IMG/VR virus record: IMGVR_UViG_3300037247_000655
Location: 101,527 to 165,526 of that record
Reading direction: 5' to 3' (one strand)
DNA length: 64,000 nucleotides
From: a virus
In this document: positions 1 to 64,000 of the stretch, one piece after another
Numbering within the stretch: position 1 is the first letter of the stretch
Layout: each line of letters starts with the position of its first letter
The notes under the pieces: model-generated
Seen by the model: the letters and a program-made list of their open reading frames with translations, nothing else
Databases searched by the model: none
What the model was told of the DNA's origin: nothing
Made by a program: the position numbers and the translations under genes

Positions 1-929
1 CCGGTTTTACCCACGACAATTCCTGCCGCCAGGTTGCTTAATTTGACAGCTTGTTGCAAATTGTAGTCATTGGCGACACAAGCTGCAAAAGTGCTTAATA
101 CAGTATCTCCTGCTCCTGTTACATCAAGTATCATTTGTGGATCATCTCGATTGATAGATATGTGTGCTGGGAAAATATGTGACTGTCCTTCTTGATCAAG
201 TAAGAAAATACCATCATGCGACATAGTGATTATAACCGCTTTTAAGTTGAATTTTTTCTTAATGGCGTGAGCCAAATCTTGTACTGTCTCATTATTGTCA
301 GACACTACCAGTTGCTTAGCTTCAGCGAGGTTAGGTGTAATACAAAATACATCACAGAACAATTCACTATTGACTGGCTTGATGTCACATATAATTGGAC
401 ATACAAATGACGATCTGATTACTTTCATTACTTTATCCGTAACAGTTCCTTTAGCATAATCAGACACAACTATTACATCAAAGTGTTGCTGTTGACTAAG
501 TTTCTTTAGATGTTCTATCATTGTAGACTCATGTCTTTTTCTGTGCGATAAGGTTTTTATTGTTGAATCATCATCGTATCGTACCATATGCTGTCTATTT
601 GCAATAATACGTGTTTTAGAGATAGATGGAGCAGTTGAAAAAATTAAATTATTACATCCAATCAGATGTATCTTCAATTGTTGTTTTAGTTGATTTCCTG
701 TGTAGTCGTCACCAATATACCCTACAAGTTTAACATTACATCCGAATGATTTAAGATTTACCGCCACATTTGCTGCTCCACCAGCAGCGACATTTTCTTT
801 AGATATAAGAACAACAGGAACAGGTGCTTCTGGAGATATACGGGTAGCTGTACCATACTTGTAAATATCAAGCATAATATCTCCAATCACTAAAATTCGT
901 GCATCATTGAATGTCAATGATTGTGTCAT
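1..929 (-). CDS. hldE: HldE-type heptose 7-phosphate kinase, partial
   Basis: PfkB/ribokinase-fold kinase closest to the kinase half of HldE (RfaE), which phosphorylates D-glycero-beta-D-manno-heptose 7-phosphate on the way to ADP-heptose for LPS core. Translation from the ATG at 929 shows the family motifs VIGDIMLDIYKYG, RISPEAPVPVV and GGAANVAVNL. Near the window edge comes the PfkB signature DVTGAGDT with the catalytic Asp. The frame is open to base 1, so about 309 residues are visible and the C-terminus, including any nucleotidyltransferase domain, is not seen. ATGA overlap with the upstream radical SAM gene suggests coupled translation. It heads a glycan gene group. Confidence 0.87.
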   Translation of the reverse strand, partial: MTQSLTFNDARILVIGDIMLDIYKYGTATRISPEAPVPVVLISKENVAAGGAANVAVNLKSFGCNVKLVGYIGDDYTGNQLKQQLKIHLIGCNNLIFSTAPSISKTRIIANRQHMVRYDDDSTIKTLSHRKRHESTMIEHLKKLSQQQHFDVIVVSDYAKGTVTDKVMKVIRSSFVCPIICDIKPVNSELFCDVFCITPNLAEAKQLVVSDNNETVQDLAHAIKKKFNLKAVIITMSHDGIFLLDQEGQSHIFPAHISINRDDPQMILDVTGAGDTVLSTFAACVANDYNLQQAVKLSNLAAGIVVGKT

Positions 930-2560
930 GCCTGTCTCCTCACAACAGAAATACCAAAGGTATAAAGTCCTCTTACAGACCTCTCTTTTCTGTTTGCAAT
1001 ATCGACGTTGCTGAAGTCGGTGTCACCGACTCTTACAACCCCCATTTGCTTTAACGGTTTGAGGATTCGTTCTTCAAACGTCTCTGGGGTGTAAACCCTA
1101 GAATCTGTATGGGAACCAACAGGTCTATCCAAAACGATGGTCCTGTTTGCGTCTGGATACTCGATATATTTGTCGTAGAAATCCGTAGAGATCACCATAA
1201 CGCCACCCGGTTTCAGATAACGAGCGAGATTCTGTATTGCCTTTGTATCTTCGTCAATGTGTTCAATGACACTTAGGTTAGTTATCAAATCAAATTGACC
1301 TTCTAGATCTTGGTCGAATTCTCTTAGGTCTCCGATGATACTCTTTACGCCAAACTTATCTCCAGTCTCATCTCTATAAGATCCATCAGAAACATCAATT
1401 GTTGTAACATTGTATCCCCTGTGTGACAGATAATATGGGAATACCGAGCGGGCACTACCTACATCTAGCGTCTTGCCTCTGATTCTGTGTCCTGAATATA
1501 ACAAACTATAAGCATATTCGAACCACTTCAATTCATTACACTCTAACGAGTGTTCTATTCCAAATAATTTAATGTCTGCAAACAAACTCTCTATCTCAGG
1601 CAATTCCCTTTCTCTCTTGTCATAAAGCTTAGTCAACACTTGAGGCTTGGCGGTTTTATTCTTGACACACCCAACCCTTGGGACATCGCACCAATTACAC
1701 AGCCCATAATGACGACAAGTAACAGCTTTGTCTGGTACTGGCTTGAAGTTTTTAACATTACAGACCGGTCCAATATTGTAGTACATCTTATAATGACAGT
1801 GATAGTAGTCACCATTAGGCCCAATAATCAAGCTTCTTCTAGGATGAAAACACTGGGCTTCTTTTCCAGTTGCCTGTCCGCATATGTGTCTATAAGCAGC
1901 CAAGTCTGTTAAACCACATCTTTCCCCTACTCGCTTTAAGTCGTGATAATTTTCATCTGGCATCAAGTTCCCTTGATCAAAAGGAGCATTGAAACCATTT
2001 GCGTCATCATGAAATCCCAAGAACGAACCTTCGGTCATAGAAATATTTGCACTAACCTTTTTTATCTCATTTCCGTATTGTTCCATGACTCCTGGCGCAT
2101 ATACGAATGATGTTTGATCAACAAAGTATGAACCCTTTCTCCATTTTGCAATGACAGCTAAGTATTCATCTGCGGTAATGTGATTGGGATGAAATGTTGT
2201 GTTAATTCTAAGTGTCGAAGTTGGATGAACTTTGAACCTCTTGTCGAAATCGGGGTCTTTATAAAATGGACTTTTGCAGTTGGTCGTCATTGTGATGTTG
2301 TAGTTCTTCAGACCGTTTATGATTTCAACAATATCTGGATGTAGAGTCGGTTCTCCACCAATGATGGACAATTTTTGTCCATGCTCGTGTTCAACTCCGT
2401 TCCACCACTCCAGGATTTCCTTTCCACTCATTTCCTTTTGTGATACTCTACGACCTCTTCCATTGAGAATACAGAATGGGCATCCAGCACTACAACGTAG
2501 TGTGATCATATGCGCCCAATAACACCTCTGGTGATTATAATGTGATGGCAGCTTAGTCAT
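926..2560 (-). CDS. Radical SAM protein fused to a class I methyltransferase
   Basis: Two-domain enzyme of 544 residues. The N-terminal radical SAM domain has the cluster motif C23-x3-C27-x2-C30 (CSAGCPFC) and the SAM-binding GGEP at 68-71. A set of cysteines at about 237-298 (C237, C255, C267, C282, C288, C291, C298) resembles a SPASM/twitch auxiliary cluster region. The C-terminal half is a Rossmann methyltransferase with motif I LDVGSARS at 365-372, the acidic strand end TTIDVSD and a LKPGGVMVIS strand. The substrate is unknown. It sits between a heptose kinase and glycosyltransferases, so a role in modifying a surface sugar or a peptide is possible but inferred only from position. Confidence 0.85.
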   Translation of the reverse strand: MTKLPSHYNHQRCYWAHMITLRCSAGCPFCILNGRGRRVSQKEMSGKEILEWWNGVEHEHGQKLSIIGGEPTLHPDIVEIINGLKNYNITMTTNCKSPFYKDPDFDKRFKVHPTSTLRINTTFHPNHITADEYLAVIAKWRKGSYFVDQTSFVYAPGVMEQYGNEIKKVSANISMTEGSFLGFHDDANGFNAPFDQGNLMPDENYHDLKRVGERCGLTDLAAYRHICGQATGKEAQCFHPRRSLIIGPNGDYYHCHYKMYYNIGPVCNVKNFKPVPDKAVTCRHYGLCNWCDVPRVGCVKNKTAKPQVLTKLYDKRERELPEIESLFADIKLFGIEHSLECNELKWFEYAYSLLYSGHRIRGKTLDVGSARSVFPYYLSHRGYNVTTIDVSDGSYRDETGDKFGVKSIIGDLREFDQDLEGQFDLITNLSVIEHIDEDTKAIQNLARYLKPGGVMVISTDFYDKYIEYPDANRTIVLDRPVGSHTDSRVYTPETFEERILKPLKQMGVVRVGDTDFSNVDIANRKERSVRGLYTFGISVVRRQA

Positions 2561-3353
2561 CTAAAATTCCTTTGTCTAGCAAAGTATCAACATTTTGTAC
2601 CACTTCTTTTGGAGATGGCACCCTATTCTGACAAATAAACTCTACCGGAGTGTTAAACGGATTCCATAGTTTCTTGTATCTTTTTTCGAGTGTGTGGTGT
2701 ATGGATGCTATCCATGTAACATGAGGACACCCACATAAACTTGCAAGATGTATGGGTCCGCTACTTGGTCCGACAACACACTTTGCTGAGGATATTGCGC
2801 TGCACTGTTTTTCCAGTGATTGGCCTCTCAAATCTTCTGCACCATCTGGACAATAATTATCGACACCTCCGAAACAAGCAACAGATAAACCCCGCGATAT
2901 TAGTATTTCAACCAAATGTTGACATTTACCAAAGGGATATTGTTTACCTGATATTATTTTCCCATCAATACGTTTAATAGGGCGAAATGCACATAAAACA
3001 TCAGCTACATACCCTGGAGATTCTGGTGACAAGTTTCTCCATAATCGCTTGGTCGATATTCTTTCTGGTTCATCACTGTGTTTGGCAAATTCTTTGTGGG
3101 GCGACAATGTTTTATCTGCATTTATTATTGGATAATCACCCAATAGCTGGCCATCACAATAAGAAGTACCAATAGTATCAAGTGGTATAAATTTGTCTGC
3201 AAATTCATATAAGTATTGTGACCCTTTTGGCGCTGCGACTATTACATGATTATATTTTTTAGCATGATATCTCACCAATGGATTATAAAAACATAATTCC
3301 CATCCAAATTCCCCAACCCAGGGTTTACAATATAATGCTGTCATTCTTTTCAC
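2553..3353 (-). CDS. GT9-like (heptosyltransferase-type) glycosyltransferase
   Basis: 266-residue GT-B-type protein. The donor-site region GPSSGPIHLAS at 195-205 and the following G-x-P-H-V-T-W strand match the glycosyltransferase family 9 pattern, in which ADP-heptose transferases of the LPS core are the best known members. The N-terminal acceptor domain starts with a short strand and GEFGWEL loop, as in this fold. It lies two genes upstream of the HldE-like kinase, so transfer of a heptose is a reasonable but unproven guess. It is shorter than cellular WaaC/WaaF (about 320-350). The stop overlaps the next start by 8 bases. Confidence 0.7.
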   Translation of the reverse strand: MKRMTALYCKPWVGEFGWELCFYNPLVRYHAKKYNHVIVAAPKGSQYLYEFADKFIPLDTIGTSYCDGQLLGDYPIINADKTLSPHKEFAKHSDEPERISTKRLWRNLSPESPGYVADVLCAFRPIKRIDGKIISGKQYPFGKCQHLVEILISRGLSVACFGGVDNYCPDGAEDLRGQSLEKQCSAISSAKCVVGPSSGPIHLASLCGCPHVTWIASIHHTLEKRYKKLWNPFNTPVEFICQNRVPSPKEVVQNVDTLLDKGILDD

Positions 3354-3979
3354 CCTCTCGTTGGAGTTGTTAATGCCTTATTAATTGACCAATGACCCCT
3401 AACGAGTCGCTCTCGTATAGTCCTTTTGTTAATACCGGTTTCTTCTGCCCAAGCCGAGATGCATTGCGTTTTTTTGTTAAACGTAATCATATAATTACTA
3501 CGTTTATTTCTGCTATTTTCTTTGGGTGTTGTCCATCGACAATTTTCTTTACAATAATTTCCATCGTTGTCGATTCTATCTATCTGCAAACCAATTGGGA
3601 CTTCACCCATATCATCTAAGAAATTCTTAAATTTTTTCCATCGATCACAGATAATGATCCCTCTGCCACCATAATTCTTCCAATGCTGATCATTTTGGTT
3701 GGTACATCTTTGTATAATGCTTGACCATACATTGTAAGTTTTTCTTGTTCTACCAGCATCGTTTTTTGTATGGCCGTGTTTAACATTGTTACCTTTTCTA
3801 CGTAGACATCCGCAGCTTTTAGTATTACCTCTTTTCAAACTATTCCCACAAATTATCTTTTCATTGCCACAATCACATTTACACAGCCATTCATAATGAC
3901 CATCACTACTTTTCCCTGTCGGCTTAATCACGACTAATTTATTAAATTTCTTACCAGTTAGATCTATAAAATTTGACAT
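3350..3979 (-). CDS. HNH homing endonuclease, zinc-ribbon N-terminus
   Basis: 209-residue free-standing homing endonuclease. The first 60 residues form the cysteine-rich module common in phage HNH/AP2 proteins (LTGKKFNKLVV, CKCDCGNE, SCGCL). The centre carries the HNH-type nuclease core with IDRIDNDGNY and CRWTT. The tail is a short helical DNA-binding segment (SAWAEETGINKRTI). Such genes spread by cutting uninvaded alleles. This one is wedged between two glycosyltransferase genes and overlaps the GT9 start by 4 bases, so it is transcribed with its hosts. Confidence 0.87.
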   Translation of the reverse strand: MSNFIDLTGKKFNKLVVIKPTGKSSDGHYEWLCKCDCGNEKIICGNSLKRGNTKSCGCLRRKGNNVKHGHTKNDAGRTRKTYNVWSSIIQRCTNQNDQHWKNYGGRGIIICDRWKKFKNFLDDMGEVPIGLQIDRIDNDGNYCKENCRWTTPKENSRNKRSNYMITFNKKTQCISAWAEETGINKRTIRERLVRGHWSINKALTTPTRG

Positions 3980-3985
3980 AATATA

Positions 3986-4723
3986 TCATCTTAAAGTATG
4001 ACCATCTCTAGTATATATTGTCACACCATTTCTATCAATGACCCTATTGACGTTTAGATGATCCATCAACATATTGAGGTGATATTGCATACGTTTATTC
4101 CTGTGATTAAAATAGTTTTGATCTCTAATTGGCATATGCCCAGTGACTATACCAGGAGTATACACAATATTCAACTTCCCTAAAGCACGACAAAAAAACG
4201 GAATATGATCACATGTCTTGAACAAAGCACTCCATCCACCAATTCCCCTGATCTTTTCTGTTCTACCCATCCAGAACTGAAGAACAATATCCCATAGATC
4301 AAAGTTTCTTAGTCGACTGCGCGGATTTGGCTTAAAAATAAGCGCATTGTCTTCTATGTGGAGTGAACTTTGATACTGGGGGTGGCCATCAACTTGTCCT
4401 CCTACAATGTCGATTTCTGTATTGTTTTCGAGAATTTCCAACCATTTTGATAATTGTGTCCTGTCATTAAAAATAAAATCATCATCAAGAGTTACTACAT
4501 ACGGCGTATCAACCTTACTAAGTGCAAGATTACGGCCAGCCGAAACACCACTATCGTACGGCATTAATAGATGTTCTGCTCCTGTAATAGAATGTGGTTT
4601 AGCACTGTCATCTGCTACAATTATTCTAATATCAGGATACATCATTCTGATGCTATAAATCAGCCTATCTACACATCTAGGTCGTTCAAATGTTTTGACT
4701 ATCAGAGTTACTTTGTCTCGCAT
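3986..4723 (-). CDS. Family 2 (GT-A) glycosyltransferase
   Basis: 245-residue GT-A enzyme. The N-terminus VTLIVKTFERPRCVDRLIYS is the usual first strand and helix of GT2 proteins. ADDSAK binds the nucleotide, and TLDDDF at about 96-101 is the DxD-type metal site. GIGGWSALFK and a late GHMPIR segment complete the acceptor side. It probably transfers a sugar to a lipid, polysaccharide or virion glycan; the substrate is unknown. Its start lies inside the last 16 bases of the polymerase gene, so it is expressed with the replication genes. Confidence 0.85.
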   Translation of the reverse strand: MRDKVTLIVKTFERPRCVDRLIYSIRMMYPDIRIIVADDSAKPHSITGAEHLLMPYDSGVSAGRNLALSKVDTPYVVTLDDDFIFNDRTQLSKWLEILENNTEIDIVGGQVDGHPQYQSSLHIEDNALIFKPNPRSRLRNFDLWDIVLQFWMGRTEKIRGIGGWSALFKTCDHIPFFCRALGKLNIVYTPGIVTGHMPIRDQNYFNHRNKRMQYHLNMLMDHLNVNRVIDRNGVTIYTRDGHTLR

Positions 4724-7083
4724 TCTTGCACCTCTTTGAATTCTTCGTCTAACACAGAATCTGCTGATTCTCCATTAATTAGATCCATCGCTTTCCATAG
4801 CTTATCCAACGCTACGACCCCCAGAAAATCGAATTTCACCGCCCCCATAGCTTCTGCATCAGACATCTCTAGACCGACAACTCTATCTTTATTTTTGGCA
4901 TCATAAACCATTGGTACAAGTTCTTCTATGGGCCTATCTGCTATAACGACACCAGCAGCATGTTTTGATTGTGATTTTTTAGTACCTTCGATTCTCATAG
5001 CCTGATCAAACAACGGCTTATACCACTCGTAAGCATCTTTTACTTGTTCAATATGGTGTATCGCCCATTGTAAGATACCATAATCGTCACCATGATCTTC
5101 TCTTGCTTGCCTTAACTCATCAGATATAGACGCCTCATCAGGTATATGACGTGTAATATCGTTACATAAATCATGGGGAGTCATACATATATCATCTGCG
5201 TTCTTTCCCTCTTTGATTGATTTCACTTTCATAAGATGCTTGACAGTATCTGGATGAGCACGGAACACTTCTTTCAAAGCTGCTTTACCCTGGAGTCTTC
5301 CGAACGTAATCATTTGCGCAACGTATTCTTCACCCCATCTCTTTTTCAGATACGTAATGACTTCGTTGCGAAACACAACCCCTATATCCGTATCAATATC
5401 AGGAAGGCTAATATGACCCTTATGGATAGTTACATCTTTGTTGGTGTCCAATTCACAAGATTCAACTATTGTTATACCAAGACCATGTGCCAAATGTGAG
5501 TTAGATGGATTAGTAGACGGCTTCTCTTTGATCATATCAGCCAAGTACATCCACATACGAGAATTATTGGCATCAATCCATTCAACTTCCTTCCTCATCA
5601 TATCCGTAAACACCACGGGGTCAAATGGATCTTTACAATATTGTTCTATTCGTCCAGCCAGGTGAAGAGAGACATATTTCCTGTCTGAGTCTATATCCCT
5701 TGTGTGTAATAGTTCAAAGTTATCAGACATCCAAGACATGAAACTAGTATGCCCGACATCAAAGTGAGGTGGTATGTTACGACTCATATTATAGAATCTT
5801 TCAAAATACAAACCGTATTTGATCGGATCTATTCCTGTTATTCCTGTTAGATAATTGATAAGTGATCCTGCTCCAGAACCTCGTCCCTTGCCTCTTGGTC
5901 CGTTGGATTCGTCTACGAACTTACATGCATCCCAAACTATAAGAAAATAATCTGCTAATCCGGCCTCTTGGATGACTATGAGTTCCCTTTTTAATCTTTT
6001 CCAATATGTAGCCTTTTGTGATTGATCAAGATGGGACAACTTTTCCTTAGCACCTTCTATACACAGGTGTTTGAGATATTCTATAGAATTCATGCCAAGT
6101 TTTTTAGACTCATCATTTGTAAAAATTGGCAAATACGGATTATGGCCAAGCGATGAGTATTCTATACGATCTGCTATGTCTAATGTCGCTTGCAGTTCTG
6201 CTTCCGTAAATGTCTCCCGCATTTCTTCGTATGACGGTATATAGTACTTATCAGAAACAAAAAAGTCCATTACATCTTGGCCGGTGGAGATTTTGTAGTC
6301 TTGCGCCTCTTTTGTTGTATGGAGACTTGCATACAAAAGCAATCGTTGGTCCTCAGCATCTTCTTGTCTACAATAATGGGCATCAATGGTGGCGACTGTG
6401 GGAACACCAGTTTCTATACTTAGCTCACGGAGACATTCGACAACCACAGTTTGAATTCCCATCGATTCGTCCTGTAATTCTAAATAATAATTGTCTTTTC
6501 CGAATATCTCTATATGCTTTTGAATTATTGCTTTGCCAACTTCTAACCAATCTGGTTTTAGATACTTTCTAGCCTCAGCAACATTGTGATTACGACCAGC
6601 CATGATAGCTTCTTTAAAATCTATAAACAGCTCCATAGATAACTCCCCTGCGATGCACGCAGTCAGGAATATGAGATTTCTACGTTTTGCGAATTTAGCT
6701 ATGCCAGTCAGATCTATTCTAGGTTTTCGATAGAAGTGGTCCGGTTTATTAGTTTCAGATACCAACCGCATTAAATCTTCGATTCCTTGATCGTTTTTAG
6801 CAAGAACTATTAAGTGATGTCTTTTGTTGTTGGCGTTGTTTTTTATAGTTGGGTCTTGTTCACAGACATATAGTTCACATCCGATAATGGGTTTGATTTT
6901 TGCTTTTCGTGCTGCATCATAGAATGTCTTCATACAGCTTATATTTCCATGGTCTGAAATTGTGCAAGCAGGAAGTCCCAACTCAACACATCTGTTAACT
7001 ATGTCTTTTGGTGAACAAAGTCCGTCCAATAAACTAAAGTATGAATGTAAATGAAGTGGGACATATGTTTTTGTATTATTCAT
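4708..7083 (-). CDS. dnaE: DNA polymerase III alpha (DnaE-like), N-terminal part only
   Basis: 791-residue replicative polymerase related to bacterial DnaE. Residues 1-270 form a PHP domain (HLHSYFSLLDG at 11-21, TISDHGN at 41-47). The C-family palm follows, with GRGSGAGSLINYLTGI (400-415) and the catalytic aspartates in LPDIDTDI (560-567) and VKFDFLG (749-755). HAAGVVIADRP is also conserved. Two oddities are seen. About 120 residues are inserted between YFERF (426-430) and LPDID, where cellular enzymes have around ten. The protein ends about 35 residues after the third catalytic Asp, so the fingers, (HhH)2, OB and clamp-binding domains of a normal ~1,160-residue DnaE are missing. The next gene is an unrelated glycosyltransferase, so the rest must be encoded outside this window or replaced. 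Confidence 0.9.
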   Translation of the reverse strand: MNNTKTYVPLHLHSYFSLLDGLCSPKDIVNRCVELGLPACTISDHGNISCMKTFYDAARKAKIKPIIGCELYVCEQDPTIKNNANNKRHHLIVLAKNDQGIEDLMRLVSETNKPDHFYRKPRIDLTGIAKFAKRRNLIFLTACIAGELSMELFIDFKEAIMAGRNHNVAEARKYLKPDWLEVGKAIIQKHIEIFGKDNYYLELQDESMGIQTVVVECLRELSIETGVPTVATIDAHYCRQEDAEDQRLLLYASLHTTKEAQDYKISTGQDVMDFFVSDKYYIPSYEEMRETFTEAELQATLDIADRIEYSSLGHNPYLPIFTNDESKKLGMNSIEYLKHLCIEGAKEKLSHLDQSQKATYWKRLKRELIVIQEAGLADYFLIVWDACKFVDESNGPRGKGRGSGAGSLINYLTGITGIDPIKYGLYFERFYNMSRNIPPHFDVGHTSFMSWMSDNFELLHTRDIDSDRKYVSLHLAGRIEQYCKDPFDPVVFTDMMRKEVEWIDANNSRMWMYLADMIKEKPSTNPSNSHLAHGLGITIVESCELDTNKDVTIHKGHISLPDIDTDIGVVFRNEVITYLKKRWGEEYVAQMITFGRLQGKAALKEVFRAHPDTVKHLMKVKSIKEGKNADDICMTPHDLCNDITRHIPDEASISDELRQAREDHGDDYGILQWAIHHIEQVKDAYEWYKPLFDQAMRIEGTKKSQSKHAAGVVIADRPIEELVPMVYDAKNKDRVVGLEMSDAEAMGAVKFDFLGVVALDKLWKAMDLINGESADSVLDEEFKEVQECETK

Positions 7084-8029
7084 TATCTACTCCCGGTTTT
7101 CCAATTGCTAGCTGCTGTTCGTATGTCAACTTGGCATATTTGTTTTTCACAAAGTCTCCTCCAGAAGTATGTAAATCGCTCCACACCCTATCACAGATAC
7201 CATTGCGACCGAAAGAACACATCTTACAAGACCAGTGCTTATTTCTTCGTATCAACGTATCGTTCTTTACAGTTCTTAAAAAGTCATAGAGAAACTCGAC
7301 GGTACCAATAAGATCATTGCGAGATAATGCAATTGTTATTGGGCCACCACTATTAGCATAAAAGAAGGTGATAATTATATTCTTGTATTGTGGATAAAGA
7401 AAGAATGCTGCTAGGTGGTATAGTCTAGGTTGTACTTCTCTCATCAGAACTTTTTCGTCAATTGGTTCCTGTGTATGAAAATTTGTTCTATTACCAGATT
7501 TCCAGTCTATTATTTCTAAAGTATCTTTGTCTATTTCACGGGTTAGATCAATGAAACCTCGCACAGTAAACTGTTTCTCTTCTCCTTCATTATTTGAGCA
7601 TTTCCATTCTTCTCCAGGCATCTCCAGAGAAAACCATTGTTCTGCTTCTAATACATCTACTAAATAGGGATTATAAAATTCATCAGCAAGTACGGTCTCA
7701 AGAGCAACTCTACACTTCTTGAAGTCAGCAGCTTCCTTTAGGGCACCAGTTTCTCTATCTACACGAGTAGTAACTTTCCTGATCTGTATTTCTGGAGAAT
7801 TTTGAGTGTGCTCGTCCCATGCTCTATTCAGCAACCACATCGGATCAACATTGGTTTTGCCACGTTTTTTTAGCCGAGCCATCCATTCCAGAGCCTGATG
7901 TATGATGCTACCCTGAAGAGCCGCCTTACCAGTTTTAGATTCTAGACCTAAAAGGTAATGCAGATAATAAGCGAATTGGCAATGATTATATGTCCCAATT
8001 GCACTAGAGCTACATCTTACAATTTTCAT
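7076..8029 (-). CDS. RecB/Cas4-like PD-(D/E)XK nuclease with Fe-S cysteines
   Basis: 317 residues of the PDDEXK_1 (RecB/AddB/Cas4) family. Motif I is GSIIHQALEW at 40-49 with the metal-binding His. The active core is FIDL followed by LEIIDWKSG (D...DxK). QPRLYHLAAF is the downstream QxxxY motif. One N-terminal Cys (C17) and three C-terminal cysteines in SCKMCSFGRNGIC are spaced as in the 4Fe-4S cluster of AddB and Cas4. It probably degrades or trims DNA ends during replication or recombination. The start overlaps the next gene by 8 bases. A second, diverged copy sits at 17898-18851. Confidence 0.87.
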   Translation of the reverse strand: MKIVRCSSSAIGTYNHCQFAYYLHYLLGLESKTGKAALQGSIIHQALEWMARLKKRGKTNVDPMWLLNRAWDEHTQNSPEIQIRKVTTRVDRETGALKEAADFKKCRVALETVLADEFYNPYLVDVLEAEQWFSLEMPGEEWKCSNNEGEEKQFTVRGFIDLTREIDKDTLEIIDWKSGNRTNFHTQEPIDEKVLMREVQPRLYHLAAFFLYPQYKNIIITFFYANSGGPITIALSRNDLIGTVEFLYDFLRTVKNDTLIRRNKHWSCKMCSFGRNGICDRVWSDLHTSGGDFVKNKYAKLTYEQQLAIGKPGVDNE

Positions 8030-8331
8030 ATGTAGAAACTCCTAAAATATATCTCTAGAGCCGGAACACAATGGCAATACGATGGGGGAAATTCTAGAGT
8101 GTAACAAGCTGCACTAACAACCTGTGAATTGCTTAATAATAACGAACCCCTAATTGCTATGCGTCTCCGAAATCTATTCCATTTAGACAGGAGAGGCATA
8201 TTCACTTTTGGCCAATGTTTATCAATGAATATCTTCCACCACAATACTTCAAATCTGAAAATAATTTCACCTATATCATGAGTCATCCAGTTCCTGTGCG
8301 ATCCGTGATAGTTCCTGAACAATACCCTCAT
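8026..8331 (-). CDS. Small basic hypothetical protein
   Basis: 101 residues, not recognised. It is rich in Arg, Trp and aromatic residues (FRNYHGSHRNW near the start). No motif identifies a function. Support comes from context: it fills the only gap in a tightly packed operon, its stop overlaps the nuclease start (ATGA), and AGGA lies 9 bases before the ATG. Composition is less typical than its neighbours, so it could be a spurious reading of a leader region. Confidence 0.42.
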   Translation of the reverse strand: MRVLFRNYHGSHRNWMTHDIGEIIFRFEVLWWKIFIDKHWPKVNMPLLSKWNRFRRRIAIRGSLLLSNSQVVSAACYTLEFPPSYCHCVPALEIYFRSFYI

Positions 8332-8401
8332 TGATATGGTTCCTGTTTATTCTGACGACTCCGTCTCTCGCGATTCAAGGCCATCAATTACACGAGGAAC
8401 T

Positions 8402-8794
8402 TTAGTCGTTCTTCCCTCGGTTACCACAGTGTTCGTACCACGCCTTGACACGTGGAGTTACGTCGTCCAGGTCATCTCTACCACACTCCTGGAAGTGCAT
8501 AATAGCATTAGCGTTAAACACAACCGCTGCTAAGTGATCTTCATCAGACTCACCACGCTCAAAGGATGCTATGTGCCGTTTCATACTAGCGAGAAACCGG
8601 CTATATGGCATCCCCTTAGCCCAATTCCATTCATCATACTTTTTTGCGCCACTGCTGTAGTGTAATGCCGTTCGTTGTTCGGCGAGTGGAGGGATGAGGT
8701 CAAACCTTGGTTTTCCATCGTCTGTATCTCGAACAGCACCGCCATCAAACTTCTGTCGTTCACCAGAATCCTTAATATCAAACTGCTTAGCCAT
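8402..8794 (-). CDS. dATP/dGTP diphosphohydrolase-type protein (DUF5664)
   Basis: About 130 residues matching the phage dATP/dGTP pyrophosphohydrolase N-terminal family: DGGAVRDTDDGKPRFDLIPP, then the helical block YSSGAKKYDEWNWAKGMPYS and RHIASFERGE-x-DEDHLA, where the acidic residues bind metal. Members hydrolyse purine dNTPs and adjust dNTP pools during phage replication. The second ATG (8794) is preferred because GGAG lies 7 bases ahead of it; the first ATG (8800) sits almost on top of that GGAG. It overlaps the primase stop and belongs to the replication operon. Confidence 0.85.
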   Translation of the reverse strand: MAKQFDIKDSGERQKFDGGAVRDTDDGKPRFDLIPPLAEQRTALHYSSGAKKYDEWNWAKGMPYSRFLASMKRHIASFERGESDEDHLAAVVFNANAIMHFQECGRDDLDDVTPRVKAWYEHCGNRGKND

Positions 8795-9953
8795 TTCCAT
8801 TCTCCATTACATAACCGTCAGAAAAAACCTCAGATCTAGATGTCTGTTGTAAAATAGGACCAATCTTACTCGCTATGTCACTTGGTAACATATCTCCAAT
8901 ATCACCTTCTGTATCGGGTGTCACACAAAATACCCTAAAATAGTGTTGGAAATCTTCCTTGATTCTATCCATTGCTGTCTGTCCGGCTTTATCGTTATCG
9001 AACGTACATATAACAGTCAATGCTCCAGCATTTTGAAGCATCAAACGTTGTTGTTTAGATATACTTAATCCAAGCAATGCTACGCTGTTTCTAATACCAG
9101 CAGCCTCGTAAGCCCAGACATCCCCTGGCCCTTCACACAATATTGCTGTACCAGTTTTCCCTATGAATGGCTTCGCGTACCAAGAGTTATATAAACACAA
9201 TCCCCCTCGCAACCCCTTTGAGTGTTTCCATTTGGTATACACAGCACTGTATTCAGAATCTGGACACGATGTTCTATCCGGATGATGGTGCAAACCACAG
9301 TCATCACATTTATTATATATACTTCTACCAGACCATCCTACAACATATCTGCCAGTAATATCTAATATGGGGAAAAATGCCCTTTTGTACATCTGTTTCC
9401 CTTTGATATTACAAAAAGATATATGATACTTAGCTATTATCTCTGGTGATACACCTCTATTCGGATAATAAACCTGATCAGCCTGGAGCTTAGACACTAC
9501 CGTTGACAATGGTAATCCATTATTTATCTTGGTGACGATGCTTTTTCTCTTGTGCAGTTTTATTACTTTAGATATCTCTATATCCTGGGCAGTTGTTTCG
9601 CTTGTTCCAAACTGATCCAAACCAAGAGCTTGAGCTACGAATTTTACTGATTGATGAAACTCCCATTTCTTTCCTGTCTTGCGACTCATAGTCCCTCGCA
9701 CTAGACCAAAAATACTATTTGAAGGACCTGTCAACGGATCGCGGTGGCACCCCCTTGTTTTGCACTCAAAATGGTTAGATTGTAATGCCCAGAACAAGCC
9801 CCTGTCATTATCACCATCATGAATAGGGCAAGCACTTTGAATATAGTCGTGCCGTTCAGTAAATTCTACACCCATAGCATCAAAGATTTCACAAACTCTT
9901 TCACAAGCCCTGGCTTGAATAAACTCTACTTGACTCGCATTGAATCTTTGCAC
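8787..9953 (-). CDS. DnaG-type DNA primase
   Basis: 388-residue primase. The N-terminal zinc site is C42-x-x-H45 paired with FECKTRGCH (C64, C69). The catalytic TOPRIM domain has LCEGPGDVWA (E274, D278) and the metal-binding FDNDKAG at 318-324. A second putative zinc loop, CDDCGLHHHPDRTSC at about 216-230, is not part of cellular DnaG and may be lineage specific. The protein lacks a clear C-terminal helicase-binding domain. The start is GTG, chosen because AAGGA lies 9 bases upstream. The helicase gene ends just 2 bases before it, consistent with a primase-helicase pair. Confidence 0.9.
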   Translation of the reverse strand: MQRFNASQVEFIQARACERVCEIFDAMGVEFTERHDYIQSACPIHDGDNDRGLFWALQSNHFECKTRGCHRDPLTGPSNSIFGLVRGTMSRKTGKKWEFHQSVKFVAQALGLDQFGTSETTAQDIEISKVIKLHKRKSIVTKINNGLPLSTVVSKLQADQVYYPNRGVSPEIIAKYHISFCNIKGKQMYKRAFFPILDITGRYVVGWSGRSIYNKCDDCGLHHHPDRTSCPDSEYSAVYTKWKHSKGLRGGLCLYNSWYAKPFIGKTGTAILCEGPGDVWAYEAAGIRNSVALLGLSISKQQRLMLQNAGALTVICTFDNDKAGQTAMDRIKEDFQHYFRVFCVTPDTEGDIGDMLPSDIASKIGPILQQTSRSEVFSDGYVMENGNG

Positions 9954-9955
9954 TG

Positions 9956-11395
9956 CTATGATTCCTTAGCTTTATTTTCTAAAGAAGACTTAACTACGGC
10001 AGAAAATGTTTGTCCTTCTATGAACTTGCCTACCTCAAGCTTCTCTACCACGTTTATATATTCACCACTTTCCATACCAGCTCCAAATCTAGTATCTGTT
10101 ACCACCAACTTCTTTGTACCATTTATTGGGGGATCTTCGTTTAGTTCGGTTTGTGTTTTCTTTTTCAATATAGTAAAATTGGAACATAACCACGCAATCC
10201 TGTCAGAACCCGACACTACCTCTGACCCTTCTTTTTCTATCCCGTCTCTATTAAGTTGAACAGTAGCCAATACTGGTAGTTTGAATTTAACGGCAAAGTT
10301 GTGTAGTGCCGTCACAAGAAAACCAAGCAATTGATACTCCTGTAACCCCTTCTTCAAACCACCATCATCCATGAGTTTAAGATAATCATATATAATTAGA
10401 CACGGTTTTGCTGCGCCGCTGTGTGTAAATCCAACCTTCTTTGATAACCATCTTCTTGCTATGGACATGATCGCATGCGGAGCTAAGCCCGCTACCGAAA
10501 AATGATCTATGGACAGACCTTCTATCTTATCTTGACAACTCCATAATGCTTCCTCTTCTTGCTTGTTGTGCTTAAAACTTCCAGTCTCTATGCGATTCAA
10601 ATCTATGCCTGACACTAAAGATGATAGGCGGTGCAACTGGATGTCGCTTGTTAACTCTGTGTCTAAATACAATACTGGAATTCCATGCTCTGCTATATTA
10701 CATGCTACGTTGATGCAGAAAAAACTTTTTCCAATTTTAGTTCTAGCACCTACAACATTTACGGTAGCAGGTCTCAATCCTCCTCCGATTGCATTATCCC
10801 AAGCGGGAAACCCTGTCGGCAAGCCTACTATGTCCTGTGGTGTCTCTGCCAGGGCTTTCATCACACTATCGAATTGTTGCCCAAGAGATACAACGGTAGC
10901 ACCCTGATCCATAATCTGTCCTGTGAATCCAAAGATAGGTTCCTCTATCTGTCCAATTATATCGTCGACATCTTCTGCCCCTGTGATTTTCTTTAGATTG
11001 TTCTGAACAGCAACCGCTGCCATATATCCTTGTCTTGCTATGGATAGCTTGTATACAGCTATCACTAATGATCTAATATTATCTTTAGATGATTCATTCT
11101 CTCCTATTATCGCCTCTAGGTATTCAGTGTGTTTCCCGTCATTTACGAAATTGTCGCAATTAAGAATTTTTGCTGCTGCTTGAATACTAGGAATATCAAA
11201 AGTCTTAGCATCATCATGACTAACAAGATGGGAAAGTATTTTGAATAACTCTTGATTGATTGGCCAATAAAAATCCTTCACACCAATAAGGTCTTCAACT
11301 TCGAAAAAACAATCGGTGCCATATGTGGTTATACCAGAAAGTATAGCACGCTCCATACCTGCATCTTGTAATATAGCATTTGATTTACTTTTCAT
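9956..11395 (-). CDS. DnaB-type replicative helicase
   Basis: 479-residue hexameric helicase of the DnaB/RecA-core family. The N-terminal helical domain includes EDLIGVKDFYWPINQELFKI. The ATPase core begins at LPTGFPAWDNAIGGGLRP with Walker A GARTKIGKS near residue 220, then LYLDTELT. CLIIYDYLKLMDD is the Walker B strand. TVQLNRDGI and SDRIAWLCS complete the family blocks. It unwinds the fork ahead of the DnaE-like polymerase and would recruit the adjacent primase. The ATG at 11395 overlaps the previous stop (TGATG). Confidence 0.92.
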   Translation of the reverse strand: MKSKSNAILQDAGMERAILSGITTYGTDCFFEVEDLIGVKDFYWPINQELFKILSHLVSHDDAKTFDIPSIQAAAKILNCDNFVNDGKHTEYLEAIIGENESSKDNIRSLVIAVYKLSIARQGYMAAVAVQNNLKKITGAEDVDDIIGQIEEPIFGFTGQIMDQGATVVSLGQQFDSVMKALAETPQDIVGLPTGFPAWDNAIGGGLRPATVNVVGARTKIGKSFFCINVACNIAEHGIPVLYLDTELTSDIQLHRLSSLVSGIDLNRIETGSFKHNKQEEEALWSCQDKIEGLSIDHFSVAGLAPHAIMSIARRWLSKKVGFTHSGAAKPCLIIYDYLKLMDDGGLKKGLQEYQLLGFLVTALHNFAVKFKLPVLATVQLNRDGIEKEGSEVVSGSDRIAWLCSNFTILKKKTQTELNEDPPINGTKKLVVTDTRFGAGMESGEYINVVEKLEVGKFIEGQTFSAVVKSSLENKAKES

Positions 11396-11967
11396 CAAAC
11401 AAATCTACTCTTTGTACCCATTAGACATTTCTTACATTTTTGACCCATTTCTCCACCAGGTCTATTAGATTGGAACATACTATCACATTCACTACACTCA
11501 ACATCATAGCTATTTATTTGTGGTCGCTTTACTTGGATAGTTTTAGTTTTCTCAGCTAAAATCTTGTTCTTCTCTATCTCAATTGGATCTGGATTATTTG
11601 TAATAAAACGGACTCCATCAGTTTGTTTCTGTACCGCAGTCTTCCTTCTTGAATCAATATCTGGAGGACTACCTTCTTCATCTTTATTTACTGATTTAGA
11701 TTTTTTAGATGTCTTTTTTCTACTAACCTTTTTCTTTAAGGCTTTTGGTGGTTTTGTGGTTGGTGTTTGTTGCAGCTCAAGAACATTGGATAACATATCT
11801 GCAACCTGACGCAATGCAGCTTCCGCATCTTGAATTGTTAACTTAGCAATGAACGCTTTTGCCGAAGGTACACTTAAAGTTTCTCCGGTAAGTCGCTCAT
11901 ACCCCTCACAAACTATATCCCAGTTTCCTGTGCGAATACCTTCTGCTATATACTCAATAGGACTCAT
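11395..11967 (-). CDS. Hypothetical protein with Lys-rich linker and C-terminal zinc ribbon
   Basis: 190 residues, family not recognised. The first 65 residues are helical. A long Lys/Ser-rich linker (KKKVSRKKTSKKSKS) follows, and the C-terminus is a zinc ribbon with C-x2-C (CSECDSMF) and C-x2-C (QKCKKCL). The layout suggests a nucleic-acid-binding or protein-bridging factor in the replication operon, which is inference. The start is the ATG at 11967, with GGAG 6 bases ahead, overlapping the previous stop (TGATG). Confidence 0.75.
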   Translation of the reverse strand: MSPIEYIAEGIRTGNWDIVCEGYERLTGETLSVPSAKAFIAKLTIQDAEAALRQVADMLSNVLELQQTPTTKPPKALKKKVSRKKTSKKSKSVNKDEEGSPPDIDSRRKTAVQKQTDGVRFITNNPDPIEIEKNKILAEKTKTIQVKRPQINSYDVECSECDSMFQSNRPGGEMGQKCKKCLMGTKSRFV

Positions 11968-12383
11968 CAACAACTCCCCTCATTATATCTGGCTCTTACT
12001 AAACCATTAATACTCTGTCCAATTACTTCTATCCTACGTGCAAGGTAAACTATTCTATCAAGTCTTAGTTCAACCTCTTTAACTAACTTATTAAGCTTAG
12101 GACGATCATCACCCAACAAACGGTTTACTACCTGTTTTGACCACCTAAGAAACGTTTGACATTCATTTGTTTTTTGCTGCAAAAATAAAGCATACTGAGC
12201 TAAAATAACTGTATCTTCAGACAGATCTACTGAAGATTGTTCTCTTAACAACTCTCTAGTAAACCCAAGAATCTTTTCAACTTCATCATTAGATGGCTGA
12301 TGTTGTGGTAACCCTAATGCTTTACACCACTTATCTAGCTCATCTGAATACAATGCTATTTCATTGGTCAAATCACTCATCAT
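11967..12383 (-). CDS. Hypothetical helical protein in replication operon
   Basis: 138 residues, predicted mostly alpha-helical (LTNEIALYSDELDKWCKALG at the start), no catalytic motif seen. Two ATGs stand in tandem at 12383 and 12380. It is co-transcribed with a Vsr-like nuclease and the helicase, with short overlaps on both sides. Function unknown; a helicase-loader or accessory role is only a positional guess. Confidence 0.7.
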   Translation of the reverse strand: MMSDLTNEIALYSDELDKWCKALGLPQHQPSNDEVEKILGFTRELLREQSSVDLSEDTVILAQYALFLQQKTNECQTFLRWSKQVVNRLLGDDRPKLNKLVKEVELRLDRIVYLARRIEVIGQSINGLVRARYNEGSC

Positions 12384-12732
12384 AAATTTCTAACATTTTA
12401 AACCCATTTAATTCGCACCAATCTCGTTTCTTTTGATCCGTATCTTGTTGTTTGTGAAATTCTCTTTTCGTTTTGTGAAAATGTTTTACGTGTTCCGTGT
12501 GTTGTTTTCCATTACATTCGATCACTAAATTAACTGATGGTATAAAAAAATCTATGATAAATCTCTCAACTGGTATGATCACCTCTTCAAAAATAATATC
12601 ATGAGGGTATTTTTCGGCTAGTTGTTGACCTATCCTATATTGAAACAACGACTTACATTTTTCTTTTGATCTTCTTTTTTTATTACTTAATCGTATCCTT
12701 GTGGTTCCACCATTGAGTAGTTTAACTTCCAT
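12373..12732 (-). CDS. Vsr/DUF559-like PD-(D/E)XK endonuclease
   Basis: 119-residue protein with the small restriction-like fold seen in very-short-patch-repair and DUF559 nucleases. RFIIDFFIPSVNLVIECNGK carries the D...ExN/K core; GKQH follows, with RDWCELNGFKMLEIYDE at the end, as in this family. The basic N-terminus (RLSNKKRRSKEK) could contact DNA. A role in mismatch or junction processing during phage replication is plausible but unproven. There is no strong RBS; TATAAT at about 12750 may give it its own start. Confidence 0.68.
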   Translation of the reverse strand: MEVKLLNGGTTRIRLSNKKRRSKEKCKSLFQYRIGQQLAEKYPHDIIFEEVIIPVERFIIDFFIPSVNLVIECNGKQHTEHVKHFHKTKREFHKQQDTDQKKRDWCELNGFKMLEIYDE

Positions 12733-12733
12733 G

Positions 12734-13255
12734 TTATGGGTTAATTCCCATCATTATACAATGAATGTATTCAAGCTCGTCCGAGATAAGACCTTTATCC
12801 TTAGGTATCCACCTAACTACTTCTATGTCTTGATTTTCCAACATATCCTTTACGACCTGATTGACATCTTCCAGTTTTGCATCAGTATATAATCCACTTT
12901 GTGATGTAGTAATAGGTCCATACACTACTCGCTTAATACCCTTCTGAATAATATGAGCCCAACAGTGAGTACATGGAGGTCCACTCACATACAAAGTAGC
13001 ATCTTCCAAATCTCCAGTAGAATTTAGTATTGCATTTTCTTCTGAATGCAATATAGGAGGATATTTTTCTGGTCGCATCTGTGGCATCTTATCATCATTG
13101 ACACCCCTAGGGTAACCGTTATATCCTTGGCCAACTATACATCCACGACTATTTATAATAACACAACCACATTGGGTACTTGTATCTGGACTTCGTGTCT
13201 TAGCCCAAATAGCTTGTACCATAAAATAGTCGTCCCAGCAAAGTCTAGTTCTCAC
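12734..13255 (-). CDS. dCMP deaminase-type zinc deaminase
   Basis: 173-residue cytidine/deoxycytidylate deaminase. The zinc site is HSEENAI (residues 70-76) with PCTHC (94-98). QCGCVI and YNGYPRGV match dCMP deaminases, which make dUMP for thymidylate synthesis; ThyX is encoded at 28.3 kb. The start is GTG at 13255: AAGGAGG stands 9 bases upstream, and the longer upstream reading would run 140 bases into recA. Overlap with the RecA stop is 11 bases. Confidence 0.9.
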   Translation of the reverse strand: MRTRLCWDDYFMVQAIWAKTRSPDTSTQCGCVIINSRGCIVGQGYNGYPRGVNDDKMPQMRPEKYPPILHSEENAILNSTGDLEDATLYVSGPPCTHCWAHIIQKGIKRVVYGPITTSQSGLYTDAKLEDVNQVVKDMLENQDIEVVRWIPKDKGLISDELEYIHCIMMGINP

Positions 13256-14315
13256 TATTATTGTCCTCCTTAGGTAGAACCACATCTCTAACTTCTTTTT
13301 CCAATAATTGTAATTTATCAGGGTTGTCTCTAAGAAAATTGGATAACCTTGCCAATCCCTGGAACTTCGGTGGATCACCATCATCTGCGAACATAGGTAA
13401 TGAGTACCAAGATCCAGCCTTCTCTATTAATCCAAGATTTTCCGCAGTAGTCACAATATCCCTTATAACATCAATACCAAAACCATATCTCAATGGTAAT
13501 ATGCACGGAAGAAGAGGTCTGCCAAGCGCAGATGACTGTACAGTAATATGCATGTCGTGACCGTCAGAAGTATTGGTTTCTGCGTTGCGTTCCCATTGTT
13601 GTGTCCACGTTACCTTCAACCACACAGAACACGCATATTGTATAGCCACCCCGCCCTTCTCTACAAATTTTGGACCACGTGGTTCCCTACTGGTCATTAG
13701 CTGGGATATAAAAATCAGTATTACATTTTTTGAATCAACGATTTGTTGGGCACGTCTAAAGAATGCAGACAACAACTTGGCTGGTCCAGCCATGTCTCTA
13801 CTAGAACCAATGTCGTCCTCTTGTTCTGTCATGGTTGATAAAGCAGCAATGCTATCAATGACAACAACTGCCTTCTCTTGGGTCTTGGCGATCCGTTCTA
13901 TAATGTTTAGGTAGTCTTCTGCTGTCAATGGCTTGTCTATATGATGAGGAATGACCTTGAGCTTAGCTGGATCTAGACCGTGGATAGTGGACAATAACGC
14001 AGGAGTACATCTTCGCTCTATATTTATATAGTAGGTTGGTCTGTTAAGTTCTTGTGCATTTCTGAGCAATTCTAAACATAATGTAGTTTTTCCAGACTTT
14101 GCTTTTCCGGTTATCAAACAAATCGTTCCATCAGGGATCCCACCGTTTAGGGCAATGTCTAGCGACAACGGGGTGTGAAGAATATCTCTGGTACATGGAG
14201 GCAAAGCCTTTTCTGCCGTGGCTATAATACCATGGCCATGTATTCTAATCAAAAACTCATCCAAGGATTCATCTGCAATCTTTGCTTTTGTTTTTGTCTT
14301 AGCCATTCTCTTCAT
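13245..14315 (-). CDS. recA: RecA-family recombinase
   Basis: 356-residue RecA-like strand-exchange ATPase. Walker A GKAKSGKTT spans 70-78. VVVIDSIAALS is the Walker B strand, followed by an L1-like segment (GSSRDMAGPAKLLSAFFRR). ILIFISQLMTSR and FVEKGGVAIQYACSVWLKV (the L2/core end) are also present. The start tetrapeptide repeats an ATG at 14306, which may be the true start. The C-terminus is diverged from bacterial RecA, as in phage UvsX-like enzymes. It works with the RecB-like nucleases in recombination-dependent replication. Confidence 0.92.
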   Translation of the reverse strand: MKRMAKTKTKAKIADESLDEFLIRIHGHGIIATAEKALPPCTRDILHTPLSLDIALNGGIPDGTICLITGKAKSGKTTLCLELLRNAQELNRPTYYINIERRCTPALLSTIHGLDPAKLKVIPHHIDKPLTAEDYLNIIERIAKTQEKAVVVIDSIAALSTMTEQEDDIGSSRDMAGPAKLLSAFFRRAQQIVDSKNVILIFISQLMTSREPRGPKFVEKGGVAIQYACSVWLKVTWTQQWERNAETNTSDGHDMHITVQSSALGRPLLPCILPLRYGFGIDVIRDIVTTAENLGLIEKAGSWYSLPMFADDGDPPKFQGLARLSNFLRDNPDKLQLLEKEVRDVVLPKEDNNSEN

Positions 14316-14769
14316 CTCTTATCTTAGCAAGTGCAGTTTTTCTTCCTGTATCAACAAACGTAGCGTTCTTTTTGTTGTCTATTTCGGTGTGTTGCTGTCT
14401 TTTGGATAATTCTAAACGTTGTGCAGTCAAAGATTCTACACGGTTATTCGTCCACCGCACTATCGTTGCTATTGTCTTCTTGGCAACAAGCGCTTTTATA
14501 TTGCGTTCTCGGATTATCTCTACCAAAGCTCTCCGTAATAGGGCGTCAGAAAGATTCAATTCTTTTCCTAGGTTGGTTACTCCTCTTATTTCTCTCCCAT
14601 ACTTAGGTCCCCAATATTTCTTATCAGACCAAAATCGTGGACCAATCTTTGGATTAACATTCATACACACCAATTCTATTATGTAGTCTCTGAATGTGAC
14701 ATATAATCCAGGCGTAGTAGGAGAAAGGTAAGGATGTTTTTCGCTTTTTGGTTGATGCCTTATTGCCAT
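14299..14769 (-). CDS. Hypothetical basic protein
   Basis: 156 residues, not recognised. Basic, with a possible winged-helix-like middle (GVTNLGKELNLSDALLRRAL) that would fit a DNA-binding role, but no family match can be claimed. It lies between RecA and a run of small unknown genes; the stop overlaps the RecA start by 17 bases. Confidence 0.7.
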   Translation of the reverse strand: MAIRHQPKSEKHPYLSPTTPGLYVTFRDYIIELVCMNVNPKIGPRFWSDKKYWGPKYGREIRGVTNLGKELNLSDALLRRALVEIIRERNIKALVAKKTIATIVRWTNNRVESLTAQRLELSKRQQHTEIDNKKNATFVDTGRKTALAKIRDEENG

Positions 14770-15194
14770 TATGGATTCCTGATCAAAAAGAAACCTGCAT
14801 CTGCCACTGTTCTTTCTTCTGTTTGTGCGTGGTCAAAACCTGGTTGTCGGTACCAAACTATATTGATCTTTTGTCCATCATAATATCCTATGCCGATGTA
14901 ATTAAACTGGGCACCACCCCAAACAGCCATGTGTTTCTGCCCAAAAAAGTATCCCTTTTGGTTAGGCGGCATTGGTATGTCCACACCCTTTGGGCCTTGC
15001 AGACGAAGGTTTGATATGGATATGTCCTTATTTGCGCCAAGCCATTTAGCCAAACGAACCCATGCATGTCTTTCTTTAGGCCTATCGTCTTGTATCACGG
15101 TTCTCCCATCTGATAACGACACCACGAACCTATTAGTAGGAACAGCATCTGTTACTGCAAATGCCAGGATAGCGTCGTTTACTGTATTATACAT
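14769..15194 (-). CDS. Hypothetical protein
   Basis: 141 residues, not recognised. Beta-rich composition with DGRTVIQDDRPKERHAW in the middle and a Gly/Tyr-rich segment after it. No signal peptide or membrane segment. Single-base overlap with the next gene and 8-base overlap with the previous one place it firmly in the operon. Confidence 0.7.
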   Translation of the reverse strand: MYNTVNDAILAFAVTDAVPTNRFVVSLSDGRTVIQDDRPKERHAWVRLAKWLGANKDISISNLRLQGPKGVDIPMPPNQKGYFFGQKHMAVWGGAQFNYIGIGYYDGQKINIVWYRQPGFDHAQTEERTVADAGFFLIRNP

Positions 15195-15549
15195 CTACAG
15201 ATTCCCCCTTGTCTCCTTGTTGGGCATATGGAGAACGGCCTAACTGTTCGTCTGCCCTGCTAGACTCAGTCGCGTTCATAGCACAAACACCTTTGCCAGC
15301 ATCCAATGCTTTTCTAGGATCTTCAGGTTTGATCCGTATGACACCGTCTCTAAGAGAGTTGGGTTTCTTTTCGCGATCCACATTATCATCACATATTTCA
15401 GCAACTATCAGACCCTCTCCGTAAGAGTCGAATTTATCTGACACAGCCTTCAAAAACCTTTCCTTAGACTTAGTATGCTTGCGACCTAGGTTGACATTAG
15501 ATTTCTGCAGAAACTCCATTAAATCTGTTTGAAACTCTTTAAAAGTCAT
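15187..15549 (-). CDS. Hypothetical protein
   Basis: 120 residues, not recognised. The N-terminal third is helical (FKEFQTDLMEFLQKSNVNL). The C-terminus is hydrophilic and probably disordered (SSRADEQLGRSPYAQQGDK). AAAGGAG lies 8 bases before the ATG. Confidence 0.68.
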   Translation of the reverse strand: MTFKEFQTDLMEFLQKSNVNLGRKHTKSKERFLKAVSDKFDSYGEGLIVAEICDDNVDREKKPNSLRDGVIRIKPEDPRKALDAGKGVCAMNATESSRADEQLGRSPYAQQGDKGESVDV

Positions 15550-15847
15550 TTCTGAATCTCCTTTGAGCGAGAGTGTATGGTACCTTATTTTTGCTTCTGA
15601 GAAAAACAGTGTAATCGCTGTAACACTCTTTACTACAAGACTTCAATCTCCAAAATAATCCGCCACGTTCTTTATCTTTTTTCTGCAAATTGTGATCAAT
15701 ATTGTATGGACTGAATAGATCCATCTCGTTAGAAGCCAACACCATGTATCTGTCACCAATCCACTTAGCAAAAACAACAAATGTTGGCTCGACATCATGA
15801 ACAACAGAATGAGGAGTACCATGTATATCTACTGCTATTAAGTTCAC
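15539..15847 (-). CDS. Hypothetical protein
   Basis: 102 residues starting at GTG (15847), coupled to the upstream zinc-ribbon gene by a GTGA overlap. Not recognised. The opening strand-turn-strand IAVDIHGTPHSVV and FVVFAKWIGDRYMVLAS suggest a small beta barrel; two cysteines near CSKECYSD are isolated. Confidence 0.65.
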   Translation of the reverse strand: MNLIAVDIHGTPHSVVHDVEPTFVVFAKWIGDRYMVLASNEMDLFSPYNIDHNLQKKDKERGGLFWRLKSCSKECYSDYTVFLRSKNKVPYTLAQRRFRNDF

Positions 15848-16176
15848 TTATTTCTAGCCTCGAACAAAACATCGGTCTGTGGGGAATCTGTGTCTACGTC
15901 AATAGGTTCGAACATCATATCGTCGTTCGGAGCACCTGGAAAAAACTGACCAGATATCTGCTCGACCAATGAATATCCACTACAAAAACCACACTTCACA
16001 GCTACACGCGTCAACACGTTAGCCTTATCCACACCCTGTGTTTTCACCAATTGAAGCACCAGCAATTCATGGTCACAATTCGAGCACTTAAAATTAACCT
16101 GACCCTGATCAGTCAAACCCTTTAATTTTTTTTCTGCAGAGTCAATCTTACCAGTTGTAATCTTTTGTTTATCCAT
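15844..16176 (-). CDS. Small zinc-ribbon protein
   Basis: 110 residues, with one zinc ribbon formed by FKCSNCDHELL and VKCGFCSGYSLVEQI (two C-x2-C pairs about 35 residues apart). The acidic tail PIDVDTDSPQTD is probably flexible. The function is unknown; such ribbons in phages often contact RNA polymerase or nucleic acid. The ATG at 16176 overlaps the previous stop (TGATG) and follows AAGGTAGG. Confidence 0.7.
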   Translation of the reverse strand: MDKQKITTGKIDSAEKKLKGLTDQGQVNFKCSNCDHELLVLQLVKTQGVDKANVLTRVAVKCGFCSGYSLVEQISGQFFPGAPNDDMMFEPIDVDTDSPQTDVLFEARNK

Positions 16177-16481
16177 CAACCTACCTTACCTTCCTTTATA
16201 TACTTATCAGGATCTTTAAGTACATCCTTGTTAATCTTTCCATCTCTCCAGAATGGTTTTTCGCCTTTGAACTTTCCTTCGCCTAACTTATCTTTGTGTG
16301 TCTTGCGACCCTTACACGGATTCTCAGTACCTCTTATGATCACAGCCGCTCCAGGGCTGATCAACTTGACCAATCCCGGTTTACAACACTCGGGACAAGA
16401 CAATAGAGGCTCCATGGACATACTATGAAATGCCTCGAACTCAAATCCACACAAACTGCACTCGTAATCATATGTAGGAAT
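16176..16481 (-). CDS. FmdB-like zinc-ribbon protein with an AUU start codon
   Basis: 101 residues of the FmdB regulatory-protein family: PTYDYECSLCGFEFEAF then SCPECCKPGL, two zinc knuckles and a basic tail. FmdB proteins begin MPTYxYxC, and here the codon before PTYDYEC is ATT. AGGAGG stands exactly 8 bases before that ATT. An in-frame stop is two codons upstream, so no ATG, GTG or TTG can serve without losing the first zinc cysteine; the only alternative, TTG at 16454, deletes it and has no RBS. The ATT overlaps the previous stop by one base (TAATT). Confidence 0.8.
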   Translation of the reverse strand: MPTYDYECSLCGFEFEAFHSMSMEPLLSCPECCKPGLVKLISPGAAVIIRGTENPCKGRKTHKDKLGEGKFKGEKPFWRDGKINKDVLKDPDKYIKEGKVG

Positions 16482-16882
16482 TACTTATTCCTCCTACTAC
16501 GTCGATTCATTCTATTATCTTTAAAAGCAACCCTAGCACCATCAGATCTAATTGATGTATCAACATTGATCGATTTGACAGAATCTTCCTGTATATTCTC
16601 TTCGCATTCTAACGGATCCGTTTCTTTGCTCAAGTGATCAAAATGAGCAAAACCCCCAGAATTATAATGTGTTTTACCAGCTATTTTTTCCCAGTATCTT
16701 GTGAAGCGACGAGACTTTCTTTCTTCTGGAGATAGATCAATTGTAGTACAATCCGCAATTAAACCTTCCGCTAACTTAGTTCTTCGCTTTGCAGACTTTA
16801 ACTTCCATCGCATTACTGCCGATTTCCATCGCCTCATTGACCTACGAGCAAATCTACGAAAACGAAATACAATATTCTTCAT
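16481..16882 (-). CDS. Highly basic small protein
   Basis: 133 residues, not recognised. The first 40 residues are almost a polycation (FRFRRFARRSMRRWKSA), and the C-terminus is again Arg-rich. This suggests RNA or DNA binding, which is inference. A promoter-like TATAAT 21 bases before the ATG and AAGGAG in front of it indicate a local transcription start. Confidence 0.68.
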   Translation of the reverse strand: MKNIVFRFRRFARRSMRRWKSAVMRWKLKSAKRRTKLAEGLIADCTTIDLSPEERKSRRFTRYWEKIAGKTHYNSGGFAHFDHLSKETDPLECEENIQEDSVKSINVDTSIRSDGARVAFKDNRMNRRSRRNK

Positions 16883-16896
16883 AACAATCTCCTTTA

Positions 16897-16919
16897 CACC
16901 TAATTATACCTAAAACTAC
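16897..16919 (-). promoter_or_regulatory. Putative minus-strand promoter (GTTTT..GTATAAT..AGGTG)
   Basis: On the minus strand the segment reads GTTTTAGGTATAATTAGGTG, with a perfect -10 hexamer about 20 bases before the basic-protein ATG. It resembles the block at 38976-39000 (GTTTT, then GTATAAT, then AGGTG). No -35 hexamer is obvious. Confidence 0.45.
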
Positions 16920-17440
16920 GTCTTTTGTTCCGCAAAAGTTCCCATTTTCTTTGCGAAATTTCCAAGATCTTTACGGTTTTTCTCTAAACGATCTATCTCC
17001 GGAACAGTGTCCGGAGCATGAACACACATTTTGAGATGTCGTTTAATTTCTTTAACGACTTCATCTCCAAAAGGCGAAGCCTCTCCCGCATTTTTAACAG
17101 CACGAGTTAACAAACTCAACATACTGCCGCGTTTCATGAAAGCGCGTATCAATAGTAAACCAGCTCCAACGAAAATAATTGCCATAACACTAGTTCCGAT
17201 AACAACCCATCCAGCACCACTGTAATTAATGGTTTCTGCTTGTACACTTTTCTTCCAAATAGATAGTTCTTCTGCAACTGTCTCAAGATTACCCATGTCC
17301 ATACGGATTCCTTGTATATCTGCTTTAAAAGCTTCTGGGGCCATGCAGCCTGGCAAGACACAAAAAGATATGAGAATCATCAATATGACCATGAATGCAC
17401 CATGTGTCCATAGTATCATCGCTTTCGTTGTTTCTTGCAT
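16916..17440 (-). CDS. Membrane protein with lipobox-like N-terminus
   Basis: 174 residues. An N-terminal hydrophobic segment (about 14-30) ends in LPGC at 29-32, which reads as a lipoprotein box. A second strong membrane segment lies near 74-97 (GWVVIGTSVMAIIFVGAGLL). The C-terminal 70 residues are charged and helical. Topology resembles small phage inner-membrane or lysis-accessory proteins, but no family is recognised. Confidence 0.72.
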   Translation of the reverse strand: MQETTKAMILWTHGAFMVILMILISFCVLPGCMAPEAFKADIQGIRMDMGNLETVAEELSIWKKSVQAETINYSGAGWVVIGTSVMAIIFVGAGLLLIRAFMKRGSMLSLLTRAVKNAGEASPFGDEVVKEIKRHLKMCVHAPDTVPEIDRLEKNRKDLGNFAKKMGTFAEQKT

Positions 17441-17898
17441 CGCTTTACCTTTCCTTTTTCTTTTCTCCTTAGGAACACTTCATTGACAAGTGCATCTGCT
17501 CGTTTGTTTAGGTGGCGTGGTACCCACTTGATAGAATAATCCTCAAACTTACTCAACAACTCTAATACAAGATCTCTATGTTTGATTAGTTCTGGCTTTT
17601 TCGCCTTGTACACACCGATAACCTGTCGAACTATTAGTTGTGAGTCTCCAATAATATGAATTGTATCAACTCCAGCTTTTAAACTGCCCTGAAGCCCGGC
17701 GATTAGGGCTCGATATTCTGCAATATTGGACGTCCCTTCTCCACATGTCCTCTTGCCGGATGCTATGATTTTTGTACCCTCTGAAAGATAGTGTGGTGCT
17801 TCGGCAATAATTGAGGGAAAAGGTTTGTCCACCAACAACCAACCATATGCCATGGTTCCTTGTCTAATGCCACCATCGAAGTACAGAGTAGCTTCCAT
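17416..17898 (-). CDS. rnhA: Ribonuclease HI
   Basis: 160-residue RNase H1 that removes RNA from RNA-DNA hybrids such as Okazaki primers. The catalytic set D8 (YFDGG), E61 (NIAEYRAL), D85 (IIGDSQL) and D135 (NKRADALVN) is complete. A very basic 20-residue tail (KEKGKVKRCKKQRKR) is additional and may bind nucleic acid. It sits directly downstream of a RecB-like nuclease, with a 1-base overlap. Confidence 0.92.
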   Translation of the reverse strand: MEATLYFDGGIRQGTMAYGWLLVDKPFPSIIAEAPHYLSEGTKIIASGKRTCGEGTSNIAEYRALIAGLQGSLKAGVDTIHIIGDSQLIVRQVIGVYKAKKPELIKHRDLVLELLSKFEDYSIKWVPRHLNKRADALVNEVFLRRKEKGKVKRCKKQRKR

Positions 17899-18851
17899 TA
17901 GAACGGAGTCTCCGAATCATCTATTTCTGTTTGCGCACCCTTGCACATGTCGCGGAAGAAGCACCGATCGCAGGATTTTTCGTTGTCCGTCCTTTTGAAG
18001 TACGATGGATTATCTTTGTTATCAAATGCCTTTTTCAACATTGGAGTTTCACTTTGTATGATACCAGCCTGCCTTTTAATGTGTTGCATGGTTACATCGA
18101 GGTGAGGTGTTGCCTGCTCGCCAAGCTCTGCAAATGCTGCCAAATAAACTGGTATGATTACAATGTCTTCTGGTTGGTCTGCCCATCCTTGTTTTAATGC
18201 GTACATACTATAACTTACCAATTGGTCTATCACGCTATCACTGACCATACCGGTCTTCCAATCCAATAAGTACACTTTACCTTTGTATCTAAAACCACAA
18301 TCTATTTTAACAGTTACCTCTTCGCCTGTACTTAATTGGAATTTTTGGAAGTCTTCTAGAGTCAGCCAATCTTCTTTCGGGAGATTTTGTAGTATACTAA
18401 ACAATGGCATGTCATAAAATGCCTTGAGGGAGCTTAGGACCTTCTGTTTATATGATGCCAATTTATCTGGTGCTATTTCTTCTTGATAGAAATGTTCTGC
18501 AAGATTGGTATTTTTCTTAGGACTTCCCTGCCATCTCTTTCCTACCGATTGCTTCCAACCTTTTCGAAGTGCCTGGACACCATCATGTTGTGCTTGTTGA
18601 AGTGTCTTCCATTCTCCTGTTGTGCGACCAGTAGTGATGATTTCTTCTATAATATCGTGGACGAGAGAACCCACGAACATAGGAAAATTGGTCATATTCT
18701 TAAGCATATATGCGCGAGACTTTTCCTGTGGAGCACTGGTTAACCAACCTTCCCAGGCTACGTGATAGATTAAATGATATCTCCACGCGCACTCTCTTAG
18801 AGTTTTTATACGACTATTTGACCAAGCATACGTCTGTTCTATATTACCCAT
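17898..18851 (-). CDS. Second RecB/Cas4-like PD-(D/E)XK nuclease
   Basis: 317 residues, same family as 7076-8029 but well diverged. Metal ligands: H65 in FVGSLVHDIIEE, then VKIDCGF and VYLLDWKTG (D...DxK), with DQLVSYSMYA as the QxxxY-like motif. C21 and the C-terminal SCDRCFFRDMC give the four cysteines expected for a 4Fe-4S cluster. Two such nucleases in one phage suggest separate roles, for example end resection and junction trimming. AAAAGG lies 7 bases before the ATG. Confidence 0.86.
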   Translation of the reverse strand: MGNIEQTYAWSNSRIKTLRECAWRYHLIYHVAWEGWLTSAPQEKSRAYMLKNMTNFPMFVGSLVHDIIEEIITTGRTTGEWKTLQQAQHDGVQALRKGWKQSVGKRWQGSPKKNTNLAEHFYQEEIAPDKLASYKQKVLSSLKAFYDMPLFSILQNLPKEDWLTLEDFQKFQLSTGEEVTVKIDCGFRYKGKVYLLDWKTGMVSDSVIDQLVSYSMYALKQGWADQPEDIVIIPVYLAAFAELGEQATPHLDVTMQHIKRQAGIIQSETPMLKKAFDNKDNPSYFKRTDNEKSCDRCFFRDMCKGAQTEIDDSETPF

Positions 18852-19005
18852 TGGTTTTCCTTTTTAGTTTGAGACATTTTTTGCATGATACATGTGCCCA
18901 TCTAGTACGTGAAAATATGTGTGCATTTTTACTATTGAGTTTCGCACAACACAAAGTTGGGTTGTCGTAATGTTTCTTTGGTGTTATAGCTTTATGTATC
19001 TTCAT
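18844..19005 (-). CDS. 53-residue zinc-finger protein
   Basis: Short gene below usual size cut-offs. It reads MKIHKAITPKKHYDN near the start, then LCCAKLNSKN and a closing HVSCKKCLKLK. The CC...H...CxxC arrangement is the one seen in many tiny phage zinc-binding proteins. It overlaps the following nuclease start by 8 bases and begins 3 bases after the previous stop. Only a weak RBS is visible. Function unknown. Confidence 0.6.
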   Translation of the reverse strand: MKIHKAITPKKHYDNPTLCCAKLNSKNAHIFSRTRWAHVSCKKCLKLKRKTNG

Positions 19006-19007
19006 TA

Positions 19008-19250
19008 TTACTTACAATTCTTACAGGTAATCGTCCTGTACTGTGTCCTATTCTCACCACACGAAGCCTGTGCATTGGTAGCCTCTCTATCAACTTCACT
19101 AACCTTCCTTGTTCCACAACATTTACGACATGTTGCATAACGAGCATTGGTGCTGCATCGTTCACACAAATCATAGGTTCCGAACGACACACCCTTGGTA
19201 TCTTTTATAACTAGAGAACAAAGATCACACTTACGAATTTTCACTTCCAT
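19008..19250 (-). CDS. Multi-CxxC zinc-binding protein
   Basis: 80 residues with four CxxC pairs: KCDLCSL, LCERCST, CRKCCGT and the terminal TCKNCK. This is enough for two zinc ribbons. Unrecognised; probably a small nucleic-acid or protein adaptor. Several comparable proteins occur in this window. Confidence 0.7.
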   Translation of the reverse strand: MEVKIRKCDLCSLVIKDTKGVSFGTYDLCERCSTNARYATCRKCCGTRKVSEVDREATNAQASCGENRTQYRTITCKNCK

Positions 19251-19274
19251 CTCCTTTAGTCTATACTACCACTA

Positions 19275-19772
19275 TTAAGAATATGCCCACGACCTTTTTC
19301 CTTTTATATCAGAAATTGTCATCCGAGTAACACCAAATATATCTGCTATTTGTCTTTGTAAAAGATTGCCCTGTAATAATAATCGTCTTATTTCCGAGAC
19401 CTGCTCTAGAGTCAGTTTCGATCTTCCATTCCTTTGGCCCCTGTTGGTTCTGCGATGACGTATTTTATCTTCTTCGTTTTCTTTCCTTGTACCCCAAGAC
19501 AAATTAGATCGACAATTGTTCTGTTTATTTCCATCAAAGTGTCTTACTTCATGTTTTATGGTTGGAGGATCACCAATAAACGCATAAGCTACCAAACGAT
19601 GTACTCGGTGGTATCTCCTATCGCAATTCACTCTTAAATCTACCATATTATAACCATTAGAAATACGTGGTTTCAGTATCTTTTTGGTTTGTTTTCGTCT
19701 AACATATCCTATATCAGATACTTCATAATACCCTTCATATCCAACAACTGGTTTCCAGTATTCTTTAATCAC
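19275..19772 (-). CDS. NUMOD4/HNH homing endonuclease
   Basis: 165-residue homing endonuclease. The NUMOD4 motif WKPVVGYEGYYEVSDIG is at the start. The HNH_3 core follows with VHRLVAYAFIG and EVRHFDGNKQNN. A C-terminal helix-turn-helix (RQIADIFGVTRMTISDIKG) serves for DNA binding. NUMOD4 genes normally begin a few residues before WKP, which favours the GTG at 19772. That start overlaps the phosphoesterase stop by 8 bases, so the element landed exactly behind its host gene. Confidence 0.85.
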   Translation of the reverse strand: MIKEYWKPVVGYEGYYEVSDIGYVRRKQTKKILKPRISNGYNMVDLRVNCDRRYHRVHRLVAYAFIGDPPTIKHEVRHFDGNKQNNCRSNLSWGTRKENEEDKIRHRRTNRGQRNGRSKLTLEQVSEIRRLLLQGNLLQRQIADIFGVTRMTISDIKGKRSWAYS

Positions 19773-20955
19773 CTTGAAGTCTTTCTGTGATACCATCTCT
19801 CTTAAGATAATATCCACGGTCAAAGAACGGAAAGAACTCAGGGGAAAATTTCGTTATGCTACCCTTAATGTCCTGCTGTAAAGTTACAATACAAAATCCT
19901 ACATGAGCTGCAAGCTTTCGTTTACGCATGAATAAAGTTTGGTCTTGCATTGTCCCTGCTTGTAAACAATGAATGTTTCTAACGTAACAATATTCCATTT
20001 TATGATAATGTCCTATTATGCATACTGCTGGTTTTTCCCCTCCTGTAAAACTTTCTGCCAATTTTTGAGAAGAGTATGAAAGAGCATATGAACTACCCCC
20101 GCCAGCATGAATAACTTTTATAATAGCTGATCCATGTGGCGCCTTTAATTCAAAATCCGACTCCATATATCCCAGATAGACTAGATCTTCTCGGCCTTGA
20201 GCCCTTGCTTCTAACATCAAATAACGACCAAACTCGATTCCTTCTCGTTGGTGCCACCACCCACAATGGTCATCTCCATCTACGTAATATGTTTTAATTC
20301 CTGGTTTTGAAGGCCAGTGATCTATCGCGTATTGACATTGATCTGCGATACCGTGAGCTAGTAATTCGTGAGTATTGAATCTACATTCTCCATCTACATA
20401 ATTTCCTGGGCATAGAACTGTTGTTATCCCCCTTCTTTCGAATTCGTCATAAGCAGCATTAAGTACATCTAGTCGTTCAGCCTTACTGCATAGATGCATA
20501 TCTGCAATGACACCGAATGATATTGGTTTTCCGTAGTTATGATTTGCCATTATAATCTTTGGACAAGATTGTTCCACCGATTTACCAAGTTGAATTGTGC
20601 TGCCACGTCGCATTATAATGTAACCGCGCTCTTCCATATCATTAATTACAGCAAGCACATCCTCCTCTGTTGAATGCATCTTCTCAGCAACCTTGGCGGG
20701 TGTAATCGCTTTCTTTATGCGTCTAGCAACTTCTGATCTAAACAAAGGATCACTTGGATCAATTCCCACAATAGGTACACCTGATAATATTGTTTCTGCC
20801 TGGGTGATAAGCTTCCGAGCCTTCCATACGGAAACACCTAAAGTACTCGCCACTTCTTCCCTTAATGTACCAGTACTCCCAGCCTTATTGTGAGATCTAA
20901 TAAGTTGAATAACTTCCTGCACCTCTGCGCTCAATTGCGGCTTTTCTTTAGCCAT
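19765..20955 (-). CDS. Metallophosphoesterase with N-terminal winged-helix region
   Basis: 396 residues. The first 120 contain two helix-turn-helix-like stretches (VASTLGVSVWKARKLITQ, KVAEKMHSTEEDVLAVIND). The calcineurin-type phosphoesterase follows with ADMHL, PGNYVDGECR, DGDDHCGWWHQ, IHAGGG and GHYHKMEY as metal ligands. Proteins of this layout occur in large phages and are thought to act on nucleic acid, like SbcD/Mre11 relatives; here that is inference. A homing endonuclease overlaps its 3' end. Confidence 0.8.
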   Translation of the reverse strand: MAKEKPQLSAEVQEVIQLIRSHNKAGSTGTLREEVASTLGVSVWKARKLITQAETILSGVPIVGIDPSDPLFRSEVARRIKKAITPAKVAEKMHSTEEDVLAVINDMEERGYIIMRRGSTIQLGKSVEQSCPKIIMANHNYGKPISFGVIADMHLCSKAERLDVLNAAYDEFERRGITTVLCPGNYVDGECRFNTHELLAHGIADQCQYAIDHWPSKPGIKTYYVDGDDHCGWWHQREGIEFGRYLMLEARAQGREDLVYLGYMESDFELKAPHGSAIIKVIHAGGGSSYALSYSSQKLAESFTGGEKPAVCIIGHYHKMEYCYVRNIHCLQAGTMQDQTLFMRKRKLAAHVGFCIVTLQQDIKGSITKFSPEFFPFFDRGYYLKRDGITERLQGD

Positions 20956-20957
20956 AT

Positions 20958-23882
20958 CTAACTTCCACCTTTCGTTGTATCACATTTACCGCTTGGACAA
21001 TCATTAACCGCAGCTTCTTCCGCCATGTCATCCAAGTGTTTTTTAGCCTCAGATATAGGCATAGGAACCAGAGGACTCTCTCCCTTACTTCCATCCCTAT
21101 ACACGGTTATTCCCTTGAGTTTTACTATATGTTTTCTCAAATCCTTTGACAACTGTTCTACTGGATAATCTGCTGGTAAATTTATTGTTTTAGAGATAGA
21201 GTTGTCTATATGTTTCTGGCAAGCTACCTGCATTACAAGATGCGCTTCTGGTGAGATATCATGAGCACCCTGAAAATGTTTAGTAGACCTATGCGTTCGT
21301 ATGAATTTTTTCAACAATGGATGAACAACAACTTCAGTAACACCATCCCTTTTACTGTCATCATGCATATTTTTATGTATGTTAAAGCGTCTCTCATATA
21401 CCGGTTGAAACAATGGTTCAATACCGGATGAACAACCAGCAACGATGGATGTTGTCCCAGTCGGCGCAATACAGAGTAAAGCACAGTTTCTGATACCATG
21501 TTCTTTAATTAATCTCCGATGATTGCGAGTTAAATGTTTCCTAGCAAAACCAGTTTTGATATGCTGTTCTGCATCAAAAGAATGGAATGGTCCCTTTTCT
21601 ATTGCAATTCTTATGCTAGCGTGATAAGCCTGTTTTTTTATGCAGTTCATCACCTTATCAATCAGATCCCTAGATTCTTGACTAGAATATTTTATACCTA
21701 GTTCAAGCAACATGTCATGAAGTCCCATCACTCCCAAGCCAATTCGACGATGTTTTTGAGATGTTTCTTCTATCAGAGGCAGTGGATAATTATTTTGATC
21801 TAACACGTTGTCTAGGAAACGAACACTTAGAGAAACTGTTTCTTCTAACATATCTAGGTCAATCTCATTATCAACGACATGAGTGTGTAAATTTATAGCT
21901 CCTAAACAGCAGCATCCATATTCTTCCAAAGTGACCTCACCGCAATTTCCAACAACCAGTCCATTAACTATTAAGGAATGTGTATCAGGTTCATTAAGAC
22001 AGTAAACATCTTCTACTCCATCCTTAACTATAGATTTGATTTTAGTGATAAATCTTTCTGGCTTACGACATTTCCTTCCCCTTTGATCCAATAATTCAGT
22101 AAGTTGTTTTTGTTTATTTCCAGCGAAAGCAATAAGTTTCTCAAAAGTAATAGAATTAGGCCTATTTATAATCAATTCGTATTGTGTTTTGCACAGATAG
22201 GGTTTGTGCCCACCATGACCATCGGGCAAATTGCGGTATTGTTCATCTCTTCTCTTATGGATACTGGATATTATTCCAAAATTGTTGAGAAGAATTTGTA
22301 CATCCTGTAATAACGGAAGATTACTTTGGGAAAGTCTAACAGAAAGGGAACCTTTGGTTCCACGATCTTTGAGTTGAACAGAACCATCTGCTTGAAACAA
22401 TCCAGCCAGATAACCCTTTACTAATTCTCGTGACCCTCTCCAAACTAATTCTGGAACACGATTTTTGAATGTTCTGATGTTCTCATCAAATTCTTCAGAA
22501 AAGTATCTAGATAATCTTATCGACGCAATACGTTTTTTATCCGGTTCCAAACAACTCCTAACAGTTACGAATCCATATTCCTTTTTAGTCTTAGTAAATT
22601 TTTTATTATTTATTTTTCCATTAACTATACACAGCGTTTGGTCGCATAATTCATCTTCACTCCAGTAATCTAAACACATTATAACATCTTTGTCGGATCT
22701 AATTGTTGTCCCATCTCCAGTAAATGATCCGATTATCAATCCATCTCCATAATCACCGATATCTCCCCAGATACCTTCTCCAGATTGTAAATTAAGTTCA
22801 TGGCCTTCAGATAATACTTTTAATGGCCTACGGCCTAGTTGTGTTATAAATTCATGATATTCAGTACATCTTATCGTATGTCCATGTGATGTGGTTACTT
22901 TATAAATTTGCTGCTGTTTCCCCGTCATTTTCACAGGACTTGCTTGTCGAACTTTAATACCGCGTAAAATAGAATTTACACATCTATTATCTGTAGATAC
23001 GTGATTATTCCCGCCAGATTCAAATAACTCACCAAAAGATATAATCCCACGATCTGTATGAAGTCGCATTTCCTTTGTAAAACAAGGATTAGTTGAGGAG
23101 AACTCTCCACCACTGGCATAAGCTAATGTATTTTGTTCATCTATAAAACCCTTATTCAGAAAACCAGGATCTCCACCCTTCCACGCATTTTGTATAATCT
23201 TATCCCAGACTTCCTTAGCAGGAATCCTACCACGTTCTTCCCCTTGCCACTTAAAGACTATCTCTCCTTGGTCGTCAAGCAACTTAAAAAACTCATTATC
23301 AACCAATACGGAAATATTAGCATTAGTTAATTCTTTGTTATCAAGTTTCGCTTCCAAAAATTCAAGCAGGTCTGGGTGGTCATAATTCAAACAGAATAAA
23401 AGAGCGGATCTGCGCCCCCCACCTTCTCGCAACTCATTACAGACACCATTGACGGCCCTCATCAGACTGACAGAACCAGTAGCTTCTCCACCAGTCCCTC
23501 TAATCTTCGTGCCTCTAGGTCTAATTTTGGAAAAGTTAATGCCGACTCCACCACCCGTTCCGGAAATGATTGTTACATTACGGAGGACATCTCCCCACCC
23601 TTCTCGACTGTCCTCTGCGGGAATACAGAAACAGTTTAAAAGCTGACCACGAGGACGCCCTGCTCCTCTCCATATCCTACCACCCGGAGAAAAACGATTG
23701 GTTTGCAATATCTCAATGAATCTAGCGAAGTACTCATCCCTCTTTGTTCCAAGTTCTGCATCAGCTATATTCCTGGAGACCCTTTCACAAGCCTGAGAGA
23801 ATGTCTCCTCTTCATGAATAGCATATCTATCCTTAAAGATCTGTAAAGCGAACCCCTGTGGTTCATACATCTCTGTGCTCAC
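20958..23882 (-). CDS. nrdJ: Adenosylcobalamin-dependent (class II) ribonucleotide reductase with intein
   Basis: 974-residue precursor, about 594 residues after intein removal. It makes dNDPs or dNTPs without oxygen-dependent radical generation. Exteins show TGGGVGINFSKIRPRG, GTGGEATGSVSLM, the split active-site loop NP^CGE and APTGTTSIVAGCSSGIEP, all typical of NrdJ-type large subunits. The intein interrupts the active-site loop after Pro266. Near the C-terminus CPSGKCDTT may supply the redox cysteines. The start is GTG with GGAGGAG in front, overlapping the previous stop (TAGTG). Confidence 0.9.
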   Translation of the reverse strand: MSTEMYEPQGFALQIFKDRYAIHEEETFSQACERVSRNIADAELGTKRDEYFARFIEILQTNRFSPGGRIWRGAGRPRGQLLNCFCIPAEDSREGWGDVLRNVTIISGTGGGVGINFSKIRPRGTKIRGTGGEATGSVSLMRAVNGVCNELREGGGRRSALLFCLNYDHPDLLEFLEAKLDNKELTNANISVLVDNEFFKLLDDQGEIVFKWQGEERGRIPAKEVWDKIIQNAWKGGDPGFLNKGFIDEQNTLAYASGGEFSSTNPCFTKEMRLHTDRGIISFGELFESGGNNHVSTDNRCVNSILRGIKVRQASPVKMTGKQQQIYKVTTSHGHTIRCTEYHEFITQLGRRPLKVLSEGHELNLQSGEGIWGDIGDYGDGLIIGSFTGDGTTIRSDKDVIMCLDYWSEDELCDQTLCIVNGKINNKKFTKTKKEYGFVTVRSCLEPDKKRIASIRLSRYFSEEFDENIRTFKNRVPELVWRGSRELVKGYLAGLFQADGSVQLKDRGTKGSLSVRLSQSNLPLLQDVQILLNNFGIISSIHKRRDEQYRNLPDGHGGHKPYLCKTQYELIINRPNSITFEKLIAFAGNKQKQLTELLDQRGRKCRKPERFITKIKSIVKDGVEDVYCLNEPDTHSLIVNGLVVGNCGEVTLEEYGCCCLGAINLHTHVVDNEIDLDMLEETVSLSVRFLDNVLDQNNYPLPLIEETSQKHRRIGLGVMGLHDMLLELGIKYSSQESRDLIDKVMNCIKKQAYHASIRIAIEKGPFHSFDAEQHIKTGFARKHLTRNHRRLIKEHGIRNCALLCIAPTGTTSIVAGCSSGIEPLFQPVYERRFNIHKNMHDDSKRDGVTEVVVHPLLKKFIRTHRSTKHFQGAHDISPEAHLVMQVACQKHIDNSISKTINLPADYPVEQLSKDLRKHIVKLKGITVYRDGSKGESPLVPMPISEAKKHLDDMAEEAAVNDCPSGKCDTTKGGS
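21945..23084 (-). other. Intein in the ribonucleotide reductase (residues 267-646)
   Basis: 380-residue self-splicing element. The first residue is Cys (CFTKEMRLHTDRG), an intein N-terminal block. YKVTTSHGHTIRCTEYHEF is block B with the TxxH. A LAGLIDADG endonuclease is marked by LIIGSFTGDG and YLAGLFQADGSV. The end is HSLIVNGLVVGN followed by Cys+1. The insertion point, NP^CGE, is the catalytic Cys loop of the reductase, a favoured intein site. All splicing residues (C1, TxxH, terminal Asn, C+1) are present; the residue before the Asn is Gly rather than the usual His. Confidence 0.9.
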
Positions 23883-24526
23883 TAAGCATCTCCTCCATTT
23901 ATTCGTAAGGTTCTGTCACTATCAGAACCAATAATTGCCTGTTGACTACTACTAGGTTGCTTCTTTAAATACGACGTCACAGCGGACCTAAACGGATCTA
24001 TTGTCCTGCTATAATATTCTCCATAACGAGAGTAAGCCATGGAGTCTGCGATGCGCAACTTGAACCAATTCTGAATATTATCCCGTCCAACATCAGCGAT
24101 GAATTTCCTAATGGTTTTTTCCTTGGTGGCCCCAGTTATGTCATACATATGTGTAGACACTAGCCTGACGACACGATCTGTCACATACGAAGAGGCACCC
24201 CATTCCCCCAACCTCCTGACCGCTATCTTAGCCGACTCTATATCGTGATTCGGAAATCTAGACTGTGGATTAGTGGTCGGTTTTATACAACTTTTCCCTA
24301 GGTCGTGAAATAGGCCAGACAGCAAAGCTATCGAGGTGGCGTCCGACAGACTATCTATGACCAACATTGTATGTTCCCACACGGATTGGCCGTTGCTGTG
24401 CTTAATATCCTTAGCTACTTCTAGCTCTGGGAAATCAGATGGCGCATGATTAGACATCCAATAATCACTGGGATTACCAAATCTCATTCCTATCACCACT
24501 TGTTGTATCAAAGGTCTCTTGTCCAT
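23882..24526 (-). CDS. HD-domain phosphohydrolase
   Basis: 214 residues with an HD metal site: VWEHTMLV (H52), LLSGLFHDLGKS (H74-D75), NHDIESAKIA and a later STHMYD. The order and spacing resemble HD nucleotidase/tRNA-nucleotidyltransferase-type domains. Substrates of such phage proteins are usually nucleotides, which fits its position beside the reductase, but this is inference. No RBS is evident, so translation may depend on the upstream protease gene one base away. Confidence 0.78.
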   Translation of the reverse strand: MDKRPLIQQVVIGMRFGNPSDYWMSNHAPSDFPELEVAKDIKHSNGQSVWEHTMLVIDSLSDATSIALLSGLFHDLGKSCIKPTTNPQSRFPNHDIESAKIAVRRLGEWGASSYVTDRVVRLVSTHMYDITGATKEKTIRKFIADVGRDNIQNWFKLRIADSMAYSRYGEYYSRTIDPFRSAVTSYLKKQPSSSQQAIIGSDSDRTLRINGGDA

Positions 24527-25321
24527 TTAGTTTGAAGTATAGCTACTTTCTATGATGTCTATAGCCATCAACAAAGAGATGGCCTTTGCCATGTGGGGAA
24601 TTATCTGGCCACGCTTGGTTGTCGACATCATATATGGAACACCTATCAGATAATAATGGCCATCGTATTCCTTGAACAATCCGCCTCCGCTTGAACCGTT
24701 GACTATTGATGCGGTATTAGCGTAAACAACCCATTCTATTTCGCCGCAAGCACCATTTGCAATCCCAGAAATTATTCCTTCTGTGGGTAGGGGCCTCATA
24801 CCCAACTTACAACCAACAGAGACTACCTCGTCAAATATTGTTATTTGGTCTAATTGAGCCATGTCCGCCATCTTGGCTACTGGTAGCATTTCTTTGGAAG
24901 TGAAAGACAAAACTGATAAATCTCGGTGCGCATCTTCCTCCACAACGCGTGCCACGTGGTCGGACCACTCGTCACTTAGGATACTAAAAGTTAAAACGCC
25001 ACATCCAGTATCCACAGCCTTCGTCGTTGTCCTTCCTGTCAAAAAGTCCACGCTGTCCACCTGGGTAATCCATCTTGGGCGTATGACGTGTTCGTTTGTA
25101 AGCACCCTGTATTCGAATACTCCATCGTCATTTCGACGCAACCGATCTATGACTGTTCCAGAACCTGTTCCATACTGGGTGTAGACGAGGACTATCGGGC
25201 CTATTGTTTCCTCCCGTTTGATCTCTTTTGTGTCTGGCGACAGTAGTAGTTCTGTATTAATTGCGTCTATTGGTGAACACAAGATCAAGTATAACACTAA
25301 TGTTTTTAACAACAAAATCAT
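24527..25321 (-). CDS. Exported trypsin-like serine protease
   Basis: 264 residues. An N-terminal signal peptide (about 1-20, LLLKTLVLYLILCSPIDA) precedes a chymotrypsin/Deg-type fold. The triad is visible: H78 in VLTNEHV, D134 in AHRDLSVLSF and S211 in NGSSGGGLF. There is no PDZ domain. A secreted trypsin-fold protease is unusual in a phage metabolic region. It could act in the periplasm on host envelope proteins, on entry of competing phage or on the neighbouring lipoprotein; none of these is shown. Confidence 0.83.
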   Translation of the reverse strand: MILLLKTLVLYLILCSPIDAINTELLLSPDTKEIKREETIGPIVLVYTQYGTGSGTVIDRLRRNDDGVFEYRVLTNEHVIRPRWITQVDSVDFLTGRTTTKAVDTGCGVLTFSILSDEWSDHVARVVEEDAHRDLSVLSFTSKEMLPVAKMADMAQLDQITIFDEVVSVGCKLGMRPLPTEGIISGIANGACGEIEWVVYANTASIVNGSSGGGLFKEYDGHYYLIGVPYMMSTTKRGQIIPHMAKAISLLMAIDIIESSYTSN

Positions 25322-25386
25322 ATTTTGTTTTCCAGAAAGAAATATTGCACGGCTCTATGCAGAGTAATACAAACTTAACCAATCAC

Positions 25387-25830
25387 CTACCCTGCGAATT
25401 CTTGAACCCCATCGAGTGCCCCGTCGATTCCCGACGAAACAATAGCTATTATCAACTCTTGATCTTCTGTCATATTAAAATCCAATGCCCCGAGATATCT
25501 ATCTAATAGATCTATTATAGTCAAACCATATACCTGATATTTCTGAGGCAATTCTGTTGCTACCAGCTGGCGGGCACCTGTAAAATTCGGTTGACCAGGT
25601 ACAGATAATAAGTCTTTCATCGCTACTAGGTACCCTTTGATTAAGTTTACGTCTTCTGACGGCATATCAGCTTCTTTCAAAGCGAGGCGTGTCGCCATCT
25701 TGGAGAACATAAAAACATCAGCTTTCAAATTAGGAACATTATCCTGCCAATCACCCCCACCAGTGCTACATCCGACAACCGGTCCACACATGACCACCAA
25801 CAACAACGAAATTATCGACCACTTCTTCAT
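25387..25830 (-). CDS. Small lipoprotein
   Basis: 147 residues from the ATG at 25830, which has AAAGG upstream. KKWSIISLLLVVMCGPVVGC is a lipoprotein signal with the lipidated Cys at 21. The mature part is helical (FMFSKMATRLALKEADMP) and unrecognised. A TATAAC element with TGTGTG in front lies 42 bases upstream. It neighbours an exported protease, so the two may act together in the envelope. Confidence 0.75.
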   Translation of the reverse strand: MKKWSIISLLLVVMCGPVVGCSTGGGDWQDNVPNLKADVFMFSKMATRLALKEADMPSEDVNLIKGYLVAMKDLLSVPGQPNFTGARQLVATELPQKYQVYGLTIIDLLDRYLGALDFNMTEDQELIIAIVSSGIDGALDGVQEFAG

Positions 25831-25861
25831 TTTTTCACCCTTTTCCTGATAAAACCCAAAA

Positions 25862-25889
25862 ACCACAGTTAGTTATACACACATAACTA
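25862..25889 (-). promoter_or_regulatory. Putative minus-strand promoter
   Basis: The minus strand reads TGTGTGTATAACTAACTG, about 45 bases before the lipoprotein start. It resembles the TGTGTATAA blocks ahead of the two plus-strand genes at 40.93 and 51.09 kb. Confidence 0.38.
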
Positions 25890-25893
25890 GCTA

Positions 25894-26217
25894 TTACTGA
25901 CATTCTCTTTCTATTTTTTCTCTTCGTTTTTGTTTGCTTTGTTGATTTGCGTCTATATCCTTCTGGCGACCATATCTCCATGTACGCTTAGACCTTTTTT
26001 TACCACCCGACTTGTCTGGAGGACTCTCTACGTGATACAATTCTCCACACATAACTTGTCCGGTCGTCTTACTTGTATGTTTTTCTCTACACTTATCTTT
26101 ACACCTGAGCCTATCTCCCCCTCCACATGCGCACAAATCCAGCCCAGACAATCTCCTGAGTCTCTGTGTCTTTTTTTCTTCTCTCTTTTTTTTGTTATGA
26201 CCCTTTTCGTTTTCCAT
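25894..26217 (-). CDS. Highly basic Cys-containing small protein
   Basis: 107 residues, very rich in Lys/Arg at both ends (NKKKREEKKTQRLRRL; KQKRREKIERE). A central zinc-type cluster LCACGGGDRLRCKDKC is seen. Probably a nucleic-acid-binding protein; no family recognised. It lies directly downstream of the sigma-like gene with a 3-base gap and GGGAT before the ATG. Confidence 0.65.
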   Translation of the reverse strand: MENEKGHNKKKREEKKTQRLRRLSGLDLCACGGGDRLRCKDKCREKHTSKTTGQVMCGELYHVESPPDKSGGKKRSKRTWRYGRQKDIDANQQSKQKRREKIERECQ

Positions 26218-26220
26218 TAC

Positions 26221-26733
26221 TTATCCCACCTTTATTGTAAATTTATGTTTCATTTTATTAATAGCCCTTGTTTTAATACGATAAACTGTAGACGGCACAA
26301 TGCCATGAGAAGAAGCGACCTCTCTGGTAGTCTTGTGCTCAAAAAATAACTCTGCAATAATGCTTGTCTCTTCTTCATTTAGACACGCCAAACATTCCTG
26401 TATGGTCATCCCAGAATCTAAATCCCCACAAAGTCCAGCAAAATTAGACATACGTTCATGAGATATGCTCTGTGCTCGTTTTGCTCTTAATTCCGCATCC
26501 CTCATGTGTCTGAATGTACCCAATAATCTAGAATACAAAAAGGTGATAAACGAACCACCTCCACAGTAACATATCATACATTTCAAAAGTTCATCATCAG
26601 CACGAGCTTTTAACTCATCCGAATGAGCTGAATCTACCCCTACGGATGTGGATAACTGTACAACTAATGGAGCATACTTGATTCTGGCTCGATGGAAATA
26701 CTCCTTAGTAACACGACGATTTACTTGCAACAT
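26221..26733 (-). CDS. Sigma-70-family-like transcription factor
   Basis: 170 residues from the ATG at 26733, which overlaps the ClpP stop (TGATG) and has GGAG 8 bases ahead. The C-terminal HTH (TTREVASSHGIVPSTVYRIK) is a sigma region 4. The middle is helical (FITFLYSRLLGTFRHMRDAE) and could be region 2, giving an ECF-sized factor. A phage sigma factor could read the GTATAAT elements found in this window, or redirect host RNA polymerase to late genes; this is inference. Confidence 0.72.
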   Translation of the reverse strand: MLQVNRRVTKEYFHRARIKYAPLVVQLSTSVGVDSAHSDELKARADDELLKCMICYCGGGSFITFLYSRLLGTFRHMRDAELRAKRAQSISHERMSNFAGLCGDLDSGMTIQECLACLNEEETSIIAELFFEHKTTREVASSHGIVPSTVYRIKTRAINKMKHKFTIKVG

Positions 26734-27365
26734 CAACGAGACTCCATATAAATCTTCCGTTCCATAGTCGGTGTCCATAACCCGTCTATAATTCCCATAC
26801 GCGTAGCTGTCTTTGGGGACATCCACTTAGTTTCTTCCATCATAGATAGTAATTGTTTGTTTGTCAACTTAGTCCTCCTAGCCATTGCCTTCATTTTCTC
26901 TAAATAGTCGTCATTGACATATTTTATCATAGAGTTGTGCTTGTCCAGAGACTCCATACCGCTTTGTATAATGACAGAATGCAACATCATAGATGAGTTG
27001 GGTGTTGCATATCTTTTACCCTTGGTTCCGAATATAGAAATTATAGCACCCATAGAATGGGCTTGCCCACGGACTATTGTGTAAACTGGGCCACGACACG
27101 ACAACATCTGATCTATGATAGCATAACCAGAGGCCAAACAACCACCGGGACTATTAATATACATATATATTGGATCTTTAGTCAAAGAAAATAGCTGTAA
27201 ATAATTACATATATTAACTGATGACATTTCATCAATCAAGCCCACTACCAAGATACGACGAGTTCTCGTCAAAAATTCTTCAACGATAGGATCCACCTGT
27301 ATTGGTATTGACATTTCTAGCCCGTCGCCACATTTACATACCCTGTGCTTTGGATTAAATTGCAT
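26733..27365 (-). CDS. clpP: ClpP-like serine protease
   Basis: 210 residues with the crotonase-like ClpP fold: YINSPGGCLASGYAIIDQM, the nucleophile S104 in GQAHSMGAII (most ClpPs have AASMGA) and H129 in MMLHS. The acid residue is in the DKHNSMIKYV region. No ClpX-type partner is seen nearby, so it may use a host unfoldase or act alone, for instance in capsid maturation or host protein degradation. A zinc-like N-terminus (VCKCGDG) is extra. GGAGGG lies 4 bases before the ATG. Confidence 0.87.
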   Translation of the reverse strand: MQFNPKHRVCKCGDGLEMSIPIQVDPIVEEFLTRTRRILVVGLIDEMSSVNICNYLQLFSLTKDPIYMYINSPGGCLASGYAIIDQMLSCRGPVYTIVRGQAHSMGAIISIFGTKGKRYATPNSSMMLHSVIIQSGMESLDKHNSMIKYVNDDYLEKMKAMARRTKLTNKQLLSMMEETKWMSPKTATRMGIIDGLWTPTMERKIYMESR

Positions 27366-28239
27366 CTTTCCCTCCGAAAGGATGGCACTTCTTGTGTAAG
27401 ATTTGTAGTCTATTAAAATCAGTTGTCAAATAGCTCTGAGTAGTAGCAAGATGCTCATGGCCTAGGAGTGTCTGAATACATTCAAGGTCCATGCCATTAC
27501 GCATTAACGTTGTAGCGCAAGTTCTCCTTAACATATGAGGAGTCACGTGCTGAACTCCAGCTCGGCGAGCAGACGACGTAAGCATGTCCGAAACAGCTCT
27601 TCGAGTAAGACGATTGCCATCTGTTTTGACGAACATTGCCTTTCGGGACGAGGCCCTTTCTAAATTAACGTAATCCTGAATCTTCTTAACACACTCTTCT
27701 GTAGTAGGAACGATCCTGTCTACACAACCTTTACCAGATACTCGCATCTCTCGCTTCTTTATATTAATATCCTGTAGATTAAGACTACACAGCTCTGATA
27801 CTCTCAACCCGCTATGATACAGCGTCAATATAATAGCGACATTCCTGCGAACGTTAGATGTTCCATATGAGGGCATACTATTTTTAGCAAATGAAACAAG
27901 ACTATCCACAACCTTAGATTCCACCGCATCTATAGTTCTCCTTTCCACGCGAATCGAATTCATAATAGACAGTAAGTTATCATCTAATAGACCAATACTA
28001 GTCAAGTGATGACACAAACAACGAATAGACATATATTTGCGACGTACGGTTGTATCTATTAGGTTGCTCGATTGTAATCTTTGAATAAAATCTTCAATTA
28101 ACTCAATAGTAATAGTTTGCTTATCAGCAAAGACCATAAATTCCGATACATCCCTAGTATAAGCTTCGATCGTTGCATCAGCCAGGCCAAGTTCCACCTT
28201 CATATACGTGTTAAACTTTTCCCACACTAAGATCGACAT
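27355..28239 (-). CDS. Xer-type tyrosine recombinase
   Basis: 294 residues. The N-terminal SAM-like domain spans 1-100 and a catalytic domain follows. Active-site residues are Arg in YHSGLRVSELCSL, the HMLRRTCAT box, and LLGHEHLATTQSYL with the final His and nucleophilic Tyr. This is the XerC/XerD arrangement. It could resolve genome multimers or integrate the phage; no att site is recognised in the window. It has its own GTATAAT element and AAAGGA before the ATG. Confidence 0.9.
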   Translation of the reverse strand: MSILVWEKFNTYMKVELGLADATIEAYTRDVSEFMVFADKQTITIELIEDFIQRLQSSNLIDTTVRRKYMSIRCLCHHLTSIGLLDDNLLSIMNSIRVERRTIDAVESKVVDSLVSFAKNSMPSYGTSNVRRNVAIILTLYHSGLRVSELCSLNLQDINIKKREMRVSGKGCVDRIVPTTEECVKKIQDYVNLERASSRKAMFVKTDGNRLTRRAVSDMLTSSARRAGVQHVTPHMLRRTCATTLMRNGMDLECIQTLLGHEHLATTQSYLTTDFNRLQILHKKCHPFGGKDAI

Positions 28240-28257
28240 TGCAGTCCTTTCATCGAG

Positions 28258-28278
28258 TTATTATACGTCAAAAGGTAT
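28258..28278 (-). promoter_or_regulatory. Putative minus-strand promoter of the recombinase
   Basis: The minus strand reads CCTTTTGACGTATAATAACTCG, with -10 hexamer TATAAT at 28260-28265 and the recombinase ATG about 20 bases on. The core TTTTGACGTATAATA recurs exactly at 38.98 kb, which argues that it is a phage promoter class. Confidence 0.5.
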
Positions 28279-28303
28279 TGTTTGTTGCCAACATTTTCGT
28301 CTT

Positions 28304-29131
28304 TTATACTCTTTTATATTCAGATTCTACTCCGTTTGTTCCATCTTCAAGTGTGACTATATTAAATCCGTGTGCAAAAAGTGGAGCTTTATCTTGTAGA
28401 ATACGACACATTTTGACAGCTAATTTCCGTATCTCAACATCTGCAAACTTACTACCTCTTAACTCTATAAAATGACGCACAGCTCTAGCATTCATAGTCA
28501 CGAATATCTTAGTTTCAGTTGCGTTAGGGAGTACTGATCTCGCAGCTTGTCGAGCCTTTTTGCGGCGCTCTAACCCACTTTCGATATCCTTATACATATC
28601 CGATAACTTAGTTGTCAGATCTTCATATAGTTGACGGGATTTCTCACAATGTTCTATCCATGTCCGATATGTATCTGGGTCAGACTTTGCTAACTCCTGA
28701 ATTGCCGGAGGTACAACAAACGCGACACTCGATGAATCTACATACCTTTGACTTAACTGTGAAAAAGATGCGATCCGATGACGAACCAATTCATGAGTCA
28801 GACTACGAGAAGCATTCCATATAATAAAATTGAAAACAGCATGTTCTATTGCCGCTCCATGACCTACTTCAATCAAATGCTTTATGTGTTCGTCATGAGT
28901 CCTACCCTTTGGTTTTTCGCCTTCTTTGGCCCATGATTGGTAACAATTCCTCCCGGCCATCTCTACCAACCATTCTCCATCTTTATCACCTAAAGAAATC
29001 ATAGAATCAAGTTGATCTGTAAATTCTGGCCAAACATAATTATGATCATCTAAAAATTCCTTAACTCCTTCAATTTCTATAATTACCTTTCCTACTAAAG
29101 CTATCTTTGGTTCTGTCACGAAATTATTCAT
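28304..29131 (-). CDS. thyX: Flavin-dependent thymidylate synthase
   Basis: 275 residues from the ATG at 29131, which follows GGAGAAAAGGT. The ThyX motif RHRIASFSQLSQRY is intact, and ARSVLPNATETK and NARAVRHFIELR are the other family blocks. It converts dUMP to dTMP using FAD and methylene-tetrahydrofolate, downstream of the dCMP deaminase at 12.7 kb. The longer upstream reading frame overlaps the methyltransferase and lacks family sequence. Confidence 0.94.
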   Translation of the reverse strand: MNNFVTEPKIALVGKVIIEIEGVKEFLDDHNYVWPEFTDQLDSMISLGDKDGEWLVEMAGRNCYQSWAKEGEKPKGRTHDEHIKHLIEVGHGAAIEHAVFNFIIWNASRSLTHELVRHRIASFSQLSQRYVDSSSVAFVVPPAIQELAKSDPDTYRTWIEHCEKSRQLYEDLTTKLSDMYKDIESGLERRKKARQAARSVLPNATETKIFVTMNARAVRHFIELRGSKFADVEIRKLAVKMCRILQDKAPLFAHGFNIVTLEDGTNGVESEYKRV

Positions 29132-29691
29132 ACCTTTTCTCCTTGTTTGACTATCATCCAACAATTGCCGTCTACTACAGGTTTCAACCCATTCGATTGA
29201 GCAAAAGCATCGACGACACCACTGACTGATCCCCAAGTATAATCATGACCCCCTAGAATTCCTCCGCATTTAATCTTTGGCCACCACGCTTCTATATCCC
29301 TCTTAACATCTTTCGCAACATGGGAAGCATCTATGAAACAAAAATCAACACTTGTGTCGCGAAACATGGCGGAGGACTCAGCGCTGTCTTCTTTGTGAAT
29401 ATTAAATTGTCCCAACAGGTTCAATCTCTTCATATTCTCTTTGAAAACTTCCAACATATTTCTTGATCGTTGAGCTTTAGTAGCTGGATCACTAAGACAA
29501 CCGCCAATACAATTATCTACCGCATGATACTCATTATTATTGCGGATACATATAGGGACCATCACCGCAGTGCTCTTACCTGCGAAAAAACCCAACTCTA
29601 CCACGATGCCATTTGTTATCTTATTACATATAGCTGAAACGAACCTCGCATCATTGGGGGCGAACCATCCTTCAATTTGATCCCACCTCAT
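29128..29691 (-). CDS. Class I SAM methyltransferase
   Basis: 187 residues of the Methyltransf_24/CmcI-like type. IVVELGFFAGKSTAVMVPI is motif I, EYHAVDNCIGG is the acidic strand, VDFCFIDASHVAKDVKRDIE is the post-I block and GGILGGHDY the late strand. The substrate is unknown; a sugar or small molecule is as likely as DNA. ATGA overlap with thyX. Confidence 0.78.
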   Translation of the reverse strand: MRWDQIEGWFAPNDARFVSAICNKITNGIVVELGFFAGKSTAVMVPICIRNNNEYHAVDNCIGGCLSDPATKAQRSRNMLEVFKENMKRLNLLGQFNIHKEDSAESSAMFRDTSVDFCFIDASHVAKDVKRDIEAWWPKIKCGGILGGHDYTWGSVSGVVDAFAQSNGLKPVVDGNCWMIVKQGEKV

Positions 29692-29692
29692 T

Positions 29693-30094
29693 CTACATTC
29701 CTTTCTTAATGGCTTTTTCTAAAGCCTTAATCATCGGCAACGCATTATGATTGTCAATGAATAAATAAAATGGTGAACCACTATAACAACAACGAGCTAT
29801 ACCAGCTTTAGTTAATGGGCATTTTTCACAATCGTCACGTAAACCACTAAAATGCTGGCACAATGCACAAGTCTTGTCAGTAAATTCAAAACACTTTACA
29901 TCCTCCCCATCTTCCGCTCTTTGTATGTCTGAAGTATTCATCAAATCGGTACCGTCTAACGACACCTTATGTTTCTTTCTATTAACAGGTTTCAAGCCCA
30001 ACCACTTTTTCAATGAATGCTTTAATGCATACCTTGCAGACACTTTATTAGCTGGTGTACTATAGAATTCCTTTTTCCACGATGACAGACTCAT
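29693..30094 (-). CDS. Cys-rich hypothetical protein
   Basis: 133 residues. The C-terminal half carries paired cysteines (KTCALCQHF, DDCEKCPL, ARCCYSG) that probably hold one or two metal sites. The N-terminus is basic. The ATG at 30094 is preferred over 30100 because AAGGAG is 8 bases away. Function unknown. Confidence 0.68.
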   Translation of the reverse strand: MSLSSWKKEFYSTPANKVSARYALKHSLKKWLGLKPVNRKKHKVSLDGTDLMNTSDIQRAEDGEDVKCFEFTDKTCALCQHFSGLRDDCEKCPLTKAGIARCCYSGSPFYLFIDNHNALPMIKALEKAIKKGM

Positions 30095-30120
30095 TCCCAT
30101 CTCCTTAAATAGTTCAACAT

Positions 30121-30396
30121 CTACCCCATCTTTTCATGACGTTCTTCTTCTTTTATTCTACCTATCTCTCCTTCAACAAAAATATCTTCACTACAATGAT
30201 TGGTAAAATCTTCACACTCATTACACAAATACATATTATAGATTTCATTGATACCTATAACTTTATGAATAGTGAACTCGCATCCGATAGGGAACGATAT
30301 ACAACAACCGAAACACTTATGGGGCTTCCTTGTCTTAGCAATATGGATTATTCTCAATGTATAACAATCTCTTGGTGATGTCTTAAGTTTTTTCAT
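30121..30396 (-). CDS. Small zinc-finger protein
   Basis: 91 residues beginning MKKLKTSPRDCYT, chosen because AAGGAG lies 4 bases before the ATG at 30396. Zinc ligands are probably KCFGCC and LCNECED. It overlaps the BrxL-like gene by 14 bases and is likely co-translated with it. The family resembles other small phage proteins with a Cys-containing receptor-like fold, but is not identified. Confidence 0.68.
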   Translation of the reverse strand: MKKLKTSPRDCYTLRIIHIAKTRKPHKCFGCCISFPIGCEFTIHKVIGINEIYNMYLCNECEDFTNHCSEDIFVEGEIGRIKEEERHEKMG

Positions 30397-31852
30397 GACA
30401 CTCCTTAATCTTATAAGACAAATCAACACCCTTAAACTCTGCTGGTGCTATAATAGCCAATTGGTCGACAACACGACCCCGTAGATCAACCGCAACATCT
30501 AACACGGTCGTTAATTCCTGATTAGTAACAGTCTCCGGTGTTCTGTGAGGAAACATCAGCTTCAACAGCCCAGACCCAATCCTGACTAACGATCGCTGGT
30601 TACGTTGAGACATGTTGCCAAAACAAACATTATCTAGAATAACTGGCGCATAATTCCGATTTCTCATTCTATGCATAATCTCACTTAAATAATCAGCCAT
30701 GAAACCAACCGTCTTCGCAAGATTAGACTCCCGTATTTGTGGAATTCTCCATCCGGCTATAAACCCATGAATGCGGTCTAAAAACGCGCGATCTCTATTG
30801 ACTGCTTGTGGTAGTGGTGCAAATAGGTTTCGATATCTAGCTGCTACTTCCTTTTTCTCTCTATCACAAGCAATGTTACCAGCGAAGACTAGAGAACATC
30901 CTGACGCAAATTCTGCAGTACCACGACTTATCCTGCCACTGTTCATATAGTCTTTGAGCATGTCGACAAGATCGCCTTGTCCAGACCATTTATTGCCACC
31001 ATTATCGCTAGCAAATTCGTCGAACATAACAACATCCCTGTACCCAATTATTCCCAATTGACGACGTAATTTATCATAAAATAAAGAAGCAACAGTTGTT
31101 TTACCTCCAGATAAAACAAATCCATGAGAACTCAAAGACTGGTAATTGAATGTCTTACCCGTTTCAGGAGGACCAAGCTCGCATAGATTAATATTCGATT
31201 CTACAAAAGGAACCAAACGAACCATATATAACAATTTTTCATCATAAGAGAGATTATCCGGGTCGAATCCCATACTAGTAATCATCAAATTCAACCATTC
31301 ATCATCTGTAAATTGTTTTCGACGTTCAACCCATGTGTTCAAATCTATTCCCGTAATCTGTATGGGCTTAAATTCTGTCACAATAAAAGGAAACAACTTG
31401 TTTCTTAAAACGAAAGAATTATCATATTCTATTTTGAAGACACCCCACGCGCCAGTCGTCAAAAGAACCTCCCCATACTCGGCTATGAGATACGGATCTA
31501 TCCTGACATTCTGATTACCCAGAGCAGCTACGTCTACCCAATATTGGTCCCTACTCTCGTCGAACCGACACCTAATACGACCAATCAATATATGGCTACC
31601 ACGCTCTCGTATATTACTCTTTACTAATTCTTTTTCATCAGAGTCCATAAAATGATCATTAAGAAGATTCTCAATACTATCAAGTCCAGGCTTAGGATCT
31701 TTCGGATCTACCATTGATGAAATCAAATAGTCTACTACAAATGCTGGTAGCTTTCTAAATTGCTCATTCAAACAACCCAAACTCTTATCGACTATTACAC
31801 CTTCTTCTGAAAAGACATCCACAATTTTTTGTTTTGTCTCTATTCCAGTCAT
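30383..31852 (-). CDS. BrxL-like AAA+ ATPase without Lon-like C-terminus
   Basis: 489 residues from the ATG at 31852 (GGAGAG just upstream). The AAA+ core matches BREX protein BrxL: CELGPPETGKTFNYQSLSSH with Walker A (about 227-234), LSGGKTTVASLFYDKLRR, DVVMFDEFAS (Walker B), DMLKDYMNSGRISRGTAEF and SLVFAGNI. The block around IGSGLLKLMFP to VDLSYK also matches. BrxL is about 680 residues with a C-terminal Lon-like domain, but here the protein ends where that domain would start. Cellular BrxL assembles MCM-like rings on DNA. A phage version might act as a helicase or interfere with BREX; both are inference. Confidence 0.83.
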   Translation of the reverse strand: MTGIETKQKIVDVFSEEGVIVDKSLGCLNEQFRKLPAFVVDYLISSMVDPKDPKPGLDSIENLLNDHFMDSDEKELVKSNIRERGSHILIGRIRCRFDESRDQYWVDVAALGNQNVRIDPYLIAEYGEVLLTTGAWGVFKIEYDNSFVLRNKLFPFIVTEFKPIQITGIDLNTWVERRKQFTDDEWLNLMITSMGFDPDNLSYDEKLLYMVRLVPFVESNINLCELGPPETGKTFNYQSLSSHGFVLSGGKTTVASLFYDKLRRQLGIIGYRDVVMFDEFASDNGGNKWSGQGDLVDMLKDYMNSGRISRGTAEFASGCSLVFAGNIACDREKKEVAARYRNLFAPLPQAVNRDRAFLDRIHGFIAGWRIPQIRESNLAKTVGFMADYLSEIMHRMRNRNYAPVILDNVCFGNMSQRNQRSLVRIGSGLLKLMFPHRTPETVTNQELTTVLDVAVDLRGRVVDQLAIIAPAEFKGVDLSYKIKECHEKT

Positions 31853-31863
31853 TTTTCTCTCCA

Positions 31864-32118
31864 TCAATCAAAAAGAGACAGGGCATCTGTTCTCTGTACT
31901 ATAGATTCTTCCACAACAACGTCGACAGGTGGTTCTCCTGGGCTTGTAGCAGCTCCTGTTGGACTATCAAGACATTCTCGGTGCACGACAACAAAGAAAT
32001 CATCCAGACTAGCTTGGTGCATTACATCGTCTTGAGATGGGCCTAAATAAACTATTGGGACGGTCATTAAAACCACCTCATTTGGCCTAATTGTCTCATG
32101 ACAGATAACACACTCCAT
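31864..32118 (-). CDS. Small zinc-binding protein
   Basis: 84 residues. The start ECVICHETI and a later HRECL give a likely Cys2-His-Cys site; the rest is acidic and Pro/Gly-rich. GGAG lies 6 bases before the ATG. It immediately precedes the BrxL-like ATPase (12-base gap) and would be the first gene of that transcript. Confidence 0.66.
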   Translation of the reverse strand: MECVICHETIRPNEVVLMTVPIVYLGPSQDDVMHQASLDDFFVVVHRECLDSPTGAATSPGEPPVDVVVEESIVQRTDALSLFD

Positions 32119-32467
32119 CGCTTACTCCAGACTGCGCGCACGGCCAGCACTAACACTACACACATATATACAATGTTTTCTGTTATACATACAGTTTTTT
32201 AGTTTCTTCGATATCATTAACAAACTCTTAAACGATTCTTAATAAATCATACGAACCATCATGCTAGACGAAGAATATATATTAAAGAAGATAATAACAT
32301 CACACTGTGGTATTATTAGGATTATCGATTATTGTTCCAATCCGTAATATTCTCTGCGCTGAGACTCCTACGTGAAACAAATTATAACACTTACGTAAGT
32401 ATAGAGAGGACAAAACTCAAAAAATGTTCCATGAAAAATATAAAAATCTTGGAATTGAGTTCTTTAT
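32119..32467. other. 349-bp gene-free regulatory gap
   Basis: No frame here gives a credible gene. The stretch is AT-rich. It contains a perfect 12-bp palindrome next to a TATAAT (32381-32400), a 4-bp-stem imperfect repeat followed by six T on the plus strand (32180-32200), and long A/T runs beyond the deformylase stop. It separates two gene groups and would give the BrxL-like transcript a leader of about 250 bases. Confidence 0.6.
32381..32400 (-). promoter_or_regulatory. Putative promoter with palindromic operator
   Basis: The perfect palindrome ACTTACGTAAGT (32389-32400) lies 2 bases upstream of TATAAT (32381-32386, minus strand). A dimeric repressor or activator bound there would cover the spacer and control the transcript entering 31864-30121. 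Confidence 0.45.
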
Positions 32468-32965
32468 TTACTTATTACAGTGTCTATTTTTTAACAATTC
32501 AGAAATAGCAGTCTGATTTAACAGATGATCGGCAGTACCCATTTGATCTATTATTAGTTCACCATTGAGATGGCTAATTTCATGCTGCCAAATTCGTGTA
32601 TTGATATCATTTCCCCACAAAGACATTTGTTTGCCATCGATATCTGTCCCAATAAGATAACATGTATTTGATCTTTCTTTTGTAACTCTAATACCAGGAA
32701 GAGAAATGCATCCTTCGATACTACTATTTAGTCCACTTACTTCACACATTACAGGATTCCATATTGCTCTATCAAAGCGATAGTGTCTCCAAACAAACAT
32801 CCTGATATCTAATCCGACTTGAGGAGCAGATAATCCGATACCATTATTTTCATTCATTATCTTCCACATAGATGCAGCTAAGGTTGCTCTTTCTTTAGGA
32901 GATACTTCTATTGCTTCTTTACATACACACCGTAATCTATCATCAGGGTATTTGACTAATTCCAT
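32468..32965 (-). CDS. def: Peptide deformylase
   Basis: 165-residue metallopeptidase that removes N-formyl groups from nascent proteins. All three motifs are seen: GIGLSAPQVG (42-51), EGCISLPG (84-91) and QHEISHLNG (127-135), where most enzymes have HEIDH. The metal ligands (Cys, His, His) and the catalytic Glu are kept. Phage deformylases are best known from marine viruses and are thought to favour phage or organelle-like translation. AAGGA lies 9 bases before the ATG. Confidence 0.93.
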   Translation of the reverse strand: MELVKYPDDRLRCVCKEAIEVSPKERATLAASMWKIMNENNGIGLSAPQVGLDIRMFVWRHYRFDRAIWNPVMCEVSGLNSSIEGCISLPGIRVTKERSNTCYLIGTDIDGKQMSLWGNDINTRIWQHEISHLNGELIIDQMGTADHLLNQTAISELLKNRHCNK

Positions 32966-32992
32966 CTTATTATTTCCTTAGCTTAACGGGAC

Positions 32993-33181
32993 TTATTCTG
33001 TTCGATAATTATCTAACCACTTTTCGAATTCCTTATCTGTCACTTTTCTGTCTGGCAGCTTTGGTTCGACTAGTTGTCCGAACCATAATTCCCTACAGAT
33101 ATCCGGTATAGGCCCGTGACATATTTCGACAACAGTATTATTGATGCGACATTTGATTATAGTTGGCAATTGGTTATTCAT
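32993..33181 (-). CDS. Small hypothetical protein
   Basis: 62 residues from the ATG at 33181, which has AAAGGAGG 6 bases ahead. A beta-rich start (TIIKCRINNTVVEI) and acidic helical end (KVTDKEFEKWLDNY). Not recognised. The stop is 27 bases before the deformylase start. Confidence 0.68.
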   Translation of the reverse strand: MNNQLPTIIKCRINNTVVEICHGPIPDICRELWFGQLVEPKLPDRKVTDKEFEKWLDNYRTE

Positions 33182-33335
33182 TATTGTCCTCCTTTGATAA
33201 TAGCGTGCCTGTAATTCTTTTTGCAGCAGAACCAATTAGTCTTTTACTTATCTGTCCATGGACACGAATTGTTTCTCTTAACGCCCCAACAATAATTTTA
33301 TGTACCAATTGTTTTCTTGTTTTTTGTTTACTCAT
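33174..33335 (-). CDS. Small basic helical protein
   Basis: 53 residues from the ATG at 33335, with GGAG 6 bases upstream. Sequence such as KQLVHKIIVGALRETIRVHG is one amphipathic helix; overall basic. Unrecognised. Overlaps the next gene by 8 bases. Confidence 0.62.
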   Translation of the reverse strand: MSKQKTRKQLVHKIIVGALRETIRVHGQISKRLIGSAAKRITGTLLSKEDNNE

Positions 33336-33402
33336 TAGAAACTCCAGTAAAAAACACGCATAGGCCAAACCAGCCGGATAATTAAAACTCTTTTGCAGTA
33401 TA

Positions 33403-33591
33403 TTAAGGCTTAAAAGTAACGCCGATGCTGGGATGACTCTTAATGTCTTGAAATATTTTCTTTCTTAAATGAGCCTCTAGATCATCTAAATATTGATTAG
33501 ACACACGGGTCATGGGTTTACCAGACCGCATCTCCTTAAATCTGTTTAAGATGAACTTCCTTGTATATGATTTGTTTAGTAAACTAGACAT
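33403..33591 (-). CDS. Small protein with possible histone-like helix
   Basis: 62 residues. The second half, RVSNQYLDDLEAHLRKKIFQ then SHPSIGVTFKP, has the pattern Arg-Val-Ser, long helix, Gly-x-Thr-x-x-Pro, which recalls the second half of a histone-fold monomer. This is a weak resemblance and the N-terminal helix is not typical. Otherwise unrecognised. Single-base spacing from the DUF2997 gene. Confidence 0.6.
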   Translation of the reverse strand: MSSLLNKSYTRKFILNRFKEMRSGKPMTRVSNQYLDDLEAHLRKKIFQDIKSHPSIGVTFKP

Positions 33592-33592
33592 T

Positions 33593-33790
33593 TTACCTAC
33601 TTTCTTTTTGTGTATTTCTACCCCTAGTTTGTTGACGTTGATTATATTCTGGTTTGTCTTTTATGGAGATTCTGTCTCCCAAAGACTTTTCTATTTCCTG
33701 TATGAAATGACTACATTCCGTACCTTGGAATCCTTGTCCGTCTATGGAACAATTTCCATTCGGATCGATATCTATAATAACCTTTTTCAT
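33593..33790 (-). CDS. DUF2997 family protein
   Basis: 65 residues. KKVIIDIDPNGNCSIDGQGF then GTECSHFIQEIEKSLGD is the DUF2997 pattern (strand, turn, strand, G-F-x-G-x-x-C helix). DUF2997 genes are commonly found next to DUF1257 (Ycf35) and Ycf46-like AAA genes, and both are present here at 34670 and 37150. Its biochemical role is unknown. AAGGAG precedes the ATG. Confidence 0.8.
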   Translation of the reverse strand: MKKVIIDIDPNGNCSIDGQGFQGTECSHFIQEIEKSLGDRISIKDKPEYNQRQQTRGRNTQKESR

Positions 33791-33860
33791 TTCCTACTCC
33801 TTTTTATTGTTAGACTATTCCATGTTTTAATAGTACTGTCTCTAATTATGTATTCGTCGC

Positions 33861-34178
33861 TCAACATTCCTTTTGGTGATTTTTTTCAGGACCTCTGACA
33901 CCGCAAGTAAGATGATCCGAACAATGAACGAAAGAAGTCCAACCTCCAATGTATGACCCACTTAAATAGACTTGAGTTTTTGTTCCACACCACGGGCAAT
34001 ATTTGGGAATATAGTCATTAATCAATGATCTTATTTTACTCAACAATGGTACCAGACGAGAAAATGGTAGTTCACTCAGTTGTTTCACAGAGAATGATTT
34101 TAGTTGATAATCGTCTAAAACTTTAGGATAATGATCAGGTGGGATGTCTTTGGATTCTTCCCTTATAGTAGAGATCAT
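33861..34178 (-). CDS. Zinc-ribbon hypothetical protein
   Basis: 105 residues. Helical N-terminus, then YCPWCGTKTQVYL and HCSDHLTCG forming a zinc site. Resembles zinc-ribbon adaptor proteins; not further identified. RBS is weak. Confidence 0.66.
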   Translation of the reverse strand: MISTIREESKDIPPDHYPKVLDDYQLKSFSVKQLSELPFSRLVPLLSKIRSLINDYIPKYCPWCGTKTQVYLSGSYIGGWTSFVHCSDHLTCGVRGPEKNHQKEC

Positions 34179-34237
34179 AGTTTTTTGTTCATTATCTACT
34201 CCTATGTAAAAACACTATGTAGATTATCATCACGTTG

Positions 34238-34420
34238 TCATCGTGAATCAATTGCCAAGACATCTTCAATAGTGATATCCTCTATGGTTCCTACTTCGCC
34301 TACTGCGTTACAGTAAGGATCTATACAAAAGCCAGATTCGGACAATCTTTGGGTCATATCCACACCTTCGTCCTCATGTATGAATACGTCTAATATTACC
34401 CTATAATGTACCTTCCTCAT
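34238..34420 (-). CDS. Small acidic hypothetical protein
   Basis: 60 residues, acidic, starting RKVHYRVILDVFIHEDEG, a strand-rich opening that may form a ferredoxin-like half. GGAGG lies 8 bases before the ATG, inside the end of the upstream gene. Not recognised. Confidence 0.65.
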   Translation of the reverse strand: MRKVHYRVILDVFIHEDEGVDMTQRLSESGFCIDPYCNAVGEVGTIEDITIEDVLAIDSR

Positions 34421-34664
34421 AATATTGGCCTCCTAAAGAAAATTCCTTAATTTCCCAATCGATTGCCGCTGTTCTGTTGGGATTTTTATAGAGGACTTTA
34501 CCACTCAAAGACCTCACTTCCCAAGTCTGTTCATCTTGGTTGAATTCCACGTCAGATGCCCTTCTCATGTTGACTACTTTACCGATGGCGAATAGATTTA
34601 TTTCGTCAGTCCATAAACATCGTATATTTCCTTCAATGTCTATATCCAGAACTATATCTATCAT
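34401..34664 (-). CDS. Small hypothetical protein
   Basis: 87 residues, beta-rich (IDIVLDIDIEGNIRCLWTD; EVRSLSGKVLYKNPNRT). Unrecognised. It lies between DUF2997 and DUF1257 genes in the same transcript, so a link to that set is possible. Confidence 0.66.
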   Translation of the reverse strand: MIDIVLDIDIEGNIRCLWTDEINLFAIGKVVNMRRASDVEFNQDEQTWEVRSLSGKVLYKNPNRTAAIDWEIKEFSLGGQYYEEGTL

Positions 34665-34669
34665 AATTT

Positions 34670-35083
34670 CTACCTATATCCAGTTACAACGACTCTTTGA
34701 TGACCATTCTCACAACGTTCCCTCGTCACTGTCCTACCACGATGAGACATATCTATTTGGAGCTTATGATAAGCATAGTTCCCTCTTAGTTGATCCATCC
34801 ATGTTTGTCCATATTCCTTTGAATCGTATTCAGAGATTATTGCTTCGTAACATCCGTCTTCCCCTATTACAAATCCGATGTCATTAGAAGATTTACCTAC
34901 GTTTTGCTTCTTAATTATAATATTGGCTACTTCTTCTCTTTGGTCTCCTTTGTGTCCATGAAGATGTTGTGGGGTTTCATGGAACACTATTTGTGTTTTA
35001 GTCCACCCTCCAGTTTCTATTAGAGCTGCTACGAGGGCTGTTCCGTCTTTAAAGGCGGTTTTAATCAAACAATATCTGCTCAT
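34670..35083 (-). CDS. DUF1257 (Ycf35-like) protein
   Basis: 137 residues. VFHETPQHLHGHKGDQRE, ANIIIKKQNVGKSSNDIGF and YEAIISEYDSKEYGQTW are the blocks of DUF1257, known as Ycf35 in algal plastids and cyanobacteria. Function unknown; it travels with DUF2997 and Ycf46-like ATPases, as here. AAAGGAG 8 bases before the ATG. Confidence 0.85.
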   Translation of the reverse strand: MSRYCLIKTAFKDGTALVAALIETGGWTKTQIVFHETPQHLHGHKGDQREEVANIIIKKQNVGKSSNDIGFVIGEDGCYEAIISEYDSKEYGQTWMDQLRGNYAYHKLQIDMSHRGRTVTRERCENGHQRVVVTGYR

Positions 35084-35325
35084 CTGAGATTCTCCTTTTC
35101 TTCTCCGTCGTGTTTGGTAGCTAATTTTTCCAAGGACATCGCTTGTCTTCCATTCATTATTAATTGGCTACCTAATGTAGTTGCTTGCTGTGCTGTTAGG
35201 TCTAGTGGTACAAATTCTGGTCCCCATGTGTCAACTTGTTCTGGTGACCGTTTGATGTATAGTGAAACATCAGGTCCATCACCCCATGTACATTGGGTGG
35301 ATATTTCTTCATTTTTTATTTTCAT
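35080..35325 (-). CDS. Small hypothetical protein
   Basis: 81 residues. A beta-rich half (VSLYIKRSPEQVDTWGPEFV) and a helix (DLTAQQATTLGSQLIMNG) that looks like a short regulator subunit. Not recognised. ATGA overlaps on both sides. Confidence 0.65.
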   Translation of the reverse strand: MKIKNEEISTQCTWGDGPDVSLYIKRSPEQVDTWGPEFVPLDLTAQQATTLGSQLIMNGRQAMSLEKLATKHDGEEKENLR

Positions 35326-36080
35326 TTTTTATTCGCCTTATTCCACCTAGCACGATCGAAAGCATTCATTGGCGGGGCGTCTGCGATAAATTCTTCGAAA
35401 AATTCGTCGCACCTACATCCGCCATCTCTACAACGATCATATCCATCGCAAGTACAATCTTCATACAACCAACCACAATCCGGACATGTGTCACAGACAC
35501 AATCAAAACTATGACACTCACTACATTGTTCGCCACAAATACATTCATCTAATGAATAACAGCATTCATCAAAAATATCTTCGTCTACACACTCTACGCA
35601 GGTTTCGTCTTCTTTGACCAGTTGTTCTTTCTTACAGGAATCACATGCTATTGTGTCTGGCAACTTGTAGTCTTCACCATCCTCTCTACCTAAGATGACT
35701 TTGACTGGTTTTAGTGCCACTATAAAACAGGGTACATCTCTGTCTGGGTCAAAGTCTCGCCTGTGTTGATTTAAAGCGCCCATTGCTCCACCATCTAAAC
35801 CTGTGCTTAGGTTTGTGAATGTTCTTCCTGCTAGTTCTATTTCACCATTAGCATCATATGCTAAAGAGTATGCAAGACCAGAATGGTAGCATCCACCCAA
35901 GACAATTCTCGTATCTTGGTCACGTGTATCATCGATAAAATCATCGATATCCTGATGGATTTTGTCGACAAAATCGACTTCGTAGTGTATATCCATTGAT
36001 GCAAATACTAGTTCTTTATTAAACAGCTCTTTGCATCTCCGAATAATATCATATGCTCGTTCGTCATTTTGGTTACACAT
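35322..36080 (-). CDS. Protein with C-terminal Cys-rich zinc region
   Basis: 252 residues. The first 140 are alpha/beta with GGCYHSGLAYSLAYDANG and LSTGLDGGAMGALNQHRRD, unrecognised. From about 145 the protein is packed with Cys pairs (ACDSCKKE, TCVECVDE, ICGEQCSECHSFDCVCDTC, CTCDG), enough for three or four zinc atoms. It recalls RING-like or rubredoxin-like adaptors and may relate to the zinc repeats of the E2-like protein at 46.8 kb, although the spacing differs. Confidence 0.7.
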   Translation of the reverse strand: MCNQNDERAYDIIRRCKELFNKELVFASMDIHYEVDFVDKIHQDIDDFIDDTRDQDTRIVLGGCYHSGLAYSLAYDANGEIELAGRTFTNLSTGLDGGAMGALNQHRRDFDPDRDVPCFIVALKPVKVILGREDGEDYKLPDTIACDSCKKEQLVKEDETCVECVDEDIFDECCYSLDECICGEQCSECHSFDCVCDTCPDCGWLYEDCTCDGYDRCRDGGCRCDEFFEEFIADAPPMNAFDRARWNKANKK

Positions 36081-37090
36081 TAGATTATCACCTTTCTCGT
36101 AAGTTCTCCAATAAATTTGCTTCCACTACTTCCCTCTGTGTCAGCTTTCTCTCTAATAGCATCAAGTGTTTTAGATACACTTGTTTTTATGGCTTCCGAA
36201 TCAAAATCCTGGTTAGTTGTACCGGGACTTAAAAAAGTATCTTTGAATTCACTCAACATTTTTTCAATTTCATCGTCACCAAAGATATTCATTTGTTTGA
36301 AACGGTCTACGTAAGTTCGGAAGCACGAAAATGTTTTAGCAGTAAGCTTTTTACTGTCCTCTTCTTCTCCGAACGGTTCTCCGTTTATCCTGGCTGTCAT
36401 AAAATCACAGAATTGTATAGTCTCTTTTCTCATAGATGAGACATATTCTCCAACGAACACACCTACTTCAGCTTGCATCTGATTACGGATTTCTTGTTGT
36501 TTCTCTGACTGGACCTTCTGTTGAGCAATAATATCTTCTACGTTAGTCTCTTCTATGACATTGATACCCGCAATCTTGAAAGTGTACCAGTCAAACTGAA
36601 AATACTTGCGTAGTTCACTTGGGTTAGCTGGGTAATTACCTTTGATACACTTGTCCCAAAAATCAGGATGTGCTTTTCTTATTGTGGCAACCAAGTCATC
36701 AAAACGAGTAATGAAGCTGTCTACTCTCACAAAGAATTCTTCCTTTAGGTCTTTGATTTGCCCTTCTACTGTAGGTAGCATGTGCGATGGAATAAAATGG
36801 GCGCTGGCAATGCCAAACGGTACTGACCATTTCTCAAGAGCTTTCCTGGCACGTTTTTCTATTTGAGCTAATACTTGCAATTCTTCTTTGGGTACGATCA
36901 ACTTTCTTCCTAGGTTAACAATATCGTCTGGAAGCTTATCCGGGTCGTATCCAAGTTCTATTAGATCTGTTTTGGTTAGCATTTTTCTTCCAGACCACAT
37001 TTTTATCTTTAAGTTGACTAGGCACCCAACATCAAATAAACAGATTGTGTCTTTCTCTAAGATTGGTTCTTGTATTGTTGTCGTATTCAT
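36080..37090 (-). CDS. DUF3150-like helical protein
   Basis: 336 residues from the ATG at 37090, which follows AAGGAG. Mostly helical. LNLGRKLIVPKEELQ-type text (here DIVNLGRKLIVPKEELQVLA) and the block ALEKWSVPFGIASAHFIP resemble DUF3150 proteins, which occur beside MoxR/CobS-type AAA ATPases. Here the neighbour is a Ycf46-like ATPase. It may form an adaptor for that machine; inference. Confidence 0.7.
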   Translation of the reverse strand: MNTTTIQEPILEKDTICLFDVGCLVNLKIKMWSGRKMLTKTDLIELGYDPDKLPDDIVNLGRKLIVPKEELQVLAQIEKRARKALEKWSVPFGIASAHFIPSHMLPTVEGQIKDLKEEFFVRVDSFITRFDDLVATIRKAHPDFWDKCIKGNYPANPSELRKYFQFDWYTFKIAGINVIEETNVEDIIAQQKVQSEKQQEIRNQMQAEVGVFVGEYVSSMRKETIQFCDFMTARINGEPFGEEEDSKKLTAKTFSCFRTYVDRFKQMNIFGDDEIEKMLSEFKDTFLSPGTTNQDFDSEAIKTSVSKTLDAIREKADTEGSSGSKFIGELTRKVII

Positions 37091-37149
37091 TTCTTTTTTC
37101 TCCTTTGTCTTATTGGTTTTGAATTCTTTAAGTTTTGGCACAATATTTC

Positions 37150-38715
37150 CTAATTCAAATCGACTTTTCTCGTATCAACATTATTGCTTTGTGGAGCTGT
37201 TCCCTGTGGGTTAGCGGGCTTTGCATGTTTTTTACACCATTTTCTAATAATTTCTATACGATCAGGTTCAGTTTTTGACAAAGGTATAACATTAGATGTA
37301 GCTTGTATTAAATGAGATGTCTTTAATTTGGTATTGTTACTAAATGCGATCTTAAGACCTAATTTGATAATTTGCTCTATGTCCGCGCCGGAGTATCCAT
37401 CTGTAATAATAGACAATTCTGATGTTACAAAATCATCTGGTTTTCTGTTTCTTTTAGATAAATGAATATTAAATATTTCTATGCGTTCTTTTTGAGACGG
37501 CAGATCTAGTGAATATATTTCGTCGAATCTTCCTTTTCTGGAAAATTCAGGGGGAAGTGATTCTATTTGATTCGCGGTAGCTACTACATAAATAGGGGAC
37601 TGTCTATCATTGAGCCATTTTATGAAAGTGCCGAACACCCGGCGAGATGAACCTCCATCACTATCTCCAGTGCCACCGAAGCTCTTCTCGACTTCGTCAA
37701 GTTGCAACACAAGTGGGCATACACTTTCCAACATCTTAATAGCTTCCCTCATATTGTGTTCTGACTCACCTACGTATTTATTCATTAAATTACCGACATC
37801 CATAGACACAAGAGGGAGGCCAAGTTCAGATGCAATAGCCAGAGACAATAGAGTTTTTCCACAACCCATTACCCCAACCAAAAGAATTCCTTTAGGAAAC
37901 TCAATACCGAAGTCTCTCGCCTCTTGGGTAAAACATGGTTTGTCTAACAATATGTGTTGTTTCAATGCATCATACCCTCCGACAATATCTAATCCTCCAT
38001 CGGGAGGTTCTGTGTATGTCAATAGACCTGACGCTTTTATTATGCTTGCCTTTTCTCTTGTTATGGTGTGTATTGCATCTGCGTTGAGATCTTTATGTTT
38101 ACACAAGGAGAGCGTGACACGATCAACCACTTGTTGGGAAGTCATTCCACGACAAGCATCTATTACCTCTGGGACTATGCTGGCGTCTATAACAAATTTT
38201 TCTCCATCAGCTTTCTTTACGTCACTACACGCGAATTGTATTCGTTCGTTGATTTGTTCTTCGTCAGGGAGATTGAAGTCGATCGTGGTTATGTCGTGCA
38301 GTAGTTGTTTTGGAATTTCCAAGTCTGGTCCTACAAATATAATAGTTTGGCCAACAGACGCCGTGATTTTTCTCAGTGTATCTAACCAACCTATCACTAT
38401 ATCACATCCAGGATAGGTACTATGATTCAGATACATCCCAAAGTCACGCAAGACGCAAATAGTATTATCAGGAAACTCAAGAATCGCTTGGATATGTTCA
38501 TGGACGGGGGCCATAGCAGGTGGTGCTTTGTCCACAGATTTGTTGTTACAATCTTTCCACCCTTCGGAAATTGACCACACATAGATTTGACGTTTAGTAT
38601 CTTCAGCGACATCGGAAATGTTACATATAGCACGATCTTTCTCAAATGTTTCGATATATAACAATGCGTGTCCAGAGCGAATATAGTCTGCAAGGTTACT
38701 GCGAAAATCATTCAT
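37150..38715 (-). CDS. Ycf46-like AAA+ ATPase
   Basis: 521 residues. The N-terminal domain begins NLADYIRSGHALLYIETFEK, as in Ycf46. The AAA+ module has Walker A GVMGCGKT (281-288), Walker B LVLQLDEVEKSF, sensor 1 YVVATANQIESLP, the arginine-finger region EFSRKGRFDEIY and a C-terminal helical lid (GYSGADIEQIIKLGLK). Ycf46 is found in plastids and cyanobacteria; its target is unknown. It forms a set with DUF1257 and DUF2997. AAGGA 7 bases before the ATG. Confidence 0.88.
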   Translation of the reverse strand: MNDFRSNLADYIRSGHALLYIETFEKDRAICNISDVAEDTKRQIYVWSISEGWKDCNNKSVDKAPPAMAPVHEHIQAILEFPDNTICVLRDFGMYLNHSTYPGCDIVIGWLDTLRKITASVGQTIIFVGPDLEIPKQLLHDITTIDFNLPDEEQINERIQFACSDVKKADGEKFVIDASIVPEVIDACRGMTSQQVVDRVTLSLCKHKDLNADAIHTITREKASIIKASGLLTYTEPPDGGLDIVGGYDALKQHILLDKPCFTQEARDFGIEFPKGILLVGVMGCGKTLLSLAIASELGLPLVSMDVGNLMNKYVGESEHNMREAIKMLESVCPLVLQLDEVEKSFGGTGDSDGGSSRRVFGTFIKWLNDRQSPIYVVATANQIESLPPEFSRKGRFDEIYSLDLPSQKERIEIFNIHLSKRNRKPDDFVTSELSIITDGYSGADIEQIIKLGLKIAFSNNTKLKTSHLIQATSNVIPLSKTEPDRIEIIRKWCKKHAKPANPQGTAPQSNNVDTRKVDLN

Positions 38716-38762
38716 GTCGTTATTCCTTAAACCATGTGGTCTATTAAAACAAAACTAAGTTT

Positions 38763-38978
38763 TTATTCTTCGAGGAGTCTGTTGGTTTCGATCAATTCTC
38801 TGCGACTGGCTTCTGCATTGAATCTAAGGTCTAAAACCAACAATGAGATATGTTCTAGCAACAATTCTATGTCACAGGTATGATATGGAGACTTTTTTCT
38901 ATTGATCATACTATCAGATTCGACATCTGATCGGTCCAAGATAGACCTTAGTATCGATGTTATTTGTTGTTTGTCCAC
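38763..38978 (-). CDS. Small helical protein, family A member 1
   Basis: 71 residues, GTG start. C-terminal helix LLVLDLRFNAEASRRELIET closely parallels LVVLYLIFDLEATRRERDQL in 41679-41930, so the two are paralogues. Function unknown. The promoter-like TATAAT ends only about 5 bases before the GTG, so the message could be leaderless. Confidence 0.6.
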   Translation of the reverse strand: MDKQQITSILRSILDRSDVESDSMINRKKSPYHTCDIELLLEHISLLVLDLRFNAEASRRELIETNRLLEE

Positions 38979-39000
38979 ACCTATTATACGTCAAAACAGC
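38976..39000 (-). promoter_or_regulatory. Putative minus-strand promoter, close to the start codon
   Basis: The minus strand reads GTTTTGACGTATAATAGGTG. TATAAT is at 38983-38988. The 15-base core TTTTGACGTATAATA is identical to the element at 28258-28278. Confidence 0.48.
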
Positions 39001-39034
39001 CTAGTCGTTCCGTGAAATATTACATTTTTGGATA

Positions 39035-39220
39035 TTAATTATTGTCCAATAACATAACTTCACCGTGTTTATTTCTTACTAGGCCAATTCTTCGTAGTAA
39101 TTTATTTTCTTTAGAGGAATCTGCGTCACAAAGTTTTATCCAGTGAGTCACGCACACACCACGGCCCATGTATGTGTGATTAGACAATTGTCCGCATCTT
39201 GGAAAAGAACATTGTTCCAT
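39035..39220 (-). CDS. Small zinc-binding protein
   Basis: 61 residues. QCSFPRCGQLSNHTYMGRGV then CVTHW provide Cys and His ligands for one zinc, a pattern frequent in small phage proteins. The ATG overlaps the previous stop (TAATG). Confidence 0.62.
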   Translation of the reverse strand: MEQCSFPRCGQLSNHTYMGRGVCVTHWIKLCDADSSKENKLLRRIGLVRNKHGEVMLLDNN

Positions 39221-39972
39221 TATGGTTTACTACAATTTCCCAACAGTATTTGATCTATGATCATTGGCTTACTTATCCTGAGCATCTTGGTCATGCTAGA
39301 TTTGACTAAGGAAGAATCGAAACCTGAGGAACAATCACGTACCATCGTATCCCATATCAGTTTTGGGTTTGTGTATTTCGCAGCAAGAACGGAAATATGT
39401 ACCCAATGATAGAAGCGTGAAAGATCAGATTGCCATAATCCTTCTTGATCAAAGCAAGCTTCTTTGATTGTCCTCCATAAATGGACCGCATTCCGCTTAT
39501 CACTGTGGCTAGGAGGCTTTTTCCTTTTATGACTTTCCCATGACCCAATATATCTGCCAACACAAGCATTTGATGCAGCTTGAACGAATTTAGAACAATA
39601 ACTATTGACATTCTTTTGGATACAAGATAGTCTATGGTCGTTTGGAATTATCTCTCCCAATGTTTCTCCGTTGTGTCCTATTAATATTCTATCGTAAAAT
39701 ATTCCATCCGATACGTGCCAGGTATGCCTGTTTTGCGAGACGATACAGTTTGGCAATATGTCATTCATACGGTTCTTGGTTGTTGACGTTCTCCAACCAC
39801 CAGAGTCTAGTCGGAATGTCCCATCTGGTCTAATCATTACTACGTCTGTGTTATGGTATTTGACAGCGAAAGCATTACCACGTTTTTGTAAACGAGTATT
39901 TGCTGCAAGTAGATATCCACGCTCATTATTCCGACACCTTTTGAACTTAATTGCTGCCTCTGTGTGTGTCAT
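39220..39972 (-). CDS. Conserved phage hypothetical protein
   Basis: 250 residues from the ATG at 39972 (GGAG 9 bases ahead). The N-terminal block NTRLQKRGNAFAVKYHNTDV followed by PDGTFRLDSGGWRTSTTKNR is a strand-rich module repeated in many unrelated phages, usually without known function. The C-terminal 120 residues are basic and helical and look specific to this lineage. Confidence 0.75.
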   Translation of the reverse strand: MTHTEAAIKFKRCRNNERGYLLAANTRLQKRGNAFAVKYHNTDVVMIRPDGTFRLDSGGWRTSTTKNRMNDILPNCIVSQNRHTWHVSDGIFYDRILIGHNGETLGEIIPNDHRLSCIQKNVNSYCSKFVQAASNACVGRYIGSWESHKRKKPPSHSDKRNAVHLWRTIKEACFDQEGLWQSDLSRFYHWVHISVLAAKYTNPKLIWDTMVRDCSSGFDSSLVKSSMTKMLRISKPMIIDQILLGNCSKP

Positions 39973-40015
39973 ATAGATTTCTCCACTATCACCAATTCTT
40001 GGCCTCGTAATTCTT

Positions 40016-40372
40016 CTACTCCTTTTCGTTTGTGGCAATAATCGCATTATCCATATGAATATCATCCTCATAATCTACATCTGTCACCAAACTGGGGTCT
40101 ATATCCGTATCTTCTACGTTTCTTCCGTATTGTATGTCCCCACAATCACTAAGAACGTGGCCGAGTTTGCGGACAATACTAGCGCCCTTCCTCTTGTCGC
40201 TTGTGGTCTTGAGTTGGTTTGCGGTCGCTCCGATTATTCCCTTTTGTATGCTTACAATAGTCTCTCCAGTACATGTGTTTACACTGATAATCTCAAAAGC
40301 CGGATCGTTCCGAATTGCTTCTTCTACCTCATTAGCTTGTGCTGATTGATCTGTCTGGTTCTGCATCATCAT
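40016..40372 (-). CDS. Hypothetical protein
   Basis: 118 residues; three ATGs in tandem, the third best spaced from CAGGAG. Contains FEIISVNTCTGETIVSIQKG, a beta pair, then an acidic tail. Unrecognised. A hairpin and a GTATAAT element lie in its leader. Confidence 0.65.
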   Translation of the reverse strand: MMMQNQTDQSAQANEVEEAIRNDPAFEIISVNTCTGETIVSIQKGIIGATANQLKTTSDKRKGASIVRKLGHVLSDCGDIQYGRNVEDTDIDPSLVTDVDYEDDIHMDNAIIATNEKE

Positions 40373-40399
40373 TACTCCTGTTCTCTGTTAGATATTGGT

Positions 40400-40419
40400 G
40401 GAGGTTATACGCAACCTCC
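40400..40419 (-). promoter_or_regulatory. Leader hairpin
   Basis: GGAGGTT-GCGTAT-AACCTCC forms a 7-bp stem with a 6-base loop between the putative promoter at 40433 and the ATG at 40372. No T-run follows, so it is more likely an RNA-stability or translation element than a terminator. Confidence 0.45.
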
Positions 40420-40429
40420 CTCTGTGTCT

Positions 40430-40446
40430 TCAATTATACGATGAAA
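40430..40446 (-). promoter_or_regulatory. Putative minus-strand promoter
   Basis: TTTCATCGTATAATTG on the minus strand, -10 hexamer at 40433-40438, about 60 bases before the start of 40016-40372. It shares CGTATAAT with the elements at 28.26 and 38.98 kb. Confidence 0.42.
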
Positions 40447-40476
40447 CATCCTGCTTGTTCTATTTATTTTCGTGTT

Positions 40477-40647
40477 TCAAGATATTGTTTTTGTTTTTTG
40501 AACGATAAACTCTAAACTGTCTACGGGAAAATCACCAAGACTACCGTCTGTCCAGCGTACTGATACGACTGGGTCTCCCGTCTCATAACAGACGTGGAGT
40601 ATCTGCCCGTTGCCGTGATCGGGATGTTCTACTGTCACATTTATCAT
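40477..40647 (-). CDS. 56-residue hypothetical protein
   Basis: Short gene below usual cut-offs. INVTVEHPDHGNGQILHVCY and VVSVRWTDGSLGDFPVDSL form a compact all-beta (SH3-like or KOW-like) sequence, typical of small phage proteins. GGGAG lies 12 bases before the ATG. It fills a 300-base gap between neighbours in the same direction. Confidence 0.68.
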   Translation of the reverse strand: MINVTVEHPDHGNGQILHVCYETGDPVVSVRWTDGSLGDFPVDSLEFIVQKTKTIS

Positions 40648-40681
40648 AATAAGTATGTTCTCCCAAAAGAGACACAGTAAA

Positions 40682-40909
40682 CTAGGTTTGTTTCCTAGTC
40701 ACTGTTGCAGTTGTTATACCGAATTGTGTTCGTGTCCAATATATTTCATGGATATAATACATTATCAGTTTAATTACTATATCTATTGGTCCTATGATTA
40801 GTCCCATACTAAGATCTCCAGTTACTATTATAGTAAGTGATACAGTTGCCGCAGTAGATACGATCCTCCACGTTGCAGCTTTGGCTAAATATCTTCGTTT
40901 TAGAACCAT
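40682..40909 (-). CDS. DUF2061 membrane protein
   Basis: 75 residues. KAATWRIVSTAATVSLTII, TGDLSMGLIIGPIDIVIKLI and YYIHEIYW match DUF2061, a two-helix membrane family found in bacteria, sometimes next to sulfate assimilation genes. Function unknown. AAGGATAAGATC before the ATG. Confidence 0.82.
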   Translation of the reverse strand: MVLKRRYLAKAATWRIVSTAATVSLTIIVTGDLSMGLIIGPIDIVIKLIMYYIHEIYWTRTQFGITTATVTRKQT

Positions 40910-40921
40910 GATCTTATCCTT

Positions 40922-40947
40922 AGTGTGTATAAATAACCAGAAGGAGG
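40922..40947 (+). promoter_or_regulatory. Plus-strand promoter plus RBS block
   Basis: AGTGTGTATAAATAACCAG followed by AAGGAGG, 7 bases before the ATG at 40954. Nearly the same arrangement (TTGTGTATAATACCAGTAAGGAGG over 24 bases) precedes the only other plus-strand gene at 51122. Confidence 0.5.
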
Positions 40948-40953
40948 TATGTT

Positions 40954-41163
40954 ATGGTTAAGGTATTGGTCGTATCGTTGTTCGTCATGTTTATTTCTTT
41001 CGGTTGCGCTATAAAGACTACCGGGAAGGGTAGTTGGGAAATATACTATGGAGTACGGACTGAACAGGATGGAGAAACTCCGTCCACAGTATCGATTGAA
41101 TCAAGCATTGTCGATAAAATTGTTGACTCATTGACAGACGGAGAAGTTTCGGAAGAAGAATGA
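40954..41163 (+). CDS. Small lipoprotein, plus strand
   Basis: 69 residues, one of only two plus-strand genes. KVLVVSLFVMFISFGC is a lipoprotein signal with Cys18. The mature part is short and acidic (ESSIVDKIVDSLTDGEVSEE). The RBS AAGGAGG is excellent. Small outer-membrane or periplasmic lipoproteins made early by phages often block superinfection; that role is only a suggestion here. Confidence 0.75.
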   Translation: MVKVLVVSLFVMFISFGCAIKTTGKGSWEIYYGVRTEQDGETPSTVSIESSIVDKIVDSLTDGEVSEEE

Positions 41164-41220
41164 AGAGCAATCATCAGGATTCTATGGTGGACAGCAAAAT
41201 GGTACACCAATGTTCCTAGT

Positions 41221-41454
41221 CTATGGGATCTGTTCTAATAATTCTTGCGCTATAGTATCTATACGCCCACATACTTTCACACCTTTTAAACGAAAGTCGT
41301 GGCTATTGACATACGAAGCCGCTATTTCTAAAACAATTCCCATAGCATCATCACCAGCTACCACCATCTCTTGTCTGTCTTGCCATTCACCTTCCCCGAC
41401 ACCAGGTGCCCCATCTTTACGCCTAGTTTGATATCTAATCCTGTATGATGTCAC
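41221..41454 (-). CDS. Small hypothetical protein
   Basis: 77 residues, GTG start with AAAGGA upstream. YRIRYQTRRKDGAPGVGEGE then VLEIAASYVNSHDFRLKGVK; a strand-helix-strand layout. Unrecognised. Confidence 0.62.
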   Translation of the reverse strand: MTSYRIRYQTRRKDGAPGVGEGEWQDRQEMVVAGDDAMGIVLEIAASYVNSHDFRLKGVKVCGRIDTIAQELLEQIP

Positions 41455-41475
41455 TTTCTGATTTTCCTTTAGATA

Positions 41476-41682
41476 TTACAGCCGTTCAGACATCTGGGTC
41501 ACATTTTTAATGAGTATGGTTTCTGTAAGGTGTACTTGCTTGAATTCTCCCGTCACTCGGTCCTTTTTCGTCCCAGCGAAGTATTGGATCCGAACACTAT
41601 TGGCATTCAAGTCGAGGACTTTACATGGGGAATAAATAGCTTCTTTGGTGGCCAGAATAATCATACTTCCTGTTGCAATCAT
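41476..41682 (-). CDS. Small hypothetical protein
   Basis: 68 residues, all-beta look (AIYSPCKVLDLNANSVRIQY). GGAGAAG 5 bases before the ATG, inside the previous gene's end. Unrecognised. Confidence 0.62.
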   Translation of the reverse strand: MIATGSMIILATKEAIYSPCKVLDLNANSVRIQYFAGTKKDRVTGEFKQVHLTETILIKNVTQMSERL

Positions 41683-41930
41683 TTTTCTTCTCCATTTTCA
41701 CTAATAAGTTGATCTCTTTCACGCCTGGTTGCTTCTAAATCAAATATCAAATACAGAACGACGAGACGCGATGCGTCTATTGATTCTCTTAGTCTCGATA
41801 CGACAGAAATCAGCTCTCCTTGTGGCATATCTCCCATTGATATCATATCTAAAACATCCAATGAAATTCCAAGATCCCCCTGCAGGTCTAATAACACACC
41901 ATCTATCGACGCATCTCGTTGATTATTCAT
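41679..41930 (-). CDS. Small helical protein, family A member 2
   Basis: 83 residues from the ATG at 41930 (GGGAG upstream). Ends in LVVLYLIFDLEATRRERDQL, paralogous to 38763-38978. The middle, MPQGELISVVSRLRESIDAS, is helical. Function unknown. Confidence 0.65.
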   Translation of the reverse strand: MNNQRDASIDGVLLDLQGDLGISLDVLDMISMGDMPQGELISVVSRLRESIDASRLVVLYLIFDLEATRRERDQLISENGEEK

Positions 41931-42171
41931 ATGGTTTATTCTCCCATAATTTATCAAACTCTTCTTTTGTATACCCGGGGTTTATCGAGCTTACATACTT
42001 CTTGTATTCATATTTCCTTGGACATAAAAACTCAGAGTCATCAATAGATTCATAAGGTGATTTTAAAGCCCATGTAAAATCAGGAAACGGTGAACAACCA
42101 CACTTGCGAGAGGATGTGAAAAGAACTATCCGTCCAGTGCCTCCACAGTCTTTACAGTTTTTGTTTGGCAT
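41923..42171 (-). CDS. DnaJ-type zinc-knuckle protein
   Basis: 82 residues. CKDCGGTGRIVLF and KCGCSPF resemble one zinc module of the DnaJ central domain. No J-domain is present. Possibly a small chaperone-like or RNA-binding adaptor; unknown. Confidence 0.65.
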   Translation of the reverse strand: MPNKNCKDCGGTGRIVLFTSSRKCGCSPFPDFTWALKSPYESIDDSEFLCPRKYEYKKYVSSINPGYTKEEFDKLWENKPYE

Positions 42172-42174
42172 TAC

Positions 42175-42456
42175 TCATTTCCTTATCTTTTTCCAAGCTC
42201 GCGATATTAGAGACCAGATAAACATAAATAGCCAACCGCCCGACAGCACAACTGCTGTACAAAGACACACCGCGATTGGGACGGTAATAAGGAGCACTAC
42301 TGGACCCCATAAAGGTGCGGCAATCCACCACCACGACCATCCAACTACCACTGTTTCTATTACACCAACCTTCAAAATGAACAATATTAAAAAGAATATA
42401 CCAAGGAAACCAATCCTACTTCTGTCAAAGGTGATCTTATTCTCATTATCAGACAT
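42175..42456 (-). CDS. Two-helix membrane protein
   Basis: 93 residues from the ATG at 42456 (GAGGAG upstream, inside the radical SAM gene). Hydrophobic segments near 15-35 and 50-80 (WWWIAAPLWGPVVLLITVPI), with a basic end. The WWW-x-PLW-x-P motif recurs in small phage membrane proteins. Function unknown. Confidence 0.68.
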   Translation of the reverse strand: MSDNENKITFDRSRIGFLGIFFLILFILKVGVIETVVVGWSWWWIAAPLWGPVVLLITVPIAVCLCTAVVLSGGWLFMFIWSLISRAWKKIRK

Positions 42457-43249
42457 ACACTTGCTCCTCAGTAAATGACGTATCCACATCACCGTCCCTA
42501 GAAAGAGACATCTGAACTGTCTCCATACATAGTCTACAGTTCATTCCTGCTTTCAGTTGTTCGGATCTCCAATTGTATACATATTCCTGCGCTTCTTCCC
42601 ATGTTGTTTCATTGAAGTGTCGCCAAGGAAAATAACCAAATGGGCATTTACATATCATACCATTTTCTGTAATGGTCATGTTACACATGTCTTCGCATCT
42701 AGATACTGTGTTTTTATAGCCTCCAAGATTATTATCCCATGCCCTTCCTACCGGAACTATGTCGTTGACACTCGAATCACCTGGTTCTATTATGGGGATA
42801 CCCATATTATTATCTTTTAATAAAGATATAGCCTTGTGGCTGGGTTTGTCGTGCCAACTATCTTGAGATACAGCAACCTCTATTCTTGGGCACGATGCTG
42901 CTTGTATTTGTCTCATTGCGTCAAAGAATGTATCTGTACCTCTACCACCCCAAAATCCATTTGTTACCAACCTAATCCTACCCCTGCCTGTAGATAATGC
43001 AACAAGCATTTCTGGGTAGTTTTCTAAAATAGTAATTTCACCACCCATGATATTGAGGTTGATTTTTTTTGGTACCCAAGCGTTAAGTTCTTCACACGCA
43101 CTAGTAGACATCTGACCAATCATACTAGGGCCAGATCTAAAACAACAATGTCTACACTGTTGATCGCACTTGTTGGTGACCCTAACGACACAAGCCGTTG
43201 CAGCATTAGCCCTTTTCCATATTCCAGGCCATTTATCATGATTATCCAT
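42449..43249 (-). CDS. Radical SAM protein
   Basis: 266 residues. Cluster motif C28-x3-C32-x2-C35 (CDQQCRHC) plus an adjoining Cys, NIMGGEITIL as the SAM-binding GGE, and a C-terminal Cys group (RCEDMCNM, ICKCPFG, NCRLCMET) that may hold an auxiliary cluster. It resembles small SPASM-like peptide-modifying enzymes, but no precursor peptide is evident next to it. Overlaps the kinase-phosphatase by 8 bases. Confidence 0.83.
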   Translation of the reverse strand: MDNHDKWPGIWKRANAATACVVRVTNKCDQQCRHCCFRSGPSMIGQMSTSACEELNAWVPKKINLNIMGGEITILENYPEMLVALSTGRGRIRLVTNGFWGGRGTDTFFDAMRQIQAASCPRIEVAVSQDSWHDKPSHKAISLLKDNNMGIPIIEPGDSSVNDIVPVGRAWDNNLGGYKNTVSRCEDMCNMTITENGMICKCPFGYFPWRHFNETTWEEAQEYVYNWRSEQLKAGMNCRLCMETVQMSLSRDGDVDTSFTEEQVYV

Positions 43250-44375
43250 TACTGTTTACCTCATGAACCATAACGTCGTCTCCATCTCCGTCTATGACCA
43301 TGCCCCTTAATACCCCACCATCGCAGATACCACCATCTAGACAATAAGCTGAGTTGACAGGATGTGGATCTTCGCAAATAATGTGGCCACCGATTATATT
43401 ATATGTGTCGTCAAGTGTTTCCCACCACAACACACCATTATTGTCGTCATAAAAATCTGATCCACGTAGGTATCGTGAGTACAAACACGTTTCTACGTGC
43501 TGACTATAGATGGACTTGCCACCATCAATCCCTGCGTGTACAACATAAGTCGGTTTAATACCTATGTCACCAATACGAATCATTTGAGGCAAATACTGGA
43601 ACCACGCTGCCCATTCGGTCTTATCTAAATCAGCGCATTGTTCTATGGTGCAATCTAGACCATTGACTATCTTTACTGGGTTTCCAATCAGATGTCGACG
43701 ATATTTGTTGTCGTGATTACCTTCAACCGAGTAGGCACCAGGCGTATCTCTGAACCACTGTAGTGTTTCCCTTATCCTGGGGCCACGATCAACAAGGTCT
43801 CCTGTTGCTACCACGATGTCTCCTGCTCTATACTCACATTTAGCAAGAAGGGACATAAATTCGTTAAAATACCCATGGATATCCCCCACAACAATCACCC
43901 GCTCGCCTTGGCATATATTTCTAAGATCCAATAAATTGGCTGTACGTTTGCTGCATATATGAAGAATCTCGTCATATTCATCACAACTAGGTGGTTCAAA
44001 CTGATCGAAATACACATTAAGTATCTTATTGTGATCTGCATCTACAGAAATAGTTGGGTGGTTTTTTCTGGTTGCAAGACGCTCAAGACATGTACGTCTA
44101 TTTATGTCGAATAACACAAAAATCACACTATACCCTGATTGCCTAGCTGGTTTTGTATACCTATCTCTTTGAGCCCTGTTGAGATTCATTCTATCGACTA
44201 CTATGGATATCCTAGACTTAATAGATGTCTGAAATATACGGTGATGATGCTTCCCTTGTTCGTCTTGCGACAATCTCATTATGGGCCTGCCTGGTTGTCT
44301 CATGAGTGTGTTTGTTGCCCAATAAGTCTTGCCTGATCCCTGTGGTCCTATTAGTATATAGATTGTCTTACTCAT
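43242..44375 (-). CDS. Polynucleotide kinase-phosphatase (Pnkp-like) fusion
   Basis: 377 residues. The N-terminal P-loop kinase has GPQGSGKTYWATNTL (9-23). The C-terminal calcineurin-type phosphatase has VVGDIHGY, TGDLVDRGP, EGNHDNK and VVHAGIDGG. This is the kinase-plus-phosphoesterase order of bacterial Pnkp without the ligase domain. Such enzymes heal 5'-OH and 3'-phosphate or 2',3'-cyclic phosphate ends, for instance tRNAs cut by host anticodon nucleases. The phage carries tRNA genes, and the first lies 0.5 kb away. Confidence 0.87.
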   Translation of the reverse strand: MSKTIYILIGPQGSGKTYWATNTLMRQPGRPIMRLSQDEQGKHHHRIFQTSIKSRISIVVDRMNLNRAQRDRYTKPARQSGYSVIFVLFDINRRTCLERLATRKNHPTISVDADHNKILNVYFDQFEPPSCDEYDEILHICSKRTANLLDLRNICQGERVIVVGDIHGYFNEFMSLLAKCEYRAGDIVVATGDLVDRGPRIRETLQWFRDTPGAYSVEGNHDNKYRRHLIGNPVKIVNGLDCTIEQCADLDKTEWAAWFQYLPQMIRIGDIGIKPTYVVHAGIDGGKSIYSQHVETCLYSRYLRGSDFYDDNNGVLWWETLDDTYNIIGGHIICEDPHPVNSAYCLDGGICDGGVLRGMVIDGDGDDVMVHEVNSNG

Positions 44376-44637
44376 TTGTTTTATCTTCTATATTAAAGGA
44401 ATCTCCAAGAACGACATAATGATCGCCCGAATCAGTAGTAATGATCCAGTCTCCCGGATACATTAGAACTCTACCAGCAACAGTAGCGGCGAAACAATTG
44501 TTCGTTTGTGGATCAATGTAGGTGCCATTAATTAGCGGAACATTATAACCTAACCATTGTTCAATTTTAACGACGCCTGGTCCATCCCTTCCGAAAGTGG
44601 ATTCATATCCTGGCTTACATTTGATTGTATTTCTCAT
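44368..44637 (-). CDS. Small hypothetical protein
   Basis: 89 residues from the ATG at 44637, overlapping the previous stop (ATGA). VVKIEQWLGYNVPLINGTYI and LMYPGDWIITTDSGDHYVVL suggest a beta barrel of the PGDWI type repeated elsewhere in the window (see 57285, 60034). Unrecognised. Confidence 0.65.
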   Translation of the reverse strand: MRNTIKCKPGYESTFGRDGPGVVKIEQWLGYNVPLINGTYIDPQTNNCFAATVAGRVLMYPGDWIITTDSGDHYVVLGDSFNIEDKTNE

Positions 44638-44891
44638 TGTTTGTCTTTCTTTTCTCCTGCTGCGGCTTCTAATCCTACGTGAACGTCTCCCCAAGGTGCG
44701 TTTCTTTTAGCTCTTTCCGCTATGGTTGCCTTTGCTAATGCGACTGTTGCGAAGCCGAATTTTGTGTCGTAGACTAGGCTAGTCGGATAATCCGGTTTAG
44801 CGTACCACCGGTCATCCCGTTGGCCACGCATTGTGCCGCTCACCCCTCGACTGATCGTGTATCCATGGTACTTGCAAGTACTTTCACGCAC
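44634..44891 (-). CDS. Small hypothetical protein
   Basis: 85 residues, GTG start 26 bases after the tRNA. GQRDDRWYAKPDYPTSLVYD then a helical segment ALAKATIAERAKRNA. Unrecognised. An in-frame ATG at 44831 is an alternative start. Confidence 0.58.
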   Translation of the reverse strand: MRESTCKYHGYTISRGVSGTMRGQRDDRWYAKPDYPTSLVYDTKFGFATVALAKATIAERAKRNAPWGDVHVGLEAAAGEKKDKQ

Positions 44892-44916
44892 TGGTCACCT
44901 AGCTTTCTATTTTACT

Positions 44917-44988
44917 GGGCCTGTCTGGATTTGAACCAGAAACCCCTCCGTTATGAGCGGAGCGCTCTGCCAATTGAGCTACAAGCCC
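44917..44988 (-). tRNA. tRNA with CAU anticodon (Met or lysidine-Ile)
   Basis: Complete 72-nt cloverleaf: acceptor GGGCTTG/CAGGCCC, D stem GCTC/GAGC, anticodon stem CTCCG/CGGAG with loop CTCATAA, T arm TCTGG-TTCAAAT-CCAGA, discriminator A. CAU can be elongator Met or Ile2 after lysidine modification. The sequence alone does not settle it. Confidence 0.93.
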
Positions 44989-44990
44989 TG

Positions 44991-45020
44991 CTTCGTTCAC
45001 ATTCGTTCACATTCGTTCCC
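44991..45020 (-). repeat. Three 10-bp tandem repeats before the tRNA
   Basis: Three near-identical decamers (ATTCGTTCAC on the plus strand) abut the tRNA 5' end. They may be remnants of duplication at tRNA insertion or a processing leader. Confidence 0.6.
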
Positions 45021-45040
45021 TGGCACCTTATCCCCACGTC

Positions 45041-45220
45041 TTATGAATCACGAACTCCATGGAGTTCTACGAACTCTTCCTTAGCAGATTCTATTTTAAC
45101 TCTTTTGCCACACTCAATGTACGACTCTGCCGCTTTTGCAGACGAAAAGAGTCTTTTGAATTCTTTGACTGGCTTTCCAGTTATATCTAGTGTTTTTCTC
45201 ATCACTACCCATGCTTCCAT
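45041..45220 (-). CDS. 59-residue protein behind the E1-like gene
   Basis: Short gene below usual cut-offs, overlapping the E1-like stop (TAATG) with GGGAG 8 bases ahead. Basic: RKTLDITGKPVKEFKRLFSS then KAAESYIECGKRVKIESAKE. No family recognised. Being the last gene of the ubiquitin-like cassette, it could be an accessory or a conjugation target. Confidence 0.66.
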   Translation of the reverse strand: MEAWVVMRKTLDITGKPVKEFKRLFSSAKAAESYIECGKRVKIESAKEEFVELHGVRDS

Positions 45221-45879
45221 TATTGTGCTCCCATCTCGTTTGTCAATAGATTAAGGTCTATCTCCTTATCTATGTCGCATCCACGCAACCATTGGGCGAA
45301 TTGCGCCACCATAAGTCCCGCTGCAATATTTGCGCAGTAGATGGTAGTTTTTGCTGTACACCTATCCTGAAATGCTTCTGCCGATGAGAACAGCGTTGTC
45401 TCATAGTGTTTCCTAGACGACTCATCATAGGCCGTGAACACTCTCATGTATTCAGCACTCATCCTCCCGTCTACGAACAGATCTGCCCTCCCCTTAACTC
45501 TGTTGAATATAGATGTTTTAGTTTCTATCCCGTCCGCACAGCAAAATAAAACACCCCCGGTAAACTGGCTAGACTTGAACTTACTACATGCAGTGGTTAC
45601 CTCAATTCCTGAATTGATAAGTCGACATATATCCGCCACGGCGTCTACCTTTGGTTTAGCTAGGTCTGTTTCATAAAAACCCTGTGCTGCTAAGTTCTCC
45701 ACAGCCACCGTGTCAAAATCTATCACACTCAACTTCGGGACACCAATTGCTGCTAACTGTAACGCTACTTGACGACCAATTGCCCCAACACCAACGACAG
45801 TAGCTCTTGTTTCTGCTAATTTGTCTGGTGGTACCAACTCCTGTTGACGTACGTCTCTTCCCGATATCATTGTGCTCAT
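45220..45879 (-). CDS. E1/ThiF-like adenylyltransferase
   Basis: 219 residues from the ATG at 45879 (GGAG 6 bases ahead). Single Rossmann ThiF domain: VVGVGAIGRQVALQLAAIG binds ATP (GVGAIG 30-35), SVIDFDTVAVENLAAQGF carries the Mg-binding Asp and the conserved Asn. LFCCADGIETK follows, then DRCTAKTTIYCANIAAGL with C174 as candidate thioester cysteine. It would adenylate the Ubl C-terminus and pass it to the E2-like protein. Much smaller than eukaryotic E1 and without a ubiquitin-fold domain, as in bacterial E1-E2-JAB operons. Confidence 0.88.
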   Translation of the reverse strand: MSTMISGRDVRQQELVPPDKLAETRATVVGVGAIGRQVALQLAAIGVPKLSVIDFDTVAVENLAAQGFYETDLAKPKVDAVADICRLINSGIEVTTACSKFKSSQFTGGVLFCCADGIETKTSIFNRVKGRADLFVDGRMSAEYMRVFTAYDESSRKHYETTLFSSAEAFQDRCTAKTTIYCANIAAGLMVAQFAQWLRGCDIDKEIDLNLLTNEMGAQ

Positions 45880-45909
45880 GGTAGTCTCCATAATAGATTA
45901 GGAATTCCT

Positions 45910-46743
45910 TTAGTCATCCATAACTAACTCTCGCTCATTTGCGTACTTAGTAGCCCATGCTTTGATCTGCTCAATTAATGGTTCGTTCGGATTAGGTATT
46001 ACCTCTAATAAATCTTCGTCTTCTGTCCACCATTCATCTGCTGTTGGATTGTATACATACCAGACTGCTTCCTCTTCGTCCCAGTGTGATGCGTTACCAT
46101 CAGAGTTCCAGTAGCATTCAATGTCTTTACACAAAAGATCTTTCCACAGAGGATCTTCCATGTCTTGGGTAACACTGGGAGACATCGTCTTTGTTATTAT
46201 TTGAAATTCCTCAACGACTACCTTTGTGTTATATTCTTCCTCCCACGCCTTGGCGTTCGATGAGCCAAACGGGACACTCCAGTCTACCGTTACTTTAAGT
46301 AGTTTTTCTACTCCCGGAGCCGTATTCATCTTGAGACGGCAATATGTAGAACCGTCTTTAGCAATGATTAACATAATTGCCCAGTTAGGATGAGAGAATG
46401 CTTCCTTAAAGTTCTCCTCATCGTTCGCGCTAGGATGTGGCGAATTGCCCGGGTGGGAATGAATCAAAAGATTCATACATGCCCATGGTGGCACACCTAT
46501 GTCCATCATTCGTTCTGTGTGTTCCGCATTGTCCTCTGGGTCTAGTTCGAAATGGATAGGATTACATTTTTGTTTTACTAGAACGAAATCGGTGACTAGC
46601 AAAGGATCTTTTGTTGCAGTTATGCCGTATCCCGCTACTTCAGTGGGACCCAAGTCTCTCATACACAACAATTTTGAGTAGGCATATGCTGTAAATCTCA
46701 GTGTATCACCAAACGTTACCTTTGGTTTTGTGAATTCTTCCAT
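45910..46743 (-). CDS. JAB/JAMM metallopeptidase (deubiquitinase-like)
   Basis: 277 residues. The JAMM zinc site is complete: E35 in TEVAGYG, then LIHSHPGNSPHPSANDEE giving H95, H97, S105 and D108. The C-terminal 100 residues are acidic and Trp-rich (WDEEEAVWYVYN, ADEWWTEDEDLL), possibly a Ubl-binding extension. In such cassettes JAB enzymes trim the Ubl precursor and remove conjugates. AAAGGG before the ATG; 15 bases from the E2-like gene. Confidence 0.9.
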   Translation of the reverse strand: MEEFTKPKVTFGDTLRFTAYAYSKLLCMRDLGPTEVAGYGITATKDPLLVTDFVLVKQKCNPIHFELDPEDNAEHTERMMDIGVPPWACMNLLIHSHPGNSPHPSANDEENFKEAFSHPNWAIMLIIAKDGSTYCRLKMNTAPGVEKLLKVTVDWSVPFGSSNAKAWEEEYNTKVVVEEFQIITKTMSPSVTQDMEDPLWKDLLCKDIECYWNSDGNASHWDEEEAVWYVYNPTADEWWTEDEDLLEVIPNPNEPLIEQIKAWATKYANERELVMDD

Positions 46744-46758
46744 TTTTATCCCTTTCGG

Positions 46759-48090
46759 TTAATCATCAATCTTGGCTAAGATACAATTATGCTTCTTAGA
46801 ACAAGACGTGCAAGTAGATGTTCCGCAGTGTTCACATATGTTCCTATAACAAGAATCACACACTAGCTTGTTGCATTCTTCACAATCGTTTGTACATCCC
46901 TCACAAATACCCGCAGAGCATTGGGTGCATTTCTCAGTTATACAATCTTCACAGAAAACATCCATACAACCACCACATTCTGTCTTGCAACCGTCGCAGA
47001 TATAATCTCCACAATTGGTGCACGGAGTAGAACATGATTCGCAATGGTCTGTCTGACATGTTAGACATAGGCTCGTGCACGATGAGCATACTGTATTTTT
47101 ACATTCTGGACACGTTGTTAAACACCCCTCGCAATATGTCGAGTCACATTCCTCACATGTTTTAGAACAATCCCCACAGAACATCTCGTTACATCCTACG
47201 CAACCTGCTCCATTGAAGCAACTTTCACAGAACACGTCTCTACAGTTATTGCAAGTATATATCAGACTATCATCTAGAGAATCAGAGCAGACTATACAGG
47301 CGTGTTCACTATCTGGATCGTACCATTCATTAAGGTGGTAATACGGTGAGTCTCCGTTGTATGTTCTAAGAATTGACTCAACAATTGTAAGGTAATCCTC
47401 AAGTCTACCTTCACACAAAGCTGCGTTCATTATGTCGCCGCCGTCGCCACAGCAAAGTCTTTCGTTTTTTACGTGTGGATGGTAGCCACCACCGCCAGAC
47501 TCTATTTTGTTGACGGATTCTATCCAGAGGCTTTTGAACGGTTCGGTTATGTTAAGGTGAATCCAAAAGGAACCTAGTTCGACTTCTTCTTCAGACTCAC
47601 TTAATATAACATCTTTTACAAGAACAGACAGTATGTTATCACGGAATTTTACTTCTTCCCATGCGGCCACAATGGCATACATTTCTTCCATTGCTACTTT
47701 GTGGGACAAAGGTGTAATCTTATCATCTATCAGATATTGGAGTGTAGTAGAATTGTAACCAATCGCCGCGATAAGATCTCTTTCAACTTCTTTCGCTAAG
47801 ACCTTGATTATATTATCATGTGTGTGATGAGGGATGAGCCCAAAATGCCGTGGTTTCGTGGTGTCCCACGGGAATTTCTGGACTTTCAGGTCATTCGCAG
47901 ACACAAAAAGTCTAACCAACCTACTTAGTTCATTGGCTTTGTTAACAACTTTTCGAACGTTTCCAATTGTTTGTGGTACGAATTCCTGTCTACCTTTGAT
48001 TGCTTCTTGGATCATCCAGTTTCTATATTTCGAGGCTGCACGACGAACAAGTTTATCGTTCATCTTGCCTGGTTGTTTTTTCGCGATCAT
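46759..48090 (-). CDS. E2-like conjugating domain fused to ten zinc modules
   Basis: 443 residues from the ATG at 48090 (AGGA 9 bases ahead). A helical N-terminus (1-150) is followed by an E2-like fold at about 170-258. This has the strand ELGSFWIHLNITEPF, YHPHVKNERLCCGDGG with the HPHV motif and candidate catalytic C213, and helix LEDYLTIVESILRTYNG ending SPYYHLNEWY, the pattern of bacterial E2-like proteins. From 265 to the end come CIVC and ten consecutive CxxC-x4-CxxC units, about 15 residues each. The repeats could act as an E3 or target-binding scaffold built onto the E2. Confidence 0.82.
   Translation of the reverse strand: MIAKKQPGKMNDKLVRRAASKYRNWMIQEAIKGRQEFVPQTIGNVRKVVNKANELSRLVRLFVSANDLKVQKFPWDTTKPRHFGLIPHHTHDNIIKVLAKEVERDLIAAIGYNSTTLQYLIDDKITPLSHKVAMEEMYAIVAAWEEVKFRDNILSVLVKDVILSESEEEVELGSFWIHLNITEPFKSLWIESVNKIESGGGGYHPHVKNERLCCGDGGDIMNAALCEGRLEDYLTIVESILRTYNGDSPYYHLNEWYDPDSEHACIVCSDSLDDSLIYTCNNCRDVFCESCFNGAGCVGCNEMFCGDCSKTCEECDSTYCEGCLTTCPECKNTVCSSCTSLCLTCQTDHCESCSTPCTNCGDYICDGCKTECGGCMDVFCEDCITEKCTQCSAGICEGCTNDCEECNKLVCDSCYRNICEHCGTSTCTSCSKKHNCILAKIDD
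46801..47253 (-). repeat. Ten tandem CxxC-x4-CxxC coding repeats
   Basis: Ten units such as CNNCRDVFCESC, CVGCNEMFCGDC, CPECKNTVCSSC, CTNCGDYICDGC and CEHCGTSTCTSC follow each other without other sequence. Each has the four Cys needed for one zinc. Unit sequences differ, so the expansion is old rather than recent. Confidence 0.85.
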
Positions 48091-48112
48091 AGTAGATGTT
48101 CCTGTCAAATTC

Positions 48113-48145
48113 AAAAAGGGGTGGAGGAAAGATTTCCCCCACCCC
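48113..48145 (-). terminator. Rho-independent terminator between Ubl genes and E2-like gene
   Basis: Stem GGGGTGG/CCACCCC extended by a G-T pair and GGAA/TTCC, tetraloop, then TTTTTG on the minus strand. It starts 20 bases after the stop of 48165-48410. It should stop or thin transcription before the E2-JAB-E1 genes. Confidence 0.85.
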
Positions 48146-48164
48146 ATTAGAGCCACAATCCAGA

Positions 48165-48410
48165 CTACTTCACCCCCAACAACTTACTCCGAACCTGTTT
48201 AGCTTCGTCTGCCGGAAGCTTGGCTATCAGGTCTACTACAGACTTTGGTAGCTTATTCTTCGCTTCCTTCCTATTCAACTTATATGCCAGAGCAACAACA
48301 TCGTCTGTTTGACTAGCTACCAAGTTTTCAGCCATAGCGATAGCCTCATCGCTCATCCTGGATCGAAGCGACTGAATCTGCTCTTCATTAGTTCCTGGCC
48401 CTCGTGCCAT
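48165..48410 (-). CDS. 81-residue helical protein paired with the Ubl
   Basis: Starts at the ATG at 48410, which has AAAGGAG 7 bases ahead; the longer upstream reading has no RBS. Sequence is wholly helical (NEEQIQSLRSRMSDEAIAMA; KSVVDLIAKLPADEAKQVRS). No family recognised. It shares its transcript with the Ubl and ends at a strong terminator, so it may be made in similar amounts, as expected for a Ubl partner, chaperone or target. Confidence 0.75.
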   Translation of the reverse strand: MARGPGTNEEQIQSLRSRMSDEAIAMAENLVASQTDDVVALAYKLNRKEAKNKLPKSVVDLIAKLPADEAKQVRSKLLGVK

Positions 48411-48479
48411 CTTAATTCTCCTTTGCGGGGCTACACGCCCAATCCTCTGTTCCAATAGACGACTCCACATAGAGCCACC

Positions 48480-48505
48480 GACCCGTGAATCAAAACTATA
48501 CCATA
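48480..48505 (-). promoter_or_regulatory. Possible promoter between Ubl and helical gene
   Basis: CCTATGGTATAGTTTTG on the minus strand contains an extended -10 (TGGTATAGT) about 80 bases before the ATG at 48410. No good -35. Confidence 0.28.
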
Positions 48506-48517
48506 GGTTCAACCAAC

Positions 48518-48775
48518 CTAATGCATAGCTTGAATAGTTACAGTGTCACTGCCATCAACCTTAAGGGGTGCCAATGATATGCGGTCTCCATCCTGAAGGA
48601 TATAGTCCATATGGGCCTCAACCGATGTCCCATTGGCCCTGACACGAATCTTAAACTCTTCTATGTCTCCCTCGAATGCAACCCTCAAGAAATCTTCCAG
48701 CCGAGTGTCGTCTGCAACATCTACCTGCTGAGGTAATCCTGCCCCGTCGTTGGTGATTAGTGTGACATTGATCAT
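48518..48775 (-). CDS. Ubiquitin-like (ThiS/MoaD-type beta-grasp) protein
   Basis: 85 residues. INVTLITNDGAGLPQQVDV, TRLEDFLRVAFEG, FKIRVRANGTSVE, and DYILQDGDRISLAPLKVDG give the strand-strand-helix-strand-strand order of ThiS/MoaD-like Ubls, with the diagnostic LQDGDRI turn. In relatives the chain ends shortly after the position of VDG. Here ten more residues (SDTVTIQAMH) follow G75, so either a JAMM cut exposes the glycine or conjugation uses another end. AGGAG 6 bases before the ATG, directly behind a hairpin. Confidence 0.83.
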   Translation of the reverse strand: MINVTLITNDGAGLPQQVDVADDTRLEDFLRVAFEGDIEEFKIRVRANGTSVEAHMDYILQDGDRISLAPLKVDGSDTVTIQAMH

Positions 48776-48787
48776 TGTGATTCTCCT

Positions 48788-48808
48788 AAAAGAGGCGATA
48801 ATCGCCTC
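48788..48808 (-). terminator. Hairpin with short T-run before the Ubl gene
   Basis: GAGGCGA-TTA-TCGCCTC followed by TTTTAGGAG on the minus strand. The stem is perfect (7 bp) but the T-run is short and runs into the Ubl RBS. It may be an attenuator or an RNA-processing or 5'-protecting hairpin rather than a full terminator. Confidence 0.6.
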
Positions 48809-48858
48809 GTGCCATAGGGCGAACTATTCACCCTTTTCCAATCATTTTGAACTGACAA

Positions 48859-49155
48859 TCAGTTATCCTCCACAATATTATATTTAAGCATCATCGCTGC
48901 CGTCCCATCGCGTATGTCTAAAAGCAATTCCTTTGCTAACCTTTCTGCGTCTCGCCTAGCTTCACGGATATGTTCCCGTCTAGGCCCCGTTCTTATAGTA
49001 TCACCCAACCGAACACTACCACGATAATATGATTCTCCGACCACTAGCAATCGACGATCGGTTTCATCACAATCCAATTGAATATCATGGATGTAAGCAA
49101 AAGATGAACCTGAAAACCATCCCTTTTTCCACTTTTGTGTGAGTTTAAGATTCAT
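48859..49155 (-). CDS. Hypothetical protein upstream of the Ubl cassette
   Basis: 98 residues. Beta-rich first half (FAYIHDIQLDCDETDRRLLV), then a basic helix HIREARRDAERLAKELLLDI. Unrecognised. AAGAGAG before the ATG. Confidence 0.66.
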   Translation of the reverse strand: MNLKLTQKWKKGWFSGSSFAYIHDIQLDCDETDRRLLVVGESYYRGSVRLGDTIRTGPRREHIREARRDAERLAKELLLDIRDGTAAMMLKYNIVEDN

Positions 49156-49171
49156 ATTTTCTCTCTTGTTG

Positions 49172-49259
49172 TTAGACGAGTTCTAATATAAGTATTTCTT
49201 TATCTACTACATCTACCGTTGTGGTTTGAGCCAGGTTTTCCCAAAAGTTTTTTATGCAT
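49172..49259 (-). pseudogene. 28-codon ORF interrupted by a +1 shift at an A6 run
   Basis: From ATG at 49259 the first codons read MHK. After the A6 run the sensible frame is +1: KNFWENLAQTTTVDVVDKEI then LILELV and a stop at 49172. The +1-frame text looks like a normal small phage peptide. Either a slip at AAAAAAC, transcriptional slippage or a sequence error joins the two. GCGAG lies 5 bases upstream of the ATG. Confidence 0.4.
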
Positions 49260-49261
49260 TT

Positions 49262-49573
49262 TTACTCGCCCCTGTTGATATCATCTTGAGACCACTCAAA
49301 TTTACGCTCACCAACTTTCAGACCTAACCATGTCATTGGCCCGGAATCCCACACTTCGAACTGAACATATTCTTCTGCCGCGATACCATCTTTCAAGTGA
49401 TACCTAAATAAAGCGCAGTCGTCAAATGCTTGTGTGTGGTCTGTTTCGTTTATTTGCTCCTTTATGTATCCGCTATCGCGACCACAGCATGGACAAAAGT
49501 CTTTGACCCTGGCGTTTTCACGCAGGAAATCTTCTGCTTCTTTTGATAAACCTTGTGGTTGTGAACATCTCAT
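49262..49573 (-). CDS. Zinc-knuckle hypothetical protein
   Basis: 103 residues from the ATG at 49573. DFCPCCGRDSGYI is a zinc knuckle; YVQFEVWDSGPMTWLGLKVG is strand-rich. A longer form from 49657 is open but would overlap the upstream gene by 29 bases and lacks an RBS. Unrecognised. Confidence 0.6.
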   Translation of the reverse strand: MRCSQPQGLSKEAEDFLRENARVKDFCPCCGRDSGYIKEQINETDHTQAFDDCALFRYHLKDGIAAEEYVQFEVWDSGPMTWLGLKVGERKFEWSQDDINRGE

Positions 49574-49628
49574 GGTTTTCTCACATATACACCAAACTAG
49601 ACTCAGACCTGATTGGGTCCTGCAGTGG

Positions 49629-49928
49629 TTATGGTTCCATTTCGTTTTCTCTACCATCAAAAAGAAGGGCTATGTTGTTTGAGATTTTGTCGATTTTCCA
49701 AATATGATTCTGTGCCTGTACTAGTGCGTCGTCTATCAACTCTTCTGGGGTCAACTTGATATTACCAACGGACACACACCTTCTGCCTGCAGCTCCTGTC
49801 GTAGCCATTGCTATCCAACGCAGAGCATACAATTCGGACATCTTCATGGACGCCTGTAATGTAATAAGTTTCCTCTGTTGGATCTTAGTTAATCCTGTCA
49901 TGACATCTACTCCGGTTATTGTCCGCAT
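49629..49928 (-). CDS. Hypothetical helical protein
   Basis: 99 residues. LTKIQQRKLITLQASMKMSE and EELIDDALVQAQNHIWKIDK are helices. An alternative ATG at 49901 has GGAG 8 bases away and may be the true start (90 residues). Unrecognised. Confidence 0.62.
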   Translation of the reverse strand: MRTITGVDVMTGLTKIQQRKLITLQASMKMSELYALRWIAMATTGAAGRRCVSVGNIKLTPEELIDDALVQAQNHIWKIDKISNNIALLFDGRENEMEP

Positions 49929-49942
49929 CCAGAATGACCTTT

Positions 49943-50464
49943 CTATTCACTTATCACCTCATCTAAGATAGGCACGCCAAGATCTTCCATTGTCACTAAA
50001 CATTCTCTTTCCTTGTCTTGTTCGTCTTTTTCGCTCATTGACACGTAACCTGGATAGACGGCATCAACTACTATCTCTATCTCTGCCAAGTCGCTCAGAT
50101 CAAACAAACCAGCCACTGTTTCAGAGACACACTCATCACCATATATGCCACAGACGACCATATCTAGTGGCCAAGACGGATGGTCCTTGATACAAGACAA
50201 AACTTCCGCCCCACCGTCTCCCCCGTATTTGGTAATCGTATCTGTATGTGGATAATCCTTGACAGATTCAATTATATCGTGGTGGATCTTAGTGCTACTA
50301 GGGTGTTCATATTGCAACAGAATTATAGCCCACCCATTGTGTTTGGCATGTTGTATGAGATCGCATACAATAGGGACCAAGTCATTGTCAAGAACCTCCC
50401 CAAGGAAATGGTCTTGCATATCTACGACTACTAACGTTCTCGGTGTACTGCTTAGTTCTCTCAT
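49943..50464 (-). CDS. Isochorismatase/nicotinamidase-family hydrolase
   Basis: 173 residues from the ATG at 50464 (AAAGAG upstream; the longer reading overlaps the neighbour). The catalytic triad is visible: D15 in LVVVDMQDHF, K79 in TKYGGDGG and C112 in CGIYGDECVSETVAGL. The family contains nicotinamidases and isochorismatases. Nicotinamidase feeds the NAD salvage route, which could help a phage refill NAD after host defence depletes it; this is inference. Confidence 0.85.
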   Translation of the reverse strand: MRELSSTPRTLVVVDMQDHFLGEVLDNDLVPIVCDLIQHAKHNGWAIILLQYEHPSSTKIHHDIIESVKDYPHTDTITKYGGDGGAEVLSCIKDHPSWPLDMVVCGIYGDECVSETVAGLFDLSDLAEIEIVVDAVYPGYVSMSEKDEQDKERECLVTMEDLGVPILDEVISE

Positions 50465-50474
50465 TTTAGCTCTT

Positions 50475-50861
50475 TCACAAGGATTCAGGGTATATAACCC
50501 ACTTTGCTGTTCCATATTGTTTATTAGCAAGATCAATGGCGACTTGAGCTATCTGATCATCAGGTATGTCTGCTGGTATATCAATAGACATGGTATCCCA
50601 TGTACGCCCTATTGTGTCGTGCAAACATGCCAACTTAACAGGTTTCGTGCGTGTTGTCCATTGTGTGTCTAACGACTCCATTAATTCTTTGAGATTGTCG
50701 AAATCAACCAATGTTGCGTTGTCTTCTGACCCTAGTATTCTACGACAAATTTTCCCACTTCCATCTTCCCATAATGTTATCTTCGCATCTCCACCATACT
50801 TTTTAGCCATTTTGTCTAGAATTGTATTAAGTTCAGTGTACGTTTTTGGGCGTGATGGCAT
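50475..50861 (-). CDS. Hypothetical protein
   Basis: 128 residues from the ATG at 50861 (AAGGAG 6 bases ahead). KTYTELNTILDKMAKKYGGD then DAKITLWEDGSG; ends with a strand KWVIYPESL. Small alpha/beta fold, unrecognised. Confidence 0.66.
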   Translation of the reverse strand: MPSRPKTYTELNTILDKMAKKYGGDAKITLWEDGSGKICRRILGSEDNATLVDFDNLKELMESLDTQWTTRTKPVKLACLHDTIGRTWDTMSIDIPADIPDDQIAQVAIDLANKQYGTAKWVIYPESL

Positions 50862-50863
50862 GA

Positions 50864-51034
50864 TTAACTCCTTATACAAAGTGGACTGACCGGTTCATAA
50901 TCATCCCAGTCATTACGACAATAACAGTTGCCACAACAATCGTCTTCACCATCGTCGTCTAGAATTGGCTGATCATCTAAGACGGTTTCAGGTTCTACCT
51001 GTCTCTTCAGGTGACGAGCACGTTTAAAAGCGTT
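50864..51034 (-). CDS. Small Cys-containing protein
   Basis: 56 residues from the ATG at 51034 (GGAG 8 bases ahead). Basic start (FKRARHLKRQVEPE), acidic middle and DDCCGNCYCRNDWDD, a possible metal-binding cluster. Unrecognised. Confidence 0.6.
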   Translation of the reverse strand, partial: NAFKRARHLKRQVEPETVLDDQPILDDDGEDDCCGNCYCRNDWDDYEPVSPLCIRS

Positions 51035-51090
51035 CATGGTTTTATCTCCAAATGTGATGCATTTATTATCTTCCAAAAATCGAACCCAAC

Positions 51091-51114
51091 TTGTGTATAA
51101 TACCAGTAAGGAGG
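51091..51114 (+). promoter_or_regulatory. Plus-strand promoter plus RBS block
   Basis: TTGTGTATAATACCAGTAAG then GAGG, with a perfect TATAAT at 51096-51101 and the ATG at 51122. It matches the block before the other plus-strand gene at 40954. Confidence 0.55.
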
Positions 51115-51121
51115 TTCGAAA

Positions 51122-51799
51122 ATGAAAACGAAAGAGAAAAATGAAGCAAGAAGCATAAGGACTAAAGAGCAGCTTTCAATCAAGGATATCGCCATTCGAT
51201 TAGGCGTTGCTAAAAGCAGTGTTAGTCGATGGGTGAGGGATTTACCGTTGTCTAAGGAGACCATAGACGCTAGATGCTTGGCTGGATGCATTAAAGGTGC
51301 TAGGGTCCGACACGACGACGCCAGGGCTATTAGAAAGCAATATCAACAAGCTGGCATGGAAATGATGGATGAATACCGAGACGACTCCTTGTTCGTCGCT
51401 GGTTGTATGATGCACTGGGCTGAGGGGGCCAAAGATAAGAATAGGGTCAATATTTCAAACACCGATTCATTTTTCTTACGACTTTGGCTGGAGTTTATCT
51501 GGCAATTCTTTGATATTCAGCCATCCGATATTGCTCTCCATATCCATTGTTATCTAAACAATAATAAGACCCAACAGCAGATCGAATCATATTGGTTGAA
51601 AAAGCTTGGGTTGTCCAAGTCAAACTTGAGAAAGACTGTCGTTGTGACCAAACACAAGTTTAGCACAGGTGCAAAAAATAACAGACACCCATACGGAGTT
51701 GCCCAATTAAACATCTGTTCCACAGAAGTGATACAGAAGATCTGGGGAGCGGTCAAATGCTACGCGAGTATTGATGATAATGAAAAATGGCTTGATTAA
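51122..51799 (+). CDS. HTH protein with LAGLIDADG-like core, plus strand
   Basis: 225 residues. An N-terminal helix-turn-helix (SIKDIAIRLGVAKSSVSRWV) is followed by LFVAGCMMHWAEGAKDKNRV and SNTDSFFLRLWLEFIWQFF, a pattern seen in HTH proteins with a degenerate LAGLIDADG-type fold. It could be a homing-type mobile gene or a regulator. It runs against all neighbours, has its own promoter and ends 2 bases from tRNA-Glu, which suggests insertion. Confidence 0.7.
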   Translation: MKTKEKNEARSIRTKEQLSIKDIAIRLGVAKSSVSRWVRDLPLSKETIDARCLAGCIKGARVRHDDARAIRKQYQQAGMEMMDEYRDDSLFVAGCMMHWAEGAKDKNRVNISNTDSFFLRLWLEFIWQFFDIQPSDIALHIHCYLNNNKTQQQIESYWLKKLGLSKSNLRKTVVVTKHKFSTGAKNNRHPYGVAQLNICSTEVIQKIWGAVKCYASIDDNEKWLD

Positions 51800-51801
51800 A
51801 T

Positions 51802-51875
51802 ACCCCCGACCGGACTCGAACCGGCAACCCTCCAGGATGAAAACCTGGCGTCATAACCAATTAGACCACGGGGGC
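51802..51875 (-). tRNA. tRNA-Glu (UUC)
   Basis: 74-nt cloverleaf: acceptor GCCCCCG/CGGGGGT, D arm GTC/GAC, anticodon stem CCAGG/CCTGG with loop TTTTCAT (anticodon UUC), T arm GCCGG-TTCGAGT-CCGGT, discriminator A. Confidence 0.93.
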
Positions 51876-51887
51876 AACACCTACTAC

Positions 51888-52337
51888 CTATTCGGCAAGC
51901 AACTCTGATATGTCTGGCAAACTAGACAATATTACCTCGGCTTCTTTCGCGTCTTCTGCGAATTGGATTTTGATCACAGCATGCTGCACTGACTCGTCTA
52001 ACTTTTCTTTTGTTTGTTTAAATCGTATCTGATGTGCTGATTGTACAGTTTCAACTTCTTCTGTTATGGTATCCCATTCTTTTGCAATAGCTTCCTCTTG
52101 TTTCTCTAGGGCCTTACTCTTCTTCAACAACGCTGCGTGTTTCTTTTGTAGCGATGCTGGCAGACTTTTCAACTTTGTAAGATCTGTTAGATGTCGCACT
52201 TCGTAGTTGCTAATGGTACTGGAACCATATCTATTTTGAGACCCTACAAGTGGAAATTGTACCGACAACTGAAACTGTAGCTTATCTGCTTCTTTCTGCA
52301 ACATCTTACACAAAATATCTCTCTGTTTCTGGTTCAT
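51888..52337 (-). CDS. Coiled-coil protein
   Basis: 149 residues from the ATG at 52337 (AAGGAG 8 bases ahead), overlapping the phosphoribosyltransferase stop (ATGA). Long charged heptads (LQKKHAALLKKSKALEKQEE; TEEVETVQSAHQIRFKQTKE) form a coiled coil. Function unknown. Confidence 0.7.
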   Translation of the reverse strand: MNQKQRDILCKMLQKEADKLQFQLSVQFPLVGSQNRYGSSTISNYEVRHLTDLTKLKSLPASLQKKHAALLKKSKALEKQEEAIAKEWDTITEEVETVQSAHQIRFKQTKEKLDESVQHAVIKIQFAEDAKEAEVILSSLPDISELLAE

Positions 52338-52846
52338 ACCATTAGCTCCTTCTGTGAAAAGTTGGTTGTCTTGGAACACACTTCCACTAATTCTATCTCT
52401 TCTGTTACGTCAGAACAAGGGGAATAGACGTCTTTTATTCTTGATCCATAAAAGCCGTCTGTACCATACAGTATGACACCTGCGAAATCTGGGTGTGCGT
52501 ATTCCTTTGTCATAGTGTCCTTTATACGCTGAATCGTCCTGCCAGAGTCTACCAGATCGTCTATAATTACATACCTAACAGGTGTGAGTTTGTCTCGCGA
52601 GAGAGTTTCTATGTCGTGAGAAGAATGCGAACCTCCCTCATAAGACGACATCTTGGCATCTAAAGGTTTTCGTATGATTCCGCATGGTATGCCAGACTGG
52701 ATTGACGCTGGTAATAGCACAATTACGCCACTGACACCAGTCCCTACTATCATATCAACTTTTCCAAACTGAGGATCTTGTAGCCTATGACAGATTGTAC
52801 TGATTGTTGCCGCTGGGTATCGTAATGCAGAGCTAAGATAGTCCAC
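52334..52846 (-). CDS. Phosphoribosyltransferase
   Basis: 170 residues with the PRPP-binding loop VIIDDLVDSGRTI (94-106) and the upstream VGTGVSGVIVLLPASI loop. This is the type I PRTase fold of adenine, hypoxanthine or orotate transferases. The base is unknown. With the nearby nicotinamidase it could belong to a nucleotide or NAD salvage route, although nicotinate and nicotinamide enzymes usually have other folds. Confidence 0.86.
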   Translation of the reverse strand: MDYLSSALRYPAATISTICHRLQDPQFGKVDMIVGTGVSGVIVLLPASIQSGIPCGIIRKPLDAKMSSYEGGSHSSHDIETLSRDKLTPVRYVIIDDLVDSGRTIQRIKDTMTKEYAHPDFAGVILYGTDGFYGSRIKDVYSPCSDVTEEIELVEVCSKTTNFSQKELMV

Positions 52847-52869
52847 AGTTAAATTCCCCTCTCATAACA

Positions 52870-53037
52870 CTACCAAATACTAATTGCTATGATAGTCGCT
52901 GTAACTAGTACAACGATCCAAAAATTTCTTCGACACGTATCTACCTGGCTATTTAAGCCTACGAGACAGTCTTCGCAGGTATGGTCTTCGTTCAACGTAT
53001 CGACTGGGCTATAACACAGGATACATATATCAGACAT
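52870..53037 (-). CDS. Zinc-ribbon protein with C-terminal membrane anchor
   Basis: 55 residues from the ATG at 53037 (GAGGAG 12 bases ahead). DICILCYSPV and CEDCLVG form a zinc ribbon. The end, NFWIVVLVTATIIAISIW, is a membrane helix. A tail-anchored zinc ribbon; function unknown. Confidence 0.66.
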   Translation of the reverse strand: MSDICILCYSPVDTLNEDHTCEDCLVGLNSQVDTCRRNFWIVVLVTATIIAISIW

Positions 53038-53072
53038 GATTAGACTCAGCTCCTCATAGGTGTAATTTAATA

Positions 53073-53327
53073 CTAAGCCACGGCTGTCCCAAGGAAAAGC
53101 ATTAAGACAAAAGTGATGAACGCCAAAGGTATGCTTGACTGTCCTATTCCCGGTATTAGACCAAGAAATCCTCCCATCCACCACTCTATGTAAACGGGCC
53201 TTCCCGAATAAACCAGCCAAGAGTTGATGATGTATGGCCACAAGAGAGCGCCAATCCCAAACAATACACAAACTAACATTAACCAAAACCCAAGTCCCAA
53301 TCCCACTAGTGCAAGTACAGCCTTCAT
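53073..53327 (-). CDS. Two-helix membrane protein
   Basis: 84 residues, hydrophobic segments at 4-35 (GLGLGFWLMLVCVLFGIGAL) and 55-83 (LAFITFVLMLFLGTAVA). GGAGAAG before the ATG. Holin-sized, but no lysis partner is seen. Confidence 0.7.
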   Translation of the reverse strand: MKAVLALVGLGLGFWLMLVCVLFGIGALLWPYIINSWLVYSGRPVYIEWWMGGFLGLIPGIGQSSIPLAFITFVLMLFLGTAVA

Positions 53328-53340
53328 AATTCTTCTCCGT

Positions 53341-53535
53341 TTACTGACACTCTTCTAGACAACGCTCAGCCTCTGCGTTAAACTTGCCCATCATTGTTCG
53401 TAACCGTAGAATAACCTCCTGTTTCATTTGTAGTTCTTTGATACACTTAAGCAACAGCTTTGGAGTATCACCTCCTGATAACTCTCTCAGCTGAATTTGC
53501 AGATATATTTCCTCCCAGTCAAGTCCGTTTGCCAC
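53341..53535 (-). CDS. Small helical protein
   Basis: 64 residues starting at GTG 53535, because GGGAG lies 6 bases ahead and the longer frame is a shadow of the neighbour. LKCIKELQMKQEVILRLRTM then FNAEAERCLEECQ. The FNAEA helix is reminiscent of family A (38763, 41679). Function unknown. Confidence 0.62.
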   Translation of the reverse strand: MANGLDWEEIYLQIQLRELSGGDTPKLLLKCIKELQMKQEVILRLRTMMGKFNAEAERCLEECQ

Positions 53536-53537
53536 GT

Positions 53538-54059
53538 TTATCTCCCGCCACGCATAAGAGCCACCTTGTGCCCTAGGGCTGCTGCCCTGTTCCGGTTCTC
53601 TCGTCGTGAGATCTTCTTCTTTAACTGGTTTTGTTGGGCCATCGCGAGAGGATCTCTCTGTACGCGGGCCAGGTCGTCCGAAGACCACGTTAGACACCTA
53701 CCTCCCCACACTTGTTTTGCGTGCCTAGACGAAACAGACCTAGCAGACTTTCTTTTGACCAACGTTGACCGTTTATTTTTCCATTGACCGTCTAATCCCC
53801 TCTCCATGTTAGCCTCATCGTGCCCCTTCCTTCTTGTGGGGAAGCCGAATGTACCATCTCCACACGCGTCTTTCTGCCACTGTGGACCACCAAATCTCTT
53901 GCCGTCTTTGACGGGAACGGTGAATTCTGATCTTGGCTCATTATTGTGTTTCGCCCACTTGGCACTATTCCCCTTGACCTTATTATATCTGCGGCCTTGG
54001 CTAGAGTGTTTCGGTGATGTTTTGCCATCTGCGCAACAACTACAAGGTTCTGTCTTCAT
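53538..54059 (-). CDS. Basic hypothetical protein
   Basis: 173 residues from the ATG at 54059 (AGAGGA 6 bases ahead). Very basic and probably disordered (RRYNKVKGNSAKWAKHNNEP; NQLKKKISRRENRNR); an N-terminal CSCC may bind metal. Unrecognised. Confidence 0.62.
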   Translation of the reverse strand: MKTEPCSCCADGKTSPKHSSQGRRYNKVKGNSAKWAKHNNEPRSEFTVPVKDGKRFGGPQWQKDACGDGTFGFPTRRKGHDEANMERGLDGQWKNKRSTLVKRKSARSVSSRHAKQVWGGRCLTWSSDDLARVQRDPLAMAQQNQLKKKISRRENRNRAAALGHKVALMRGGR

Positions 54060-54082
54060 AATTATTCCTCTAGTGATTGTAG

Positions 54083-54679
54083 TTAAAAGTCCAGACACCC
54101 CAACTCGGGTAGGCATGTGAATCGCGTTCCGTCTATGTCTTTTTCGAATGAACGATGGAAATGTCCAAAGACCCATCTAGCAGGTTGATGCACGGCGAAC
54201 ATCTGTTCCAATAACTGACTAGTGCGAGACGGCCTAATATCCATTGATAGGGTGACATATGGTATCACAGTAGTTGGACAGGTGTGCGTGACGACAAATT
54301 GGGGTTTTATTCTTGAGTACTCAGCCAACGCCTTATAGCTAGCAGTCATACCTAATTCTTCGTCTTGCCACCAATTAACGCCTTCTGTCCTGATGTGTCG
54401 ATCTATGCTCAATCCACCACGGACATAGAATATGTCACCGAATCCCGGTACATTATGATTACCATAGTCTCCAAGGAAATGCGGCCAATCACCTACCTTA
54501 TTATAATTGTCATGGTTACCTGGCAAAATTCTGTGACATTTTGGATCTACGTTCCTGAGGGTTGTGTAATCAAAACCAAAATCCCCTACCTGGAGGGTTT
54601 GTTGTGCTTTTTTGATTAAATGATGATACGAAGAGAAGTGCCCATGGACATCTCCTATGATACGTAAGTTGGCTATCAT
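54083..54679 (-). CDS. Calcineurin-like metallophosphoesterase
   Basis: 198 residues: IIGDVHGHFSSYHHL, VGDFGFD, LPGNHDNY, VVTHTCP and WVFGHFHRSFE supply all metal ligands. Similar to phage Ser/Thr- or diadenosine-tetraphosphate-type phosphatases. Substrate unknown. It is the third phosphoesterase in the window. Confidence 0.86.
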   Translation of the reverse strand: MIANLRIIGDVHGHFSSYHHLIKKAQQTLQVGDFGFDYTTLRNVDPKCHRILPGNHDNYNKVGDWPHFLGDYGNHNVPGFGDIFYVRGGLSIDRHIRTEGVNWWQDEELGMTASYKALAEYSRIKPQFVVTHTCPTTVIPYVTLSMDIRPSRTSQLLEQMFAVHQPARWVFGHFHRSFEKDIDGTRFTCLPELGCLDF

Positions 54680-54846
54680 ATTTCGATAGCTCTGGCTGTC
54701 ACAGTTATGCCAGAATCCCTCTGCACATCCAGTATAGTGCCCAAGTTCTCTGCTTTTACAATGACCCTATCGCTTCCTACAATTACCCTAATGACATGAC
54801 CATCGGATTGGTTGATCATGATTGTATCTCCTGGGTTGGCTTCCAT
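54676..54846 (-). CDS. Small PGD-type beta protein
   Basis: 56 residues from the ATG at 54846 (AAGGGAG 8 bases ahead). EANPGDTIMINQSDGHVIRV and DRVIVKAENLGTILDVQRDS; beta-rich. The PGDxIxI opening is shared with 57285-57554 and 60034-60327. Function unknown. Confidence 0.63.
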   Translation of the reverse strand: MEANPGDTIMINQSDGHVIRVIVGSDRVIVKAENLGTILDVQRDSGITVTARAIEI

Positions 54847-54859
54847 CGGACAATCTCCC

Positions 54860-55315
54860 TTAACCGGAATCTTTGCAATCTGTGAACATCTCAGATGCGT
54901 CATAATCGCACCACATAATAGTCCATATCCCAAAATTGTTACCTTTTTCCCACATGTCCAAAGGCTCTAGGACTTTTTTTATTGCCCCCCTAAGTTGACC
55001 TGATATGATTAGGTGCGCATCGATCTTCTCTTCTGACACGTATGTCTCTTTGTCTACGTGACTAGATGTTGCTGCTATGAACACATGGTCGGAAAAATTG
55101 CTATCGAATACCTCTAGGTCACAAAGTCTCCCAGTGCCATAATTGTATTGTGGATGTGCCACATCTACTTTGCACCACCATTTTTGACCGCATTCTTGGC
55201 AGTATTTAGCCTCTTGGGCTGCACAACCACACGATCTGACATTTTTTGTAAAGAAAAGTTTCCCTCTATCGATCCGACACCCGACGATAGTCGCAGCGTA
55301 ATAGTTAGTATCCAT
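54860..55315 (-). CDS. Zinc-containing hypothetical protein
   Basis: 151 residues from the ATG at 55315 (GGGGA upstream). RSCGCAAQEAKYCQECGQKW is one zinc site. The rest is alpha/beta with FNDHVFI-like strands (FSDHVFIAATSSHVD). Unrecognised. Confidence 0.68.
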   Translation of the reverse strand: MDTNYYAATIVGCRIDRGKLFFTKNVRSCGCAAQEAKYCQECGQKWWCKVDVAHPQYNYGTGRLCDLEVFDSNFSDHVFIAATSSHVDKETYVSEEKIDAHLIISGQLRGAIKKVLEPLDMWEKGNNFGIWTIMWCDYDASEMFTDCKDSG

Positions 55316-55371
55316 TGTGTTTCCCCACACAAGCCAAACTAGCTTACTGAACAAACATCGAACGCAGTGGT

Positions 55372-55626
55372 TTAGTTCATAAATCGTATGATAATCCACC
55401 CAGAGACTTCCAGGACACAGACAGCGTCTTCAGCGCTTTTTACTTGACTAGGGTCTTTGCACCGTACCTTCTGTATCCCTTTGGCCATATCAATCAAACC
55501 TGGTTCGTCGAGAGTACACCCAACCACTTTGATAAGGCGATATAAAGAATCCAATGGTTCCCTGTTGGATCCTTCAATGACAAGAAAATCTCCCTTTTGT
55601 GTCACCCCTGAATCATTCGCCCCCAT
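55372..55626 (-). CDS. Small hypothetical protein
   Basis: 84 residues. DSLYRLIKVVGCTLDEPGLI and VCVLEVSGWIIIRF; alpha/beta. GGAGG 8 bases before the ATG. Unrecognised. Confidence 0.65.
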   Translation of the reverse strand: MGANDSGVTQKGDFLVIEGSNREPLDSLYRLIKVVGCTLDEPGLIDMAKGIQKVRCKDPSQVKSAEDAVCVLEVSGWIIIRFMN

Positions 55627-55630
55627 TGTG

Positions 55631-56098
55631 TCAATCCTCCGTCCCTATCTGATGGATACACGTAAATCCTTCACGGCATGTCGGTTCACTAAAACTCCCG
55701 ATCATACGAGCCATGACGTCGTCTGGTACGATTTGCCCAAGCGGACGCTTTCTGTTGCGAGATAGAGCTGTCTTTGGTGGGACGTCTTGCCACAGGCAGT
55801 CGACAGCAACACCAATTTCGTTGGCGATTCTTATCCAACTACCACGACTTGGTCGTGTCAGATGTACATCATCTATTATGATGTCATATCCTCTCCTGAG
55901 CAGTACCCTGGCCGTGAGTTTCACATTTGACCATACGGTGTCCTCTGCGGGTCCATGATACTGCTGACCGGTCAATTCCAGACGGAAATCATCCGGACAC
56001 AAGATAACAGTACCCTCTTTGGATCCCTCTTTGAAGTTTACGGTAGACAGATATGTAGATTTACCAGACCCAGGAAATCCGCACATAATAGTCAACAT
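55631..56098 (-). CDS. P-loop kinase (AAA_33/zeta-like)
   Basis: 155 residues: MCGFPGSGKSTYLSTV is Walker A, ILCPDDFRLELTG the acidic substrate loop, GYDIIIDDVHLTRPSR the Walker B strand, and NRKRPLGQIVPDDVMARMI the lid. Similar to polynucleotide-kinase and zeta-type small kinases. Might act in 5'-end healing together with 43242-44375. Confidence 0.82.
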   Translation of the reverse strand: MLTIMCGFPGSGKSTYLSTVNFKEGSKEGTVILCPDDFRLELTGQQYHGPAEDTVWSNVKLTARVLLRRGYDIIIDDVHLTRPSRGSWIRIANEIGVAVDCLWQDVPPKTALSRNRKRPLGQIVPDDVMARMIGSFSEPTCREGFTCIHQIGTED

Positions 56099-56220
56099 AA
56101 GTATTCCTTTCAGGATGCTGGACAGACAAGATAATGAAGGGCTATAGCCACCAATTGACCAAACGCAAGCCCTAATAGGAACACATTGATTCTGTGCATG
56201 ATAGGATATCCTTTCTAAAC

Positions 56221-56412
56221 TTAAAACTCTGGGTCAACAGTAGTCGACAGCAGCTGTCGCATAAGTTCGTGACCAAAAAGATGTCTGCATGTTCGAATTT
56301 CGTACGCCAGGTTTTTTGCCCTCTGGTAGCCAGCTCGCTCATCTTCTGCCATACATGCGTCTTCTGGTTGGTCTTCAACGAATCTTCGGAAACCTCTTTT
56401 TATCTCGATCAC
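56221..56412 (-). CDS. Small acidic/basic hypothetical protein
   Basis: 63 residues, GTG start with AGGAG 7 bases ahead. IEIKRGFRRFVEDQPEDACM then ERAGYQRAKNLAYEIRTCRH; helical. Unrecognised. TATAAT at 56521-56526 may be its promoter. Confidence 0.6.
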   Translation of the reverse strand: MIEIKRGFRRFVEDQPEDACMAEDERAGYQRAKNLAYEIRTCRHLFGHELMRQLLSTTVDPEF

Positions 56413-56540
56413 TGGTTTCTCCTATCAAGAATTGAACACACGATAAACTGTTTCTAGGGTCAGGAGTCGGTCGCAGTGGCTGTGTCGAAGGCGGTTTTGT
56501 CTAGGTGTCTATATACCAGCATTATACTATTATCTCCAGA

Positions 56541-56903
56541 CTAAGTGATCTTGTTTAATACCTCCAGAATGACAGTCTTGGTAGGCGCAATCCAGAACTG
56601 TATATTACAGATCACACACAGAAATCCGACCAACCCAAAGACAATTCCACCAAATAACGTCCAGCCATGGATGAACAGTCGTAGATCTTTGTCTTCGGTA
56701 ATGCGATCTGCAAAACAACACAGACCACCGCAAATTGCTGTAAGACACAAAAAGACCATGCCGAACATTACGTAAGTGAATCCCGCATTGGCCGTCTCTT
56801 GCACTACGGTCTGGGAGATAGACGCTGCGCTTGCTACGACAGGTTCCATCGCCTTGACAATCGCGCCGAATTGATCAAAGAGGTTGTTCACTACGCTGTT
56901 CAT
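56541..56903 (-). CDS. Two-helix membrane protein
   Basis: 120 residues. Membrane segments near 42-64 (GFTYVMFGMVFLCLTAICGG) and 80-105 (LFGGIVFGLVGFLCVICNIQ). The N-terminal 40 residues are amphipathic. Holin-like in size and layout but not identifiable. Confidence 0.7.
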   Translation of the reverse strand: MNSVVNNLFDQFGAIVKAMEPVVASAASISQTVVQETANAGFTYVMFGMVFLCLTAICGGLCCFADRITEDKDLRLFIHGWTLFGGIVFGLVGFLCVICNIQFWIAPTKTVILEVLNKIT

Positions 56904-56954
56904 TGTTTAGTCCATACTCATCCTTCTCTCCTTATGATATGTTGTGGCTTATGA

Positions 56955-57245
56955 CTAGTTCTGGCCGCAAGGTATAGCAATTCCACGATGATGATGTCCT
57001 TCAGCATGGTTGGGTCCACGCACCTTCATCCTGCATTTAGGACACTTCTGTCCCTGGGTTACGACGATATCATCGCCATTACCATCTTGCCCCACCGTGA
57101 TCTTCCTGCCAAAACCGATGCTACTACACTGCTGTCGAAAAGAACATTGTTCGAGATGGACCCCGCGATCAGATAACACCTTGTGTTCCACCGGACCTTT
57201 TTTCGTTTTTGTACGCCTAGAACCGGTTATGTCGTAGTTTGCCAT
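56955..57245 (-). CDS. Basic protein with C-terminal zinc site
   Basis: 96 residues from the ATG at 57245 (TAGGAG 5 bases ahead). GSRRTKTKKGPVEHKV start; QKCPKCRMKVRGPNHAEGHH gives Cys and His ligands. Unrecognised. Confidence 0.65.
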   Translation of the reverse strand: MANYDITGSRRTKTKKGPVEHKVLSDRGVHLEQCSFRQQCSSIGFGRKITVGQDGNGDDIVVTQGQKCPKCRMKVRGPNHAEGHHHRGIAIPCGQN

Positions 57246-57284
57246 GACTTCTCCTATAATAATAGACTTCATTCATCGCATCCT

Positions 57285-57554
57285 CTACGAGAATACGCTA
57301 CCAAGATTGGCATCTCGTTGACGTTTCAACGACTCATCCACACCTTTTGTGTCTTGCGAACTGGGCTGTTCCGTTACGATAAGATAGTTCCCTATTCTAG
57401 CGTAACACGGGTAACCATCTGTATTGAACCACGCATCCCCACTCATTTTCTTGTGTTCACCTGGACACTCTATGACTTCAAATCTTTTTCCATACCTAGA
57501 ATGTCCAGGCACTGTTATCTCTATCACATCTCCAGGTTGGGCATCTCGATCTCC
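57285..57554 (-). CDS. PGD-type protein, family B member
   Basis: 89 residues from the ATG at 57554 (GGAGG 9 bases ahead). DAQPGDVIEITVPGHSRYGK, FEVIECPGEHKK, and the ending LKRQRDANLGSVFS. A close relative is encoded at 60034-60327 (PGDIIVI...QQRDANLRKLF). Likely small beta barrel with a helical tail; function unknown. Confidence 0.68.
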   Translation of the reverse strand, partial: GDRDAQPGDVIEITVPGHSRYGKRFEVIECPGEHKKMSGDAWFNTDGYPCYARIGNYLIVTEQPSSQDTKGVDESLKRQRDANLGSVFS

Positions 57555-57561
57555 CATTGGC

Positions 57562-57786
57562 TTATTCCTCCCACAATTCGCCGTCAGCGTCATACAGCTC
57601 ATCTAACGAGTAATGTATGATATGGATCGTTTCGATGCCTGTACTGGCCTTAAAAGCCGCCTCTACGCTACCCAGAGAGTTGACGTCGACCAACTTAACA
57701 AGGGCAAAGCTGCCTGTCTTTGAGTAATTGCCACCGAAGAAGTCTTCGTCGTACTCGACTCGTATGTACTGTTGGTGTTTGTTCAT
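57562..57786 (-). CDS. Small hypothetical protein
   Basis: 74 residues. YIRVEYDEDFFGGNYSKTGS then FALVKLVDVNSL; beta-rich with an acidic end. Unrecognised. Confidence 0.64.
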   Translation of the reverse strand: MNKHQQYIRVEYDEDFFGGNYSKTGSFALVKLVDVNSLGSVEAAFKASTGIETIHIIHYSLDELYDADGELWEE

Positions 57787-57787
57787 C

Positions 57788-58108
57788 CTATGCCACCTTG
57801 TCGTCGAGCATATCGTCGTCTTCAGGTAGATCTTTCAGAAAAGATTCGAGATCGTCCTGGCAGTTACTACAATCCCCAGTACAACCGCAATCACAATCAT
57901 CGGGTTGACTATTTCTTTCCCAGGTAATTAGGCCTATCTCCAACTCCAGCTCCAGACGCTCGATTGCAGGGTTTTGGACGCATTCTATTATCAGTCTGAG
58001 AGCCTCGTCTTCAGAAGACACTTCGAACTGATCTGTACCGCGTTGTCGAACGAACTCGTTTGAGTCATAGTTGGTACTATCTCTGTTCCACACAGTTGCC
58101 TTGCTCAT
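57788..58108 (-). CDS. Acidic Cys-cluster protein
   Basis: 106 residues. A helical part ALRLIIECVQNPAIERLELE is followed by DDCDCGCTGDCSNCQDD, six cysteines in a short acidic stretch that could hold a metal cluster, and an acidic tail. AAAGGA 8 bases before the ATG. Unrecognised. Confidence 0.66.
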   Translation of the reverse strand: MSKATVWNRDSTNYDSNEFVRQRGTDQFEVSSEDEALRLIIECVQNPAIERLELELEIGLITWERNSQPDDCDCGCTGDCSNCQDDLESFLKDLPEDDDMLDDKVA

Positions 58109-58460
58109 AACTATATCCTTTCACGTGGTGATTACAATAGACACTCAGGAATTCGTGTACGGACGAGATGGGTCCTCTCCATTCGTTGTATGTTTCAACA
58201 CCACGACTGGCGATCTCACGTCCTCTGGATTCTGCATCTATATGACTCTTGAAGGGTTGACTCAGTAAGCTGTCGTCTCCAGGTTGTGTCCCGCAGTTGT
58301 TTATGCACCGTCCTTGTCGCCACGGACCTTCACATTTACCACATCTCTGATCGCCAACGCCGTACTTCCTATCGTCATCGCAGTACCAACAGAATCCATC
58401 CTCCATCCCCGCACCATGCAGTTTTTGTCTACAGTCCCTACACCTCAGGTGCCTAGTCAT
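58077..58460 (-). CDS. Multi-zinc-knuckle protein
   Basis: 127 residues. LRCRDCRQKL, FCWYCDDD, RCGKCEGPWRQGRCINNC provide ligands for two or three zinc atoms. The C-terminus overlaps the next gene by 32 bases. Unrecognised. Confidence 0.65.
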   Translation of the reverse strand: MTRHLRCRDCRQKLHGAGMEDGFCWYCDDDRKYGVGDQRCGKCEGPWRQGRCINNCGTQPGDDSLLSQPFKSHIDAESRGREIASRGVETYNEWRGPISSVHEFLSVYCNHHVKGYSYEQGNCVEQR

Positions 58461-59037
58461 TATTCAGATCCTTTTGCAGCTCGGCGATTTTGATATTGAA
58501 AGCCTTGTATGCCGTACTTCCCGACGTCAAACTATTGAGGGTTGTTCGAAACTCATCCAATACTTCTAGAGCTGTTTTAGGGGTGTCTTCGTTGGGAGTG
58601 GATGCGACATACGCCCTGGCGTGCGCTATTGTCCGTACTATGTCGTCGTACGGATGGCTGAGTGAGTAATTCCCATCTATCGTACAGGCTACTTCTTGTT
58701 CTACGGGGGAGCTGCGGATGCGTCCGTGAATTTCATTAAGAGGGATAGATATGACCCCACACTGGTTTTCCCAGAATTCGACTATAACCAGACCATTGAA
58801 GTCACATACCCGTGGTAACTCTTCCCGTTTGGCCCTGGTGTATTCTGTTACGACTTTGAATGGTTCTGGATCGCATTCCAATGAAAGAGCATAGGTTCGT
58901 TCATAGTAGGTAAGGTCTGCCGAAACCAGATCAATCCCCATTCTTTTCGCTTCCTGTATCGCATATATCCAATTACCATCTTTCCGCGAAAGTAACAGTT
59001 CTCGCGTATTCTTGTGTCGAATCTCGTAGACAGCCAT
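58453..59037 (-). CDS. Hypothetical protein
   Basis: 194 residues. YEIRHKNTRELLLSRKDGNW, then VIVEFWENQCGVISIPLNEI, and a helical C-terminus. Unrecognised; no membrane segment. GAAAGAG before the ATG. Confidence 0.68.
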   Translation of the reverse strand: MAVYEIRHKNTRELLLSRKDGNWIYAIQEAKRMGIDLVSADLTYYERTYALSLECDPEPFKVVTEYTRAKREELPRVCDFNGLVIVEFWENQCGVISIPLNEIHGRIRSSPVEQEVACTIDGNYSLSHPYDDIVRTIAHARAYVASTPNEDTPKTALEVLDEFRTTLNSLTSGSTAYKAFNIKIAELQKDLNND

Positions 59038-59075
59038 GTTTATCTCTTTCTATTATTACTCATTAGATACATCAA

Positions 59076-59291
59076 TCAAGAAGTGACAGGACTTTTCATC
59101 GATCGAATATCCTTTGCGACTTCCTTCATGACTAATACAGCAGCTTCGCAATCAATCAAATCCCCATTGTCTAGAGACCCGTTCTTTAACATACGTACCT
59201 TGGCTATATGCGATTCACACATTCGTGCGCATATTTCAATCATTTCGTTCATCAAATCGTTGATTTGTTTCTTCATAATGTCATCTTTCAT
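59076..59291 (-). CDS. Small helical protein
   Basis: 71 residues, GGAGG 7 bases before the ATG. QINDLMNEMIEICARMCESH and LVMKEVAKDIRSM; all helical. Directly follows a tRNA gene. Unrecognised. Confidence 0.65.
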   Translation of the reverse strand: MKDDIMKKQINDLMNEMIEICARMCESHIAKVRMLKNGSLDNGDLIDCEAAVLVMKEVAKDIRSMKSPVTS

Positions 59292-59306
59292 ACATTCACC
59301 TCCATT

Positions 59307-59379
59307 GTCCCCGCTAGGACTCGAACCTAGAACTACAGCATTTTAAGTGCTGTTCCTCTGCCAGTTGGGATACGAGGAC
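59307..59379 (-). tRNA. tRNA with UAA anticodon and a short variable loop
   Basis: 73-nt cloverleaf: acceptor GTCCTCG/CGGGGAC, D arm TCC/GGA, anticodon stem CAGCA/TGCTG with loop CTTAAAA (UAA, Leu), T arm CTAGG-TTCGAGT-CCTAG. The variable loop is TAGTT, whereas bacterial tRNA-Leu has a long arm. Confidence 0.88.
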
Positions 59380-59431
59380 ATTGTACCAGAAGTCCTGTAG
59401 TTGGTATAACTTTTATTCAGGGCTGGGCATA

Positions 59432-59627
59432 TCATCGCCTCCTGTTTAACTCCATCATAGATACACGAGTGACGACCAAACGACGTATACAGGTCATGTG
59501 GCAACTATCCCGCCTATAATCACGGGCATCCTGACGAGTTTCAAAAAGCAATGGGGCGTCATTTTTGCCAGACACAAAATAGGGTCCGCCCTGATATGCA
59601 TCACAGACTATTTCCCCATTTTATCAC
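59432..59627 (-). pseudogene. Small ORF apparently needing a +1 frameshift at CTG TGA
   Basis: GTG at 59627 with AGAAGG 6 bases ahead reads (M)IKWGNSL then TGA. In the +1 frame the sequence continues DAYQGGPYFVSGKNDAPLLF then TRQDARDYRRD to a stop at 59432, a natural-looking phage protein of about 64 residues. The site CTG-TGA with an RBS-like GGGGAA before it recalls prfB-type +1 shifting. Alternatives are a sequence error or a start at the in-frame GTG 59575. Confidence 0.42.
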
Positions 59628-59655
59628 GTTGAGCCTTCTATGGTTCTCCATTGTT

Positions 59656-60018
59656 TTATCCCGCAACCTTTCTTACTGACGCCAGTGTATCCTGGGCTTC
59701 AGAGATTTCAGCCTCCAACTCGGCTCGTTCATCTCCTCCAATCGCCACATCCTTGAGACAAGATATACGGGTCTCTATCTCACACTCGGCCAGTACCAGC
59801 AGACACTCCAGTTCGTCGGGAGGAATTGTGACACCTGTCTCTTTGTTCTCGTCTATATCCTGTTGAAACGCCGCACGCCAATGTGAGGCTACCTCGTTCG
59901 CTTCTTTTTCCCTTCTGAAGATTTTAGTGTGCATACTAATTCCGTGCACGCCATACACATTCATTGCCCACGTATAATCGGCTAGCTGGGATACTCTAAC
60001 ACGATCCGTCCTTTTCAT
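59656..60018 (-). CDS. Hypothetical helical protein
   Basis: 120 residues. The ATG at 60018 is better spaced from GGAGG than the one at 60024. VYGVHGISMHTKIFRREKEA, then LECLLVLAECEIETRISCLK and an acidic coiled-coil end. Unrecognised. Confidence 0.64.
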   Translation of the reverse strand: MKRTDRVRVSQLADYTWAMNVYGVHGISMHTKIFRREKEANEVASHWRAAFQQDIDENKETGVTIPPDELECLLVLAECEIETRISCLKDVAIGGDERAELEAEISEAQDTLASVRKVAG

Positions 60019-60033
60019 CACCATCGCCTCCAG

Positions 60034-60327
60034 TTAAGTAAAGAGCTTTCGAAGATTTGCATCTCTCTGTTGATTCAGATGAGCGTCAGTGTCTGGGGAC
60101 GCGGTATTATCGGGGTTTTGAACCTCTTTGACTATGTCGTATTTAGTTGGATCACGATAGAAAGCGACATCGTTGTTCCATATCAACCAACAACATTCCC
60201 CAAGTTTGGGGAAATCACTGTCTCCAAGGAATTCTTCTGGATACTCAATGATAGTCAGCCTTGTACCAGAGAAAGGACCTGTTCTTATGACAATAATGTC
60301 TCCAGGTTTAGCATGGTCAGTGCTCAT
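60034..60327 (-). CDS. PGD-type protein, family B member
   Basis: 97 residues from the ATG at 60327 (GGAG 7 bases ahead). HAKPGDIIVIRTGPFSGTRL, LTIIEYPEEF, and the end LNQQRDANLRKLFT match 57285-57554 along the whole length. Function unknown. Confidence 0.68.
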   Translation of the reverse strand: MSTDHAKPGDIIVIRTGPFSGTRLTIIEYPEEFLGDSDFPKLGECCWLIWNNDVAFYRDPTKYDIVKEVQNPDNTASPDTDAHLNQQRDANLRKLFT

Positions 60328-60353
60328 TACTGTTCTCCGCACATTCTTCTTTA

Positions 60354-60611
60354 CTACCATGAGATAGAGAACAGGACATATGCGTACGAATAACCCTGTT
60401 CGACATAAGCTCCATTATCTTTAGCCCACTGGGCTATTTTAGCCAGAGTATCCAAGGGATATGTACGTTCAGATTTTTTATCGTCCCATTCCCACTCCCC
60501 GTCATCAAGTGACACTCTCTTGTAGGAGTCATTCCTCTGCTCGCCGCAGATCAGCTCCCTCATTTCCTTGTCTGGCAAATCGTTGCAATTAAATACGCTG
60601 ACCAGCTTCAT
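60354..60611 (-). CDS. Small hypothetical protein
   Basis: 85 residues, AAAAGGAG 8 bases before the ATG. LVSVFNCNDLPDKEMRELIC and YPLDTLAKIAQWAKDNGAYV; alpha/beta. Unrecognised. Confidence 0.65.
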   Translation of the reverse strand: MKLVSVFNCNDLPDKEMRELICGEQRNDSYKRVSLDDGEWEWDDKKSERTYPLDTLAKIAQWAKDNGAYVEQGYSYAYVLFSISW

Positions 60612-60660
60612 ATTCTGTTCTCCTTTTGTTCCCCGATACTCTTCCTGGGCGCATCAAGAA

Positions 60661-60693
60661 ACCTACTGTTATTGACAACACAATAGGCTTTTT
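60661..60693 (+). terminator. Possible terminator hairpin
   Basis: CCTACTGT...ACAATAGG forms an 8-bp stem followed by CTTTTTTGG on the plus strand; on the minus strand the stem is followed by TTTCTTG. It may work in both directions between 60730 and 60611. Confidence 0.42.
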
Positions 60694-60729
60694 TGGCGAG
60701 CCCACTCTGTTTTCCCTGCCGTAATCGTA

Positions 60730-60996
60730 TTATCCCAAAGCGTTTCTAGCCCATTCTGCTATCTGTTCGTACCCATCGATTCCTTTGGTGTTTTCTTCTG
60801 CCATATCAAGGATGTGTCGCAAGGTTTGAAGGTAATCTTTGGATTCGACAACACATTCCTCCATATAACCTCCACATTCTAGACAAATTGGCCAGCCATA
60901 CTCTTGGATATTACCGAGTATCCTTGTCATGTTTCCCTGGACGTGGTGTACTTCACGACACTTATTGCACATGAACTCTATGCCGTATGTTTTCAT
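60730..60996 (-). CDS. Zinc-ribbon protein
   Basis: 88 residues from the ATG at 60996 (AGGGG upstream). FMCNKCREVHHV and ICLECGGYME form a zinc ribbon; the C-terminus is helical (LQTLRHILDMAEENTKG). Unrecognised. Confidence 0.66.
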   Translation of the reverse strand: MKTYGIEFMCNKCREVHHVQGNMTRILGNIQEYGWPICLECGGYMEECVVESKDYLQTLRHILDMAEENTKGIDGYEQIAEWARNALG

Positions 60997-61036
60997 AGCC
61001 TTACCCCTCTCTTTTGTGTCCTGCAAACACCCCCCC

Positions 61037-61237
61037 CTAAGACCATGGAATGTCCGACATGTATAACCAGATGTTATATGCATCTTGCACGGCTACCTTC
61101 TCACTACAACCACCGGCCATCGTGATTTCCACCATTTTCCCAGCACTTCTACATTTCTCGATAGTAATTGCACTAGGGATTTTAACGACGTGATCAAGGT
61201 TGATCAGTGTTCCATCACTCAATTTTTTGCATATCAT
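61037..61237 (-). CDS. Small hypothetical protein
   Basis: 66 residues. KLSDGTLINLDHVVKIPSAI and MVEITMAGGCSEKVAVQDAY; a small beta protein resembling LytTR-like or flagellar-regulator-like folds only loosely. GAGAG before the ATG. Confidence 0.6.
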   Translation of the reverse strand: MICKKLSDGTLINLDHVVKIPSAITIEKCRSAGKMVEITMAGGCSEKVAVQDAYNIWLYMSDIPWS

Positions 61238-61467
61238 CGACTTCTCTCTTTACAGGACGTTAGCCACAACAATATCACGAAGTGAGCACACAAACAAGAC
61301 GAAGTCCGGACGTTCTTCGGACCCTATCGTCACATTGACCCACTTTACGCCACCCACACCCACTGACTCCCACACGCCTACGAAATCGTATATAAACAAA
61401 CCAAACTGGCTATGTATTGGGGTCGTCGTCGCAGTGCTAAAATGCCGTTTTTGACCCCATTAAGCCA
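61238..61467. other. Gap with a stem-loop, no gene seen
   Basis: No supported frame. An inverted repeat around 61297-61320 (CGAAG...CTTCG, with GTCCG...CGGAC) and TATATAC at about 61390 may be regulatory for the small genes on either side. Confidence 0.35.
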
Positions 61468-61545
61468 CTATTCTACCGTGTCACCAATACAGACTATGAC
61501 AAATAGGACTAAGATCAAACAGACCCAAATGGCTGTACTGCCCAT
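61468..61545 (-). CDS. 25-residue membrane peptide
   Basis: ATG at 61545 with AGGAG 6 bases ahead. TAIWVCLILVLFVIVCIG is one membrane helix. First of a run of tiny membrane genes. Function unknown. Confidence 0.6.
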   Translation of the reverse strand: MGSTAIWVCLILVLFVIVCIGDTVE

Positions 61546-61633
61546 CTCCGTCTCCTATATACGAAAAACCTCACTGGCGCTATCAAGGATGGTGTTTATT
61601 GACAAACCACCCTCTAGGCACGCATTCGTACTA

Positions 61634-61801
61634 TTACGGTGATGATTGTCCGATTTTCTTCGCGTAGTAGATAGTCCATGCCAACAAGAAATGCATTGAG
61701 ATTGTCCATAATATCCCCTGATAGGTTCCAAATGCACTTTGTACACCAAGAGATCCCGCAATAGCGAGTAATCCCCATGTGACACTTATGATCAATCTCA
61801 T
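61634..61801 (-). CDS. 55-residue two-helix membrane protein
   Basis: ATG at 61801 with AAGGGG 8 bases ahead. RLIISVTWGLLAIAGSLGVQ and GILWTISMHFLLAWTIYYAK are two membrane helices joined by SAFG. Paralogue of 61869-62015. Confidence 0.7.
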   Translation of the reverse strand: MRLIISVTWGLLAIAGSLGVQSAFGTYQGILWTISMHFLLAWTIYYAKKIGQSSP

Positions 61802-61868
61802 CAATCTTACCCCTTAACACTAACAAAGAGTAGCACCCAGGATTTTGCAGGCGCTCGGTTTTGGATTC

Positions 61869-62015
61869 TTACCTTCTGATGCCAAATAACCAATACAAAG
61901 ACACTAGTAGACTGATCAACCAAAATCCTCCTATACGGAGCCCAAACGCACTTTCTACATGGTAATACCCCGCCACGGCGATTATTCCCCAGGTCATAGA
62001 AGAGATTATGATCAT
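61869..62015 (-). CDS. 48-residue two-helix membrane protein, paralogue
   Basis: ATG at 62015 with AGGAGG 8 bases ahead. IIISSMTWGIIAVAGYYHVE then SAFG and GGFWLISLLVSLYWLF. It aligns with 61634-61801 (TWG..A.AG...V.SAFG), so the pair is a tandem duplication. Confidence 0.7.
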   Translation of the reverse strand: MIIISSMTWGIIAVAGYYHVESAFGLRIGGFWLISLLVSLYWLFGIRR

Positions 62016-62211
62016 CAAACTTACCTCCTACTAGCACTATGTAACTAAGTGCCTACGAGTTGTGTCCGGAAATGGGGCAGATGTGGGGTTCTGACCTGGA
62101 TCAGAGGCACACCTGGACTAATCAAAAACTCCCAATACTTCTCTGAAAACCCCGGATAGTTTGTTTTTGGGCTCGTATAGCTACTTTGGGGCGATAACTA
62201 GGGGAGGGGAA

Positions 62212-62310
62212 TTAGAATATATCCATGGATAGTATGACATAGATGGTCACCACTATCATTGCCAAGGAGAAACAAAGGTCTACTGGATCCCTCCTATTAT
62301 TACCGCACAT
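62212..62310 (-). CDS. 32-residue membrane protein
   Basis: ATG at 62310 with AAGGGG 8 bases ahead. CGNNRRDPVDLC then SLAMIVVTIYVILSMDIF, one helix. Same length and plan as 62617-62715. Confidence 0.62.
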   Translation of the reverse strand: MCGNNRRDPVDLCFSLAMIVVTIYVILSMDIF

Positions 62311-62383
62311 AGCTTTAACCCCTTGCTTAGACATACAATATGTAGTTATGATACCCCTGTGATACCCCCTATATATGGTGTGT

Positions 62384-62533
62384 TTACTCCCACAAACCGG
62401 TAGGTCCAAACCAACATTCAATGCATAATAATACCAATAGCAGACCTATCCACATCAAGATAATAGGGATATATCGCATGCCATCGGGCGTCCCATTACT
62501 ATGGTAGGGTCCACCAGGATCTCCATATGTCAT
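62384..62533 (-). CDS. 49-residue membrane protein
   Basis: ATG at 62533, with GAGGGG farther upstream. TYGDPGGPYHSNGTPDGMRY is hydrophilic, then IPIILMWIGLLLVLLCIECW is a membrane helix. Unrecognised. Confidence 0.6.
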   Translation of the reverse strand: MTYGDPGGPYHSNGTPDGMRYIPIILMWIGLLLVLLCIECWFGPTGLWE

Positions 62534-62616
62534 TTCTCACACCACCCCTCCTTCTTGTACCCACTACATGTAGTTGCGAACCCTCTGATACCCCCACTAC
62601 ATATGGTATGTGACGA

Positions 62617-62715
62617 CTAGAAAATCATACCTACGCTAGCTAAGAAGAAAAAGGTGACAAAGACTGCGATAGGGATCAACCACCAATCGCTTGGACCATC
62701 AGCGTTGTAGCACAT
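62617..62715 (-). CDS. 32-residue membrane protein
   Basis: ATG at 62715 with GGGAG 7 bases ahead. CYNADGPSDWWLIPIAVF then VTFFFLASVGMIF. Parallels 62212-62310 in size, Cys2 and Asp-Pro region. Confidence 0.62.
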   Translation of the reverse strand: MCYNADGPSDWWLIPIAVFVTFFFLASVGMIF

Positions 62716-62750
62716 ACTATTTCTCCCACCCTCTTTCTTGTACCCTACTA

Positions 62751-62846
62751 CTAAAGGGAAATCCCAGAGATTACTAAAAGTATGCTGATTGCAAGTAGTA
62801 TCAACAAACAGATGGTTTGAATAAAGAAGCAAGTGTTGTTTGACAT
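62751..62846 (-). CDS. 31-residue membrane peptide
   Basis: ATG at 62846 with AAGGA 9 bases ahead. SNNTCFFIQTICLLILLAIS, a single hydrophobic helix. Last member, in genome order, of the small membrane set. Confidence 0.6.
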   Translation of the reverse strand: MSNNTCFFIQTICLLILLAISILLVISGISL

Positions 62847-62858
62847 CGTGCTGGTTCC

Positions 62859-63110
62859 TTATTCAGGTAATTCAACAACTATTCCGCGATGAGAGGGTGA
62901 TATTTCCAGTCCGGTTGAACGATCCAGACTATGATAAATCTGCATTTTCCCTTCTTCGGTGATACGTGCAATCTTACCACGGACTATAGGTTTGCCGGTA
63001 TTATCTACGACAATCAGATCGACACCATGTCCATCACTACGGTCCTCTAATTTCAGGTTAATCTCCGTTACTTGGCTTTCCTCGAATACTCGGATAGTTC
63101 TCGTGGACAT
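62859..63110 (-). CDS. Small hypothetical protein
   Basis: 83 residues, AGGAG 8 bases before the ATG. TRTIRVFEESQVTEINLKLE, DLIVVDNTGKPIVRGKIARI; all-beta. First gene after the right-hand gene-free stretch. Unrecognised. Confidence 0.68.
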   Translation of the reverse strand: MSTRTIRVFEESQVTEINLKLEDRSDGHGVDLIVVDNTGKPIVRGKIARITEEGKMQIYHSLDRSTGLEISPSHRGIVVELPE

Positions 63111-63377
63111 ACTATTTCTCCTATACTAAAACAAACACAGGATAAACTGACTAAGGCGCCAGACACAGATTGCAGTGCAAAGTGTGTCTACAACAAATAT
63201 TGTACCCTAACCCCACCGATAGGATACGCGGATAGTCCTTAGGGACGAAGCGCGCCAAGCTGGTGGCCTTGACGCCCTTAACTATCCTCCCCAAAAAGAA
63301 AAGATGCGCCGAACCCCCACCAATCCGAGCGCCACTGACTCTCCGCAAATCTGCTTAGGTAGTCAGTTTCCCGAAAA
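63111..63377. other. Gene-free leader region
   Basis: No convincing gene. A hairpin AGACACA...TGTGTCT lies at 63158-63186. A 65-codon minus frame exists but lacks an RBS and natural composition. Confidence 0.4.
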
Positions 63378-63473
63378 GCCACCAGACGGGATTTGAACCC
63401 GCAAACATCCTGTTCACCCAGTCATTAACCATGGGCTACTGAGGACAGCTTTACCATTTAGCTTACTGGTGAC
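63378..63473 (-). tRNA. tRNA-His-like cloverleaf with oversized anticodon loop
   Basis: 96 nt. Acceptor GTCACCAG/CTGGTGGC has eight pairs, the extra one being the G-1:C73 pair that marks tRNA-His. D stem AGCT/AGCT with GG in the loop and T arm GCGGG-TTCAAAT-CCCGT are intact. The anticodon stem GTCCT/AGGAT encloses 30 nt instead of 7. GTG-AA-C before AGGA would be a normal 3' half of a His anticodon arm. It is either interrupted by a short insertion or degenerate. Confidence 0.65.
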
Positions 63474-63553
63474 ATGCCAGTTGAATAGACTTACAGCTTC
63501 GGGCTTCTGTATCCTTCCGGACCGGCTTCTTTCTATTCAATTTACACTGGCAT
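63474..63553 (-). ncRNA. Structured RNA hairpin next to the tRNA-like gene
   Basis: TTGAATAGA pairs with TCTATTCAA (9 bp) and TGCCAG with CTGGCA (6 bp), separated by a one-sided bulge TGTAAA. The interior holds GCCGGTCC and a GCCCGAAGC-type loop. About 80 nt, abutting the tRNA-like element. The extent of pairing argues for a real RNA; no known family recognised. Confidence 0.5.
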
Positions 63554-63690
63554 TAAATGAACTATGCCCCAGCAAATGAATCTAGCTATTTGTGATTCCG
63601 GGACAGTTTTGTAAGTTCTTAGTTCTATAGGCTTTTTCTAATTTACCTACCAGGGCTGTATCTCAAAACGCGAGACGGTATTGCTAGACA
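63554..63690. other. No gene seen
   Basis: AT-rich spacer between the RNA hairpin and the terminator. A short hairpin TCTC-AAAACGC-GAGA is at about 63661-63675. Nothing else supported. Confidence 0.4.
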
Positions 63691-63691
63691 A

Positions 63692-63735
63692 TAAAAAAGG
63701 GTACAATGCGCCAAACTATCTGGCATATCGTACCC
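63692..63735 (-). terminator. Rho-independent terminator
   Basis: GGGTAC/GTACCC with inner pairing of TGCCA and TGGC(G)CA closes a long stem, followed by TTTTTTAT on the minus strand. It ends a transcript arriving from the right of the window, so genes left of 63.1 kb need their own promoter. Confidence 0.82.
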
Positions 63736-64000
63736 TCATACATCCGTTTATTCGCGCCGACCCTGAGTCATACCTGTTCAGCGTACCCTTAGACACGCGC
63801 CCTGCAAAAGACGAACATCTTAGGAATCCAAACAAGAATCGAAATAGTATACTACCTTAGAAAGTGGGACCATTGCGTCCTAGTCGACGTTCCGACCTCG
63901 ATAATTAAATCCAAGATAGAAGTGGACTATTAAAAAGACTTGCTATAAGGAATGCCTATCGGTATGACATTGCGCCCGTGGTGGCTACTAACCTGATCGA
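63736..64000. other. No gene seen at right edge
   Basis: No frame with an RBS. Could be the 3' region of a gene or RNA lying beyond the window. Confidence 0.35.

Follow-up and report, generated by a model that had tools for sequence, protein, structure and literature searches.

Does a tailed phage carry a ubiquitin-like conjugation pathway of its own? The question is raised by a cassette on the minus strand, spanning positions 48775 to 45220 of the 64,000-nucleotide stretch of DNA analyzed here (the window), that encodes, in order, a ubiquitin-like protein (Ubl), an E2-like protein, a JAMM peptidase, and a ThiF/E1-like enzyme. The window comprises bases 101527 to 165526 of a 165,526-base (165.5-kb) IMG/VR tailed-phage record. 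A preliminary description of the window had reported a complete Ubl/E2/JAMM/E1 set on one strand in a phage, and this was borne out: all four genes are open reading frames at the positions first given (Table 1), and the ThiF and JAMM proteins score above their Pfam cutoffs. Judged by its gene content, the carrier is a real tailed phage, because portal, tape-measure, and terminase-like genes, together with tail genes, are present in the remainder of the same record. A close portal homologue (54 to 69% identity) occurs in four other large cassette-bearing sequences, one of them inside an archaeal metagenome-assembled genome (MAG), and three of these four also contain a homologue of the tape-measure protein. 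The set had further been described as lying beside replication genes, but the genes for DnaE polymerase, primase, DnaB, RecA, and ribonucleotide reductase are located at 4.7 to 23.9 kb and the cassette is located at 45 to 49 kb, a distance of 21 to 40 kb.

Table 1. Cassette genes and nearby features, in window coordinates
Feature	Position	Strand	Details
tRNA-Met	44916-44988		
ThiF/E1-like adenylyltransferase	45220..45891	-	223 aa; candidate catalytic C178
JAMM/JAB peptidase	45910..46743	-	277 aa; E35, HSHP (95-98), S105, D108
E2-like protein	46759..48090	-	443 aa from probable start 48090; longest ORF to 48156
Modelled E2 domain	47302..47745	-	AlphaFold2 on 21 sequences
Terminator-like hairpin	48118..48145	-	12-bp stem, then T run, between 81-aa gene and E2 gene
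81-aa protein	48165..48410	-	Between Ubl and E2; ATG at 48410 with AGGAG before it
Ubl	48518..48775	-	85 aa; ThiS/MoaD-type beta-grasp; ORF, AGGAG upstream
tRNA-Glu	51800-51876		
tRNA-Leu	59305-59380		

Several other features of the window and its relatives were recorded. The ribonucleotide reductase large subunit (20958 to 23882) includes an intein containing a LAGLIDADG domain, and a terminase-like protein (L033:7069-10338; record positions 27069 to 30338) contains internal endonuclease/HNH-matching segments that are perhaps an intein as well. The presence of a tyrosine integrase gene (27355 to 28239) indicates that the phage may be temperate. The protein encoded at 43242 to 44375, read by eye, has an N-terminal kinase-like part and a metallophosphatase-like part and looks like a Pnkp-type nucleic acid repair enzyme. 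Dockerin-like repeats, also recognized by eye, are encoded in another cassette-bearing viral contig (L009:12217-12807). Genes for AAA, DUF3150, and DUF1257 proteins (34670 to 38715) keep a syntenic position close to the cassette in several relatives and are adjacent to it in Rhodopirellula (L031); a functional link to the cassette was rejected, as the AAA gene is present in 130 named phage records, mostly from host groups that lack this ThiF.

After the removal of near-identical or repeated loci, 37 distinct E2-bearing loci were counted, including the window: 20 viral contigs, one phage contig within an archaeal MAG, and 16 planctomycete loci. The gene order, which the preliminary description had proposed to look for in related phages, was kept at 36 of the 36 other loci, all of which hold Ubl, JAMM, and ThiF genes on the same strand; the outcome that the preliminary description had named as fatal to its proposal, genes never found together in relatives, did not arise. 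The viral loci were found through ThiF alone, in successive searches that returned one, three, and then 21 viral loci plus three genome loci, whereas the planctomycete loci, except L031, were found through E2. Profiles of Ubl, E2, JAB, and ThiF built from the first four loci recovered all four genes in order at every ThiF locus except a lone copy (L030), a second, cassette-free ThiF in Rhodopirellula sp. SM50 that is 90% identical to the ThiF of L031. Nine of 294 planctomycete-phylum genomes were positive in a search with the E2 profile, one of them with as many as six copies, and the complete four-gene set was present at all 16 planctomycete E2 loci. Since the searches began from ThiF or E2 and the collection scans were pattern limited, these counts measure tight linkage rather than natural frequency. 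Within the clade of the window phage, synteny between the cassette and its neighbors is retained.

Other scans returned little. Single-sequence scans with the window E2 found no relatives, the E2 of L009 had no relative among named phages, the JAB had no match among named phages, the Ubl scan gave one match at chance level, and no plasmid carried this ThiF at an E value of ≤1e-10. An archaeal host was considered and rejected: in the "Heimdallarchaeota" MAG CP070695, the phage sequence (CP070695.1 47485-172989, holding L029) runs exactly from one 100-N gap to another and is a misplaced phage contig in the MAG "chromosome" and not evidence of a host.

The peptidase and the E1-like enzyme belong to recognized families. 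The JAMM protein matches PF14464 (Prok-JAB) at 30.3 bits (cutoff, 25), and all of the ligands attributed to it are present: H95, H97, S105, and D108 in 37 of 37 loci and E35 in 36, with one gap. The ThiF protein matches PF00899 at 81 bits (cutoff, 28) and keeps G34, G36, G39, D58, N66, Q70, K81, D120, D141, and R143 at every locus. Its candidate catalytic cysteine, C178 in the numbering of the longest ORF (C174 of the first reading), is found in all 33 loci whose ThiF sequence reaches it. The position of MoeB Arg73, the canonical E1 arginine, is occupied by T, P, A, or S in all 37 loci and never by Arg. The four genes, their fixed association, and the near invariance of their catalytic residues can be read directly from the sequences.

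The E2-like protein consists of N-terminal helices, an E2 domain with HPHV and C235, and a C-terminal tail with 21 CxxC motifs. Its probable start is an ATG at 48090 preceded by AGGA; counted from there, C235 of the longest ORF becomes the C213 named earlier as the candidate cysteine beside HPHV. At the 37 loci the motif reads HPH (HPF in L028) followed by Cys, any residue, and Gly, and HPH, C, and G are the sole invariant positions in an alignment of 21 E2 domains whose identity to the window ranges from 20 to 54%. In eukaryotic E2s the step from HPN to the cysteine is ten residues; from the first His to the Cys it is ten in five of the loci and nine in the remainder.

An AlphaFold2 model of the E2 domain computed with 21 sequences had a pLDDT of 89.1 and a pTM of 0.84 (a first model, with four sequences only, was poor, at a pLDDT of 49.7) and runs helix, four strands, active-site loop, two helices. 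The preliminary description had made its proposal depend on an E2 fold around HPHV, and the model is E2-like: in Foldseek searches of the PDB, the two best matches were a Leishmania ubiquitin E2 (probability, 0.77; a weak E value of 0.13) and the human E2 H (probability, 0.69; E value, 0.22, also weak), with TM scores of about 0.44 to 0.46, and two UEV domains were also among the top eight. Seven viral proteins in a viral structure library matched the model at probabilities of 0.97 to 1.00. In profile alignment with hhalign, the HPH and Cys fell on the HPN and Cys of the four eukaryotic E2 sequences used, which were entered by hand, at a pairwise E value of 7e-4 compared with 0.2 to 0.7 for unrelated control pairs but at a probability of only 10%. 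Searches of Pfam, NCBIfam, PHROGs, and PADLOC with the E2-like protein gave no E2 or E3 family match, the Pfam E2 families matched none of the 21 members, and a sequence search of PDB chains with the E2 profile returned no E2. Taken together, the motif, the model, and the profile alignment indicate that the protein is probably an E2, the fold itself being supported but not proven.

The cysteine-rich tail was modelled at low confidence. At least four CxxC motifs follow the E2 motif in 35 of the 37 loci, and L025 and L028 have none. The tail of the window protein had no E3 match in Pfam, PHROGs, or NCBIfam at an E value of ≤1; that it binds zinc and acts like an E3 is our guess.

The window Ubl scores 17.1 bits against ThiS, under the cutoff of 22.5, and its match to moaD_arch is also weak; ThiS is matched by 10 of 19 members of the Ubl family, with a best E value of 2.8e-4. 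Its last conserved glycine, G75 (in ..PLKVDG), is followed by the 10-residue tail SDTVTIQAMH. This glycine is invariant, and at least one residue follows it in all 37 loci, the first being A, S, G, or P and the tails reaching about 36 residues. Tandem Ubl-like units occur in three phage contigs (L017, L020, and L021); internal junctions ..KVEGA../..KVQGA.. are present in L020 and L021. Because every Ubl extends past the glycine and three contigs encode tandem units, it is likely that the JAMM peptidase trims a Ubl precursor before activation. An archaeal Rpn11/JAMM enzyme cuts a nine-residue tail off pro-ubiquitin and also works as a deubiquitinase (PMC5654768).

Two small proteins of unknown function had also been reported in the cassette, and only one of them has relatives. 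The 81-amino-acid protein encoded between the Ubl and E2 genes (48165 to 48410 being its probable extent, although the longest ORF begins at 48512) has homologues of 79 and 84 amino acids, with 42 to 44% identity, in the corresponding position of L013 and L014; it is not present at most other cassette loci and, on this distribution, is an optional part of the cassette. The 59-amino-acid ORF at 45041 to 45220 has no relatives. Sequences resembling ribosome-binding sites precede the Ubl, the 81-amino-acid ORF, and E2. The terminator-like hairpin upstream of the E2 gene folds at -25.2 kcal/mol (z score, -3.1). Separate transcription of the Ubl from E2-JAMM-E1 is only suggestive, because terminator-like sites are no more numerous there than chance would give (2, versus 2.7 expected in shuffled sequences).

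More distant ThiF homologues, with 24 to 29% identity, occur in crAss-like phages (L002, L004, and L005), Flavobacterium phage FpV4 (L006), and Xanthomonas phage PhiXhv-12 (L003). The E2-like proteins encoded next to them align in register at an HSH or HPH, the C, and the G, at pairwise profile E values of about 1e-3, and 74 named phage records contain a crAss-type E2-like protein; ThiF aligned with the crAss-like sequences gave too diverse an alignment for use in scanning. The crAss-like and FpV4 sets include a JAB, and the crAss-like set lies between the genes for primase and uracil-DNA glycosylase. In the Xanthomonas phage the candidate Ubl ends in SGG, and the neighboring genes show no JAMM match. 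The upstream Ubl candidates of these distant loci were assigned solely on the basis of position and C-terminal motif and have no profile match to the window Ubl. In a tree of ThiF, JAB, and E2 rooted on the distant phages, the planctomycete copies and one viral contig (L019) form one clade among the phage sequences. Transfer of the cassette from phage to bacterium is only suggested by this tree, because several deep supports are low (40 to 57) and the outgroup branch is long. A broader and more tentative proposal is that these sets form a family of viral Ubl pathways in which a single protein combines E2 with E3-like functions and the JAMM peptidase trims single or tandem Ubl precursors; the family may be an old component of infection in several lineages of large phages, including the crAss-like phages, and planctomycetes may have captured it from phages.

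We consider it probable, at roughly 75%, that the cassette encodes a ubiquitin-like conjugation pathway. This reading is based on the order and strand kept at 37 loci whose E2 identity to the window falls to 20%, on the near-invariant active-site residues of E1, JAMM, and E2, and on the predicted E2-like fold. It is also supported by Ubls that always extend past the glycine and in three contigs occur in tandem, by the Xanthomonas relative in which a candidate Ubl already ending in SGG has no neighboring JAMM, and by the archaeal precedent (PMC5654768). In the pathway that we infer, the JAMM peptidase would cut the Ubl precursor after the last conserved glycine, and the ThiF-like E1 would adenylate that glycine and then bind the Ubl through a thioester at C178. 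The E2-like protein, with HPH in place of the eukaryotic HPN, would next accept the Ubl on C235 (C213) and join it to target proteins, perhaps with its cysteine-rich tail serving as an integral E3-like guide. The JAMM peptidase could later remove the Ubl again. Each of these steps, like the part played by the tail, the choice of target, and any gain for the phage, is put forward conditionally. Counting against the pathway are the weak Foldseek E values and low hhalign probability of the E2 comparison, the absence of an equivalent of MoeB Arg73 from all 37 loci, a trimmed Ubl terminus that would have one glycine and not two, and a tail that lacks an E3 family match and is missing in L025 and L028.

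The main rival concerns the purpose of the cassette and is compatible with conjugation: like Bil, which tags phage tail proteins and blocks virion assembly, the set might tag the structural proteins of other phages, excluding competitors or superinfection. Tested bacterial Ubl/E2/JAB/E1 operons are antiphage systems (ISG15-like/Bil and type II CBASS; PMC10952713), and the planctomycete copies are as patchily distributed as accessory defense genes often are. Models from a defense library, however, do not identify the set and give generic E1-E2 and JAB matches only; moreover, the cassette keeps its neighbors in the window clade, and the crAss-like set is not in an accessory region. This purpose therefore appears unlikely. 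We favor, as a weakly held guess, a target among phage or host proteins that is acted on during the phage's own infection program, because the set is kept and syntenic in the window clade and, in crAss-like phages, is found amid genes for replication.

The Ubl might instead be a sulfur carrier, converted to a thiocarboxylate for thiolation or cofactor synthesis. ThiS, MoaD, ThiF, and MoeB are the nearest characterized families, and some such carriers are accompanied by JAB genes (PMC1779556). This is improbable, as an E2-like protein with HPH and the invariant Cys adjoins every ThiF of the family except L030, a sulfur relay would need no E2, and no rhodanese or other sulfur-transfer gene was recognized among the window genes scanned. 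Quite improbable, too, is that the E2-like protein is no E2 but a zinc-binding scaffold, with a Ubl that acts noncovalently or is merely adenylated: the statistical link to E2s is weak and the Pfam E2 families match none of the members, but against this reading stand a domain in which only HPH, C, and G are invariant, the modelled order of helix, strands, active-site loop, and helices, and the His-to-Cys step shared by five loci with eukaryotic E2s. Counter-defense, in which the pathway tags, or the JAMM peptidase strips, host defense proteins, is hardly probable: large phages often encode counter-defense genes, but a lone stripping peptidase would need no Ubl, E1, or E2.

The components and chemistry of the proposed conjugation pathway are already known. 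No four-gene Ubl/E2/JAMM/E1 phage set with this E2 appeared in the papers searched, whose coverage takes in little of the subscription journals and preprints. Bacterial Ubl conjugation is known mostly as a host defense, and a pathway whose modifier, E1, E2, and peptidase are all encoded by a virus would, if confirmed, put this chemistry to a new viral use. Because the four genes recur in the same order in large phages and a few planctomycetes, they suggest that some viruses of microbes operate a protein-tagging pathway of their own. Because distant E2-like relatives are present in culturable phages (crAss001, DAC15, and Flavobacterium Fpv phages), the idea can be tested directly. The tandem Ubl precursors beside a JAMM gene also resemble eukaryotic polyubiquitin processing and bear on the origins of the ubiquitin system.

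The Bil operon has four components, a Ubl, an E2, a JAB-type deubiquitinase, and an E1. The phage set contains the same four kinds, with a JAB of PF14464, but differs in an E2 that matches no Pfam E2 family and in the tandem Ubls of some relatives and the cysteine-rich E2 tail of most. PF14459 and PF14455 are the families given for ISG15-like systems (PMC10952713); neither the Bil-type E2 model (PF14459) nor PF14455 matched, so the relationship to Bil suggested in the preliminary description was not sustained by these family models. Type II CBASS shares E1/E2 chemistry and a JAB-type Cap3, and the phage ThiF and JAB give generic weak matches to it, but Cap2 is an E1-E2 fusion (PMC12355090), whereas the phage set has separate E1 and E2 genes and a dedicated Ubl. 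With separate genes, and with no CD-NTase recognized among the cassette and adjacent proteins scanned, membership in type II CBASS was rejected. PRTRC membership was likewise rejected (PRTRC_ThiF, 22 bits versus a cutoff of 145; no PRTRC match among other window proteins). A phage Ubl-JAB pair in the tail assembly genes of lambda/T1 occurs without E1 or E2 (PMC1779556). Among predicted bacterial Ubl/JAB/E1/E2 operons (6a to 6e; PMC1779556), which have the same kinds of components, 6d has separate Ubl, JAB, E1, and E2 genes but adds a fifth, alpha-helical protein and has an E2 without the classical histidine, and 6e resembles the tandem-Ubl relatives in its proteins with one to three Ubl repeats but has an E2-like domain without Cys and a JAB usually fused to E1 (PMC1779556). 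The Caldiarchaeum cascade is similar in passing a JAMM-trimmed Ubl precursor to E1 and E2, aided by a small RING E3, but it is encoded on an archaeal chromosome, with a separate RING protein and a diglycine end (PMC5654768). The phage set, in contrast, has a single glycine, and its cysteine-rich tail is fused to the E2.

Follow-up and report, generated by a model that had tools for sequence, protein, structure and literature searches.

The window, a 64,000-nt stretch of a virus record, carries on its minus strand an operon in which the gene for a ubiquitin-like protein (Ubl) is followed by those for a small protein, a protein that is E2-like and Cys-rich, a JAMM metalloprotease and an E1-like enzyme. 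The Ubl gene (48518..48775, minus strand), supported by its open reading frame, an AlphaFold2 model, a fold match and 42 counted homologs, encodes an 85-residue beta-grasp protein and has a single match in its own 165,526-base virus record. As the first-pass annotation had noted, ten residues follow the expected terminal glycine: the open reading frame (48775-48518) ends in LAPLKVDG(75)SDTVTIQAMH, with the Gly75 codon at 48551..48553 and the ten tail codons at 48521..48550 on the minus strand.

The AlphaFold2 model, built from an alignment of 13 homologs, adopts a beta-grasp fold with a mean pLDDT of 81 and strands up to residue 70, while residues 75-85 fall below a pLDDT of 50. An extra strand or structured element in the tail was ruled out, as the model places the tail in a coil at this low pLDDT. 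Both sequence and model indicate a single domain. The best solved match is a molybdopterin synthase chain (6jbz_B, Z 10.1, rmsd 2.5, 71 residues aligned), and the closest solved structures comprise molybdopterin synthase chains and SAMP1 and, lower, Caldiarchaeum ubiquitin in complex with an Rpn11 homolog; 6fnn_C was matched with a Z of 8.5 and an rmsd of 2.3 over 71 aligned residues. The protein scored under the gathering score of Pfam ThiS (17.1 versus 22.5 bits), and a search of deposited phages for direct Ubl homologs gave one poor match only (E 0.4).

Behind the Gly codon, ~50 bases of the window can be aligned with those of a relative, L001, with a length difference of 2 nt. The L001 gene stops four codons past the glycine, and the window gene continues in another frame through the 3′UTR of L001. 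On this alignment, the ten tail residues look like translated 3′UTR, apparently entered via the 2-nt difference after the Gly codon, and both their number and their sequence are particular to the window phage and lack conservation. A frame change directly behind the glycine of an otherwise intact Ubl fits a segment that is discarded; we infer the direction of this change from the fact that most relatives have a shorter tail.

Partner genes of the Ubl

The gene following the Ubl (48165..48410, minus strand) encodes a small protein of 81 residues (MARGPGTNEEQ...). Its GPGTNEEQI stretch is reminiscent by eye of an annexin repeat, and Pfam gave no annexin match. The next gene (46759..48090, minus strand; 443 residues from the ATG) encodes an E2-like domain followed by C-terminal Cys-rich (CxxC) zinc-finger-like repeats, with HPH at residues 204-206 and Cys213. 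Across 41 aligned cores (alignment A15; 47317..47694, minus strand, in the window), the HPH...C motif is kept, with His72, Pro73 and Cys81 (first-row numbering) invariant and His74 nearly so. Searched against solved structures, the core profile gave ubiquitin-conjugating enzyme E2 L3 or its variant as the first nine matches, all weak (E 0.13-0.16), with the HPN...C site of E2 L3 aligned to HPH...C. UQ_con was touched by two of the 41 members (best E 0.01), the first set of 11 E2-like proteins gave no match to Pfam E2 families, and no E2 stood out clearly in fold searches with the model of the entire protein, their lists consisting mostly of N-terminal helices and zinc fingers. The E2-like label is the weakest assignment in the operon.

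The JAMM/Prok-JAB metalloprotease (45910..46743, minus strand; 277 residues) exceeds the Pfam cut-off for Prok-JAB, its sole Pfam domain, and carries Glu35 and H95-x-H97-x7-S105-x2-D108. Besides it, no peptidase was recognised in the operon and no other JAMM was matched in the record. The HxHx7SxxD motif was intact in all 37 JAMMs found, each with the upstream Glu at the expected distance. No direct homolog of the window JAMM was matched among deposited phages. By eye, its C-terminal region contains a WW-like stretch in common with L001.

The E1-like ThiF-family enzyme (45220..45891, minus strand; 223 residues; Pfam ThiF 8.9e-23) contains one ThiF stretch nearest to ThiF/MoeB and a conserved Cys178, invariant in 12 sequences. 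The surrounding motif CTxK[ST] occurs in all 19 distinct viral E1s. Among the 15 E1s from genome contigs, 13 have it and two retain the Cys but carry Gln in place of Lys.

A GC-rich, terminator-like hairpin with a T run (48118..48145, minus strand) separates the E2-like gene from the preceding Ubl and small-protein genes. A simple terminator scan of the window region found no excess (two, against 2.9 expected from shuffles); a separate search, compared with mononucleotide shuffles only, found that 18 of 20 viral loci have a strong hairpin with a T run after the Ubl, or after the Ubl and small protein, and before the E2-like gene. Read as a predicted terminator from its pattern, the hairpin would fit the production of more modifier than enzymes.

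A conserved glycine and a variable extension

We collected homologs through Ubl and E1 searches of viral contigs and a Ubl search of genome contigs, which gave 45 distinct Ubl sequences. Three were set aside (L071, cut by a contig end; a second, Gly-less Ubl in L061; and L083, outside the family), leaving 42, of which 20 were viral and 22 came from genome contigs, mostly Planctomycetota MAGs. As these sequences are related, the counts below do not represent independent events.

Gly75 was kept in all 42 homologs and none of them ended there, so that the terminal activated glycine of ThiS/MoaD-type products was found in no member. The extension ranged from 1 to 83 residues, with one residue in 11 homologs, two to six in 22 and eight to 83 in nine. 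The first-pass annotation had taken the tail as exceptional, whereas an extension is in fact the rule in this family. Residue 76 was Ala in 34, Glu in two, Ser in two, Gly in two, Asp in one and Pro in one. Pro70 and Gly75 both had a pairwise identity of 1.00; the value fell to 0.66 for residue 76 and did not exceed 0.10 from residue 77 onward, indicating that the boundary and the presence of the extension are conserved and its content is not. A conserved motif within the tail was likewise ruled out, as conservation stops at residue 76. Two cases count against maturation: in L009 a Pro follows Gly, making a poor protease site, and the L061 paralog lacks the Gly.

All 20 viral loci contained E2-like, JAMM and E1 genes, and the 22 genome loci contained them in 18, 17 and 15 cases, respectively. 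Within the contig sequence covered, the Ubl had none of the three partners in L064, L077, L078 and L082; JAMM and E1 were missing in L066, and E1 in L069 and L076. Several partner-poor contigs end soon past the Ubl, but L077 and L082 have several kb of flank, and their tailed Ubls without neighbouring partners count against maturation by an operon JAMM.

A distant branch of nine loci (L045-L053, Ubl-E2-JAMM-E1 operons on contigs of ~10-42 kb) yielded eight Ubls, recognised by eye ahead of the E2-like gene, with none seen in L049. These were kept outside the 42 because their Gly register is ambiguous, two residues being able to match Gly75. With gapless spacing, three of the eight might be tailless, two having Ala and one Gly as the last residue, which would count against an obligatory extension. 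The profile of this branch matched a SAMP2 chain (5lda_B, E 1.1e-4).

Several loci showed further features. L061 (CP070695.1 154230-166463), a Heimdallarchaeota-labelled chromosome with the cassette and the Gly-less second Ubl, is possibly virus-derived or misassembled; its isochorismatase and radical SAM genes resemble those near the window cassette. The planctomycete MAG GWF2_41_51 holds four such Ubl loci (L062, L063, L069 and L079), and L079, with HATPase-like and DUF2958 genes on its flanks, is perhaps part of a mobile element. In the large Xanthomonas phage PhiXhv-12 (140754-144128), an E2-like/Cys-rich protein was recognised by eye beside the E1, and a Ubl search of this phage gave no match. 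HNH-type endonuclease-like genes lie within or adjoin the operons of L001, L003 and L060, recognised partly by eye and partly from annotation.

Ubl fusions in other phages

The window, L001 and L019 each encode the small protein in a gene of its own. In L020, it is fused in frame past the Ubl glycine (KIEG-DAGKGPGTNEEQ...), the whole small protein thereby forming the extension.

A comparable layout occurs in cultured phages, in which we identified Ubl, E2-like and JAMM motifs by eye. In crAss001, the gene order is gp79, gp78, gp77 and gp76: gp79 contains an N-terminal Ubl ending KIKSG-A before a long extension, gp77 is a metalloprotease (Prok-JAB below the cut-off) and gp76 is a ThiF protein. 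Eight crAss-like homologs of gp79 retain Ser89-Gly90. In cr106_1, the Ubl stops two residues past the glycine with an HNH endonuclease gene directly next, and the C-terminal part of the fusion forms its own gene, split off by the inserted endonuclease gene. Flavobacterium phage Fpv3 has the same order as crAss001, and its gp55 is a Ubl fusion with KSGG before the extension. A sequence link between the crAss Ubls and the window family was rejected (hhalign E 0.079, probability 0.7%), and fold searches between them gave modest matches (cr111_1, E 7.2e-3; cr106_1, E 1.2e-2); the tie between the two is thus drawn from fold matches, gene order and E1 similarity.

Discussion

E1 enzymes (ThiF/MoeB/E1) adenylate a C-terminal carboxylate, and residues past Gly75 would therefore block activation, making the gene product an inactive precursor (pro-Ubl) in which the globular beta-grasp extends to about residue 70 and Gly75 lies in a flexible tail. 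Since every counted relative has an extension, the tag is probably a locked precursor trimmed by the neighbouring protease. The operon JAMM would most likely cut directly behind Gly75, ahead of residue 76. This would remove the tail or, where relatives have a fusion, free the fused protein; the E1 would then activate Gly75 and pass the Ubl on to the E2-like/Cys-rich protein, which would attach it to targets. We consider it likely that the pro-Ubl is matured past Gly75, with the JAMM as the best candidate, and is then activated by the E1 and passed to the E2-like protein. The precursor architecture, the invariant glycine, the unconserved tail, the natural fusion and the conserved enzyme motifs are observed; from them we infer the cut, its enzyme, the activation step and a role in conjugation instead of sulfur transfer. 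JAMM maturation was one of two options raised by the first-pass annotation, and the invariant glycine with its constant but variable extension, the complete JAMM motif in the operon and the Ubl-protein fusion argue for it at the sequence level.

Could the matured Ubl instead be a sulfur carrier, with a thiocarboxylate at Gly75, similar to siderophore or cofactor pathways? In the siderophore system QbsE/QbsD, a JAMM removes residues past the Ubl glycine, and that system performs sulfur transfer and is not known to involve an E2. The MoaD/ThiS-type fold and the ThiF/MoeB-like E1 of the window would suit such a role, but the conserved E2-like protein with its HPH...C motif and Cys-rich repeats points elsewhere, and no sulfurtransferase was recognised among the scanned proteins, which cover part of the record. 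Given the E2-like partner, the evidence favours tagging, and we regard sulfur carriage as unlikely.

Slightly less probable still is that the cut past Gly75 is made by a protease of the host or by another one of the phage, with the JAMM merely stripping the Ubl from targets. The tailed Ubls of L077 and L082 would be explained in this way, and JAMMs generally act as isopeptidases, according to PMC8832034; the same paper describes JAMMs that cleave linear Ubl fusions, and the window operon offers no recognised peptidase besides its JAMM.

The other option of the first-pass annotation, an unused C-terminus with the tail retained and the Ubl acting through non-covalent binding, would account for the lack of homologs ending at the glycine. 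We find it improbable because Gly75 is as invariant as Pro70 ahead of a variable tail, and E1 and E2-like partners, both with a conserved Cys, accompany the Ubl in every viral locus. Stop-codon drift alone, leaving a tail neither selected nor removed, could explain the UTR-like window tail and the lack of conservation from residue 77 onward, but is very improbable, as the extension is absent in none of the 42 homologs, Ala occupies residue 76 in 34 of them, and drift should have left some genes ending at the glycine.

The proposed JAMM-dependent maturation of the pro-Ubl has parallels in several systems. SAMP2, whose C-terminus is Gly-Gly, and Caldiarchaeum ubiquitin with its Rpn11-like JAMM are archaeal, the former being matched by the distant-branch profile and the latter by the Ubl model. 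Eukaryotic ubiquitin and Ubl precursors are processed by other protease classes. In PMC11354881, ubiquitin-ribosomal protein fusions, SUMO, NEDD8 and ATG8 are described as precursors cut after a glycine, and the window family is similarly made with a tail or a fused protein. In Deinococcus, the JAMM DR0402 cleaves a linear beta-grasp fusion, MoaD-MoaE, and leaves a C-terminal glycine (PMC8832034); the L020 fusion has an equal layout, whereas the Deinococcus case belongs to a bacterial cofactor pathway with no E2. The bacterial ISG15-like BilABCD system, in which BilC first cuts BilA to expose a glycine (PMC11354881), shares the set of Ubl, E2 or E2-like, JAMM and E1 genes with the window operon. 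BilA differs in having two Ubl domains rather than one, and BilD in combining inactive and active adenylation domains with a Cys domain, in contrast to the 223-residue window E1 with one ThiF stretch. PADLOC BilD weakly matched a planctomycete E1 (4.8e-5) and was absent among the 25 matches listed for the window E1. In phages, TAPI/TAPK of tail assembly comprise a JAB protease and a Ubl with a conserved glycine, at which cleavage by the JAB was predicted in 2006 (PMC1779556), resembling the window pair; unlike the window operon, with its E1 and E2-like genes and unfused JAMM, these are described among tail genes, with JAB fused to NlpC/P60.

JAMM maturation of Ubls is thus already known elsewhere, from MoaD-MoaE and BilA. 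No description of a phage Ubl-E2-JAMM-E1 cassette was recognised in a search of open PubMed Central papers, which gives weak evidence of novelty; what looks new is that a phage carries the complete cassette and that its pro-tail is apparently obligatory, together with natural phage Ubl fusions. Tentatively, several phage groups, namely crAss-like phages, Flavobacterium phages and the large-genome phages of the window family, whose contigs reach 208 kb, may carry a self-contained ubiquitin-type conjugation cassette. Its modifier would in every case be produced in a locked form and be switched on by the phage's own JAMM, in some phages freeing a second protein. What seemed an odd tail in one phage thereby becomes a rule for the whole family, with the position of the cut precisely predicted, and the equal layout in the cultured crAss001 and Fpv3 makes a phage-encoded protein-tagging pathway directly testable. 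The phage Ubl-protein fusions would then be a counterpart to the fusions of ubiquitin with ribosomal proteins in eukaryotes.
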